Shown: piece after piece, positions 1 through 64,000 of the stretch | Numbering within the stretch: position 1 is the stretch's first letter | How the letters are laid out: each line of letters starts with the position of its first letter | NCBI GenBank assembly: GCA_914767715.1 | Contig: OU612070.1 | Location: 11,985,501-12,049,500, forward strand | Direction: 5' to 3' | DNA: 64,000 nucleotides | DNA from: Membranipora membranacea | Lineage: Eukaryota > Bryozoa > Gymnolaemata > Cheilostomatida > Membraniporidae | The notes under the pieces: model-generated | Database searches by the model: none | Seen by the model: the letters and a program-made list of their open reading frames with translations, nothing else | What the model was told of the DNA's origin: nothing | Made by a program: the position numbers and the translations under genes

Positions 1-3000
1 TGTGCTTCCATTAGAGTGGTCAGCTGAAAATATTTCACAAGAAATAGATGAATAAACATTAAGTTTCACTGGTTTCATGATTCTGGTAATCCGGTGAAAC
101 CCTGGCGAAACATTGATTGGATAGGTATATAAATAGTTCGCTACTTATGGTATAGAACAACCGTTCATAGTCTACATTCAGTGCAAAGACGTCAAAATAT
201 TAAATACTAGGGACAACATGCAAATGGCTTGCTCCATCAAATTGCCTCACCTCTGTCTCTCAAGTGTACAATAATCTCAGAGATAGTGTAACTCTTTTCT
301 AGATCTACAATCCACCACTGCTGAGTTGCGGGACCGCTATTTGTGTCGGTATACTCTGTAAGTTTACCATCTACAGCTAAGGATGAGTTCCCTTTTCCAG
401 GGCTACGAGTGAATGTGCTTATCTGCTTTGTAGGTTTGCCAAGAGCAATGTTTGGATCTATCAAAAGGAGATACCTTAGAACATTATAACCGAGTTTAAG
501 CGGTTGATGTCTCAGGCTAAACAATTGTACACATGATTAGTACTAAAAAAATTATACTGGGCTGCACCTAACTGACATGTTTGTTGCGTACTTATTGTCC
601 TGAAACAGATTTTCTTGGCTACCCTATTCAACACTAATAGTAAGGCCTGATCAAGTGCTGTGAAAATATGAACTTATGCTGAACATAATAATCTAAATAA
701 GAACTCGTAATAAACATTGTATGGTGTTGGTGAAGTCAATATATTACCAAGAAGTTCAATCTTTCACAATTATTAGCTCATTTTTCATCTACATTGATAT
801 TATCAAGCCACCGGTAAATTTGAAGCACCTAATCATCAATGATTTTGATTTTGATATTGAAAATGATTCTGATATTTTTTTCTTAGCTACCCTGCAGAAC
901 AATTGTAGATAGCCTACGTTGAACAGACAAGTAGACTTAGTGCTAGAACATTTTTCATTTAGAGTTTCCAGCGGCATAGTCTTATTGAGCTTGAAATAGG
1001 TAAAAGATTTAGCTGGTGTTGACTATTATAACTCCAATTACAGCAACTAATGACCATAAATACTAACCCAGCTTTTGGAAGACCTCGACTTCAACAGGAC
1101 TTAAGTTTCCATCTCTTACTATAGCTACATACCGAGCCTCTCGAGGGGGATTCACCATTACAGTGTGCCTATACCTATTCCCTGTCACATCTAGCATTTC
1201 AACCTTTGTCCGTTGGCTAAGAGTTAAAGCTGTCCCTTCAGTCATGCTTGGCTGAATATTAGACATGTATATTGTGCCTCCATTAGAGCGGTCAGCTGAA
1301 ATAATTTCACGAGAAATACAACGATATGCATTATCATTGAAACACTAACTATTTTGCTGTTTGCTAAGAAACAGAAGATTGGGCTGCCCCTAAAGAGGGA
1401 CGCAAAGTGCCCTAATCCTCATACTGAGAATGTAATATGTTCTAGAAAACTAGAATGCATTCTAGAGGTGAGGCCATAGAGGACCTCCTAATCATAAGTG
1501 TGCAGCAAACTGCCAAAACTGAACTGGCACTAATCGGCCATTGGCAGTGACACTTTGATCTTAGCCAATAGGCCGAGAAGCTATTTTCATTAAAAACCAG
1601 TAGTGTTCGGTGCATTTTTCTGGTAGTTAGAACTCATTGCTTTTGAAACACTGGATGGAATAAATGTACAATTCGTTCTCTTTTTAGTGTAAGAAACAGT
1701 TAATCTTAAATCATAATCACTATATAGGAAGTCTAAAAATGGAATCCAGAACCGATATATAAATTGAAAGTTCTGGTCGCGCTCGATTAACTGCAGTGAA
1801 ACTTTCCTTACCTCTGTTTCTCAAGTGTACATAAATCTCAGATACAGGGTAACTCTTTCCGAGATCTACGACCCACCACTGTGCAAGTGACTCCTTGCCA
1901 TCTGTACTAGTGTACCTGTTTAGTTTACCATCGACTGCTATGGAGCTCTTCCCGCCTCCAGCATCACCAGTGTATGTACTTCTCTGTTTTGTAACTTTGC
2001 CAAGAGCAATGTTCTGATCTATCCAAAAGAGGAGGGGTTTATGAAAGATTTTAACAAAAATAAACAGGAGAGGAAATCATTCACTTCAGAGTTGAAAGAT
2101 TAGAGGAGGCATTGCTTTCCCTCAATGAATATTATTCTTGGATGCTGTTTTCAACACTGCTCAGCCAAAACCTGCTTCATGTGTTCGTGAAGTTATCGGC
2201 TAATGCTCAACTGGTCAGTCACCAAAATTACTGCTGCCTATGAAAACCAGCAATACACATTGTGTATGATGGGTGTTTTAAATCCATTACCCAGAACTCC
2301 CTCCTTCATTTTCAAGACTCCAGTCAAACCAGAGCATATTATCATGGTCATCAATATTGACATTCCTCTATTGGTTATGCCACCATACAAGTGCAGCTCT
2401 TGCTTACAGGTGACGCGCTGGCCTGACAGCAGCATTCAGATCATTGAAACCTTGTAAAACTTTTACGTCTGCTGCAAATATATGCTCTCCTCGCTAAGTT
2501 GCATGCATTGCATTTGTGACTCAGTGATATGATTGCGTGATTTGAGTAATAGTTTACACAAGAAGATTATCTCAGACTCCACCATGACAAGTTAACAGAG
2601 CCGAGATCTCAGCGCAGCAAAAATGACCTGCATGATACTAATCCTACACAACTGAGAGTAGTGACAACTGTATCCCAAACAAACCCGACCAGGTGATTGC
2701 AACTCAAATTGTTCAAATATACTCCATCCGTTCTTCTGTATCAACCAACAATAAAAGATAATATCATGGGGAGACAACTCAATGTCTCGTGCAGCGAACA
2801 CCCATGTCGGACGCCTCAACTGCTCACTATTTACCAGAGAGTGCTTTACAGAAAAGTATAAACTCAATTATATCCACATTTACAGCTTTTCCTGGGAAGA
2901 GATATTACACAAACATTAGAACCATATCAATATCTATGCTGTGTTCAAATCATGCAGGACAGAGTGCATAGATGGAAAAAAACAACATTGTGAAAATCAT

Positions 3001-6000
3001 ACTATCCGAATGTTAAATGAAGGAGGCATGAATTCTGACAACGAAAAAGGAAGTTAGAAAATCATAAGGATGTGAGAGCACATCGTACAACCCATACAGT
3101 AACACGATAAAGGGTCAATATCAGATCAGCATTTATCAGGACTCAAGCTAATGATTCTCAAAATGAAAGCTGATAACATTATAAGAGACAGCTGTTTGAG
3201 GATTGCAAGCTTTTGAAAAGCCCCAAAATTTGGATTAGAGCCAACAGCACGTGACAAAGGGCCTACACAAACACTTACACCGAATACAGTTGGAATAAAT
3301 AACTGGAGATTAATCATAGCTACATTGACACATCGCATTACAGTTACATTGACAGACGGTCCTTAGATTGGTAAATTCTATCACAGACCACTAAAGTTAT
3401 TCTATCAAGAAGTTATTTCTCAGGAACATGTGTCAGGATAGATTAGAAATAGATCAAACACAGAGTTAAGGTTAACTCTTACCTCTAGGCTGGTACACTT
3501 TTACTTCAGCAATGTTTAGAAGCCCTCCAGTTTTGACCAATGCTACGAATCGGGCCTTCCTTTTGGGATGGAGCTTTACAACCTGGATTGGCTCCTTTTT
3601 AAGAGTCCTTGCTTCAGTCCACATTGAAGCAATAAAGTTAACTTCTTGCCCTATTTTGTCTTGCGGGGTAAACGAATCGCTGACTCCAGTATACACTGTA
3701 ATCCCTGCTGCTCGGTCATCTGAAACAATTAATTCAGTCATGAACAAACAAATGTTTTTTTCTAGCGAAATTGACTAATTATTGTATCATAAGTTACAAC
3801 ATGCGGCAATGGCACTCTTTTCTGAGACTGGAATGTTTTTTTTTCACTACGTTATCTAATACGCATCTTCATGCTATTATTGGGACAGTAAGACTGAGAT
3901 AAACTGTTAATCTTAGTTAAATGTTGCTTTCTTTGGTTCTTCAATTTGCTTATTGTTTTTTCTTATGACAATAACTTGATAACTCCATTCAAGATTACAG
4001 GAAAAAAGAAATTTTGAACAAACCGCATATTTTATTTGATAAAGCTTAGACTGACACTTGGTAATTAAATTGCTTTCTAAGGTGATTCTGATTTGATAGG
4101 TGACAAAGTAAGTTGCTTTCAAACTTTCGATATTCGATAGCTAAGTGGTATATCATTTCAATAAAGACAAGTTAGAACCGAATGTGTAGAAGAGTTATAC
4201 ACTCAAGGGTGCCGGAGGCTTGAACAATCAACCTTGAAAGCTCCTGCAATGGGATTCGATCCCACAACTCCTGCGGCACCAATCAGCAATAGCAAGCGCG
4301 CTAACCGATTGCGCCATCTCACCAACCCAAAAAAGAATGCGTTGATGCTGTTAATTAGCATGCCCGCTATGAAAAGTAGTAGGGGCAAACAATTGGCAAG
4401 GTAGAAAAATCCCCAACCGTGAATCTTAAACCTGCAAGCACTATTACTATCATTGAAGTGTCCCTTTTATGGTAAACTAGTTTATTGAGGGATAACTCAT
4501 CATGGAGATCATGATTAGAATCTGTACACAGAGCGTATTGAGCTCATATAATTTTCTAATCATTCTAATTCGTTGGAACATTTTTAAATATAACTTTTTC
4601 TCAGCCCTAATAGGCCTAATCTTGTTAATATCTTATATCAAGTGCCTTGCCTGTAATTATACTATTTTCAATCAACCAAAACATCATTATACTTTTGTTA
4701 TTTTTTAATGTAAAAACTGATCATTATTACCTATTATGTGGTTGCGATTGTCCTGGTACTTACTGCCACTTATGACTGCTTATTTTAAATCTCCATAATT
4801 CTTTACTGCGTTTGCTCTGTTTGCTGTTTTTTCTGCCAAACAGAGCCAACACATTGGCTACCAACAATCAGTACACAGAGTGAAAGTTAAGTTCTCATTA
4901 CCAGCTTATGTAGTTCCTGGTCGCTATTTACATAAGCAGCAAACATACCTTGGCCTATCCTGGCATAGACATGTATCTCATCAATCATGAAATCATCTCC
5001 CAGATCAACAATCCACCAGCTGTTACTGTCTTGGGTGTGAATACCCTGTCGGGAGTAATCTCCATGTATGATTCCATCAACAGCATTGGATGCACTCCAG
5101 CTCTTTCCCGATTCAGTGAATGTGTTTATTTGGTATGCAGGTTTTTTGAGAGCGATGTTGACGCGGTCACCTGCAATATTATCATCTAGTTGAAATGATC
5201 TAAAATATCTGCTGGTCAATTCCCAGTATAATGAATTATTCGACCTGAATTGATAACAATAACTGGAAACGCCGTGATCATAAATGGCACAAAACTTCAG
5301 GGGTGTGGATGATATACACACAGGTTGTCGATTGTGTTTATGATTGCCATGCCACCTATGAGGTAGACAGCCAGAGTATCATTGTCCTATGACGTGGCAG
5401 AACTCCCCCCACAATTATTTTCAGTGAATACAGCCATAGAATGTAACGTATCAAACACTTTATAATTGCCATATATTTATATATATATTATATAAAAATA
5501 AGGGCACCTCCCCATGCTCCCTCCTTGCTTTTTTTAATCTGGCCTCACCAGAATTTGAACTTGGACTGAGATCAAACACTCCCACCACTCAGCCACGCTG
5601 TGCGGCTAAAGCAAGCAAAGCTCAGTGCGAAATGATCCAGGAGGTTAAATTTAATGATGAAGTGGATGTAAGTAGCAATAAATAGGTACAAAAAAAGAAG
5701 TTAAACCACCAAAAGAGATGATATGTATATAAAATCTGTCTACATCAGGATTTGAACTTGTTTAGCCTGTCGGGCAACACGCATGTTATAATGTTAAAAT
5801 TGTGGTATATTTATATATAATTGTATATTGTATATGATTGTATATAATATTATAATTGTAAATAATTTATTATGTTATTATATATTATATATAATTATAT
5901 ATAATTTATAATTTTATGTTATATATAATTGTATGTAATATGTATTTTTATGTAATATGTAATTATAAATAATATATAATTGTATAAAGAATATAACAAT

Positions 6001-7476
6001 AATTGTATATTATATATAATTGTATATAATTATAAATAATACATAATTGTATGTAAAATTTAATTGTCAACAATACATAATTGTATGTAATATATATTTG
6101 TATATATTATATTTATAATTGTATATATTATATAATTGTTTATAAAGTATGGATGCAAAAATTGCATTAAAAAATCCGTCTCCACCGGAATCCGGGCCTC
6201 TCGCGCGACAAGCATGTTATAATTGTGGTATATATAACAATATTAGCTTACACACATTCACCTCCTTGCATCTTTTTGGGTCACAACCGGGAATCGAACT
6301 TGGGCCACTTGCGCTGTGATCGAGCACACTAGCCACACTAGCCACTCGGCCACCCAAGCCGCTGAAGCTGGTTCTCATTGAATAGATATTGACATGTAAA
6401 TGCTTTTTTGATGATTAAAAACTGAAATTAAGACCCTTTGATTGAGAGTTATAAAATATAAAACATCATCTTAGCCTGAAAACCTTAAATAGAACAGGAA
6501 TTAGAGCTTATGTCCCCTCCCCTGTTATATTGAATATTATCCAAGTTCTAATAGTTGTACTGGTTATCCTAAAATCCCTAGTTTCAGATACAATACACCC
6601 GCCCCCCCCCCCCCTCACTACAACACAAGGCCTGATTCAATTCAAATAAATTGAGTACCTAAATTGGAAAACAATGAAAATCCAGAATATGGAAATTTTT
6701 TGGCTTCAATGGAACACTGGTTTTTGTAACGCCTCTCTTGATGGAATACAACTCCACCAGAGCAGTGCTACAGAGATGGACCATGTATACCATGTATACC
6801 AGGTATACCAGGTATATCCTGCATACAGAGTGCTGGGACTCTTATGGGTCCCGCTGTCGCTGCTAAGGCTGATTGCACTGCAGATGTTTAGTTGAAGGGA
6901 ACAGATCTATAACGAGGTTAAGACTAAAAGAGGCTATATATTCTTAGCCACTCCCTGTGCTGTGCACACAATCTCCAAGGGGATCGATCAATTCTATCAA
7001 TATTTATCCAAAACAAATGAAGTATTTTGACAAATAACTACTTAATTTGTATCAGGAGCTACTGCGTATGAAATTTAAAGTGGCATCTAAGTATACTGTC
7101 ATAAGTACAACACTTCCAGCTCTGTCATCCATAATCTAACGTATCTTTTTGTTGCGAGGTTGAGAGGACTCTTTAATGGGGTTGACACACACACACAAGC
7201 AACGCAGGATACGTACACCCTGTAGCCAAGACTCAGAACGGCTACTACCATGCTCAAATGAGCTGATCTTGTCAAAATAACTGGCGCTTTTGACTTTTGT
7301 TTTTGGAACTACTAGCAAATGTAACAAATCAAAAATTACAATGACCTACATTGTTAGAATGAATATGTGTGTGATGTAGAAATGTTTATATTAATGTAAA
7401 TATTATGATGGTACTAACCAGATACGGAGCAGCTGTTGAGGATAAGCATTCCTGTGAAAATCCAAAAAAGCTCCAT
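1..7476 (-). CDS. Gene Y: secreted or membrane FTP-lectin receptor, 5' part (runs off window)
   Basis: The exons, 5' to 3' on the minus strand, are 7476-7419 (start ATG, signal peptide), 5170-4949, 3719-3483, 2018-1812, 1295-1068, 457-251 and 23-1 (partial). All internal exons are phase 1-1. FTP domains are encoded by exon pairs. The first half has the family pattern NIALGKPT, AVDG, then WWIVDLEKSY and SEI-VHLRDRG. The second half has KARFVALVKTGG and EVEVYQ-type strands. FTP domains (eel fucolectin/tachylectin-4/pentraxin-1 group) bind sugars, classically fucose, outside the cell. By synteny with the neighbouring genes this is probably the ectodomain of another RPTP, but everything beyond the third FTP domain is outside the window. 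No stops are seen in these exons. The intron at 5171-7418 holds SINE relics and an AT-rich block. Confidence 0.85.
1349..1587 (-). mobile_element. U2-snRNA-headed SINE-like insertion with 7-bp target duplication
   Basis: A 225-bp insert (1356-1580) is flanked by direct repeats CTATTTT at 1349-1355 and 1581-1587. The paralogous site at 27959-27965 has a single CTATTTT and no insert. Read on the minus strand the insert starts CTTCTCGGCCTATTGGCTAA, then GATCAAAGTGT. This matches the conserved 5' end of U2 snRNA (GCTTCTCGGCC-TTTTGGCTAAGATCAAGTG), apart from the missing first bases. A short GTCCTCTAT similar to the U2 stem IIa region follows, and then similarity fades. It may be a degraded U2 retropseudogene or a SINE family with a U2-derived head. 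No poly-A tail is evident. Confidence 0.8.
2019..3482. other. Intron between FTP domains 1 and 2 of gene Y
   Basis: Intronic sequence is shared with 28397-29857 in unit B. No repeat element or RNA was recognised. A plus-strand open frame at 2203-2457 stays open in unit B (28579-28836), with a 3-bp indel, but resembles nothing I know. Confidence 0.5.
4236..4330 (-). repeat. tRNA-derived SINE relic
   Basis: On the minus strand the segment contains an A-box-like TGGCGCAATCGGTTAGCGCG and, about 40 bases later, a B-box-like GGATCGAATCCC with flanking T-arm pairing (GTGGG/CCCAT). The acceptor ends do not pair and there is no convincing anticodon arm, so this is a tRNA-derived SINE head or relic and not a functional tRNA. 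The orthologous relic is at about 30624-30718 in unit B, so it predates the duplication. Confidence 0.65.
5500..6380. repeat. SINE relics flanking an AT-rich minisatellite block
   Basis: Two tRNA-Ser/Leu-like heads are visible on the minus strand. One lies at about 5541-5625 (TGGCTGAGTGGTGGGAGTG ... AGTTCAAATTC). The other is at about 6280-6368 (TGGCCGAGTGGCTAGTG ... AGTTCGATTCCC). Similar 3' bodies follow at about 6165-6230 and about 5735-5800 (ATAACATGC..., then GAGACGGATTTTT or GTAGACAGATTTT). Between them, 5800-6150 consists of degenerate TATAATTGTATATAATTATA-type repeats. The same block occurs at 31900-32745 in unit B. It sits in the first intron of gene Y. Confidence 0.7.
6600..6825. 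repeat. Poly-C run and short CATGTATAC minisatellite
   Basis: A homopolymer C tract of about 16 bases begins at about 6600. At 6781-6825 a 9-10 bp unit (CCATGTATAC / CAGGTATAC) is repeated about five times. Both are much shorter or absent in the corresponding part of unit B (about 33345 and 33520), consistent with rapid slippage after duplication. Confidence 0.75.
7419..7476 (-). CDS. Signal-peptide exon of gene Y
   Basis: ATG at 7476-7474 opens a 19-codon exon beginning MELFWIFTGML and ending in NSCSVSG across a phase-1 junction. Donor GTTAGT follows at 7418. The hydrophobic core, small residues before the junction and start-exon position mark a secretory signal peptide. The twin exon at 34141-34198 differs by one residue near the N-terminus (F/L). 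Joined to the exon at 5170 it gives SVSGDR-NIAL, placing the first FTP domain directly after cleavage. Confidence 0.8.
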
Positions 7477-10418
7477 ATCAACCCATCAAGGTTTAATACA
7501 CTGGTTTGATACAGAAGTAAAATGTTGTGATGCTTGAATCTAAACAATGAAACACAAAACTGGCTGTGCTAGTTCTCGAAATCGGTGATAACCAATGCCT
7601 TTCACCAAGCTAAGTGTAAATCATATCTAAGCCTTATGGTACCCTGTATGTAGACTGTAGTGTTTATCAGGAAGAAGCTTGGGTTCAGCAGTTAGATTAG
7701 AGCTCTAATACTCTCACTATCACAGTGAGGTATTTATCTAAGTACTTGAGTACCTGATAAGGTGAAGGGAGCACTTCCTGCAACTTCCCCATTGAGATTA
7801 AATTGAAATCAAATTTTGAAATGTGGCTCCACCTAGTTCCTGTGCAATTAACAGCTGCTAGGGCGAACAAAACTGTAGCATGCTAGATTGACTTTCAAAG
7901 TGCATTGAGAAGATAAAAGTTTGTTCGAACAAAGAAAAGGAATTTGCGCCAAGGTGACGTCTTCTCCTCGTCGTATTGTGTAGAATTTGGCTTTGGTGTG
8001 AAGTTCTGTTATAATTATGATGCAAATTGTTTAATTTGGTACCATTGTCATTCCGTAGAGACAGTAAGATACAGTGGATTATTTGGAATAATATTAATTA
8101 AACATTGTGATCACATGAACCTTTTTTATTTCAAGACTAAACAACAGCTGAACATGTATGCAGTGCCACCTCAGATCAACCTGGATGACATTCCCTAAAG
8201 TTATTAAATGGAATCATGGTGTCAATCAAGGAGTAGGTGTGCTTGACTGTTAAGTTATTTCAATTTCAATTTAATGGAACGCGAGTAAGTAAAAGAAAAC
8301 CAATTCTTCATAATACAACTAGCGCAGTTTAGTGGTTTTCAGTCAAGGGAGACTGATTCCTACTTTTGCCCCTCAATTATCGAGCATTATTAAGCATGTA
8401 TGGGGTACATCCGCTACCATAATAGAAATACTGATGCACTATGGAAGCCCAGAATATAAGTATAATCAGGGAATCGCCTTAACATGTAAAAAAAAGAAGA
8501 CAACTACTGGAAAGCTCATTCAAATAGGGTAGCAGTATGGACTTTCACCAATTTCAATGTATTTTTGTTTTTGAATTATAAGACACCTTACTATTGCCTG
8601 AACGTTGAATCTAATGTCTTCCTCATCAAGTCAATTTAAGAGGTTCACTGGTATTCAGAAAACCTCAACAATAACGAATAGTCCAATGTAAACATTCTAT
8701 TATCTGTCAGTCCTCACCTACTCCTCTTTTTATTGATGCGCATCAGTAGTAGCAGTAGTGAAAAGCTTGCACCAATGAATTCAAGGAAACGATTGTATAT
8801 CTCTGGTGATGGAGTTTTAGTGTACCGCCTAGTAAATCCTGCCTTGCCTTTCGGATTATATTTTATGTTAGGTGATTACCTAGGGGAGTGTTTCAATATA
8901 GTTAATGTGTGTGAAGTCAATAAGTTATTTTTAAATTTGCTTTAATTATAAACTTTTAGAAAACCTCATTAAATAAATAAATAATTAGTGAAGGTTTCAA
9001 AGTCTGGTTTTACGCTGTACAAGACTGACTTGTTAGCTAAGCCCAATGGTCTCCAACCATGTATCAAATGAAATATATTTTTAACAGGATTGTCATTATT
9101 CAATACAGCTACGCGAGTTCATTTGGTCATTGTTTCATAGTATTATGTCATGGTGACGAACTAACCATTTGAAATTGCAGTTGTCAGGGTTGTGCACCAC
9201 AGTGTCAATAAGTTATGTTTTACTCATAGACAATCAGAGAGATAGGCCTTGTCTCAATTTTAGGTACTCTCTATTGTTAATTTCAGGTTTCACCCTGCAT
9301 TTCTCTCTTGTTCCTTTTCTTTCCTTTCTCTTGCATTTTATTATTCAAACAAGATTAAAACAGTAAAAATGATAAATTCAGATTCGACAATTTTGGTAAT
9401 TTTATAATGCTGACAACATTGAATTGCGAGTCCATTAATATTTCCCAAATTTAGCCCAACCTATTTCAACTTCAGAAACTTGGGCCTGATCATGAACAGC
9501 ATATTAAGTGAAAAAAGTAAAACCAAAGAATCGACTGATCTGGGTATCTAAATTATGCATTTGTATTTAATTTTGCTAATTTTTATATTTCACTACCGTA
9601 TATGTATTTAGTGTGAGCGATTGTAAGATAAGATATCTCATAATACTTAATTTCCTTTTATTCACTGGAATTCACACCAATACATCAGGTGTAATTACTC
9701 GAAAGGAATAAAAATAAAAACATACATGCATTCGTACACATCAAAGTCACAATAAACATAATACATCAATAATTTAATATATATATCATATTATAATTGG
9801 ATGGACCACTCTCATCTATTATCTTTTTTTTTTCAGATAAATGATGAAGAGTTTTTCCCTTGTTTTTCAGTTTTTTTTGAGTGAGTGTGATCATTGCTTA
9901 CGATAGAACTCAGAAAATCATTATAAAGATAAATTGCATTTGAAATAGAAAAGAGCATGAAATAAAATATGAGGTGTAAATGCAGGTTGAATTAAAATGG
10001 CCCCTGTCACAGTAAACCGAGTTCAATATTCGTTTTTCAGTGTTCCATTGCATATGCACCATTGTTACATTTTGATCAATCTGTCACATAATCTTACTAT
10101 CATATCCCTGGATAGAAGCATATGCATTATCAGTACTCACTAAAATCGACTCAAAACTGTATTTTATGGTTGAACAATCTGTTTTTACTATTGCCTAACA
10201 TCGTTGCAATTGGCTACGGTAGAGGGGGTGTGCTTTGAAAGAAAGAGATACAATTTAATGTAAACTCACTAGACTCGGTGGTACCATTTAATGGTAGTAG
10301 CTGTAACTTCAATCTTGTAGTATGAGGTGGCCAAATCTGTGCTTTGGGTCGTCACCATTTAGGCGACAGCTGTTAATGGTTTTCACCTTCCTTAAATTTC
10401 TATTTTATTCATTTTTAG
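7477..10418. other. 5' flank of gene Y and intergenic spacer
   Basis: No gene is recognised here. The part up to about 8680 is nearly identical to 34199-35404 and is the shared 5' flank of gene Y and the chimeric gene, so promoter elements should lie near 7480-7900. I did not identify a clear TATA box. After about 8680 the sequence is private to unit A and leads into the plus-strand pseudogene. A few short open frames (for example 8733-8945) have no recognisable domain. Confidence 0.55.
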
Positions 10419-12449
10419 GCTCTAGATAACATAGCTTTACCAAATCAATCTGTTGCACTTCTGCCTATCAATGATGAAAAGAGTAGATACAAGGAACTGT
10501 ATCCAGGTAAGTCTTTATGGTGTTACGATGTACCAGGGAGTGTAAGAGTACAAAGCAGATAAAAGGAGTAAATATGAGCCAAAGTTAAGTTTAGCTTGTT
10601 CAACATGGCTAGGAGTTGTGCCCACATTGATGTTGAAAGGACAACTCTCTCCCATAGGAAACCTTTCTTGTACAATGCAGAAAATTGACAGTTTTTAAAA
10701 TAATGTTTTCCATAGCGGTTGTGTGAAAAGGGCACTGGTTGATGGTAGACAGGCACTGATACAATCATAGTGTTACTTTTGATGGTTTTTTCATAAGAAC
10801 TTTTGTGCAGACATGTTAAAATATTTGTAATTGAATCTTTTAAGAATCCATTATTTGGAAGGTAACGTAAGTAGTCAAATATCCATCTTTAATTTTCAGG
10901 CGACGAGTCTAGAGAGAAGCTGAGTAGAAATGACAGAGGAACTGATTACATCAATGCTTCACATATTGCGGTAAGTCATCAACCGTAGGATATAGCTTCA
11001 GCTGTATTTTTTTCCATGTTGAAGTTTCAATTATGCGGTATAATACAGGAAAACTAAGATTTAAATTAATTGTAAAGGGATATACACATTTCAAGACAAT
11101 AAAAGGCTAGCAACCTTAAAATCTAGATCATCTGAAGAGTTCAGTACTCCCCACTGCAGATTGACATCACCCTTGTTCTCACAGACTTAAGTATGTTGTC
11201 TTCTTACCTGTCACTGGTTTTTCATGTAATAATCTGCCCCTTGAATCTTCACAGGACAATATAAAATTCAAATCTCATGTCTTTGTTTTCATAGGGCTAC
11301 AAGAAATATCCAGGATAAATTGCTGCCATGGGTAGGGCGTTAATTATTGTCAACATTTTCCATTCAGATAAGAAGTTCAATCACTGCTGTTGATAAGAAT
11401 GTGCGTCCTTGATTGGACTCTTTAAAGTGACCTTCATGATAACATATGTAAATATTCAGTCTGTGTTGATCGAAACTAGCTTGTAGGACCAACAGAAAAA
11501 ACTGTGGATGATTTTTGATTGATGCTTTGGGAACTGAACCCCAGCGGGATTGTGATGGTCACAAAAGTTGTTGAGATCACAAGGGTAAGTAATCATTCTG
11601 TAGCGCTTTTCGCAACTCACATCTATATGCTGTTATGACAAACGCCAAACATCTTACTCATATATCATTGCTTAATTTCATGTGTAAACGCACAGCCACC
11701 TGTTTTACTTCAGTTGTTGCTGTGACTAAAAATATTTTTAAGAGAGATGCACACTATAGCTTTCTACTATTCGGAGTCAGAAGAATTGCTGTTTAGTCTC
11801 AACATCATATCAGACTCTCATTTCTTACAGATGAAATGCTATCAGTACTGGCCTGATAATATGAATACACTGATGGGTTCTGGTGAAATCTCTGTGACAG
11901 TAACTAATTGTGAGGAATGGGCCAACTATACTTGCAGAACTTTTCGGTGTACTAAGGTATTGCGCATTATAGATCTTACATATATTAGCTTGTGAAACCT
12001 TAAAACACAATTTGGTAAAATTGCTAATTATCATCAGGGAGGTATTCATGTAACTGATGATTTGGGTCGAAGATAGATGAACGTTTTGGTATGATGACAA
12101 GGTGAAGCAATGAAAAGTCCCTCAGACTCAGGACATCAAGACCCAGGACATTGTGCATGATCACTAAGATACAGGTACCGGATTTGGTATGGTTTACATA
12201 AAAACTTAGTGATAGCACAATATTAATTTGTATAGCGTAGAGCGAGACAGCCAATACCGCTCCAATGATCAGTGTCTATCCCTTCTTTTTTCCTCTGCAG
12301 GATGATGAGACAAGGAATATCAAACATTTCTATTTCTTGTCATGGCCTGAGTATGGAGTACCAAAGGATACTTGAGGGTACTTGTCCTTTTATAACAGAA
12401 TCATGACAAGCATCGCCAGATTATCTACTCCGCTGGTTGTTTATTGCAG
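10419..12449 (+). pseudogene. Inverted RPTP pseudogene, D1 part (unit A)
   Basis: Six plus-strand exons correspond one-to-one in sequence, length and phase to D1 exons of gene X. They are 10419-10506 (ALDNIALPNQSVALLP...), 10900-10970 (LSRNDRGTDYINASH), 11295-11331 (GYKKYPG), 11487-11584 (VDDF ... GIVMVTKVVE), 11831-11956 (KCYQYWPDNMNT...CEEW) and 12301-12449 (HFYFLSWPEYGVP). Lesions are TAA at 11316-11318, TGA at 11516-11518 and TGA at 12373-12375. The catalytic WPD is WPE and the HC before the P-loop is YC. No P-loop exon or D2 exons follow. Introns are retained, so this is a DNA-level inverted duplicate and not a retrocopy. It converges tail-to-tail on the minus-strand gene. Confidence 0.92.
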
Positions 12450-12987
12450 GTAAGGTTTCTTAATTAAAGTTCAGAGATCTCATTTTCATATACAGAAGGG
12501 GTTGTGCCTCCTGCTAATATTTTCCTCAACTAAGGTGTATCGGATTTAGTTGCTTATCAATGGCACGGGGATATCTATGGCCGTAACAGGAAGAAAGGTA
12601 TTGACTATTTCTGTCCATCCAAAAGCTTTGATCTGCTTGACAGCTTTGATTTCACTTACCCTTTTTTATTGGCAGTCATATCATTATCAGCAGAATACTG
12701 TGCGAATTACAGCAGTTAGAAAATAACAGTTAATAACTGAGTGCTGGTGTGAAAATCTAGCCATCAGCCAATCAACAGTCACCCTTTAAGACATGGGCGT
12801 ATATTAAAACTCTTATCATATCACTGATCGAGAGGTTGAAGATCACAAATCAATGTCAATTAGTGAGAACGTTAATTTTTTTTCAAGGATGATCCAATTT
12901 TCCTGTAGTTTGAGTTCTCCCACTTGCTTTTCCGCGCTGCATAACAGTAGAATGAATTTCAGTGAGACTATCTTTAATTATTAGGCT

Positions 12988-13180
12988 TGGTTCACATTGT
13001 CACAGATGCTTATCCCAGTCACATTATAACATTCATCCCAGATAGCCATCCCAGATAGCCATCCCAGTCAATGTGAACCAGAAAATGACACAATCCCAGA
13101 CTGTCTGGGTCCGTCTGGGATAGCATCGGGAAATTTGTAAGCATCAAGCTTTCCCGATGCTATCCCAAACGGACCCAGAC
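12988..13180. repeat. Compound foldback element (unit A only)
   Basis: Two nested inverted repeats lie side by side. In the first, TGGTTCACATTG at 12988-12999 pairs with CAATGTGAACCA at 13069-13080, and the interior holds repeated CCCAGATAGCCAT units. In the second, arms 13103-13130 and 13153-13180 (28 bp, one mismatch) flank a 22-base loop. Unit B has unrelated sequence of about 60 bp at this point (37367-37428), so this is either an insertion with local deletion or a replaced segment. No coding capacity. It is probably a MITE or foldback element of unknown family. Confidence 0.75.
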
Positions 13181-13184
13181 ATCT

Positions 13185-15962
13185 GAATGTTGGTCCATGC
13201 CTGCCTGCCAGGTTTTATTAATGAGAAAGTTTATTAGTTATTTTTGTCAAGTATTTCTCAATGCCTATCCGCATTTATAAATTTCTATTCTTCATTACCT
13301 GTATTGCTAATAGTATTGCTAATAGTATTTAAATGTGTTAAATTACTAGCTGTCTTTGAGCAAAAGAAATAAACTAACCCTTTTTCGTGGATCGGTATAT
13401 GCGGTGGAAGACAAAACATCACTACTACCCCAAGACAAAGGCAGTCAAAATATTTGCAGTTCATCCTGTAAAACACTAATGTGCTGCCCAAAGATAATAT
13501 TGTTGAGTTAATCTTTTTACTACTGCTATGATATATTTTTATATTTTTATTTGTCAATTATCTGCCATGTTTTCAAAATCTTTGATAATTTTTATTTCTA
13601 TCTGCTTGAACAAATGTTTCTATGTTATTAAAACTTTTATCTTTCAGAAGCCTTGAGGTTGAATTTTCCTCATTTACTTTTTAGTTGGAATTGCTAGTTT
13701 AATCCCACATCCCTGCAAAACACTTTACAATAATTTGCACTTTTCTGTTTCTTGCATTTTTGCTCGATAACTGTACTACCAAATGAATCTGCTAATCCTT
13801 TCACCATTCAACATCTATTTGTATAGTAACTCATAGGTATAGATGACTTGAATATGTATATAAGAGAGAGAAACTACACTACACCATACAACACAACCAT
13901 CAATATATTGATGAAGGCATTGAAGAAATCATCAGAAACACATAATTCGTAGACTCCAAATACTATATGTAGCCTATGGCCTGATATCACCCAAAATTTG
14001 CTATGGACATTCATATAGTACACCTGACAGGGAAGTGATGATGTTCGGGGTGGGGGGGGAGGGAGGTAATCCAACTGTAAACTCAGATAAACTCACGTCC
14101 ATTTATAGTTGTCAATACCCTGTGATAGCGTAAGAGAAACCTTGATGTTGCTTGTTTTTTTTGGTTACTGCTATCAGTACGGGTCTGCGGACTAGATCCT
14201 GATGGAGCACAGAGAATTTAAGGTTTGATACCCATTGCACCATGGCGGCTGCCTACAATGTAAACTCATATATAGCAATTATTTCTTAACCCACACTTTC
14301 TGACTAGAGGCGGCCTCAGACATATATGCCAAACGTTGAGTTATGGTACGTTTAGAGACATAAAGAATCCCAAAATCAGGTTGAAGGTGTTACCTGAAAC
14401 TGTCATTTCCGCAGACGTTTGAAAATATTACTTGTCTTGTACCAAAAAGAGGATGGTGTCATATTCGGGCAAAATTATATAATTTGTTCTGTGGGAAGCC
14501 AATGAAGTCTTGGAAACCATCTATGTATAAACAAGCAAATGGCCATGAATTGTAGGAAGAACTAAGTTTGACGAATATTGACATGTGGAAACTTGAAGTT
14601 GATGGAACAAGTTTGTATTGACTAGATATATTGGACGATGTTAACAAGTTGGTGGTGGTATTCCTAACTGATGTGATTGACGATACAAACTCCAACCAGC
14701 TAATGCTTCAACAAGACTGCACATCAACACAACTTCTGTAATCTAATGGAAACAAAACTCTCTAAAGGGATGATTTCAGCAGGTCTGTTTTGCAAAGTGT
14801 ATTTATTCTACGATTGTAATAGCGTGTTCCTACCTAAAAAAAGTTTTTGGTACAAAAAAGATTTTTTTTCTGCCCTTATAACACTCTCCTTTTCTTAGCA
14901 ATCAGTCCCAAGACATGACAAATAATCCAAGGTCAACTGAAAAAAAAGTTGCCCTCCCTCAACCAACTAAGGAAAACTTATTGGTAAGAAAATCTTAGAA
15001 GTACTGTTCACAGCCAATGATAGGCTTTCTTAGAACTACTGTTCACAGCCAATGATAGGCTTTTATGTTACTCACATATTCTTTCCTTCAATCTGACATC
15101 CGGTCACCACGCCGGTCTTGAAAGAAACTAAGTCTGTCAATTTCCCTCCCACCTCCCTATCACCAACCTGTGTCGTCCATTGTGGAAATTCTAACAATTT
15201 CCTGGTGATGGTGTTCATTTGTTCGTCAATTCTGCACCAGATTAACAACATCTAATACTATGGCAAGTAACCTGTCTGCCAAACAACATATACAGTGGCG
15301 TTGATCGTCACTTTCGGTTACAAATGCGTGAAGCGCCCCATATTTTTTTCCCCTATAATATGTTACATTATAAGAAAGAAAAAAATATATAGAATGTCAT
15401 TTTAAAAGGGAAAACAAGTTGTTGTGGTAAGTCACATAGTAAGCTTTGTTCGATCGAATGGAAATCATTGCACAGAAATTTTCCTGGAGAATGACAGAAA
15501 GTTCATAATAAAACTAATAGAAATGATGCTCAAAGTGATCATTAAAATAGAAAGAAACTAGCCATTTTTTGTCATATAAAGTTTTTCAAAATAAATATTT
15601 AAAATTGGTTGAAAATTGAGTGCAAAAGCATGCACACAGCGAGTATTAGTTCTTTTTCTGCAAGTAATATAGGTCAATCTTACAGAGGCAGCTTGCAATT
15701 TGAACGATTCAACATTTTCAGCCAGAAAGGGAAAAAGAAGGAAAACAGATAAATGCAATTGTGAGGAATATCAAATTTACCAGGTAATTCAATTTCCAAT
15801 ATAACTATGAACCTATTATGCCGATGTGTCAGCAGAGGAAATGAAATGAAAGAAATCATTGCAAAAACTATCAATTCTTGTTAAAATAATCTTCGTTGAA
15901 TTTAATAATTTCTTCTGAAAAGGTAGGGGTGCTCAAAAAATGGTTAATGATCACAGCTGGTT
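13185..15962. other. 3' intergenic spacer between convergent RPTP copies (unit A)
   Basis: This matches 37430-39656 of unit B except for about 14821-15390, which is absent from B. It contains a G-rich tract (14046-14066) and a 35-bp unit repeated twice (about 14994-15063, core CTGTTCACAGCCAATGATAG). No gene is recognised. Polyadenylation signals of the chimeric gene should lie just below 15963. AATAAA-like motifs on the minus strand are frequent but not diagnostic in this AT-rich sequence. Confidence 0.5.
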
Positions 15963-18900
15963 TTACTGAAAGTTCCCATACTCAGAGAACTGCTCTACAT
16001 ATTCCTTCAGTACTTGGTAGATGAGCACGTATTGAGCCTATAAAAAGAGAATACAACTGTGTAATGGAAAATATTTTGCAGAGTAGCGAGGGTATAATAG
16101 GATCGAATAGCTGGTTAAAACATCAATTTTACTCACCAATTCATAAATGAGAAGGGAATATGAGTGATTTGTCAGTTAGAGGAATAAACTTAATATGCAT
16201 GGAAAAGTAACCGTATATTCAGGCCCCGGTGCCAGCAGCAGCTCAGTGTCTGACAACGGTGCATCAACCAGCTTTCCAATAATAATAATTTTACTGCAAT
16301 TCTACAAACATGATGTACTACTAGAGTACTAATCCGCTCTTATAGGACACCAGTGTAAAAGTATATAGTATACTGTATTGCTAGTGTATACTCTGGTTGT
16401 CATACACTTGGGCCATGTAGGACTGGAGTTTGTCCGCCTACCTTTGTTCAATACTATAATATACATCTTTTTGGTTAAATAACCAACAAGTGTATCAACA
16501 CTATATCCACATATTGTTTGTTCTCATTGTTTTTGGCTGGGATGCCAAATCTATATCTAATATTTAGACGGCATCGCACAAAATGTGCTCGGACTAAACT
16601 AGGATTTATTTGACCACATGTAAAGAAACTTACAATAATTTCAATGAATTGTGGCCTCCTCAACCTGGCCTTTAGGACAGGACTATAGACATCTACTTGC
16701 TGCTCCAGTTTTAACTTGTCAAGGGCATTGTATGCGCAAATCATTAGGCCGCATCTTGTGGTCCCGTTTCTGTAATGAAAAATGTGATCATGGTAAGCTG
16801 ACATATTTTAACCCTAGCCCAAATTTGGTCCATTTGCCTGCATTTGCAGTTGCTATGTGACCAGTTTTATAGAGGAGTAACTGGAAGGAAGGCTAACTGA
16901 ATCAATCTTGATCTAGTTAAGTACCAGTAGGGGGTCTGTCAAATTGCCATGTTATGCCATCATTGACTTGTGCAATTACATAATCTTTAGTTTGTCTTAC
17001 CCAAAGAACAAGGATTAGAGGACTTCCACACGATCACTGTTTTGTTGAATTAATCCAAATATATTGCAAGCACTAACTATGCATAGTCAGGATCTGTGCT
17101 CACAATGACAGATGATGTATTCCATAACCATTCGAGGAGAAATTCAATCCTGACATCAGATTTGGGCTTTTACAGTAAAGACATTTGCTTACTTCATTTC
17201 AACATCATACTTTAACGGGAGGGTCAATATCTACTCACAGACACGTTAATATGGTGGTACTATTACCACTATTCTGCTTTAAGTTCTCAATCAAGTCATG
17301 TATCTGTACCAGCTCACTAGCATCAGGCTCCTGTATTCCGTCCCTAACGTTTTTGGCAGCCACTACTCTAACTTTATGCTTCGACTGTAAATAAAGTAAT
17401 AGAATATGGTGATGCATACAAAGTTGAGGTAGTGCCATGATAAGCCGATAGGTAAACTGTTATTTGTATTGGTGATATTTCCAGAATAGCTCTCTATGAT
17501 AACTCATCGGAACAAAACTTTCAGAATCTTTATTCCCTTTTAAGGTATGGTCCATATTAATCGCAAAATCATCAGCATTGGAATAATATCTTACCTGTTT
17601 AGTTGAAACTTGAAGGGTTATGACATCTGCAGTTTCACGAGTCTGATCATCATGCTGCCTTGCAACAGTGAACTTACCAAACATCATCTCATATTTATCT
17701 CCCTCGCAAGGATAGAACGCTTCCTGAAACAGTCGACATGATCATGAAAATTCCATTCTCGTAACATGAGTAGTACTCATGAAGAATGTATGAGTCAATT
17801 GATTTACACCATCAACCAAAGCAGAGTACATACAATGACAGATATGTTTTCATGAATAAGGGTGAACATTCTGTCCCTCCACAAACACATGTCAATTTAT
17901 GTGATTACAGGACGGAATTTCTCCTTTTTGACAAACTACAGTACAGTAATGCTACATTGGTCCACGTTTGAAACCTATTTAAAGCATATTCAGTTGAGAA
18001 GGTTTTTACTAACGGAACTTGATCACAAATTTCCATACTGTGTTTTTAACCATCAATCCATGATATACTCTCAGTGCATACACTGCATAGCGAATGTGTT
18101 TGCTCCGATTGGCTTCCCGTTGACAAAAAATCGTAGCAAACACTCCGAAAAAAAGGCATAATACTTTTAACTGCACAAAGCCTAATGTTATCATTATTGC
18201 GATGAATAGACGGTTTGAAATACACGAATATATAAATCCTCATAGTGGACTGGAAATAATTCAAAGAACGACAAGAATTGTGAAATATAAAGCTTACCTC
18301 ATCACTAAAACCCTCAAGCTGCACAATGATTTGAACACCTTGTTCTACAACCATGGTCCAAAAGTCCTCAACTGTGTTTTTCATTGGCAGCTGTGTTGCT
18401 ATCCAGTGATTTTTCTCTCTATATGTCTGCAACCGAAAAGTAAATTTTTATATATCGACTCTGCAGGGTGCCTGTTTGCCTGGGAAGAAGGTGGAATACT
18501 TAAAGGTTTGTCCTGTCAGTTGTCTGGGACTCAGAATCATAGTAACCTTGTACTACATATACAAGACCCAATTTCTTCAGTTGTTGATTACAAAACTTTG
18601 ATATCCTCACAATGAGCACCAGCAAAACACTGCAGAGATTATATTTGGTGCCCCTTGAAGAGACTTATCTGCCCAAATTACCAAGATAAACTATTTAGTA
18701 TCAATTAGAATATTCAAACTAATTTACACCCTGACTAGAATTTTGTCGGATGCTTATAGATACTTGAAATGAAACAGACAGCTTAGCATCATTTAACATG
18801 GGTTCTCTTGATGTTACTCACATCCATGAATACTGCATTGATGTAATCACCGCTAGATGACCCATTGATGTAGACTCTATGTGCATCAGCTGTAATATGA

Positions 18901-19514
18901 ATAGAGATACTCCACTATGAAAGTCAAATTGTTCAATGCGATATCAAATCTAACTGTTGACAGAACATGCTTGTTGTCCACAACACAGAAGTTTGTTGTC
19001 ATAGATGGCAGTGGCATTTCTTATAGAAAGTTAAGAATAGGCCCAAATTGGATAAGATAAGTTAAAATCTCTGACCTGGAATCCAAAATACAAAACATAC
19101 TAAGATATAAATTATAGAGAAAAACAATCCGTAAACACGCCGGTGTCAACTAGAAGGGTATGTCATGTCAAAATCCAGTCGATGTGAGTTTTCATGGCCA
19201 ATCAATTGGACAGCAAGCTAATTGGGGCAGATTCAATAATCATTTAAGCTATCATTGAACCAAAGATATGAAAATCAGTAACTGAAATTTGTAATGTTGT
19301 TGCGTTCAATGAAAGATGATATAACCCGAAATCTGTCAAAGGATTCTTATTCAGCAAAATACTAAAGTGACAGCATCGAAGCTCAAAGACCTGGTGCGCT
19401 ATTAATACATGATTTACCTGCTAGGTTCTCAGCAAATCTGTTCTTATCATGACTTGTGGACAGCTTTGCCTTACTGTACTGAAGGTGTACTGCATCAACC
19501 CGGCTCTGAGTTGA
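15963..19514 (-). CDS. Phosphatase D2 (pseudophosphatase) of the chimeric gene
   Basis: The exons are 19514-19418, 18889-18822, 18426-18298, 17723-17595, 17384-17239, 16769-16634 and 16037-15963. Visible motifs are GDYINAVFMD, WIATQLPMKNTVEDFW and the P-loop position, which reads C-L-N-G-T-T-R across the 17239/16769 junction. This preserves Cys-X5-Arg spacing but none of the other P-loop residues. The WPD loop is replaced by NVRDGIQEPD. The protein ends SEYGNFQ with TAA at 15965-15963. D2 domains of RPTPs are typically inactive and regulatory. Confidence 0.88.
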
Positions 19515-19819
19515 CTGCAATCAACTCATAGAAAAAATACTGTAAATGAATGTATTTTATATAGAGGTGAGCACGGGGTGTACACGGCTTGTCAATACCA
19601 ATATATCTTACCCAGCACTAAACATCAAGTTGACTGAAATTTCTCAACATATATAACATGAGAAACGCATGCCATGAAATCTTCATTTGAAAACATGATA
19701 CATCATCTTCACTGATACATTGTAAGCAATTGTAGTGCAAGCAATAATCACTTGCAAGAATGCCAAAAACTTATTTGTCTTTGAATTTTCTCACAAATTA
19801 TTATTTTTAACTCACTGAC

Positions 19820-22800
19820 CTCGTATTCCGTTCTGATGTTACTTGCATCTTCTCCTCCACCAAAATCTCTGATTAGGGCAGTCAAACTATCCGGATGGTA
19901 GGAGAAATCTTTTGTAGAGAGAAACTCGCAAACTGCGGTATACAGGAAGCGATACTGCTCCTAAAACGAGTAGCCAAAAACAGTTTTGTAATATTAATGA
20001 CCGGCAGATGCTACTCAGTCAAGTATATGATGCATAACCTCATCAAAAACATAGCCAAACAGGCTACTTCTACATGGTTAATCATATTAATGGTATTCAT
20101 ACCACACAAGTTAACCGTGTTGTAATGGAAAGAGAGTTTCACCAATTTATATTTTTTTATCAAACAGCAAAACACTTGTTTGCAAAAGTTATGTGGTACT
20201 TTTTTCAGGCATGCGTTTTCAAAGACCATAGACAGATATGCAGAGGAAACATACCACAGTCTGAATCATACGCGGTCGCCTCATTCTCATTTTCTCTACA
20301 CTCTCTAAAAACTGTAGTGTGTTCTCATCAGCTGCTTGCTTCACCAGATAATTCATAGCTATGAATGTTCCAGCTCTCCCAACACCATCACTACAGAAAA
20401 ATAATTCACAGTTGGTAACAGAAAGACATTTCAGGGCAGGAAGCCTTTTTGAGAGTGACTCTGCACTTGCGGCTTCCTAAGCTTAATTGTTGACGGAAGT
20501 TATTATTTTGAGACTGTCTGGGCTGGGAATAGTATTCGTGATGACAAAAGCTTTTACCAGCCAACGACACTCAAGATGACGCAATACGACACTTAATACA
20601 CTAAGAAAACAATCATTTGCAAATGATGTAATACTTTAATAATTTAGGAAGTCTCACATATATTACTGAGTACTTTGACTTTTAGCAAAATGTTGGTTTG
20701 TTTTGTTGTGTTACAAGTCAACAGTAATTATTATGTTCAACCTGAGAAAACTGAGGAATTTCACCTGCAGTGCACAAGTAATGGAGGAGCGAGTCTGGCA
20801 ACGCTTGTTTGGATTCTGTTATAGAAGGAGATGTAAGCTCCTGTGTCCTGAGGCACTCCATGATCAGGCCAAGACAAGAAGTAGAAATGTTTGATGGTTC
20901 TCGTTTCACCATCCTGTAAAGAAATGGTACAAATCGAGAAGGTAACGTGATTTGTTCATACATTTCCAATCCACGCTGTCACAACATGATGTTTGACAGG
21001 TCCTTACTCATCAAGCTACCTCCAGCGAGAACAAACTTAGCAGCTCAAGCACTGGCGTATATATCAGTGGTCTCAAGGGAATCCCAATAAATGCAATGAA
21101 ACTATCATTCAACTCAGGTGTAATTATTTCTTCAACATACAAATTTACTCAATAAACTACTATGTATACATCTATAGTGCACAATACCTTGGTATACTGA
21201 AAGGTTCTGACTGTAAAGTCAGCCCATTCCTCGCAATTAGTTACTGTCACCGAGATTTCACCAAAACTCATCGCTGTATTCATATTATCAGGCCAGTACT
21301 GATAGCATTTAATCTGTAAGAGGAAAGTGTATACTATGGCTAGATACATCAAGATAACCGCAGAATAAATTGTAAGAAAACACTAATAAAGGCATGACTT
21401 TAACCTGCCTTTACTTGTTTCAATTCACATTTACATTCATCTAAATATCAAAAATATGAGAACTCCTTTCACTAAAATTAAAGCATACAGCAAGCAGTTT
21501 GTTTGTACAGGATCACAAGGGATTATTTACTTGTTACTTACAGCAGCTCAGTAAGAGAAAAATATCATACCATACAAAAATAACTCACCCTTGAAAGCTC
21601 AACCACTTTTGTGACCATCACAATGCCACTTGGGTTCTGCTCCAAAATCATCAGCCAGAAATCGTCAACAGTTCTCTCAATCGGACCTGAAAAATTTGTA
21701 GGAAAATAAGAGAGTTGCCATTGATTATAACACAATAGATCTGCAACAAAGATTTTAATAAGCGTACACCAACGGTGCATCATACTTTCAGGGTGATGAA
21801 TTGAAGCGATTCCGTTACTAGTAACAGCAGCACTAGTTATTTATTTGTGTTTAAAAGAAATAACTTCTAGCTTCTAGCGTTTAGCTTAGTTAGCACCTTA
21901 ATGTCAGCTAGATCTAAGTTGTAGTTTATATAAAATTATCAAGGAATATAATTAGCTAGCCACAAATATTGATATTCCAAGCATTTGCAAAAGAGGGAAA
22001 CCTTATCATCGGCTGGGGTTACTCTATCCCTTTGGGGTAGTTGATATATTAAAACTTTTGCAATTTCTTTGCTGGCAAATGACACTCACCCATTGCTGCT
22101 ATGTATCCTGGGTATTTCTTGTACCCCTATAAAAAATATGAGATGAAAACTCAGTAGTGACATCGATAGTCTTGAAACAGATAACTCCAAAAGCATCAGA
22201 GGTTGGATAGTCTATCTAAGGTCTTTTTGTAATGGGTACTTGGATACTAGCAATAAGCGGTCTGCAATGGAGATAACATACTCTAGACCCATTTAGACCT
22301 TGGGTTTTGCACTTTGAAATCATTCCTATGAGATTGTTTAGATATGAAAAGTGGTTGTTTTTTGCTTTCCTAAAGAATAATTGTTTGTTATTTATCTGCT
22401 ATCTCAGATTTTTCTCGTAAATACAAGTCACATGGGAACGATGTTAAATGCTCCCCTGCTTTAAGTTTACTGGTTAATTGGGTAATTTACTCCTCCAGAT
22501 GCTTACCTCCATATGTGAAGCATTGATGTAATCAGTCCCTCTGTCATTTCGACTAAGCTTCACTGAATTTATTGATACTAGATGATCATTTCATTAGAAC
22601 CTAATGGATAACTTGGGAGTCACTGGAAGCCCTGCTACTGCAAATGTATATACACGGTAAATCTGGTCTAAAAACCTAGGGACTGAGCTTTTGTAGCCTA
22701 AAATGTTTTATCCAATCTCATCTTCTGAGCCTAAAATTAATGGGTATTATGGTTCCCATGCATTACCAATAGAAGCGATGTACTTTGTCACTGAATTGTA

Positions 22801-25800
22801 CAAGCAGGGAGCTTGTCCCCTAACTTCTGGTACAAGAGAGCCAATTATAACACTTTTTGTGTGGGAGTTGTTTTTCCAACATCAAAGTGGGCATAACTCT
22901 TGACTATTCCATATCATACCTGGGTACAGCTCCTTGTATCTACTTTTTCCGTCGTTGATTGGTAGAAGTGCCACAGATCGATTTGGTAAAGGCATGTTAT
23001 CCAGAGCCTAATAATGAATGAAATATAATATAGTTGACCGTAAATTTTAAAATTGTGATACGCATTTGGTAAGTACATAAAACAAAATTTCTGACCACAA
23101 ATACAACACATTATTTCAGAAACATGAAGCACAGTCTGCTTTTTACAAAGAGAACATCCAACTTGCTTCTTCGAACATTAGTCACGTATATGCTGGGGAC
23201 CCAAGTGTATATTCAATTAGGTGGGGTTTAAAATTTGGCTATATATCTTGTAGGTTGTTTCATCTAGTCTGGAGGTGGCAGACTCCTTCTTTTTTTCACT
23301 TCCTTTTACAGAATTGAGTGGATAGGGTTTGAAAATTGTCTCTGCTAGGGTTTGACAGTTGTTCTAGTAGGGTTTCCATGCTGATCGCAATGGTAATATT
23401 GTACCTTACACCAAGTTACACAATAGGCGGCTAATTGCCAAAAACTCTGCGGGGAAATGGGAATGTGATCTAAAATGACTATAAGGTTTTAAATCATGAA
23501 AAAACTGAGAGAGCATGTCAGAAAAAGTGAATTTGAAAGTTTTCATGGGTGTGCTAGCATTAATTCAATAGCCCAGTAACAGCCCGAAACTGTTACAATA
23601 TCCCCTCATATCATCTTTGTATAGCAGTCATTTAAGCAAAACCACTTTTTTAATTTTCCTGCTGTCTGGAAAACTGGCTACGGGTGTTCTTAAAGATCTG
23701 ATTTTTATGAGGACCGTGTATTGTCCCTCCCATCACATAACACCAGTTTTCAATGCTCTGAGTGTGTCGTTTTGTGAATGGTACATATTTTTTAGGTCCC
23801 ATTTTAGTTTCGTAAAAGCAGTTTTTATAAGGTTATATCTCATGTTAAGCCAAAATGTACTCCTTCAAGTAGTAAAAAAGTGTGTGTTGCATTGATGGAG
23901 TCAATACAAAGCCACCATAGTAAAACCAGATTTATGCAACCATTCAAACCATTTTTCCAGGTGGCAGCGAAATTGAATCGGCAGTTTTGCATTAATGATG
24001 GTCATATACATGTCATAATGGGGTGTTGTTACTATTATTGGCCGCATCACCGCTATTTAAAAAATGAAAAACTTTAGATCCACCAATTAAGACATGCTCG
24101 TTTTCGTTTGAAACAATATCATTGTTTTATTATCACTTTCCCTTTTGGCGGCCGCACTTTTGGCCATAAGTAGCCGTGTGAGATCTCAAGTTCTCACAGC
24201 TCAGGAGATTTCAGATAAAGAGAATGGAGCCAGGTGATACCAGACGACGTCAACCACTTCAAAATAATGTATATAATTAAAGTCCAACCTCCGCCTTTTT
24301 GGAGGGGATTAAACGCTGACATTTGAATAATATATATAATTAAAACATTTTTATTAGACATAAATTAAAGCCCAACCTCCGCCTTTTTGGAGGGGATTAA
24401 ACGCTGACATTTGAATAATATATATAATTAAAACCTTTTTATTAGACATAAATTAAAGCCCAACCTCCGTCTTTTTGGAGGTTTCAAACGCAAACATTTA
24501 AATGATATTGATAATTAAAACCTTTTTATCAGAAACAAAATCTAAATCAAATCTCCGCTTTTGTCAAGAGGATGGGCAAATGCAATCTCCGGTTTTTTGG
24601 CCATGTGCACCCGCCGTGGTGAACCCCTTTGCATATAAAAACCGGGGGAACATCAAGGCGGCTCAGTTTTTTTTGGAGAGCCCTCAGCAGCATATCACTC
24701 TGCAATATTTTGATAATACTATTATTTTGGAGCGTATTACTATTATTTTGGAGCGTATTACCATTTTGGAGCATACTACGACTTACTGTTTTGGAGTTGA
24801 CCTATTCTGACCTTTTGCACAGGAAACTTTGACGGTATGATAGAGCATGGTTTATTTTTTACAATGACTGTTTAAACTTATTTCCACCATTTAATCAAAA
24901 TAAAGTCTTATTTTAATGTCGAAAGGCATCTCAACTATAAGTCATTAGTAAATTGAACTAACATCTGCTTGTAACAAAATTCTAAAGAACAATGTTGTGG
25001 ATAAATTTGATTAGGTAAACAAAACACTTTTTGTATGGAGTTGCCTTCTTCCTCTTACGGAAGAAGTTAACTCCATACAAAATAAACATGAGCAAAATGA
25101 ATGAAATAGTGGTGTCTGTTCTGCTCGGGTATTCGGCCCCAAGTGGGTCGAATATGCGACAGCCGCCCGTTGCGCACCACATCAACCCAAAATCCTCAAT
25201 GAAGTTCTAGCCACATTTTGCACATGCTGGCACCGGACTTATCTTACATCTGCCTTTTTAAGTCTGAGGGCTTTCTATTTTTTTTGGTGTGTGTATGTGT
25301 TTCTACCTGGACAAAAATGTTGAGGGCTAAAACTACCAGAAGCCGACTACACAACATTACTCACCCTAAACTCCTCATCAATCTTGATTGCTTCATTTTC
25401 TATGAATGATGCCAGTAGTGCCGGATCAAGTCCGTCTGTCTTGAATCTATTATTGTTATTCTCATAGGGGTTATATTCTCGCTCCTTCTGTGGAAGCTGT
25501 TTGACAGGAACAACTAGAAGAATAGAATGAAAAACTCTATCTGAGGAAAAGCTAGTCTATATACATCCCTTTTGATAGATGCTAATCATCACACTTGAAA
25601 TAAAAGATCATTTTTATGTAACACTGCGCTGAGGACACAAATGTGAGACCAGGCAAAGATAAAGGAAATAAGTTCCTGATAGAAACCCACACCAAACTGA
25701 TAAGCTAATCCGATTAAATTTGTACGCTTTGACGTGGGTTGCGGTTTTCAAAAGTATCATTTTGATCTTAGCACACATGTCAGCTCAGGTACAATGATGT

Positions 25801-26604
25801 GTAAGCCGTTCAAAACAAAGGGGTGATGGGTGGAAACAAGGTCTTTCAGATTTTAAAGCATCCATGAAAGTACGATTTTTATAATCAGAGCTGTTTCTCC
25901 AGATAATCAGCTTCAAAACAAGCTCAAAATTGACCCTCATAGACCACTACAAGTTGTGTTATGAGGTGTTGAAGACGAGACCCGAAAGCCTGGGTGTGAG
26001 GTCACATCAGGGTTTTCGACCAATATTCGAAAAAATTTTGTATATGGAACTGTTAAAGTGAAACCGACTTATTTCTACGTCAAAAAATGTGTTAATCTCA
26101 TTCAACTTTTTGTTTTGGATTAATATCTATTATGACAATACCTATGTTGGATTGACAACTCGAAAGTTTACGAGTCCAAAGATTCTAATGGTAGACATAT
26201 ACGCAAACTGTATGTCTATGACATCACAGCCCCCTGCGCAAGACTCGCGAGCGAGTGTCAGGACGGCCTTACATTGATAAGTCATGACCTCAGTCCTAAT
26301 TGACCAATTGAGCTGTTCTTGGGCTCATTTTGAAGCTTATAAGCTGGAGCAGGTCCTCTGATTATTTAGATGTTTATTTCATGGATGCTTTAAGTCAAAG
26401 ATCTAAGGCTAAATGTAACTTTAAAAATAGAATAACTTGTCGTGTGAAATTATTGTAAAGCTAATACACATACCAGGTTTTGTAGGTTGTGTCTGTGATG
26501 TTTCCTTGAATTGTGGAGACTCTTCAACCACAACATCAGTGTTTATCATCTCAAGTGGATGGGCATTCTTGCTATCTGGTTTACTCTCCGCTGCATCTCT
26601 TCTC
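19820..26604 (-). CDS. Juxtamembrane and phosphatase D1 of the chimeric gene
   Basis: The exons are 26604-26474 (juxtamembrane, with VVVEESPQ), 25513-25365, 23007-22920, 22562-22507, 22126-22090, 21686-21589, 21313-21188, 20913-20765, 20390-20255 and 19960-19820. D1 retains RNDRGTDYINASH, the VDDFWLMILEQ segment, KCYQYWPDNMNT and WPDHGVP. The catalytic cysteine spans the junction 20765/20390 and reads HCSDGVGRAG. Cys and Arg of CX5R are kept, but the Ser/Thr after the Arg is Ala and an Asp sits next to the active-site Ser. Gene X has HCSSGVGRTG. In the family that Ser/Thr assists cysteinyl-phosphate hydrolysis, so activity is probably reduced (inference). Confidence 0.88.
22563..22620 (-). 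other. Remodelled splice acceptor in the chimeric gene
   Basis: Compared with gene X (46436 and upstream) a stretch of roughly 60 bp is missing. It comprised the original polypyrimidine tract and acceptor plus the first codons (NDSR) of the exon. The deletion fused upstream AAATTCA to GTGAAGC, creating a new AG (22563-22564). From it the exon would start in the correct phase 1 at 22562, losing only four to five residues. The new acceptor has a weak pyrimidine tract. Confidence 0.75.
24110..25186. repeat. 1.1-kb unit-A-specific segment with 88-bp tandem repeats
   Basis: The segment lies in the intron between D1 exons 25365 and 23007. Unit B passes directly from GAAACAATATC to CACCCAAAATCC at about 48020-48030. 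An 88-bp unit repeats from about 24284, 24372 and 24460, with a decayed fourth copy near 24548. Each unit contains the CCTCCGCCTTTTTGGAGG hairpin. Then come about four units around TATTTTGGAGCGTATTAC (24715-24800), and a hairpin at about 25028-25083. No terminal inverted repeats or coding region were found. An ATC may be duplicated at both ends. Confidence 0.7.
25028..25083. repeat. Near-perfect hairpin
   Basis: TTTTGTATGGAGTTGCCTTC with the following TTCC pairs with the reverse complement AAGAAGTTAACTCCATACAA immediately downstream, across a loop of about 8 bases. It lies inside the unit-A-specific segment and could be the end of a foldback element. The orientation of function is unknown. 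Confidence 0.7.
25853..26393. mobile_element. TTAA-flanked MITE, 533 bp
   Basis: The insert 25857-26389 begins AGCATCCATGAAA and ends with its exact reverse complement TTTCATGGATGCT (13 bp). It is flanked by TTAA at 25853-25856 and 26390-26393. The paralogous site in unit B (48693-48696) has one TTAA and no insert. Imperfect inversion continues roughly 60-80 bases inward (AATCAGAGCTG... against AATCAGAGGACC...). There is no transposase reading frame, so it is non-autonomous. TTAA targets are used by piggyBac and Kolobok-type transposons, and which one mobilised it is not decidable here. It lies in the intron after the juxtamembrane exon. Confidence 0.92.
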
Positions 26605-27091
26605 CTTCAATAGATTTCAGACTCATTACTTACCTAACTGATCAGTCTGGTTTTCTATATGTCAGATCGTTACACCAAGGCACAGAGCTGTGATACAATA
26701 TTTTCTTTAGCCAATAAACATCAAAATGCCAAGTGAATGAAAAAGATATGATCATTTAATTAAATGGAGTTTTCCCCCTCCCCAAACAGCATCGAAAACA
26801 ACTGCTTCCAAATCTGAGAAAAGATCATTGAAAAGGTTGGTTATTCTGAGACGGAAGCGTTTCAACATTTGAATGTTGGCATTAGAGAGCTGTGATACAA
26901 TATTTTTCTGTAGTTCTCCTTCTCCTCCAAGAGCATCAAAAACAATTGCTTCCAGATTTGAGAAAAGATCATTGAAAGGGTAGGTTATTCGTAGACTGAA
27001 GCCTAGGGCAAAGCCATATCATGATAACCTGATGCTATGATGTTTATTGTTACTAGTTTGGATGTGGAAGAATAATATATTTTGACCCTAC

Positions 27092-27170
27092 CTTCTTCTC
27101 AAGACAACTACCACAACAATCACGATTGCTGCAACTACAACTGCAGACACCACAGGAGCAATGTTTGGAT
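27092..27170 (-). CDS. Fusion exon: FTP start joined to transmembrane helix
   Basis: The 79-nt exon begins at the FTP acceptor (TTGATAG|ATCC) and reads (D)PNIA from the FTP domain. It passes without a frame break into PVVSAVVVAA, the single-pass helix of gene X, and ends at LRR before donor GTAGGG. In gene X the same helix is preceded by PELI and a Pro/Thr-rich stalk. In gene Y PNIA is followed by LGKPTKQ. The exon keeps phase 1 at its start and phase 2 at its end, matching the flanking exons, so splicing from FTP exon 27678 into juxtamembrane exon 26604 remains in frame. Confidence 0.93.
27156..27163. other. Duplication junction at 8-bp microhomology GAGCAATG
   Basis: The octamer GAGCAATG occurs at 443-450 (gene Y FTP exon), at 27156-27163 and at 49300-49307 (gene X transmembrane exon). 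To the left of 27156 the sequence follows the 49.3-kb locus (coding for APVVSAVVV on the minus strand). To the right of 27163 it follows the 451 locus (TTTGGATCTATC and onward). This is the expected signature of a tandem duplication joined at microhomology. On the minus strand the octamer contains ATT GCT (Ile-Ala), read in the same frame in both parents, so the coding frame is preserved across the junction. Confidence 0.93.
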
Positions 27171-27677
27171 CTATCAAAAAGAGATACCTTTGAACATTAT
27201 AACAAAGTTTTAGCGGTTGATGTCTCAGGCTAAATAATTGTACACATGATTAGCACAAAAATAGTCCGCTTTTATACTGGGCTGCACCTAACTGACATGT
27301 TTGTTGTGTAATTATTGTCCTGAAACAGATCATCTTGGCTACCCTATTCAACATTAATAGAAAAGCCTGATCAAGTGCTGTGAAAGTATGAACTTATGCT
27401 GAACATAATAATCTAAATAAGAAATTTGAAGCATCCAATCATCAATGATTTTGATTTGATATTGAAAATGATTCTGTTTTTTTTTTCATAGCTACCCTGC
27501 AGTACAATTGTAGATAGCCTACATTGAACAGACAAAGTAGACTTAGTGCTAGAACATTTTTGATTTAGAGTTTCCAGCGGCATAGTCTCATTGAGCTTGA
27601 AATATGTAAAAGATTTAGCTGGTGTTGACTATTATAACTCCAACTTTTTACAACAACCAATGACCATAAATACTAAC

Positions 27678-30600
27678 CTAGCTTTTGGTAGACCTCGACT
27701 TCAACAAGACATAAGTTTCCAACTCTTTCTATAGCTACATACTGAGCCTCTCGAGGGGGATTCACCATTACAGTGTGCCTATACCTATTCCCTGTCACAT
27801 CTAGCATTTCAACCTTTGTCCATTGGCTAGGAGTTAAAGCTGTCCCCTCAGTCATGCTTGGCTGAATATTAGAAATGTATATTGTGCCTCCATTAGAGCG
27901 GTCAGCTGAAAATATTTCACGAGAAATACAATGATATGCATTATCATTGAAACACTAACTATTTTCATTAAAAACCAGTAGTGTTCAGTGCATTTTTCTG
28001 GTAGTTAGAAATCATTGCTTTTGAAACACTGGATGGAATAAATGTACAATTCGTTCTCTTTTTAGTGTAAGAAACAGTTAATCTTAAATTATAATCACTA
28101 TATAGGAAGTCTAAAAATGAAATCCAGAACCGATATGTAAATTGAAAGTTCTGGTCGCGCTCGATTAACTGCAGCAAAACTTTCCTCACCTCTGTTTCTC
28201 AAGTGTACATAAATCTCAGATACAGGGTAACTCTTTCCGAGATCTACGACCCACCACTGTGCAAGTGTCTCCTATCCATCTGTACTAGTGTACCTGTTTA
28301 GTTTACCATCAACTGCTATGGAGCTCTTCCCTCCTCCAGCATCACCAGTGTATGTACTTCTCTGTTTTGTAACTTTGCCAAGAGCAATGTTCTGATCTAT
28401 CCAAAAGAGGAGAGGTTTATGAAACATTTTAACAAAAATAAACAGAAGAGGAAATCATTCACTTCAGAGTTAAGATTAGAGGAGGCATTGCTTTCCCTCA
28501 ATGAATATTATTCTTGGATGCTGTATTCAACACTGCTCAGCCAAAACCTGCTTCATATGTTCGTGAAGTTATCGGCTAATGCTCAACTGGTCAGTCAGCA
28601 AATTTACTGCTGCCTATGAAAACCAGCAATACGCATTGTGTATGGTGGGTGTTTTAAATCCATTACCCAGAACTCTCTCCTTCATTTTCAAGACTCCAGT
28701 CAAACCAAAGCATATTATTATCATGGTCTTCAATATTGACATTCTTCTCTTGGTTATGCCACCATACAAGTGCAGCTCTTGCTTACAGGTGACGCGCTGG
28801 CCTGACAGCAGCATTCAGATCATTGAAATCTTGTAAAACATTTATGTCTGCTGCAAATAAATGCTCTCCTCACTAAGTTGCATGCATTGCATTTGTGACT
28901 CGGTGATATGATTGAGTGATTTTAGTAATAGTTTACACAAGAAGATTATCTCAGACTCCACCATGACAAGTAAACAGAGTCGAGGTCTCAGCGCAGCAAA
29001 AAAGACCTGCATGATACTAATCCTACACAACTGAGAGTAGTGACAACTGTATCCCAAACAATCCCAGGTGATTGCAACTCAAATTGTTCATATAATCCAT
29101 CAGTTCTTCTGTATCAACCAACAATAAACGATAATATCATGGGGAGACAACTCAATGTCTCGTGCAGCGAAAACCCATGTCGGACGCCTCAACTGCTCAC
29201 TATTCACCAGAGAGTGCTTTACAGGAACATATAAACTCAATTATATCCATATTTACAGCATTTCCTGGGAATGGATATTACACAGACATTAGAACCATAT
29301 CAATATCTATGCTGTGTTCAAATCATGCAGGACAGAGTGCATAGATGGAAAAAACAAATTTGTGAAAATCATACTATCCGAATGTTAAATGAAAGAGGCT
29401 TGAATTTTGACAACGAAAAGAGGAAGTTAGAAAATCATTAGTATGTGAGAGCACATCGTACAACCCATACAGTAACACGATAAAGGGTCAATATCAGATC
29501 AGCATGTATCAGGACTCAAGCTGATGATTCTCAAAATGAAAGCTGATAACATTATAAGAGACAGCTGTTTGAGGATTGCAAGCTTTTGAAAAGCCCCAAA
29601 ATTCTGATTAGAGCCAACAGCATTGTGACAAAGGGCCGAAACAAACACTTACACCGAACACAGCTGGAATAAATAACTAGAGATTAAGCATAGCTACATT
29701 GACACATCACATTACAGTTACATTGACAGACAGTCCTTAGATTGATAAATTCTATCATAGAACCACTAAAGTTATTCTATAGAGAAGTTACTCCACAGGA
29801 ACATGTGTCAGGATAGATTAGAAATAGATCAATCACAGAGTTAAGGTTAACTCTTACCTCTAGGCTGGTACACTTCTACTTCAGCAATGTTTAGAAGCCC
29901 TCCAGTTTTGACCAATGCTACGAACCGGGCCTTCCTTTTGGGATGGAGCTTTACAACCTGGATTGTCTCCTTTTCAAGAGTGCTTGCTTCAGTCCACATT
30001 GAAGCAGTAAAGTCAACTTCTTGCCCTATTTTATCTTGCGGGTTAAACAAATCGCTGACTCCAGTATACACTGTAATCCCTGCTGCTCGGTCATCTGAAA
30101 CAAATAATTCAGACATCAACAAACAAATGTTTTTTTCTCGCGAAATTGACTTATTATTGTATCATAAGTTACAACATGCGGCAATGGCACTCTTTTCTGA
30201 GACTGAAATGTTTTTTTTTCACTATGTTATTTACTACGCATCTTCATGCTATTAATGGGACAGTAAAACTGAGATAAACTGTTAATTTTAGTGAAATGTT
30301 GCTTTCTTTGGTTCTTCAATTTGCTTATTGTTCTTTCTTATGACCATAACTTGATTCAAAATTACAGGAAAAAAGCAAATTGGAACAAACCGCATATTTT
30401 GTTTTGATAAAGCGTAGACTGACACTTGGTAATTAATTTGCTTTCTAAGGTGATTCTGATTTGACAGGTGACAAAATAAGCTGTTTTCAAACTTTTTTGA
30501 TCAGCTACATATTCAATAGCTAAGTGATATATCATTTCAATAAAGACAAGTTAGGACCGAATGTGTAGAAGAGTTATACACTCGAGGGTGGCGGAGGCTT

Positions 30601-31555
30601 GAGCAATCAACCTTGAAAGCTCCTCCAATGGGATTCGATCCCACAACTCCTGCGGCGCCAATCAGAAATAGCAAGCGCGCTAACCGATTGGGCCATCTCA
30701 CCATCCCAAAAAAGAATGTGATGATGCTGTTAATTAGCATGCCCGCTATGAAAAATAGTAGGGGCAAACAATTGACAAGGTAGGAAAATCCCCAACCGTG
30801 AATCTTAAACCTGCAAGCACTATTACTATCATTGAAGTGTCCCTTTTATGGTTAGCTAGTTTATTGTGGGATAACTCATCATGGAGATCATGGTTAGAAT
30901 CTGTACACAGAGCATATTGAGCTCATATTATTTTCTAATCATTCTAATTCATTGGAACATTTTTATAACTTTTTCTCAGCCCTAATAGGCCTAATCTTGT
31001 TAGTATCTTATATCAAGTGCCTTGCCTGTAATTATACTATTTTCGATCAACCAAAACATCAGCCTAACAAATATACTATTGTTATTTTTTAATGTAAAAA
31101 ATGATCATTATTACCTATTTTGTGGTTGCGGTTGTCCTGGTACTTACTGCCAGTTATGACTGCTTAGTTTAAATCTCCATAATTCTTTACTGCGTTTGCT
31201 CTGTTTGCTGTTTTTCTGCCAAAGCCAATACATTGGCTACCAACAATCAGTACACAGAGTGAGAGTTAAGTTCTCATGACCAGATTATGTAGTTCCTAGT
31301 CGCTATTTGCATAAGCAGCAAACATACCTCGGCCTATCCTGGCATAGACATGTATCTCATCAATCATGAAATCATCTCCCAGATCAACAATCCACCAGTC
31401 CCTGCTGTGACTGCCTTGGGTGTGTATACCCTGTTGGGAGTAATCTCCGTGTATGATTCCATCAACAGCATTGGATGCACTCCAGTTCTTTCCAGATTCA
31501 GTGAAGGTGTTTATCTGGTATGCAGGTTTATTGAGAGCGATGTTGATGCGGTCAC
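27678..31555 (-). CDS. FTP lectin domains 1-2 of the chimeric gene
   Basis: Exon pairs 31555-31328 plus 30094-29858 and 28396-28190 plus 27905-27678 encode two FTP domains. The first shows NIALNKPAYQ, NAVDG, WWIVDLGDDF and DEIHVYAR. Against gene Y its first exon has a 6-bp insertion, two whole codons, near the WWIVDL strand. The second half-exon pair shows KARFVALVKTGG and EVEVYQ. The third exon is the one with the stop at 28272-28274. The fourth shows NPPREAQYVAI and EVEVYQK. Confidence 0.88.
30624..30718 (-). repeat. tRNA-derived SINE relic (unit B copy)
   Basis: This is the orthologue of the relic at 4236-4330. The A-box-like part (TGGCCCAATCGGTTAGCGCG) has changed by one base and the B box GGATCGAATCCC is unchanged. 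It lies in the intron between FTP exons 31328 and 30094. Confidence 0.65.
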
Positions 31556-31899
31556 CTGCAAAATTATCATCTAGTTGGAATGATCTAAAATATCTGCTGG
31601 TCAATTCCCAGTATAATGAATTATTCGATCTGAATTGGTAACAATAACTCGAAATGCCGTGATCATAAATGCCAAAAAACTTCAGGGGTGTGGATGATAT
31701 ACACTCAGGTTGTCGATTGTGTTTATGATTCCCGTGCCACCTATGAGGTAGACAGCCAGAGTATCATTGTCCTATTATGTGGCAGAACTCCCCCACAATT
31801 ATTTTCAGTGAATACAGCCATAGAATGTAACGTATCAAAGACTTTATAATTGCCATATATTTATAGATATATTATATAAAAATAAGGGCACCTCCCCAT

Positions 31900-32745
31900 G
31901 CTCCATTCTTGCAATTTTTAATCTGGCCTCACCGGAATTTGAACTTGGGCTGAGATCAAACACTCCCACCGCTCAGCCACGCTGTGCCGCTAAAGCTAGC
32001 AAAGCTCAGTGCGAAATGATCCAGGTGGTTAAATTTAATGATGTAGTGGATGTAAGTAGCAATAAATAGATACAAAAAAAACAAGTCAAACCACCAGTAG
32101 TCAAAGAGATGATATGTATATAAAATCTGTATTCATCAGGATTTGAACTTGGTCAGCCTGTCGCGCAACAATTATGTTATAATGTTAAAATTGTGGTATA
32201 TTTTTATATAATTGTATATTGTATATGATTGTATGTAATATTATAATTGTAAATAATTTATTATGTAATTGTATGATATATATAATTATATATAATTTAT
32301 AATTGTATGTTATATATAGTTATATGTATAATGTATTTTTATGTGATTTGTAATTATAAATAATATATAATTGTATATAGAATATAACAATAATTGTATA
32401 TTATATATAATTGTATATAATTATAAATAATACATAATTGTATGTAGAATTCAACTGTCAACAATACATAACTGTATGTAATATATATTTGTATATATTA
32501 TATTCATAATTGTATATATTATATAATTGTTTATTAAGTATGGTTGCCAAAAAAGTATTAAAAAAATCCGTCTCCACCAGAATCCGGGCCTCCGCGCGAC
32601 AAGCATGTTATAATTGTGGTATATATAACAATATTAGCTTACACACATTCACCTCCTTGCTTCTATTTGGGTCACAACCGCGAATCGAACTTGGGCCACT
32701 TGCACTGTGATCGAGCACACTAGCCACTCGGCCACCAAAGCCACT
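31900..32745. repeat. SINE relics and AT-rich minisatellite (unit B copy)
   Basis: Same arrangement as 5500-6380: tRNA-like heads at about 31925-32000 and about 32665-32745, 3' bodies near 32140-32200 and 32560-32620, and degenerate TATAATTGTATA repeats between. One short repeat in the second head (GGCTAGTGT duplicated in unit A) is single here. Confidence 0.7.
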
Positions 32746-32772
32746 GAAGCTGGTTCTCATTGATGTATCTTG

Positions 32773-33138
32773 AAGATATATGGGTAAAGTAGGCTGTTTT
32801 TTATTTTTTAATTAATTTCAAGCTTTCATGGCATAAATCAGACAAAAAAATATAAGTAGCACACCCTCATCTGGTTTTGCTAAACATACGTGGTAGAACA
32901 CAGGACTGTGATTCAGCCGTTTTTTCTATTGTTTTCAAAAACACTCTTTGATAAAGTGATATGAGGCACTGGATTGGGGTGTGTATACACATGCGATTAT
33001 CATAAACACAAAACTGAAGTTTTGTGGATGATGAATTAATATCATTATGAATGACACCAGGACGCAGTTCCCTCAACACGGCATTGACCAGGGTAATATT
33101 CCCAACACTCAAGAAAATTTGATTTTAAATTACCTAAC
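32773..33138. other. 365-bp unit-B-specific segment in the first intron
   Basis: Unit A passes directly from CTGGTTCTCATTGA to ATAGATATTGACATGTAA at 6370-6395. Unit B has about 365 bp between these points. No terminal repeats or coding motifs were recognised. It may be an insertion in B or a deletion in A. Confidence 0.6.
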
Positions 33139-34140
33139 AATAGATATTGACATGTAATAGCTTTTTTGATGATTAAAAACTGATATTTAGACCCTTTGAT
33201 TGAGAGTTATAAAAGATAAAACATCATCTTAGCCTGAAGACCTTAAATAGAACAGAGAATTACAGCTCATGCCCCCTCCCCTGTTATATTGAATATTATC
33301 CAAGTTCTAATAGTTGTACTGGTTATCCTAAAACCCCTAGTTTCAGACACTCCCCCTCACTACAACACAACGCCTGATTAAATTCAAATAAATTGAGTAC
33401 CTAAATTGGGAAACAATGAAAATCCAGAATATGGAAATATTTTGGCTTCAATGGAACACTGGTTTTGGTAACACTTTTCTTGATGGAATACATCCCCACC
33501 AGCGCAGTGCTACAGAAATGGACCATGTCACAGGTATATCCTGCATACAGAGTGCTGGGGATCTTATGGGTCCCGCTGTTGCTGCTAAGGCTGATTGCAC
33601 TGCAGATGTTTAGTTGAAGGGAACAGATCTATAATGAGGTTAAGAGTAAAAGAGGTTACATATTCTGAGCCACTCCCTGTGCTGTGCACACAATATCCAA
33701 GGGGATCGATCAATTCCATCAATATTTATCCAAAACAAATGAAGTATTTTGACAAATAACTACTTAATTTGTATCAGAAGCTACTGCGTATGAAATTTAA
33801 AGTGGCATCTAAGTATACTGTCATAAGTACAACACTTCCAGCTCTGTCATCCATAATCTAACGTATGTTTTTAATGCGAGGTTGAGAGGACTCTTTAATG
33901 GGGTTGACACACACACACAAGCAACGCAGGATACGTACACCCTGTAGCCAAGACTCAGAACGGCTACTACCATGCTCAAATGAACTGATCTTGTCAAAAT
34001 AACTGGCGCTTTTGACTTTTGTTTTTGGAACTACTAGCAAATGTAACAAATCAAAAATTACAATGACCTACATTGTTAGAATGAATATGTCTGTGATGTA
34101 GAAATGTTTGTATTAATGTAAATATTATGATGGTACTAAC

Positions 34141-34198
34141 CAGATACGGAGCAGCTGTTGAGGATAAGCATTCCTGTGAAAATCCAAAGAAGCTCCAT
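34141..34198 (-). CDS. Signal-peptide exon of the chimeric gene
   Basis: ATG at 34198-34196 starts a 58-nt exon (MELLWIFTGML ... SVS) with donor GTTAGT and phase 1. It is followed 2.6 kb downstream by the FTP exon at 31555. It is almost identical to 7419-7476, including about 1.2 kb of 5' flank, so the chimeric gene inherited a complete gene-Y promoter region together with the secretion signal. Confidence 0.8.
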
Positions 34199-35557
34199 AT
34201 CAACCCGTCAAGGTTCAATACACTGGTTTGATACAGAAATAAAATGTTGTGATGCTTGAATCTACACAATGAGACACAAAACTGGCTGTGCTAGTTCTCG
34301 AAATCGGTGATAACCGATGCCTTTCACCAAGCTAAGTGTAAATCATATCTAAGCCTTATGGTACCCTGTATGTAGACTGTAGTGTTTATCAGGAAGAAGC
34401 TTGGGTTCAGCAGTTAGATTAGAGCTCTAATACTTTCACTATCACAGTGAGGTATTTATCAAAGTACTTGAGTACCTGATAAAGTGAAGGGAGCACTTCC
34501 TGCAACTTCCCCATTGAGATTAAATTGAAATCAAATTTTGAAATGTGGCTCCACCTAGTTCCTGTGCGAATACCAGCTGCTAGGGCGAACAAAACTGAAG
34601 CATGCTAGATTGACTTTCAAAGTGCATTGAGAAGATAAAAGTTTGTTCGAACAAAGAAAAGGAATTTGAGCCAAGGTGGTGTCTTCTCCTCGTCGTATTG
34701 TGTAGAATTTGGCTTTGGTCTGTAGTTCTGTTATAATTATGATGCAAATTGTTTAATTTGGTGCCATTGTCATTCCGTAGAGACAGTAAGATACAGTGGA
34801 TTATTAAGAATAATATTAATTAAACATTGTGTTCACATGAACCTTTTTTATTTCAAGACTAAACAACAGCTGAACATGTATGCAGTGCCACCTCAGATCA
34901 ACCTGGATGACATTCCCTAAAGTTATTAAATGGAATCATGGTGTCAATCAAGGAGTAGGTGTGCTTGACTGTTAAGTCATTTCAATTTCAATTTAATGGA
35001 ACGCGAGTAAGTAAAAAAAAACCAATTCTTCATAATACAACTAGCGCAGGTTAGTGGTTTTCAGTCAAGGGAGACTGAATCCTACTATTTGCCCCTCAAT
35101 TATCAAGCATGATTAAGCATGTGTGGGGTACATCCGTTACCATAATAGAAATACTGATGCACTATGGAAGCCCAGAATATAAGTATAATCAGGGAATCGC
35201 CTTAACATGTAAAAAAAAGAAGACAACTACTGGAAAGCATGTTCAAATAGGGTAGCAGTATGGACTTTCACCAATTTCAATGTATTTTTGTTTTTGAATT
35301 ATAAGACTCCTTACTATTGCCTGAACGTTGAATCTAATGTTTTCCTCATCAAGTCAATTTAAGAGGTTCACTGGTATTCAGAAAACCTCAACAATAACGA
35401 ATTCTATTGTCCAAAGTGTTGACCACAGTTCGTGCTTTTATTAATTTGTTTGGTGACCCTGTAGGGATTGTTAGTATCAATGTCTGCTTGAACTGTGGTC
35501 TGGACATGTTTTGTTTAGGTTCCTTGCAAATAAATCTTGCTACCCTTCCAATTTTAG
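34199..35557. other. 5' flank of the chimeric gene
   Basis: This is the shared promoter-proximal flank, near-identical to 7477-8680 up to about 35404. Beyond that it is private to unit B and leads into the plus-strand pseudogene exon at 35558. No other gene or element was recognised. Confidence 0.5.
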
Positions 35558-37349
35558 GAGCAATACCGCTTTCTGTACACTGCAGTCTGCGAGTTTCTCT
35601 CTACAAAAGATTTTACTTACTCTCCAGATAGACTGGCTACCCTGATCAGAGACTTAAATGAGGAGGAGGAAGAAGCAAGTAACATCCACAGAGAATGCAA
35701 GTCAGGTCAACTGTAGTGATGAGGTAATTAAATTGTGTGAAATAGACACAAAAGTGACAATAAATTATGTTTGGGAGACGAATCCAGTGTCAGAAAAATC
35801 TCCAAAAAATCTCCATTTTTGTGGAGGGCTTAGGTATTTTGCCTCAATTTGTGATGATTGGCTGCTTGGCAATACCAGACTCTAAGGTGTAAGATAAGTT
35901 TGGTTGAAGTTAAAAAATAATACCATAAGCTGTTTGACCTATATCCGTAAGATCTTGAGGGTGTGTGGAAGTTTTCACGATCCTGCATTTCACGATCCTG
36001 ACGATGTTTTTAGCACTGTAAAACAAACAATGAAGTCATGGCCGAACTATTTGTGAAGTAAAAAGCTCAGTTTTTGCGCTGGGTAATGTGCTCTGATTGG
36101 GTTTCAGGTAGTGGTACTGATGTGGTTGCCACACCCAGCAACCTGGGCAGAATTGATTGATCACACAAACTTCCTCGACATAAAGGAAAGGGCTGCTACA
36201 TTATTCATGAAAGTGAACTGTCATCACAAAAAAAAACTTCAAGCAAAAAATTCAAGAAACCAAATCTAGGGCTTGATTTTGGGCTGTAGCTCTTTAAATT
36301 TGTGTAATCTGAAAATTTCTGTAGATCTGGTATTGCATTAAAAAAAGTCCCAGAGGTAGGAAGGTAATGATAGCAATCCGTTAACATCGGAACTAAGTTA
36401 ACAGACAAGGATTTTCTTTACAGAAATGGGGCCTCAAGATGTGGGCTAATGATATGTCTGTACAATGCCCTGGATAAGCTAAAATTGGAGCAGCAGGTAG
36501 ATGTTTATTGTCCGGTTCTGAAGGCCAGATTGAGAGGGCCTCAGTTCATTGCAAACCTTGTAAGTTGACATGAAATATTCTTTTTAGTTTGAGTCTGAGT
36601 TTCCGTATTACCCTAGAGGAATAACATGATATATTTTTCCATTTTCCTAACGTTTGAATTGGCCGAGTTTAAAGTTAGCAAACATTTACTCTCCTTTTAT
36701 TCATACAGACTTTTAATTCACCTACCCAATTTAAGTGCTTGCTTAGATATTGTTATCCCCACGCTAGCTAAGTTTAACTCTAGCCCATATTTACTCTGCT
36801 AGGGCCGGGTCTCAAAAACAGGATACAACCTAAATACACTTCATATTAGAGGTAACGACATTAAAATATCTCCTGGTTGTCTGTGTCTAAGATGTTAAAT
36901 GTGAGCACTATATGCAGATAATCCTCAAAATGGTTTGGTGGTGCGATCATACAATATGTTTTTCTCTAGAAGAAATTCATCTGTCAAACAAAGTCTCGTC
37001 TTCTTTTCGAAATAATTATATCCCCTATTGTTCAGTATAAAAACTCTTATCATATCACTGATCGAGAGGTTGAAGAATGATCACAAATCAATGTCAATTA
37101 GTGAGAACGTTAATTTTTTTTTCAAAGATGATCCAATTTTCCTGTAGTTTGAGTTCTCCCACTTGTTTTTCCCCGCTGCATAACAGTAGAATGGAAGTGA
37201 AACAGGATGCAGCAAAAATTATTCAAACTTGAATTACCTAAAAGCAACATGTGATACATTTTATTTTCTTACAGGCTCAGTATTCTCTCATCTACAGAGC
37301 ACAGAAGGAACATGTAGAGCAGTTGTCAGAGTATGGTAACTTTCAATGA
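35558..37349 (+). pseudogene. Inverted RPTP pseudogene, end of D1 and D2 remnants (unit B)
   Basis: Three plus-strand exons match gene X exons in phase and length. 35558-35701 (EQYRFLYTAVCEFLSTKDF, one extra codon against gene X) matches 43604-43744. 36424-36559 (NGASRCGLMICLYNALDKL, D2 P-loop exon) matches 40313-40448. 37275-37349 (AQYSLIYRAQKEHVEQ, ending GNFQ and TGA) matches 39657-39731. The four D2 exons expected between 35701 and 36424, and all D1 exons before 35558, are missing. These exons are themselves open, but the gene cannot encode a phosphatase. It complements the unit-A remnant at 10419-12449. Confidence 0.9.
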
Positions 37350-39656
37350 GACTATCTTTAATCATTGGATTTCATGTAAAATCAGAAATTCACAAGCTAA
37401 GATTCTGTTCTTCATTCGTCCATAATCATCTGAATGTTGGTCCATGTCTGCCTGCCAATTTTTATTAATGAGAAAGTTTATTTGTTATTTTTGTCAAGTA
37501 TTTCTCAATGCCTATCCGCATTTATCAATTTCTATTCTTCCCTACCTGTATTGCTAATAGTATTCAAATGTGTTAAATTACTAGCTGTCTTTGAGCAAAA
37601 GAAATAAACTAACCCTTTTTCGTGGATCGGTATATGCAGTGGAAGACAAAACATCACTACTACCCCCAAACAAAGGCAGTCAAAATATTTGCAGTTCATC
37701 CTGTAAAACACTAATCTGCTGCCAAAAGATAATATTGTTGAGTTAATCTTTTTACTATTGCTAAGATATATTTTTATATTTTTATTTGTCAATTATCTGG
37801 TATGTTTTCAAAATCTTTGATAATTTTTATTTCTATCTGCTTGAACAAATTTTTCTATGTTACTAAAACTTTCATCTTTCAGAAGCCTTAAGTTTGAGTT
37901 TATCTCATTTACTTTTTAGTTGGAATTGCTAGTTGAACCCCACAATCGCGCAAAACACTTTACAATAATTTTCACTTTTCCATTTCTTGCATTTTTGCTT
38001 GATAACTGTACTACCAAATGAATCTGCTAATCCTATCACCATTCAACATATATTTGTATAGTAACTCATAGGTATAGATGACATAAATATGTATATAAGA
38101 GGTTGAAAGTTGGAGAAACTACACTACACCACACAACACAACCATCAATATATTGAAGCAGTAAACAGTAAACTGCTCCGAGTCTGAAGGCGTTGAAGAA
38201 ATCATCAGAAACACATAATTCGTAGACTCCTATGGCCTGATATCACCCAAAATTTGCTATGGACATTCATATAGTAACCTGACAGAGAAATGATGTTGTT
38301 CAGGGGGGGGGGGGGGAATCCAACTGTAAACTCAGATAAACTCACGTCCGTTTATAGTTGTCGATACCCTGTGATAGCGTGTGAGTAACCTTGATGTTGC
38401 TTGTTTTTTTTTGTTACCGGTATCAGTACGGGTCTACGGACTAGATCCTGATGGAGCACAGAGAGTTTAAGGTTTGATACCCATTGCACCATGGTGGCTG
38501 CCTACATTGTAAACTCATATATAGCAATTATTTCTTTGCCCACACTTTCTGACTAGAAGCGGCCTCAGACATATATGCCAAACACTGAGTTAAGGTAGGT
38601 TTAGAGACATAAAGAATCCCAAAATCAGGTGGAAGGTGTTACCTGAAACGGTCATTTGCACATACGTTTGAAAATATTACTTGTCTTGTACCAAAAAGAG
38701 GATGGTGTCATATTCGGGCAAAATTATATAATTTGTTCTGTGGGAAGCCAATGAGGTTTTGGAAACAATCCATGTATAAACAAGCAATGGCCATGAATTG
38801 TTGGAAGAACTAAGTTTGACGAATATTGACATGCGGAAACTTGAAGTTGATGGAACAAGTTTGTTTTGACAAGATATATTGGACGATGCTAACAAGTTGG
38901 TGGTGGTATTCCTAACGGATGTGATTGAGGATACAAACTCCAACCAGCTAATGCTTCAACAAGACTGCACATCAACTCAAATTCTGTAATCTAATGGAAA
39001 CAAAACTCTCTAAAGGGATGATTTCAGCAGGTCTGTTTCGCAAAGTGTATTTATTCTACGATTGTAATACCTGAATAAAAAAATAGAATGTCATTTTAAA
39101 AGGGAAAAGAAATTGTTGTGGTAAGTCACAGAGTAAGCTTTGTTCGATCGAATGCAAATCATTGCACAGAAATTTTCCTATAGAATGACAAAAAGTTAAT
39201 AATAAAACTAATAGAAAAGATGCTCAGAGTGATCATTAAAATAGAAAGATACTAGCCATTTTTTGTCATATAAAGTTTTTCAAAATAAATATTTAAAATT
39301 GGTTGAAAATTGAGTGCAAAAACATGCACACAGCGAGTATTAGTTCTTTTTCTGCAAGTAATATAGGTCAATCTTCCAGAGGCAGCTTGCAATTTGCACC
39401 ATTCAACATTATCAGCCAGAAAGGAAAAAAGAAGGAAAACAGATAAATGCAATTGTGAGTAATATCAAATTCACCAGGTAATTCAATTTCCAATATAACT
39501 ATGAACATATTATGCAGATGTGCCAGCAGAGGAAATAAAATGAAAGAAATCATTGCAAAAACTGTCAATTCTTGTTAAAATTATCTTCGTTGAATTAAGA
39601 ACATTCTTCTGAATTGGTAGGGGTGCACAAAAAATGGTTAATGATCACAGCTGGTT
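37350..39656. other. 3' intergenic spacer between convergent RPTP copies (unit B)
   Basis: Homologous to 13185-15962. It holds a run of G at about 38301-38316 and no recognised gene. The 570-bp stretch present in unit A at 14821-15390 is absent at about 39068. Confidence 0.5.
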
Positions 39657-42600
39657 TTACTGAAAGTTCCCATACTCAGAGAACTGCTCTACATAGTCCT
39701 TCAGTACTTGGTAGATGAGCACGTATTGAGCCTATAAAAAGACGATAATACTGTGTAATGGAAAATATTTTGCAGAGTAGCGAGGGTATAATAGCATTGA
39801 ATAGCTGGTCAAAACATCAATTTTACTCACCAATTCATAAATGAGAAGGGAATATGAGTGATTTGTCAGTTAGAGGAAGAAACTTAATTTGCATGGAAAA
39901 ACAACCGTATATTCAGGCCCCGGTGCCAGCAGCAGCTCAGTGTCTGACAAGCAGCTTTCCTGTAAAATTTTACTGCAATTCTACAAACATGATGTGCTAT
40001 TAGAGTACCAATCTGCTCTTATAGGACAAAAGTGTAAAATTATATAGTATACTGTATTGCTAGTGTATACTCGGGTTGTCATACACTTGGGCTATGTAGG
40101 ACTGGAGTTTATCCGCCTACCTTTGTTCTTTACCATAATATACATCTTTATGTTTAAATAACCAACAAGTGTATCAACACTATATCCACATAATGTTTGT
40201 TCTTATTGTATTTGGCTGGGATGCCAAATCTACATCTAATATTTAGACGGCATCGCATAAAATGTGCTCGGACCAAAATAGGATTTGTTTGACCACATGA
40301 AAAGAAACTTACAATATTTTCAATGAATTGTGGCCTCCTGAACTTGGCCTTTAGGACAGGACTATAGACGTCTACTTGCTGCTCCAGTTTTAACTTGTCA
40401 AGTGCATTGTATGCGCAAATCATTAGGCCGCATCTTGTGGTCCCGTTTCTGTAATGAAAAATGTGATCATGGTAAGCTGACATATTTTAACCCTAGCCCA
40501 AATTTGGTCCATTTGCCTGCATTTGCAGTTGCTATGTGACCAGTTTTATAGAGGAGTAACTGGAAGGAAGGCTAACTGAATCAATCTTGATCTAGTTAAG
40601 TACCAGTAGGGGCTCTGTCAAATTGCCATATTATGTCATCATTGACTTGTGCAATTACATAATCTGTAGTTTGTCTTACCCAAAGAACAAGGGTTAGAGG
40701 ACTTCCACATGATCACTATTTTGTTGAAATAATCCAAGTATATTGCAAGCACTAACTATGCATAGTCAGGAGCTGTGCTCACAATGACAGATGATGTATT
40801 CCATAACCATTCGAGGAGAAATTCAATCCTGACATCAGATTTGGGCTTTTACAGTAAAGACTTGCTTACTTCATTTCAACATCATACTTCAACAGGAGGG
40901 TCAATATCTACTCACAGACACGTAATTATGGTGGTACTACTACCACTATTCTGTTCTAACTTCTCAATCAAGTCATGTATCTGTACCAGCTCACTAGCAT
41001 CAGGCTCCTGTATTCCGTCCCAAACGTTTTTGGCAGCCACTACTCTAACTTTATGCTTCGACTGTAAATAAAGTAATAGAATATTGTAATGCATACAAAG
41101 TTGAGGCAGTGCCATGATAAGCCGATAGGTAAACTGTTATTTGTATTAGTGATATTTCCAGAATAGCTCTCTATGATAACTCATCGGAACAAAACTTTCA
41201 GAATCATTATTTCCTTTTAAGGTATGGTCCATATGAATGGTAAAATAATCAGCATTGGAATAATATCTTACCTGTTTAGTTGAAACTTGAAGGGTTATGA
41301 CATCTGCAGTTTCACGAGTCTGATCATCATGCTGCCTTGCAACAGTGAACTTACCGAACATCATCTCATAGTTATCTCTCTCGCAGGGATAGAACGCTTC
41401 CTAAAACAGTCGACATCATCATGAAAAACTTTGTTTCATTTTTGTAACATGAGTAATACTCATGAAGAATGTATGAGTCAACTGATTTACACCATCAACC
41501 AAAGCAGAGTACATACAATGACAGATATGTTGTCATGAATAGGGGTGAACATTCTGTCCCTCCATGGCAATTTATGTGATTTCAGGACGGAATTTCTTCT
41601 TTTTGACAAACTACAGTACAGTAATGCTACATTGGTCCATGTTTGAAACCTTTTTAAAGCATATTCAGTTGAGAAGGTTGTTACTGACGGAACTTGATCA
41701 CAAATTTCCGTACTGTGTTTTTTACCACCAATCCATGATATGTACTCTCAGTGCATACACTGCATAGCGAATGTGTTTGCTCCGATTGGCTTCCCGTTGA
41801 CAGAAAATCGGAGAAAACACTACAGATAAAAAAATGCTGCATAGAATGAACAATTTTCTAGTCATAGTTGGCTCAGGTACAGCTATAGCTACTGACCAAT
41901 CAGAGAAGAGAATAAAGCTTTCTTTTCAGTTTTCGATGTGCCATCTCAACGCATAATACTTTTACTGCACAAAGCCTAAATGTTATCATTATTGCGATGC
42001 TTAGATGTTTTGAAATACACGAATATATATAGTGGGCTGGGAATAATTCAAAGAACGACAAGAATTGTGAAATATAAAGCTTACCTCATCACTAAAACCC
42101 TCAAGCTGCACAATGATTTGAACACCTTGTTCTACAACCATGGTCCAAAAGTCCTCAACTGTGTTTTTCATTGGCAGCTGTGTTGCTATCCAGTGATTTT
42201 TCTCTCTATATGTCTGCAAACGTAAAGTAAATTTTTATATATTGACTCTGCGGGGTGCCTGTTTGCCTGGGAAGAAGGTGGAACACTTAAAGGTTTGTCC
42301 TCTCAGTTGTCTGGGACTCAGAATCATAGTAACCTTGTACTACGTATTCAAGACCCAATTTCTTCTGTTGTTGATTACAAAACTTTGATATCCTCACAAT
42401 GAGCACCAGCAAAACACTGCAGAGATTATCTTTGGTGCCCCCTGAAGAGACTTATCTGCCCAAATTACCAAGATAAACTATTTAGTATCAATTAGAATAT
42501 TCAAACTAATTTACACCCTGACTAGAATTTTGTCGGATGCTTATCAATACTTGAAATAAAACAGACAGCTTAGCATCATTTAACATGGGTTCTCTTGATG

Positions 42601-43301
42601 TTACTCACATCCATGAATACTGCATTGATGTAATCACCTCTAGGTGACCCATTGATGTAGACTCTATGTGCATCAGCTGTAATATGAATAGAGACACTCC
42701 ACTATGAAAGTCAAATTTGTTCAATGCGATATCAAATCTAACTGTTGACAGAATATGCTTGTATCCACAACACAGAAGTTTGTTGTCATAGATGGCAGTG
42801 GCATTTCTTATAGAAAGTTAAGAATAGGCCCAAATTGGATAAGATAAGTTAAAATCTCGGACCAGGAATCCAAAATACAAAACATACTAAGATATAAATG
42901 ATAGAGAAAAACAATCCGTAAACACGCCGGTGTCAACTAGAAGGGTATGTCATGTCAAAATCCAGTGGAAGTGAGTTTTCATGGCCAATCAATTGCACAG
43001 ACAGATAATTGGGGCAGATTCAATAATCATTCAAGCCATTATTTAGCCAAAGATAAGAAAATACGTAACTGAAATTTATAATGTTGTTGCGTCCAATGAA
43101 AGATGATATAACCCGAAATCTGTCAAAGGATTCTTATTTAGCAAAATACTAAAGTGAGAGCATCAAAGCTCGAAGACCTGGTGCGCTATTAATAGATGAT
43201 TTACCTGCTAGGTACTCAGCAAATCTGTTCTTATCATGATTTGTGGACAGCTTTGCCTTACTGTACTGAAGATGCACTGCATCAACCCGGCTCTGAGTTG
43301 A
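39657..43301 (-). CDS. Phosphatase domain D2 of gene X (pseudophosphatase)
   Basis: Exons are 43301-43205, 42676-42609, 42213-42085, 41400-41272, 41061-40916, 40448-40313 and 39731-39657. Motifs are GDYINAVFMD and YREKNHWIATQLPMKNTVED (compare YIATQGPLPNTVED). The WPD loop is replaced by NVWDGIQEPD and the P-loop reads TCLNGTTRCG across an exon junction. Cys-X5-Arg spacing remains but the Gly-rich signature is gone. The protein ends EQFSEYGNFQ with TAA at 39659-39657. It is expected to be catalytically inactive, with a regulatory or scaffold role. Confidence 0.9.
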
Positions 43302-46300
43302 CTGCAATTAACTCATAGAAAAATTACTGTAAATGAATATATTTTTATATAGGGGTGAGCACGGGGTGTACACGGCTTGTCAATACCAATATCTCTTACC
43401 CAGCACTAAACATCAAGTTGACTGAAATTTCTCAACGTATATAACATGAAAAACGCATGCTGTGAAATCTTCATTTGAAAACATGATACATCATCTTCAC
43501 TGATACATTGTAAATCTAATGCAAGCAATAATCACATGCAAGAATGCCGAAAACTTATTTGTCTGTGAATTTTCTCACAAATTATTATTTTTAACTCACT
43601 GACCTCGTATTCCGTATTGATGTTACTTGCGTCTTCTCCTCCACCAAAATCTCTGATTAGGGCAGTCAAACTATCTGGATGGTAGGAGAAATCCTTTGTA
43701 GAGAGAAACTCGCAAACTGCGTTATACAGGAAGCGATACTGCTCCTAAAACGAGTAGCCAAAAACAGTTTTGTAATATTAATGACCGGCATATGCTACTC
43801 AGTCAAGTATACAATGTACAACCTCATCAAAAACATAGCCAAACAGGCTGCTTCTACATGGTTAACCAGGTATTCATACCACACAAGCCACCCGTGTTGT
43901 CATGGAACGAGAGTTTCACCAAATTATATTTTTTATCAAACAGCAAAATACCTGTTTGCAAAAGATATGTGGTACTTTTTTCAGGCATGCGTATTCAAAG
44001 ATCATAGACAGATATGCAGAGTAAACATACCACAGTCTGAATCATACGCGGTCGCCTCATATTCATTTTCTCTACACTCTCAAAAAACTGTAGTCTGTTC
44101 TCATCATCTGCTTGCTTCACCATATAATCCATAGCTATGAATGTTCCAGTTCTCCCAACACCAGAACTACAGAAAAATAATTGTCAGTTGCTAACAGAAA
44201 GGCATTTCAGGGCGGGAAGCCTTTTTGAGAGTGACTCTACACTTGCGGCTTCCTAAGCTTAATTGTTGACGGAAGTTATAATTTTGAGACTGTCTGGGCT
44301 GGGAATAGTATTCGTGATGACAAAAGCTTTTACCAGCCAACGACACTCAAGATGACGCAATATGACACTTAGAAAAGTCTCACATATATTACTGAGTAAT
44401 TTCACTTTTAGCAAAATGTTGGTTTGTTTTGTTGTGTTACATGACAACAGTAATTATTATGTTCAACATGAGAAAACTAAGGAATTTCACCTGCAGTGCA
44501 CAAGTAATGGAGTAGCTAGTCTGGCAACGCTTGTTTGGATTCTGTTATAGAAGGAGATGTAAGCTCCTGTTTCCTGAGGCACTCCATGATCAGGCCAAGA
44601 CAAGAAGTAGAAATGTTTGATGGTTCTCGTTTCACCATCCTGTAAAGAAATGGAACAAATCAAGAAGGTAACGTGATTTGTTCATACAGTTCCAATCCAC
44701 GCTGTTACAACATGATGTTTGACAGGTCCTTACTCATCAGGCTACCTCCAGCGAGAACAAACTTAGTGGCTCAAGCACTGGCGTATATATCAATGGTCTC
44801 AAGGGAATCCCAATAAATGCAATGAAACTATCATTGTAGGGAATGTTAGACGGCCAAAACGGAAATCGTGCCCGCTTTTTACTGCCAGAAAATTGGTGAC
44901 GCAGGATTACAGTTCAGGCACCACTGTCAAACCATTTCACATTAATCTCTCAGCACCCTCAGGTGTAATTATTTCTTCAACATACAAATTTACTCAATAA
45001 ACTACTATGTATAACATCTATAGTGCACAATACCTTGGTATACTGAAAGGTTCTGACTGTATAGTCAGCCCATTCCTCGCAATTAGTTACTGTCACCGAG
45101 ATTTCACCAAAACTCATCGCTGTATTCATATTATCAGGCCAGTACTGATAGCATTTAATCTGTAAGAGGTAAGTTTATACTATGGCAAGAAGATACATCA
45201 AGATAACTGCAGAATAATTTGAAAGAAAACACTAATAAAGGCATGACTTTAACCTGCCTTTACTTGTTTCAATTCACATTGATATTCATCTAATTATCAA
45301 AAATATGATAACTCCTTTCATTAAAATTAAAGCATACAGCAAACAGTTTGTTTGTACAGGATCACAAGGGATTATTTATTTGTTACTTACAGCAGCTCAG
45401 TAAGAGAAAAATATCATACCATACAAAAATAACTCACCCTTGAAAGCTCAACCACTTTTGTGACCATCACAATGCCAATTGGGTTCTGCTCCCAAATCAT
45501 CAGCCAGAAATCGTCAACAGTTCTCTCAATCGGACCTAAAAAATGTGTAGGAAAATAAGAGCGTTGCCATTGATTATAACACAATTGATCTGCAACAAAG
45601 ATTTTAACAAGCGTACACCAACGATGCATCATACTTTCAGGGTGATGAATTGAAGCGATTCCGTTACCAGTAACAGCAGCACTAGTTATTTATTTGTGTT
45701 TAAAAGAAATACCTTCTAGCTTTTAGCGTTTAGCGTTTAGCTTAGTTAGCACCTTAATGTCAGCTAGCTCTAAGTTGGAGTTTATATAAAATGATCAAGG
45801 AATATAATTAGCTAGCCATAAATATTGATATCTCAAGCAAATTTGCAAAAGAGGGAAACCTTAGCCACTGGGGTTACTCTATCCCTTTGGGGTAGTTGAT
45901 ATTTTAAAACTTTTGCAATTTCTTTGCTGGCAAATGACACTCACCCATAGCTGCTATGTATCCTTGGTATTTCTTGTACCCCTATAAAAAAATATGAGAT
46001 GAAAACTCAGTAGTGACATGGATAGTCTTGAAACAGATAACTCCGAAAGCATCAGAGGAATTGGACAGTCTACCTAAGGTCTTTTTTGTAATTGGTACTT
46101 GGATACTAGCAATAAGCGGTCTGCAATGGAGATAACATACTCTAGACTCATTTAGACCTTGGGTTTTGCACTTTGAAATCATTCCTATGAGATTGTTTAG
46201 ATATGAAAAGTGGTTGTTTTTTGCTTTCCTAAAGAATAATTGCTTGTTATTTATCTGCTATCTCAGATTTTTCTTGTAAATACAAGTCACATGGGAGCGA

Positions 46301-49300
46301 TGTTAAATGCTCCCCTGCTTTAAGTTTACTGGTTAATTGGGTAATTTACTCCTCCAGATGCTTACCTCCATATGTGAAGCATTGATGTAATCAGTCCCTC
46401 TGTCATTTCGACTGAGCTTCACTCGGGAATCATTACCTAAAACAAACCATGTACCATTCAATAATTGACAGGTCTTATGAATTTATTAATACTAGATGAT
46501 CATTTCATTAGAACCTAATGGATACCTTGGCAGTCACTGGAAGCCCTGCTACTGCAAATGTATATACACGGTAAATCTGGTCTAAAAACCTAAGGACTGA
46601 GCTTTTGTAGCCTAAAATGTTTTATCCAATCTCCTCTTCTAAGCCTAAAAATAATGGGTGTTATGGTTCCCATGCATTACCAATAGAAGCAATGTACTTT
46701 GTCACTGAATTGTACAAGCAGGGAGCTTGTCCCCTAACTCCTGGTACAAGAGGGGCAATTATAACACTTTTTGTGTGGGAGTTGTTTTTCCAACATCAAA
46801 GTGGGCATAACTCTTGACTATTCAATATCATACCTGGGTACAGCTCCTTATACCTACTCTTTCCATCGTTGATTGGCAGAAGTGCCACGGAGCGATTTGG
46901 TAAAGCCATGTTATCCAGAGCCTAATAATGAATGGAATATAATATAGTAGACCGTAAATTTTAAACTTGTGATACACATTTGGTTAGTACATAAAACAAA
47001 ATTTCTGACCACAAATACGACACATTATTTCAGAAACCTGAAGCACACTCTGCTTTTTACAAAGAGAACATCCAACATGCTTCTTCGAACATTAGTCACG
47101 TATATGCTCGGGACCCAAGTGTATATTCAATTAGGTGGGGTATAAAATTTGGCTATATATCTTGTAGGTTGTTTCATCTAGTCTGGAGGTGGCAGACTCC
47201 TTCTTTTTTTCACTTCCTTGTACAGAATTGAGTGGATAGGGTTTGAAAATTGTCTCTGCTAGGGTTTGACAGTTGTTCTAGTAGGGTTTCCATGCTGATC
47301 GCAATGGTAATGTCGTACCTTACACCAAGTTACACAATAGCCAATTGCCAAAAACTCTGCGGGGAAATGGGAATGTGATCTAAAATGACTATAAGGTTTT
47401 AAATCATGCAAAAACTGAGAGAGCATGTCAGAAAAAGTGAATTTGAAAGTTTTCATGGGTGTGCTAGCATTAATTTAATAGCCGAGTAACAGCCCGAAAC
47501 TGTTGCAATATCCCCTCATATCATCTTTGTATAGCCATCATTTAAGCAAAACCACTTTTTTAATTTTCCTGCTGTCTGGAAAACTGGCTACGGGTATTCT
47601 TATAGATCTGATTTTTATGAGGACCGTGTATTGTCCCTCCCATCACATAACACCAGTAGTCAATGCTCTGAGTCTGTCGTTTTGTGAATGGTACATGTTT
47701 TTTAGGTCCCATTTAAGTTTCATAAAAGTAGTTTTTATAAGGTTATGTACACCTTCAAGTAGTAAAAAAGTGTGTGTTGCATTGATGGAGTCAATACAAA
47801 GCCACCATAATGAAAACAGATTTATGCAACCATTCAAAGCCAGTTTTCCAGGCGGCAGCGAAATTGAATCGGCAGTTTTGCATTAATGATGGTCATATGC
47901 ATGTGATGTAATGGGGTATTGTTACTGTTATTGGCCGCATCACCGCTATTTAAAAAATGAAAAATTTCAGATCCACTAAATAAGACCTGCTCATTCAGTT
48001 TGTTTTCTTTTGAAACAATATCCACCCAAAATCCTCAATGAAGTTCCAGCCACATGTTGCACAGGCTGGCACCGGACTTATCTTACATCTGCCTTTTTAA
48101 GTCTGAGGGCTTTTTGTTTTTTTTGGTGTGTGTATGTGTTTCTACCTGGAAAAAAATGTTGAGGGCTTAAACTTCCAGAAGCCGACTACACAACATTACT
48201 CACCCTAAACTCCTCATCAATCTTGATTGCTTCATTTTCTATGAATGATGCCAGTAGTGCCGGATCAAGTCCGTCTGTCTTGAATCTATTATTGTTATTC
48301 TCATAGGGGTTATATTCTCGCTCCTTCTGTGGAAGTGGTTTGACAGGAACAACTAGAAGAATAGAACGAAAAAATCTATCTGAGGAAAAGCTGGTCTATA
48401 CGCATCCCTTTTGATAAATGCTAATTATCACACATAATTAAAAGATTATTTTTTATGTAACACTGCACTGAGGACACAAACGTGATACCAGGCAAAGATA
48501 AAGGAATTAAGTTCCTGATAGAAACCCACACTAAACTGATAAGCTAATCCGATTAAATTTGTATGCTTTGACGTGGGTTGCAGTTTGCCAAGAGTATCAT
48601 TTTGATCTTAGCACACAGGTCAGCTCAGGTACAATGATGTGTAAGTCGTTCAAAACAAAGGGGTGATGGGTGGAAACAAGGTCTTTCAGATTTTAAGTCA
48701 AAGTTCTAAGGCTAAATGTAACTTTAAAATTAGAATATAACTTGTCATGTGAAATTATTATAAAGCTATTACACATACCAGGTTTTGTAGGTTGTGTCTG
48801 TGATGTTTCCTTGACTTGTGGAGACTCTTCAACCACAACATCAGTGCCAATCATCTCCAGATGATCATCAATCTTGTTATCGGGTTTTCTCTCCGCCGTA
48901 TTACTTCTCCTGCAACGAATCTCAGACTCATTACTTACCTGACCAATCAGTCTGGTTTGCATGTCAAATCGTTATACCAACACAAAGAGCTGTGATACAA
49001 TATTTTCTGAAGGGATAATTGCATCGAATGGAGTTCTCCTTCTCCTCAAAGAGCATCGAAAACAATGGCTTCCAGATCTGAGAAAAGAGCATCGAAAGGG
49101 TAGGTTACTCGTAGACAAAAGAGATTTATTGTTTGATTGTTGGCACTAGGCCAAAGTCATTCTCATGATAACCTGATGCTATGATGCCGATTGCTACTAA
49201 TTTGGATGTGGAAGAAAATTATATTTTGACCTTACCTTCTTCTCAAGACAACTACCACAACAATCACGATTGCTGCGACTACAACTGCAGACACTACAGG

Positions 49301-52300
49301 AGCAATGATTAGTTCCGGAGGTGTACCGCTGTTAGGGTTGACTGGATTAGTTGGGACTGTCGGTGCTTCTACTTTTGTAGCTGAAACATGATCAAAATGG
49401 TTAGCAAAAATCTGAGCAAAAGAACACATTATCATTGACTGACTGCATAGATTCAGGAGCCTGGACTTGATGTGCAAGCGAGAAATCTTATCGGTGTCTT
49501 CAAAAATGACTTGTCAATCTGTTTATCAGTTTAATCGACCATCACATACATTGTGGAAAATTCTCAATATGCTATCTGCTAATGTACACCAGGAAGTGAC
49601 TATCAATGTTTCTCCAGCTTACCCTTTCCTGTAATTGGTGGTCCGGATTTTATAACCTTAGTAACACCATCCTGTAAACAATTATGAAGAATTCAGATGT
49701 TGGCTTGTCTTGTCTTATGTGGGGGGAGGGTAGTTGTATGAGACCGTATACTCCAGAGAACAAGTGGTTGGCACCCCTAGTGCTCAAAGACCCCTGAACA
49801 ATTCTGATTATTACTGATAGAACACATCCTTGATGTTAGAAGGATGAGTATGTTTCATCAGTCAGTTTTGTGATTATGGGAGTTGTCTTAAATAACCCAA
49901 TTTTGACAAACCAAACTCTGAACTGTGAATATCACACAGACAGACTGCTGTACAGGGGTCCATGCTTGGTTTTGAAATTTCACGTAAATGGCCTAGTTTC
50001 GTAAAATGACGAGTTTCTATTAGGGTTAATACAACAAAATTGTTAATATCGACACTAATACTGAAGCAAACTATGCACAATAGAAGGAAGATTGAAGCAT
50101 ACCTCATATTTCACTGTGAATACCGGCTGGACCAAATACTCATTGCCTTCAGTGACTGGCTGGTTTGTATAATTACCATACACTTTTCCATCTCCAAGAT
50201 AAAACTCCAGGCCATTTTGGAGAATGTCATCAGGTTGAAACAAAGCAGCAATATAACAATCCTCAGAATTATTTTTGAGATTTTCAGTCTTCTCTTCTAA
50301 ATTATCCAAGTCATCTAATATACAGGGTGCTGCAACACTTCTCTTCCTTTTCAATACAGATGATTGCTGTTGGGCGATTACAAGATATGAGCTGAAAGAA
50401 GAGAATCAAAGTCCTAAAATCCTCAACAAATCAAAGGGGTTACCGTAAAAGTTCAGCTTGTCGTTGTAAGTTGTCCAGTTATAAGACGTTACCCAACCCC
50501 TGTGAATGACATTTGCAAGGAATAAAATTTAAACATCATGGAAATGGTTAGTAGACCAGGTTTCATCTAATTAAAGTCTCGGTTATGCCAAATAATACAG
50601 TTTCTATCATGGTTCAGAGGTTACTGAATTATATAAAACTTGATTGAGTGATAATTTACAACGGCAAGTTCCTTGCTATCTCAATCATGCAAAACAATAT
50701 GTATAAAGAAACTTGAAATTTTAAAATTCATCAACGTTGACAACTTCATGATAATTTTGATGAACCGCTACTGTATCAACTGACAAGGGAAATTTGAGAT
50801 ACTCATAACCTAGCTAGACTCTGCATATCTCTCAACATAGGGGGAGAGATGAACTATAGATTTAATTAGTAAAGCCATTCTCAAGACCTACCTGACGTTA
50901 TAGTTAGGAACATTGACAGGGTAAAGTTTGACAAGGACACTTGGATGGTCTCTGGCTTCTGTCACCTCTAACTCAGACATGTTCTTTGATGCATTGACTG
51001 CAATGTTGACAGAATAACATGGTGGTAATTGCCAATATCTCATTATATTATATTGTCTATTATTGCTGGACATTTGAAAACAAAATGGCAGTTAACCACT
51101 AAGATATAGTAAAGACTTAAAATGAATCTAATTTGACGTCCCAACATTTTGCTGCTCAGTGCTAGATTAAGTTTGCTCTAAATGTCCTACTTTAAGTAAT
51201 CTTATTCCACTGGTAAGTTGGCGATAGCAATTGCTCATCAACAACCCGTGCATGAAAGATGGAAACTTGTAACTGAACTGTACTTACATGCCACTGCTGT
51301 GTAATCTGTGATTTGTATTGTAGGACCACCTCCTACTACATTCCATACAGTGCTGTTACAACTGATTTTTGTTGCAGATTTCAGACCACAAATTTCTGCA
51401 GCTTCATCATAACTTGTATTAGTTGGCTGACCATCTGTACATGTCACCTAAATAACCAATAACTAGTTTGGTCTCAACAATAAAGACTGTTTACTGGAAA
51501 GTCAATGCAAGCATAGGTGAATGAGATCAATGAAGTGACATGTTGTTAACAGTGAGAAGGCTAGACAGTCACTAACAACCAAGAAATTAACACCAACCAA
51601 GAGTAAAACAGTTGTATCCAAGCTCTGGACTTTTTACTACCGGATTGATATGACTAGCCCCAAGAGCTTAACGATGTCTGATTTCTATATCTCAGTATTA
51701 CTCGATGTAGCAAAATGGTGCTGACATTGTACCTGCAATTCATAACTTTCTTTTGGTGCATTGAATCTATTAAGTTGTTTGAACTTAAAACTAATGCATC
51801 CCTCTGTAGTGTTCTGACTCTCTAACACAGGCATCTCGTCTGGAACTGAAATGAAGAGAATGAGTATCTACATGAAATGGATCTAGTGTGCATCAAGGCA
51901 TTAAGGGCAATTGGAAATTAATACTGGTGTCTGGTAAGAATGCCAAAGGAGTGATCACCTTTTTTGCAGGTACCAGTTTCAAGCAGTAAATCAGAAAATG
52001 ACTACCAAAATACAAAACACCTAGGAAACTGATTTGAGTTTGCCAACATGAGAATACAACAATGCACAACGTGTAATATAATTTTAAGATGGAAGTTCTT
52101 AGGTCAAGTTAGTCACAAATTGCTGACTACCAACAGTAGTTTCAGTCCTGGAACATGTTGAATCATCAACCAATAACGTTCACTAACCACTAAGGTGTAT
52201 GTTATGAATGGTGTTGTTCGAATGAAATTGTCATCAAGGACAGGAAACAATATGTCCGAGTTGGTGACAGTAAGTCTGATGTTTTATCTTGTAATATAGG

Positions 52301-55300
52301 GTGCCCTCAAGGGTGTGTTTTATCCCCGGTAATATTTTCTATATACATAGATTTTATTCGCTCAGGGCATGACAACATCCATGTTTTTAATCTGCTGATG
52401 ACATGGCTATTGTGGGACTCTTAAATTTTAGAGCAGATAATGAATCTATTTTTGGTGCAATAGAACAATTTTCAGAGCAATGCAGATAAGCTGACCTTTA
52501 AATAATTGCTAAGAAAACAAGGGAGATGGTGCTGAGCTTTAGCAGAACATATGCTATTTACGATTATCTTGTTATAAATAGCCAACCCATGAAGATAGCG
52601 GAGCATTTTAAGAATTTAGGTACATATTTTAATAGTTAGGTACACATTTTAGTCATGACCTAAGGTGGCAAGTAAACACTAGTTATACCTTTAAAAAGCT
52701 CACGACAAGGTTTTATTGTTTTTCCTAATTTAAACAGTTTAATCCCTCCAAGTCACAAAAACACGATCTTATAGAAACTTAGATATTACCCATCTTTTTG
52801 TATAATATTGAGTTATGGTATTTTTCAGCCACCCGGGGTAATAGAGAGAACCTGCTCCGTTCATTTTATCAGAAATCTCATTTTTTTGATGCCGACTCTT
52901 GAGTGTGTAGTAGGATTGAAAATACTGCTAAGAATTTTATCAACTTTGATACACATATTATGAGTCAGTGCTGCTGTTTTTGCAGGATATCATACAGGGT
53001 GCCAAAAATTAAGACCGAAAGACTTTTATGTAGTTTCATACTTACCAGTATCAAAGTTTTAAATGATATGCCATTACAATCACAAAGCCCTTTTAAACAA
53101 TATTGTAATCTGTCTTTGACGGATTTACCAATAAACTGCTATCTATCTATCTATCCTATAATTCAGTTCCTACCCAATGGGATCACAACGAGCGTCAACA
53201 ATATAGATTACGGGTTTGATAGATGCTTTTTGTTATGATGGACATAGAGAGGGACATACGCACTTGCAGTGGAGGTGAAAGCACATTGTTTGCAGAGACT
53301 TGATATGTTTTCCGAGTTCCGAACATCCACTGTGACACATGTATTTGTGTATGGTGGAAGACCATCAAAGTTGATTGCTTGATACCCCAGAGGTTTTTTG
53401 TCCTGTATACCGTTTCCATAAGATACACTGGCTGTATATATTACATCACCCTCACAGTTTGATGTTGAATTCTGAAGCATCATAGGGATATTGGAAATAT
53501 AAGATAAGGTAAACCCAAAAAAAAACCAATGAAAATTCGATAAAATTTGTTATGATGGAATTTGAAACAATCACGCATAGACAGCTTCACAGATGCAACG
53601 AGCACATCTGGTTCAGACAGAAAACGAGTATCAACCAAAGGCACCTTTGTGAGATGAAGTGTCATATTTATTCTCTGCTTTCTAGTCTCTGGATCCTCAT
53701 AAGTGATGTTGGTAAAAAGATCAAACTCTGGCTCTGACGGAGCTTGAAAAGAAAGACAATTGGTGACAATCTAGGAAAAATAGAATTATCATCATCGTGA
53801 AATGTTGTACCCATGCGAGCTACTAAACGACTTTAAGTTTTCTTACTATACAGCTTTAATACCAGACCTGCCTTCACGTTGTGAGCGCTTACTAGATCAT
53901 TTTTTATTCATAGTATTCATACCGATGATCCCCAGCATGGCATGTATAGTATATACATTGTATGATACACACCAATACATTGTGTTGTTGCGGTTCCAGT
54001 GACTTTTGGTCCACATCCTGCTCCTGTGCAAGCCTTGATATCACAGCTATAGTGTTGACCGTGGCTTAAACTGCAAACTTTTATTTTGATGTTAGTAGTT
54101 CTCTCCCACTGATTATTTTGTTGTTTCAAATTGTACCGATACTACAATGTTAATGTTGATTACTTTGAAACAAGAAGCCATATCAGTTTATGATTGATAC
54201 TTGAGGAAGTGTTTAAACAGTCGTTTATTTATTTTTGTTGTTGAAACCTTGTACCCTGTATGTATAACATTGTGGCTGTGTTCTCAAACCCCCAAAGAGG
54301 ACTACCGAAACTACACTTACCTCATAGCCGACAATCTTCCCATTCTTCAGTTTATCATCCGGCTCTTCCCATGCCAACATCAAACATCCATCAGGCGCAG
54401 CTGGCTCCACAGTGAAGTTTTGTGGTGGTGCGTTTGGTGCTAAAGGAAAACAGTGGGTGTTAGGCAGATCAGTTTGATCATAATCAGGTCACACACTTAC
54501 CCAAAAGATAGGAACAGAACTTCAATATACTTTTTTTCATATCGTGACTTGTGACAAATTTGTATTGCATCAGCGTTACATTGCATACTGCCAATATTGA
54601 TGCTGGAGTATATATAATTCTCAGAAAAGCCTTAAGGTGAATAATATATATGCAGACCACCTGAAGAAGAGTACCAGTTAATTGAAAATAGGTTATACCT
54701 ACCGGCTTCATTTGTTGTGAAGTTGGCTGATGCAGTCGACTTTAATTGCTTGACATTGATTGCCACAACCTCAACGCTTGTGTTGGTATTTGGGAGTAAT
54801 TTATCAAAAGTAACGTTGCCTGCAGGAGAAGTGAAGTTCTTAAGTTTGTCAATCATTCTCTGCTGCATGACAGTTATTCTATAGTGTTCTATCCTTCCAC
54901 AGTTAGATTCTGGCTCCTATAGCAGTAAAAAAGTATAATCTTTAGCCAGGACAGTTTAATTTCTGATCTCTCATGTTTAAAAGTAAGAAATATGACAGAG
55001 TAAAACATGGTTTTCCCTCATGACTTACGCCTACCCAACATTTGGTCTGTATATTCAGGTATTTTGGGAAAGCTCAAGTAAACAGGTTGCATAAATTTAG
55101 TCAGAAAAGGCCAAGCTCAAAGCTACAAGAGTGACTAAATCTTGGTAACACATTTTTAGGACAATAATATTCAAACTTGTATATTTTCTAGCAGACCAAA
55201 TTCCCCAGGAGCTTTTGTGAGATGCACCCCTAGAATATCTACAATATCCTGTTGAAAATTATGTAGTTAATGTTGAGGTGTCGTTTGTACCAATGGAAAC

Positions 55301-58300
55301 TCTTCTCTCCTAATTTGAGCGCAACAAATCATTTTGAATTTTGCTAATCGGCTAGATTACATGACAAAATTATTCCAGAATAAAATGATGAACAAGTTAT
55401 CGAATTTGCGAGCTAATTAACTAGCAATGTATAAGATGGTACATTGAAAATGAATTTGGAAATAGCAAGGAAGCACCAAAAGTACTGTTGACTTGAATAT
55501 ATTTATAAGTCAGCCATTCTCAAGATAGCACATCACTGGCCTACCAGGAAACATGATATAACTGTCTACAAGAAGTCCTACCTGAATGCTAACAGTGATT
55601 TTGATACTTGAACTTTGACTGGCATCCTTTGTAACTTCTTGTGTGACAATAAACTTCGTATTGTTTGGAGCTGAAAAATTGAAAAGTCATATTATGGTAC
55701 CGACATCAACAAAACCCTCTTGAAGTATAAATCAGTCTGATACCACATATCATCTTAAAGACCTATATCTCATCCAATGTTGCGCTATCCCCCTGAGAAG
55801 GGGGATAATTTTAATACCTACCTCTATACTGATTTATATCAATGCCTACCTCTATTGGATGCGCCCTGGCCTCAGATGTTGGTTGTGAGGTACATGACCA
55901 TTTAGATAAATACAGCAGATCGATTCTAGGAGCACATAATTTCAAATGAACTATACCTCTTGATATTAGAGGCACAGGATGAAATTTATAGCATCTTGAT
56001 TTATCTTACTAAAAGTCTACTAAACCATAGCAAACTTTGAAGGGTTGTGTTCGCATGGATCAAAACCGAATCAAAAGGAAATAGTAGAGCTTGTAGGTAT
56101 ACTACTCCTCAAAACATATCCAAAGTAAAACAATGGAAATACCCATTGGTAATAATCATTGTGATATTCTCACCTGTGCAGGAAGTTTGTATTTCTTTTA
56201 ATGCAGTGGCTGGCCCGGCTCCTATGCTGTTAGACGCTTTCACCTGACAAGATATGTTTTTACCCACTGGAAGCTCACATATAGTGTGTTTGCTCTTTGA
56301 TGATGTCTCAGTCCAGGTGGCAGTCTCACCACAGCGGTACTAGATTGTAAAGCATAAATAGAAGTTGAGAATCAAGAGATGTTATCATTGCTGGGCTAGT
56401 TCTTACTCAGATGCCTTGTGGTCAGAGTTTAATGCGCTCTGACCAACGGGCAAAAGAGGAAGAGCAAAATTAGTTTTGTGAATCATAATCTGTAAATATT
56501 AGATATGGTAACCATTGCATAGAGAAATGACATGAGTTACCTTAAGAAGAACAGGTAATGAGTAATAACAGGTAATAAGTAGTGACAGGTTATAAACATA
56601 CCAGTAATTTTAGTGCAGCACAGTCATTCTGATATAAGACAACCGAAAAATTTCCTAATGCTGCACTGTAATGGCAGTTTGCTTTTGCATCAACACAATA
56701 ACCATGAACATTTTAAGAGATTGGAAATATTTGTTACAAAGGTGACTAAGATCAGTCATTATGACTTCATGACTCACTTCGTATTTTGTTATTTTACCAT
56801 TGGTATTCTTAGGTTCAGTCCAAACTAAGCTAGCACAGGTGGCATTGTCAAGAGAGATACTGAAGCTCTCAGGTGTGTCAGGAACTGTAAAATATTTCAA
56901 AACAGCAATACTGTAAATTCAAGTTTTTCTATATACAGACTAAATATTGTAAATTAAGGTTCATACACCTTTGAAAAAGCTGCTAAGCGACAGTGTGTGA
57001 AAATCTTACCAAAAGCTTGATTAGAGGACTTAACTCAGTGTTGGATACTTGTATGACCTGTCAGAACTGGATACGTAATGTGTGAAGACACATGACGATT
57101 GCATACAGAGTTATCATTACTAAGTTATCGATTCACTCACCTATTAGCTCATTGGTTGTTATCTGTATTGACTTTTCTGTTGTCTGACCTACACTGTTTG
57201 CGATATGAACTGTAAATTTGTAGGTCTTAAAGCCTTCTAGGTCTCTGAAGACATTGCTGCTCACAAGTTCATTGTCATCAATCCTGTACTTCTTGGTCAC
57301 TGGTGTACAATGAAAGCTTTCAGGATTCTACAAAAAATAAAAAGAAATTTTTTAAGGTTCTCAATAGAGTCTAGACGGGCTATGTCAGAAGATGTACTGA
57401 TCAGTTTGTTTAACGCCAGGGTTTATACATTTGACGCCCACATATGTGAGAAAATTTCATGTAGCGTAAGCGTAAAGCTTACATTGGAACATTACATCAA
57501 ATAGTGGGCTCAACATCTCCTGTTGGAGATTTTAAAGCATTATTTTGCAGATAGTTCTTAGGAAAATTTTAATTGGATCGATCATTTACCACAACATTGA
57601 CGGTTGCACTCCACGATGGCCTGTCTCCAGAAGTCATTTTATCCAGTGCTAGGTTCTCTTTGACGAGTTCAAACTCGGGAGCTTCACATAAAAAGAGAGA
57701 TGTGATGGCTTAGTTGTTCCTAGATGTCAGAGCATGAAACTGGAAATTATTTAATAACCCTACAATATCATACAGCAAAAAATGGACATACAGTTTCTGT
57801 TATCCAATCAATATTGGCTGTCATATTTTCGCAAATCTTTTATTTTTTTTGTGTAACTTGAAAACTATCAATGAGTGGTAATTAATGACCATTACATATT
57901 CATTTGACATAAGCAACCACTAGTCTAAAGATAAAATTCATATAGTACAAAATTCGCCAGAAGCTATTCGAAAGCTTCCAAATAATTTGACTAAATTAAC
58001 TTACCAGTACATGATTTGGTTTTGGCGTTTATAATTTTGATTGGTCCAGGAAGCTCTATACCTTCTATTTTACATGTTAGTTCATACTTATATTCTCTAC
58101 CGGGCACAAGTCCACTGGCATTGAAAGAACATTCCTGGCCAAGGTTTTTGTGGTATTGTCCTAATCCCTCACCGTATACAATATACCTGGCAACAGAAAC
58201 TTTAATGGTTTAGCAAAGGCTGGCTATGGTGCTCACCAGTGAATTGGCCAAGTAATTGGCCGAGTAATAGAAAATCTCATAATAACTTACTCGCATGGGT

Positions 58301-61300
58301 ATTCGCTGTAATCATGATAAGCGTTGTTGATATACGAAATGTCCCGGAAAGGTGTGAACTGTATCTGAAGAGAATTGTAGCCGGCTGACATTTTTATAGG
58401 TGTAGCAACTTCTCTTGGAACATCTAAAAAAATGTTTTTAGAATAGAGAGGTGGTATTCATGAGTGATTTAGGGGTTTGCTCATTATGCATAAGAAATTA
58501 ATGCTGCCCTAAATGTTTCCTCTACCTGAAGCTAAACATCCCTTCCACTGCACAACACTCCTAACACAGCTCAAAAAGGTATACTGCAATTTTTGACGCC
58601 CTATACAAACAGGAAAGCTTGATATCATAAATATATCACTTTGCTTGGGTGTGATTGAGCTGATAACACTTGGCACATTGAGCGGTCACCTTCACTATAT
58701 TGTGGTCCATGGTATAAAGCTTACTTGCTTTTATTAGATATGAGTACCAAGATGACCTACTGCTATCAATCAAAGCTATGTGCATCATATGTCTTGTATT
58801 TGTCTCAAAATTATATTTACCTAGACCAAGACTCATTCATGTGCCTGCATTCTGAGTTGCTCCCCTTCCACTGGTCAAGCCACAACCAGTTGAAGGGAAC
58901 CAAGTGAATGCATGCAAACTGGATCTACCCTTTACCTACCTGTGGCATATATATTGACCTCAGATACATGGACTGCTTTAGCAGCTATAATACGGAGTGA
59001 TCTTATTACTGGAGTTCTACCATTCTCACACATCACTGTATTTAAATCAGCTACACTGATACCATCTCGTGTCTTCTCTGTTTCAGTCCATACTTGGCAA
59101 TCCATAAGATCGGTCCCCTGGGGCTCCTTCTTTATACTGTACTTGTATTGAAGAGACGCTATATCTACAAATAGAAATACAATTTTAAGGTAATATAAAG
59201 GCTGTCGGCTACTCAGTGTAATTAACCAGCTCTAGAGGTTCGGTATCATTCGGAATTAAACGAAATACACACAATTTCATGATACCATACAGCGACAAGG
59301 ATCACGATACGAACATGAGTATTTCGGAGAGATTTTATCAACCTCAATAAAACAGGGTACTCACACCCAATTGCACTTTGAATAACTAAGCATGATGCAT
59401 GGTATGTGGCTCAAAATCAAGATATGTCTAAATGTATTTATTTCTGCAGTGTCTCCTGTGCTCCAAAAATCTTAAAGCGTTAATCACAAAGGCCAATGAA
59501 ATCCCTATTCCAAAAATATCCAATCAATCAAATACCATTGCTCACTCACTCAAAAAAACAGAGCCCATGTATCAAGACTGAGTATTAAGAGGGAAGTAGC
59601 GATGATCACTGTTATAATGATTAGACGCTTACCACCAGTTTTTAAATCAACTTGTGCAAACTCAAACAAAATTGGTGTCGACCAGGTTATCTCCAAGTGA
59701 CTGTCTTTTGTTATCTCACAATTGCTACCACCACTTTCGGGAAGCTCTTTAGTGTTACAGTGTTTTGTTCCAATTGGAACATGGTCGATTCCTAAAATAT
59801 AGAAGTTACAGACCTACCATGAGCTGAGGAGTGTCATGATCAATTTTGCACTCAAGGTAAAAGTCATCCTGGCTCAACCCTATCAAAATTTATCCAAGTA
59901 CCTAAGTCATGCCCTGATCGTGTACTGAACAATAAGATATCATTGATTATAGATTCAGGTGGTGGTACAAAGGATAGTACAGTCTGACGGGTTTAGTTGC
60001 TCAGCTCATCACAGGTGTATAAACTACATGCATCAAAACGGGGACATACTCACTTGCTTGCTGGTAGACTTCAACCTCTTTAAGGTTAAACAAACCTTTT
60101 CTCCAGACTGCTACATATCTGGCCTGATGTGTCTGGCTCAGATGAAAAACTCCAACATATCCATAAGAGGCAAGTCCACCAACCTCCCTCCATGATTCTC
60201 CCTCATTGAAGTCTATATTCGCTTTATCGATCCTATTGGTGATGGCCTCGTCTCGAAGATATATCTTAACATCTTTGGAGCGGCTTGCTGTTGATTTGAA
60301 AACACATGTTCCATTAGATGTTTTGTCTCTCTGGGTTTGCTGACTTTTTATGGTTTTCATACACAAAGAGCAATGTATTGCTATTTCAGTACTAAAACCA
60401 TTAATTACACATGTAATTAAACAATGTGAGGATAACAATCTCCAATGTGTGGAAGAAAGATAAAAACGAATGCGTGTGAATGATAACAATGTCATGTTAT
60501 TTATTTTACAGCATAACAGTTTTTAATTTCTTTTTCCATATACTTATTATCAAAGCATCTCCTGTTGTAAATAAATTTTAGGTTACAGTGTCAATTTTCC
60601 TTAACTGCATACCTTGACTAAACCTTCCGTATAAGTAAATCTCAGTGACATCATACAAGTCTCCCAGATCTACCATCCACCATTGTGCAGCATCCGATCC
60701 ATTAGTGTGAGCGTACTCTGCATCAGTGTCATCATATAGGATACCATCTACTGCTTTATAAGCTGACCAAACCTTTGTAATTATCCCGTTAGGTGTATCA
60801 TTATAAGTGCTGCTCATATATGCCATCTTGCCGTAAGCAATATTTCCATTTGTAACTGAAAGATAAATTTACAGATTAACAAGGCAAAACATTGTTTTTG
60901 GAAGCCCTCTCACAGCAGAAACGCGCTCTACAATTAAAAAGTTCTATCCTCACAACAAAATGCCAATGTTGGCGTCACAAATTGTTCAATTTAATAACGG
61001 CCAAAATATTCAACTTTAATAGGTTGTTAGATATAGGCAATTGATAACCAGCAGCAGTATCCAGTGTAGGATGCTACTCAATCTCTTACATATCAATCTC
61101 ACATACTGTTTTTATATCTGAAAAGCTATGACAGGACTGTAAACAGTAAAAATCATGTGAATCTGTCAAGTTTTACTCCAGTGATTTTGTAATTTACATG
61201 CATACCTTTGAAAAACTCAGCATTTAGCTGAAGAATATCTTTAACTTACATGGAGTTTGCATAATTTCCACTTCTGCCATATTTATGTAGCCATATCTAG

Positions 61301-64000
61301 CAAGAGCAACAAATCTCGTCTTTCTTGGAGGGTTGAGATCAACTGTCTGATTGATCTTCTGTAATTCCAGAGTTGTAAACTCTTCCCACATCGGGTCTGT
61401 GAAATCTATCTGTTCTCCGATTGGAGGTTGGTAGATGGTAGGCCAGGCTTTGCAGATGTATATGGTCAAATTTGTTCGTTGCCCTGCACGAGTGTTTGAT
61501 AAGAATAATTAAAGTGTATAATAAATATTTACTAACTGATATAAGTAAATTAGGGCTTCTATATATATATCACACATTTTATGATGTTATTGGCAGGGTG
61601 ATCAATATGGTTATAAAAGTATACTATGGTTTATCCGAGTCGAGTTCAAAAGAGTTAACGTTGCTGTCCTCCAAAGAAACATGTGCTATGTTGAACGATT
61701 TAGTTGAGGTCAAATACAGTATGGCTCATATTGGCAAGGAGATAGGTTGCTGCAATGGCAGCCATGAGAATGCAATGTAAATAGCTTAGAAAACTAAAAC
61801 CAAAATATTTGATTCTGTGAATACTGAATAAACAAATAGCGCTAGTTGATACCAAGTTTATAAAGAAAACTATATTCATTCAATTTATTTTCTCACTCTC
61901 TGACAACTCAATTTGCAAGAGCACTTACCCCTTGGTTTTTTCGCTAACCACCCAAATTATATGGAGCTCCTCAATAACTGCACGAGAGGGCTGTACAATT
62001 CAATGGGGTGGGAGGCTGGGGGGCTGAGAGGTTGAGAGGCTGAGAGGCTGGGTAGTTCATTGTAAGAAGAATTATTAACAAAGATATTCACTACGCTTTC
62101 ATGGGCCAACATGTGCCAGGCTTATTTTTTTGACGAACCATTGAACCCCCTACCAGGTTCAAGCATATCAATGAGCATGTAAACCTGGGACCCGAATACA
62201 GATTATTGCCTCTTATGAAGTTTCAGCTCAATCTCTGAGCATGTAATGTGAATGGACACAATTTCCGAGGGCAAAAAAAAATTGACTCCTCGATTAAATC
62301 TAGCACATGGAAGTGTAGTGAATATTCTTAAATGTATTCCTGATTGTGCTAACAAATGCAGTATGAAGATATTGAGAGTAGATTGCTCTTTTGCAGTGAA
62401 GATTTTTAGAAGGCGCTACAATTTGTAGCGTTGCTATGTTCAATGCCCATATCAAATTTTATTAGCATGGCAAGGAATTTTTTTTGTCCTGACTGAACAA
62501 GTGGTAAGATACAGAGCAATAAAAAATGTGGACACATCAGCTGAGTCAAATGTAAAAGGAGGCAATCACACATACCTTGAGGAGGTCTACCATAGACGGA
62601 TATTTCAGAGATACTGTATTCCTTCTTCAGATCGACAATCCACCATTGAAGAAATGTAGAAGATTCACCACCATTTGTGTGGGAACATTTGTCAGTACTC
62701 CGCGATCCATCAACTGCAAACTCAGCTCTATCACTTTTGAATGTGCTCATCTGATATACAGGTTTGTTCAGTGCCAGATTAGCACTACTGGCTAAAACAA
62801 AAGACACACCCTTGTCAGTTCTCCTTCATGGACAAAGCTTTGTATACTGTTAAACTTACAGATTAACAAGGCAAAACATTGTTTTTGGAAGCCCTCTCAC
62901 AGCAGAAACGCGCTCTACAATTAAAAAGTTCTATCCTCACAACACAATGCCAATGTTGGCGTCACAAATTGTTCAATTTAATAACGGCCAAAATATTCAA
63001 CTTCAATAGGTTGTTAGATATAGCCAATTGATAACCAGCAGCAGTATCCAGTGTATGATGTTACTCAATCTCTTATATATCAATCTCACATACTGTTTTT
63101 ATATCTGAAAAGCTATGACAGGACTGTAAACAGTAAAAATCATGTGAATCTGTCAAGTTTTACTCCAGTGATTTTTGTAATTTACATGCATACCGTCGAA
63201 AAACTCAGCATTTAGCTGAAGAATATCTTTAACTTACATGGAGTTTGCATAATTTCCACTTCTGCCATATTGATGTAGCCATATCTAGCAAGAGCAACAA
63301 ATCTCGTCTTTCTTGGAGGGTTGAGATCAACTGTCTGATTGATCTTCTGTAATTCCAGAGTTGTAAACTCTTCCCACATCGGGTCTGTGAAATCTATCTG
63401 TTCTCCGATTGGAGGTTTGTAGATGGTAGGCCAGGCTTTGCAGATGTATATGGTCAAATTTGTTCGTTGCCCTGCAAGAGTGATTGATAAGAATAATTAA
63501 AGTGTATAACAATTATTTATTAACTGATATAAGTAAATTAGGCCTTCTATATATATCACACATTTTATGATGTTATTGGCAGGGTGATCAATATGGTTAT
63601 AAAAGTATACTCTGGTTTATACGAGTCGAGTTCAAAAGAGTTAGCGTTGCTGTCCTCCAAAGAAACATGTGTTATGTTGAACCATTCAGTTGAGGTCAAA
63701 TACAGTATGGCTCATATTGGCCAGGAGATAGGTTGCTGCAATGGCAGCCATGAGAATGCAACGTAAATAGCTGAGAAAACTAAAACCAAAATATTCGATT
63801 CTGTGAATACTGAATAAACAAATAGCGCTAGTTTGTACCAAAGTTTATAAAGAAAAATACATACATTCAATTTATTTTCTCACTCTCTGACAACTCACTT
63901 TGCAAGAGCACTTACCCCTTGGTTTTTTCGCTTACCACCCAATTTATATGTATAACCCAAGAACTGCACGAGAGGGCTGCACAATTCAATGGGGTAGCTG
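39657..64000 (-). CDS. Gene X: FTP/FN3 receptor-type tyrosine phosphatase (5' end outside window)
   Basis: Thirty-nine exons were recognised, running 63471 to 39657 and all consistent in phase. In order they encode FTP domains, a divergent discoidin-like module, about seven FN3 domains, a membrane-proximal region with a dibasic cleavage site, one transmembrane helix, a juxtamembrane linker, active-looking D1 and degenerate D2. RPTPs are single-pass membrane proteins. The ectodomain senses ligands or neighbouring cells and D1 dephosphorylates phosphotyrosine in the cytoplasm. With lectin-type FTP domains a glycan ligand is likely (inference). No stop or frameshift was seen in any exon. This is the parental type for the phosphatase half of the chimeric gene. 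The exact orthologue is not recognised. Confidence 0.9.
43604..48352 (-). CDS. Phosphatase domain D1 of gene X
   Basis: Exons are 48352-48204, 46921-46834, 46436-46366, 45981-45945, 45535-45438, 45159-45034, 44639-44491, 44166-44031 and 43744-43604. Motifs in order are YNPYENNNNRFK, SRYKELYP/GNDSRVKL, RGTDYINASHMEGYKKY, YIAAMGPIERTVDDFW (family YIATQGP...DFW), KCYQYWPDN, FLSWPDHGVP, HCSSGVGRTGTF formed across the 44491/44166 junction, MNMRRPRMIQTV and EQYRFLYNAV. All catalytic elements (Asp of WPD, Cys and Arg of CX5R(S/T)) are present, so D1 is predicted active. Confidence 0.92.
48779..49380 (-). CDS. Transmembrane and juxtamembrane exons of gene X
   Basis: Exon 49380-49236 codes for a Pro/Thr/Asn-rich stalk (EAPTVPTNPVNPNSGTPPEL), then the helix IIAPVVSAVVVAAIVIVVVV and a LRRR stop-transfer. 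Exon 48909-48779 codes for a basic and then acidic linker (RSNTAERKPDNKIDDH ... VVVEESPQVKETSQ). GAGCAATG at 49300-49307 within the helix codons is the right-hand breakpoint of the tandem duplication. Confidence 0.92.
49623..50997 (-). CDS. Membrane-proximal region of gene X with furin-like site
   Basis: Exons are 50997-50892 (ASKNMSELEVTEARDHPSVL), 50391-50103 and 49671-49623 (VTKVIKSGPPITGK). The middle exon has SSVLKRKRSVAAP, a KRKR|S furin-type cleavage motif, then an acidic region and NYTNQPVTEGNEYLVQPVF. Many RPTPs are cleaved by proprotein convertases in this position, leaving two non-covalently associated subunits. That gene X is processed this way is inference. Confidence 0.8.
51288..58423 (-). 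CDS. FN3 repeat region of gene X (about seven domains)
   Basis: Each FN3 is encoded by an exon pair: 58423-58291/58186-58005, 57681-57590/57327-57141, 56884-56778/56339-56174, 55670-55582/54916-54703, 54439-54321/54108-53973, 53742-53591/53471-53264 and 51845-51733/51447-51288. Every pair starts and ends in phase 1, with the inner junction usually phase 0 (phase 2 in the first pair). Typical FN3 features are Pro-rich starts (PDTPESF, PNAPPQNF), the B-strand Trp (SLVWTEP, LAWEEP), the EVSHE/YE segment and terminal GxGP-type loops (SIGAGPAT, TGAGCGPK). Many Cys residues and N-glycosylation sequons fit an extracellular stalk. The donor at 53590 (GTGAAG) and at 53263 (GTGCGT) are weaker calls. 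Confidence 0.85.
52195..53160 (+). mobile_element. Degenerate non-LTR retrotransposon (LINE reverse transcriptase relic)
   Basis: The plus strand encodes, with frameshifts, KQYVRVGDSKSDVLSCNIGC, then PQGCVLSPVIFSIYIDFI and SADDMAIVG. These are the conserved reverse-transcriptase motifs (PQGxxLSP and the F/YADD catalytic site) of CR1/L2/Rex-like LINEs. Fragments of the 3' thumb region follow (for example FKNLGTYF and ENLLRSFYQKS). It ends near a (CTAT)n tract at about 53139-53156, a typical LINE tail. Multiple stops and shifts show it is dead. It sits antisense in the intron between FN3 exons 53264 and 51845 of gene X. Confidence 0.85.
58940..59791 (-). CDS. Divergent discoidin/FTP-like module of gene X
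   Basis: Exons 59791-59633 and 59164-58940 encode CEITKDSHLEITWSTPI ... FEFAQVDL and, at the end, RSLRIIAAKAVHVSEVNIYA. The closing strand pattern resembles the second half of FTP/F5-8C domains (ARYVAV...EVEVY), but the sugar-binding signature of the other copies is absent. It could alternatively be a very divergent FN3. Phase 1-1 boundaries show it is a mobile module. Confidence 0.65.
60054..63471 (-). CDS. FTP lectin domains of gene X
   Basis: Exons are 63471-63238 (second half of a domain whose first half lies beyond the window), 62791-62576 plus 61483-61250, and 60855-60613 plus 60326-60054. First halves show NLALNKPVYQ, AVDGS, SHTNG, WWIVDLKKEY and ISEISVYGR, or the variant WWMVDLGDLYDVTEIYLYGR. 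Second halves show RKTRFVALARYGYINMAEVE and ARYVAVWRKG. Exons are phase 1-1. The 60326 acceptor was chosen among three overlapping AGs because only it gives the required phase. The half-exons 63471-63238 and 61483-61250 are almost identical because of a local duplication. Confidence 0.88.
60866..61975. repeat. Local tandem duplication around an FTP half-exon, copy 1
   Basis: About 1.1 kb is nearly identical to 62857-63960, beginning ACAGATTAACAAGGCAAAAC and ending in ACTGCACGAGAGGGCTG. It includes the whole FTP second-half exon (61250-61483) and both flanking intron parts. The repeat period is about 1.99 kb, so the ancestral unit probably included a first-half exon as well. Confidence 0.92.
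61990..62058. repeat. GAGAGGCTG minisatellite
   Basis: A 9-10 bp unit (GAGAGGCTG / GGGAGGCTG) repeats about six times in the intron between FTP half-exons 62576 and 61483. It starts just past the end of local duplication copy 1 and is absent at the visible end of copy 2. Confidence 0.75.
62857..63960. repeat. Local tandem duplication around an FTP half-exon, copy 2
   Basis: Partner of 60866-61975, containing exon 63238-63471. The encoded segments differ by a single residue in the readable part (IYQPPIGEQ against IYKPPIGEQ), so the event or a later gene conversion is recent. The copy continues to the window edge. Confidence 0.92.

Follow-up and report, generated by a model that had tools for sequence, protein, structure and literature searches.

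Does an exon that runs from a lectin-like domain straight into the membrane helix of a receptor phosphatase mark the birth of a gene, or a copy on its way to loss? This question is raised by a stretch of 64,000 nucleotides from the bryozoan Membranipora membranacea (contig OU612070.1, positions 11,985,501 to 12,049,500), here referred to as the window. A reading of the sequence alone (the sequence-only reading) had proposed that a tandem duplication fused a lectin exon to the transmembrane (TM) exon of an upstream receptor phosphatase (RPTP), creating a new gene with both parents retained in the window. We analyzed the junction, the gene around it (here named G4) and the related genes of the window and its flanks (G1, G2, G3, G5 and G6).

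The receptor phosphatase array

Judged by its sequence, the locus is an array of receptor phosphatase genes of ~200 kb or more, whose members are predicted to combine F-type lectin-like (FTP) domains, FN3 domains, a furin region, a TM helix and the phosphatase domains D1 and D2 (Table 1). FTP, FN3, furin region, TM and PTP exons were found in this order and on one strand in G2, G3 and G6, and from order, strand and phase we infer that FTP, FN3 and PTP exons form single genes. The motif SVLKRKRSVAAP is taken to be a furin site, as in the sequence-only reading. Two further members were located farther away (L023 on the plus strand and L024 on the minus strand). The frame from the TM exon to D2 was without stop in G2, G3, G4 and G6, and frameshifted in G1. 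The best named relatives were RPTPs of Watersipora and Bugula.

Table 1. Genes and exons of the array. Positions in kb are relative to the window start, flanks included; all others are window positions.
Feature	Position	Strand	Remarks
G1	FN3 from 123.8, furin region 121.7, TM 120.9 kb	-	5' part outside the sequence examined
G2	FTP 99.7-94.3, FN3 93.9-88.9, furin region 87.5, TM 86.5 kb	-	
G3	FTP 64.7-58.9, FN3 58.4-51.7, furin region 50.4, TM 49.4 kb	-	
G4 (chimera)		-	between G3 and G5 in the array
G5	FTP 5.2 to -1.2 kb	-	three FN3-like matches, one weak furin-region-like match
G6	FTP -28.5 to -34.0, FN3 -36.5 to -46.1, furin region -47.6, TM -48.5 kb	-	
G3 FTP exons, 5' of its FN3 exons	58940..63471	-	63471-63238, 62791-62576, 61483-61250, 60855-60613, 60287-60054, 59164-58940
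G3 FN3 exons and furin-site region	50103..58424	-	stalk missing in G4
G3 TM exon	49236..49380	-	RPTP parent of the sequence-only reading; TM-D2 frame open
G5 FTP3a exon	251..457	-	with flank, closest to the FTP side of the junction
G4 candidate first coding exon with signal peptide MNCKYFDCLCLGVVVMFCLP...	37546..37699	-	hydrophobicity and donor scan, alignment; homologue 13299-13464 (G5)
G4 FTP1a exon (first half of F-type lectin-like domain 1)	31328..31555	-	gene model; Pfam PF22633/PF00754 in joined model
G4 FTP1b exon	29858..30094	-	gene model, Pfam
G4 FTP2a exon	28190..28396	-	phase 1-1; carries TAG at 28274-28272
G4 FTP2b exon	27678..27905	-	gene model
G4 chimeric exon	27092..27170	-	FTP a-type exon start joined at CATTGCTC to TM exon
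G4 juxtamembrane exon	26474..26604	-	acceptor AAG, common to G6
G4 exon X (juxtamembrane to D1)	25365..25513	-	gene model
G4 first D1 exon	22920..23007	-	gene model
G4 D1 exon shortened by 55-bp deletion	22507..22562	-	substitute acceptor TTCAG, frame kept
G4 other D1 and D2 exons up to TAA stop at 15963	15963..22126	-	gene model
G4 D1 exon with Trp->Leu	21589..21686	-	alignment of relatives
G4 D1 exon with catalytic loop HCSDGVGRAG	20255..20390	-	alignment

The upstream RPTP with its TM exon at 49380 had been taken for an FN3-only receptor, but FTP exons are present in G3. These have phase-1 borders, two joined domains scored 68.5 bits for PF22633, and the FTP exons of G5 share 36.6% identity with the stretch. 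A signal peptide scan from the G3 FTP exons to the TM exon returned 11 hydrophobic ATG starts, none of them with a phase-1 donor. A secreted FTP lectin gene and an FN3-only RPTP were rejected as the pair of parents, since G3 itself, as well as G2 and G6, has FTP exons.

Within G3, a tandem duplication at 60864-63995 (~1.1-kb copies, 2 kb apart, 96% identical) repeats an FTP b-type exon. The three a/b pairs of G2 are similar in kind.

G5 (L012-L014) showed FTP1-4, FN3-like matches and a candidate signal peptide; up to the next gene it lacked any TM or phosphatase match, and from -1.3 to -28.4 kb no TM or D1 match was found (E 1). By its sequence it is a lectin gene whose receptor part may be lost. 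In G1 (110.9-120.9 kb, L019-L020) a 7-bp deletion was found in exon X, and TT instead of GT follows one D2 exon; G1 is probably another pseudogene of the array, besides G4 (see below).

The window repeats itself, with 440-27166 matching 27153-49310. The repeated pieces were mostly 90-95% identical, and 78-83% identical beside the junction on the TM side. Both copies of the block contain an inverted PTP gene in pieces: D1 exons with stops remain at 10407-12456 (plus strand), D2 exons and the final D1 exon at 35558-37346 (plus strand), and the two copies seem to have lost complementary parts of the gene. Additionally, the long FTP intron carries, in both copies, an AT-rich segment with direct and inverted self-matches (32200-32550 and 5806-6150).

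The junction exon and the sources of its two sides

The chimeric exon is real. It is bordered by a usable acceptor (gatag) and donor (gtaggg), both of standard type, and DPNIA|PVVSAVVV is read in one frame. The FTP-exon part, ATCCAAACATTGCTC (compare position 457), starts like an FTP a-type exon, and the TM-exon part begins with CATTGCTCCTGT... (compare position 49310). In a three-way comparison the switch point fell on an 8-bp word, CATTGCTC, common to both source exons. At least 8 bp were shared by a fraction of only 0.000255 of 200,000 random position pairs in the window. Its frame is identical in the two exons (DPN-IA-L and LI-IA-P), and phase 1 is the starting phase of the FTP exons as well as of the TM exon, so that the reading frame was kept. 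The sequence-only reading was thus right about the fusion without frame break, about the fit of exon phase to the neighbours and about the coordinates of the junction exon and both partner exons. An 801-bp query across the junction matched end to end only at its own locus among the 15 matches listed (genome search, best candidates scored). G4 shows an in-frame junction between two genes, and candidate parents are retained.

What the fusion produced was described as a new combination of lectin and phosphatase, but G2, G3 and G6 already have FTP exons together with FN3, furin region, TM and PTP exons. As predicted from the gene models, G4 is a family member minus its stalk, and the fusion shortened an existing lectin-phosphatase. 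The locus would be a tandem birth-and-death array of FTP-FN3-TM-D1-D2 receptor phosphatase genes, in which the joining of an FTP a-type exon via the 8-bp word to a TM exon would have left G4 without FTP3, FN3 domains and furin region.

The FTP side of the junction was closest to FTP3a of G5 (256/284 aligned bases), followed by FTP3a of G6 (248/281) and FTP4a of G5 (222/267). For the TM exon of G4, the parent named before (49236-49380) is no clear source. Over the first ~205 bp after the junction, 13 informative sites were shared with G6, which lies 76 kb away, and 4 with G3/G2, and a 23-base gap is common to G4 and G6. Beyond this point, the 249-bp segment had 1 site for G6 and 15 for G3/G2.

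We weighed two origins, a tandem duplication joining a G5-type FTP3a exon to the TM exon of G3, and a deletion from FTP3a to TM inside one G6-like gene, whose phosphatase half was later replaced by the G2/G3 type. The deletion is a serious possibility, to which we give slightly less than an even chance. It would account for the sites and the gap beside the break and for the juxtamembrane exon (9 sites for G6, 5 for G3/G2). However, the remainder of the segment, exon X (0 for G6, 6 for G3/G2) and the later exons together (8 against 184) side with G3/G2, the entire 249-bp segment of G4 is equidistant to G6 and G3 (225/249 each), and the repeated block of G3 3' half, spacer and FTP set suits one duplication. 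Past the juxtamembrane exon, the phosphatase half is of the G2/G3 type and would probably have become so through the duplication itself or by later gene conversion.

Of the claimed birth by tandem duplication, the in-frame fusion exon and the repeated block are upheld, but a deletion within the array yields an equal layout. One duplication with conversion and one deletion with exchange both fit the sequence.

Between 26389 and 27166, 84 of the 616 bases aligned with G3 differed, compared to ~5% of non-exon sites overall. This segment may be of mosaic origin, or conversion may have ended near the break.

State of the chimeric gene

The G4 model was spliced by hand on the basis of homologous exons, and takes in the FTP exons, the chimeric exon and those for the phosphatase. 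It comprises 23 exons with 3024 nt and 1008 codons including the final stop, with AG/GT at every internal border. In the 1007 codons ahead of the final stop there was one in-frame stop and no frameshift. Pfam recognized PF00102 twice, as in G3, and two FTP stretches; with X at the stop, PF22633 and PF00754 scored 59.4 and 53.4 bits with two stretches each, above the curated cut-off. The two PTP domains follow a single TM helix, APVVSAVVVAAIVIVVVVVLRRR, as read from the sequence. FTP3, the FN3 domains and the furin region are absent from the model, so that the architecture without FN3 stalk and furin-site region proposed earlier was borne out.

Neither the FTP nor the phosphatase part is intact. 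Two FTP domains had been claimed for an open frame, but an in-frame TAG at 28274-28272 interrupts FTP2a, where G5 (AAG) and G6 have Lys. Similarly, D1 is not complete. Compared to the homologous G3 exon, a 55-bp deletion took the native acceptor and the five codons GNDSR. The native acceptor and the exon length are retained in G1, G2, G3 and G6, and GNDSR is present in G2, G3 and G6 (G1 is frameshifted upstream of it).

Furthermore, G4 alone among G1, G2, G3, G4 and G6 has lost the Thr of the catalytic loop. At the last Ala position of its loop HCSDGVGRAG, Thr was found in 117 and Ser in 3 of the 120 relatives listed, which are mostly vertebrate PTP epsilon and hence not independent. WPDHGVP is present in D1, and the Cys and Arg of the loop are kept, but with Ala after the Arg the loop does not match HCxxGxxR[S/T]G, which is, like WPD, a D1 motif of receptor-type PTPs with tandem phosphatase domains. 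A Trp that G4 has changed to Leu was present in 119/119 aligned relatives. Where G3 and G4 differ and a column was at least 90% uniform in the 120 relatives listed, the common residue was found in G3 at 10 positions (2 of them deleted in G4) and in G4 at 4.

Two other candidate lesions were rejected. The juxtamembrane exon has an AAG acceptor, the only non-YAG of 45, but G6 shares it, with an open frame from TM to D2. The change from Ala to Asp in the catalytic loop also occurs in G2.

In a comparison of five paralogues, the phosphatase changes unique to G4 were 20 nonsynonymous (N) to 4 synonymous (S). The corresponding counts were 9:9 in G2, 10:2 in G3 and 12 N plus one stop to 7 S in G1; on the long branch of G6, 71 N and one stop-type change stood against 116 S, the G6 frame itself being without stop. 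The share of 20/24 N in G4 fits the neutral share of 0.788 (P of at least 20 = 0.40), and has P 0.0008 at an omega of 0.27, the value of G2. The unique changes of G4 differed from those of G6 (Fisher, 3.4e-5), and P was 0.13 against G2 and G3 together (19:11). As the ratio of G3 is as high on 12 changes, the N excess of G4 is by itself no proof. In the FTP half the unique changes were 10 N, 5 S and 1 stop in G4, 15 N and 7 S in G5, and 20 N, 11 S and one counted stop in G6, whose FTP exons are read without stop despite this stop-type change. Pairwise dN/dS was 0.43 (0.28-0.70) for the phosphatase halves of G3 and G4 and 0.59 (0.31-1.41) for the FTP halves of G4 and G5, values that count against a dead gene.

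G4 has retained its introns and carries a disabling lesion, as unprocessed pseudogenes do, and its reading frame is not uninterrupted because of the TAG in FTP2a. We consider that G4 is an unprocessed pseudogene or a dying gene, with a probability of about 0.64. The working new gene of the sequence-only reading is not supported, given this TAG, the D1 deletion, the lost catalytic-loop Thr and the ratio of unique changes. Since the spacer 5' of the candidate signal-peptide exon and the 3' end were retained, G4 could once have been transcribed, and an early G4 could have made a short receptor with its FTP domains adjoining the membrane. Decay would have followed with the nonsense codon in FTP2a, the loss of the D1 acceptor with five residues and the loss of the catalytic-loop Thr, while the unique phosphatase substitutions appear unconstrained.

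The best of the other readings is that G4 works as a stalkless lectin phosphatase, FTP1(-FTP2b)-TM-D1-D2, in which the TAG exon or all of FTP2 is skipped, or in which the TAG is polymorphic. FTP2a is of phase 1-1, so that the frame survives the skipping of FTP2a or of FTP2a together with FTP2b, and the substitute acceptor of the shortened D1 exon preserves the frame as well. When the 25 residues differing between G3 and G4 were polarised with the reference P0001, which is about equally far from G1, G2, G3, G4 and G6 (307 to 319 identical of 350-351), 8 had changed in G4, 11 in G3 and 6 were unclear; the protein of G4 has thus not changed faster than that of G3. Moreover, a neutral simulation over 954 codons, which assumes half of the G3-G4 intron divergence and applies intron indel rates to exons, gave 3.0 expected stops and 6.0 expected frameshifts, with one lesion or none in 1/1000 runs. 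By half, the phosphatase half was free of lesions in 4/1000 runs, and the FTP half had at most one lesion in 23%. Against these points stand the TAG found in G4 only, the loss of conserved D1 residues and the excess of N among the unique changes, and we regard a working G4 as unlikely.

Still less probable, in our view, is a broader scenario in which G4 would be expressed by FTP2 skipping as a stalkless lectin phosphatase with a loop altered toward a pseudophosphatase, within a fast-turning lectin-coupled array with a possible role, in a colonial animal, in recognizing microbes or telling self from non-self. That only the phosphatase half is in use, with an internal promoter giving rise to a short or cytosolic phosphatase next to a dead FTP half, is very unlikely: the sole stop sits in the FTP half and the other half is free of stops and frameshifts, but most of the damage to conserved sites falls in D1, the catalytic loop included. 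Least credible is an assembly artefact by false joining of haplotypes or reads, at the junction or in one copy. Similar tandem copies such as these are known to cause errors of assembly, but the 204 kb around the window contain no N, the two copies are set apart by differences at ~5% of non-exon sites and by entire blocks of 112-4122 bp, their inverted PTP pieces differ, and the join falls on microhomology.

Comparison with known receptors, lectins and chimeras

The parent family, with F-type lectin-like, FN3 and tandem phosphatase domains, is of more interest than the chimera itself, and can be named a candidate glycan-sensing receptor family on the basis of its predicted domains. No paper title among the open-licence matches listed describes an RPTP with an F-type lectin, and an open-licence literature search found no paper on bryozoan receptor phosphatases. 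Among FTP proteins of 0.55-1.75 times 954 aa, none of the 120 listed of 219 had PF00102, nor did any of the 7 matches of a second search, limits of size that the parent proteins may exceed, so that these counts are no evidence of absence. None of these 7 matches was named as bryozoan, and the search yielded no FTP outgroup.

Like RPTP sigma, epsilon and LAR, the genes of the array have PF00102 twice, and these three gave the D1 domain of G3 its best sequence matches in the PDB. Unlike them, the array genes carry FTP exons N-terminal to FN3. The part of a review of RPTP ectodomains considered here (PMC10815196) names no lectin domain in an RPTP; the word "lectin" occurs there once and does not refer to an RPTP domain.

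On the lectin side, FTP2 of G5 matched the F-type lectins striped bass FBP32 (3cqo) and the lectin domain of streptococcal hPAF (4gwi) weakly (E 5.5e-05 and 1.1e-04). FTP1 has HTQ and FTP2 is without the His; the THT His of FBP32 is aligned with an Asp of FTP2. This His belongs to the His/Arg motif of fucose binding. Sugar binding by FTP2 is doubtful from its residues.

G4 shows base by base how a phase-1 multi-domain receptor array can shed its stalk with the frame kept, and that such products may decay. In Drosophila yakuba, according to Rogers et al. 2017 (PMC5460883), tandem duplications that ignore gene borders make chimeras by exon shuffling. A tandem duplication crossing gene borders would make G4 comparable to these chimeras. 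It differs from them in that its partners come from one family, the join falls inside an exon, and the outcome is a shortened member with a broken frame.
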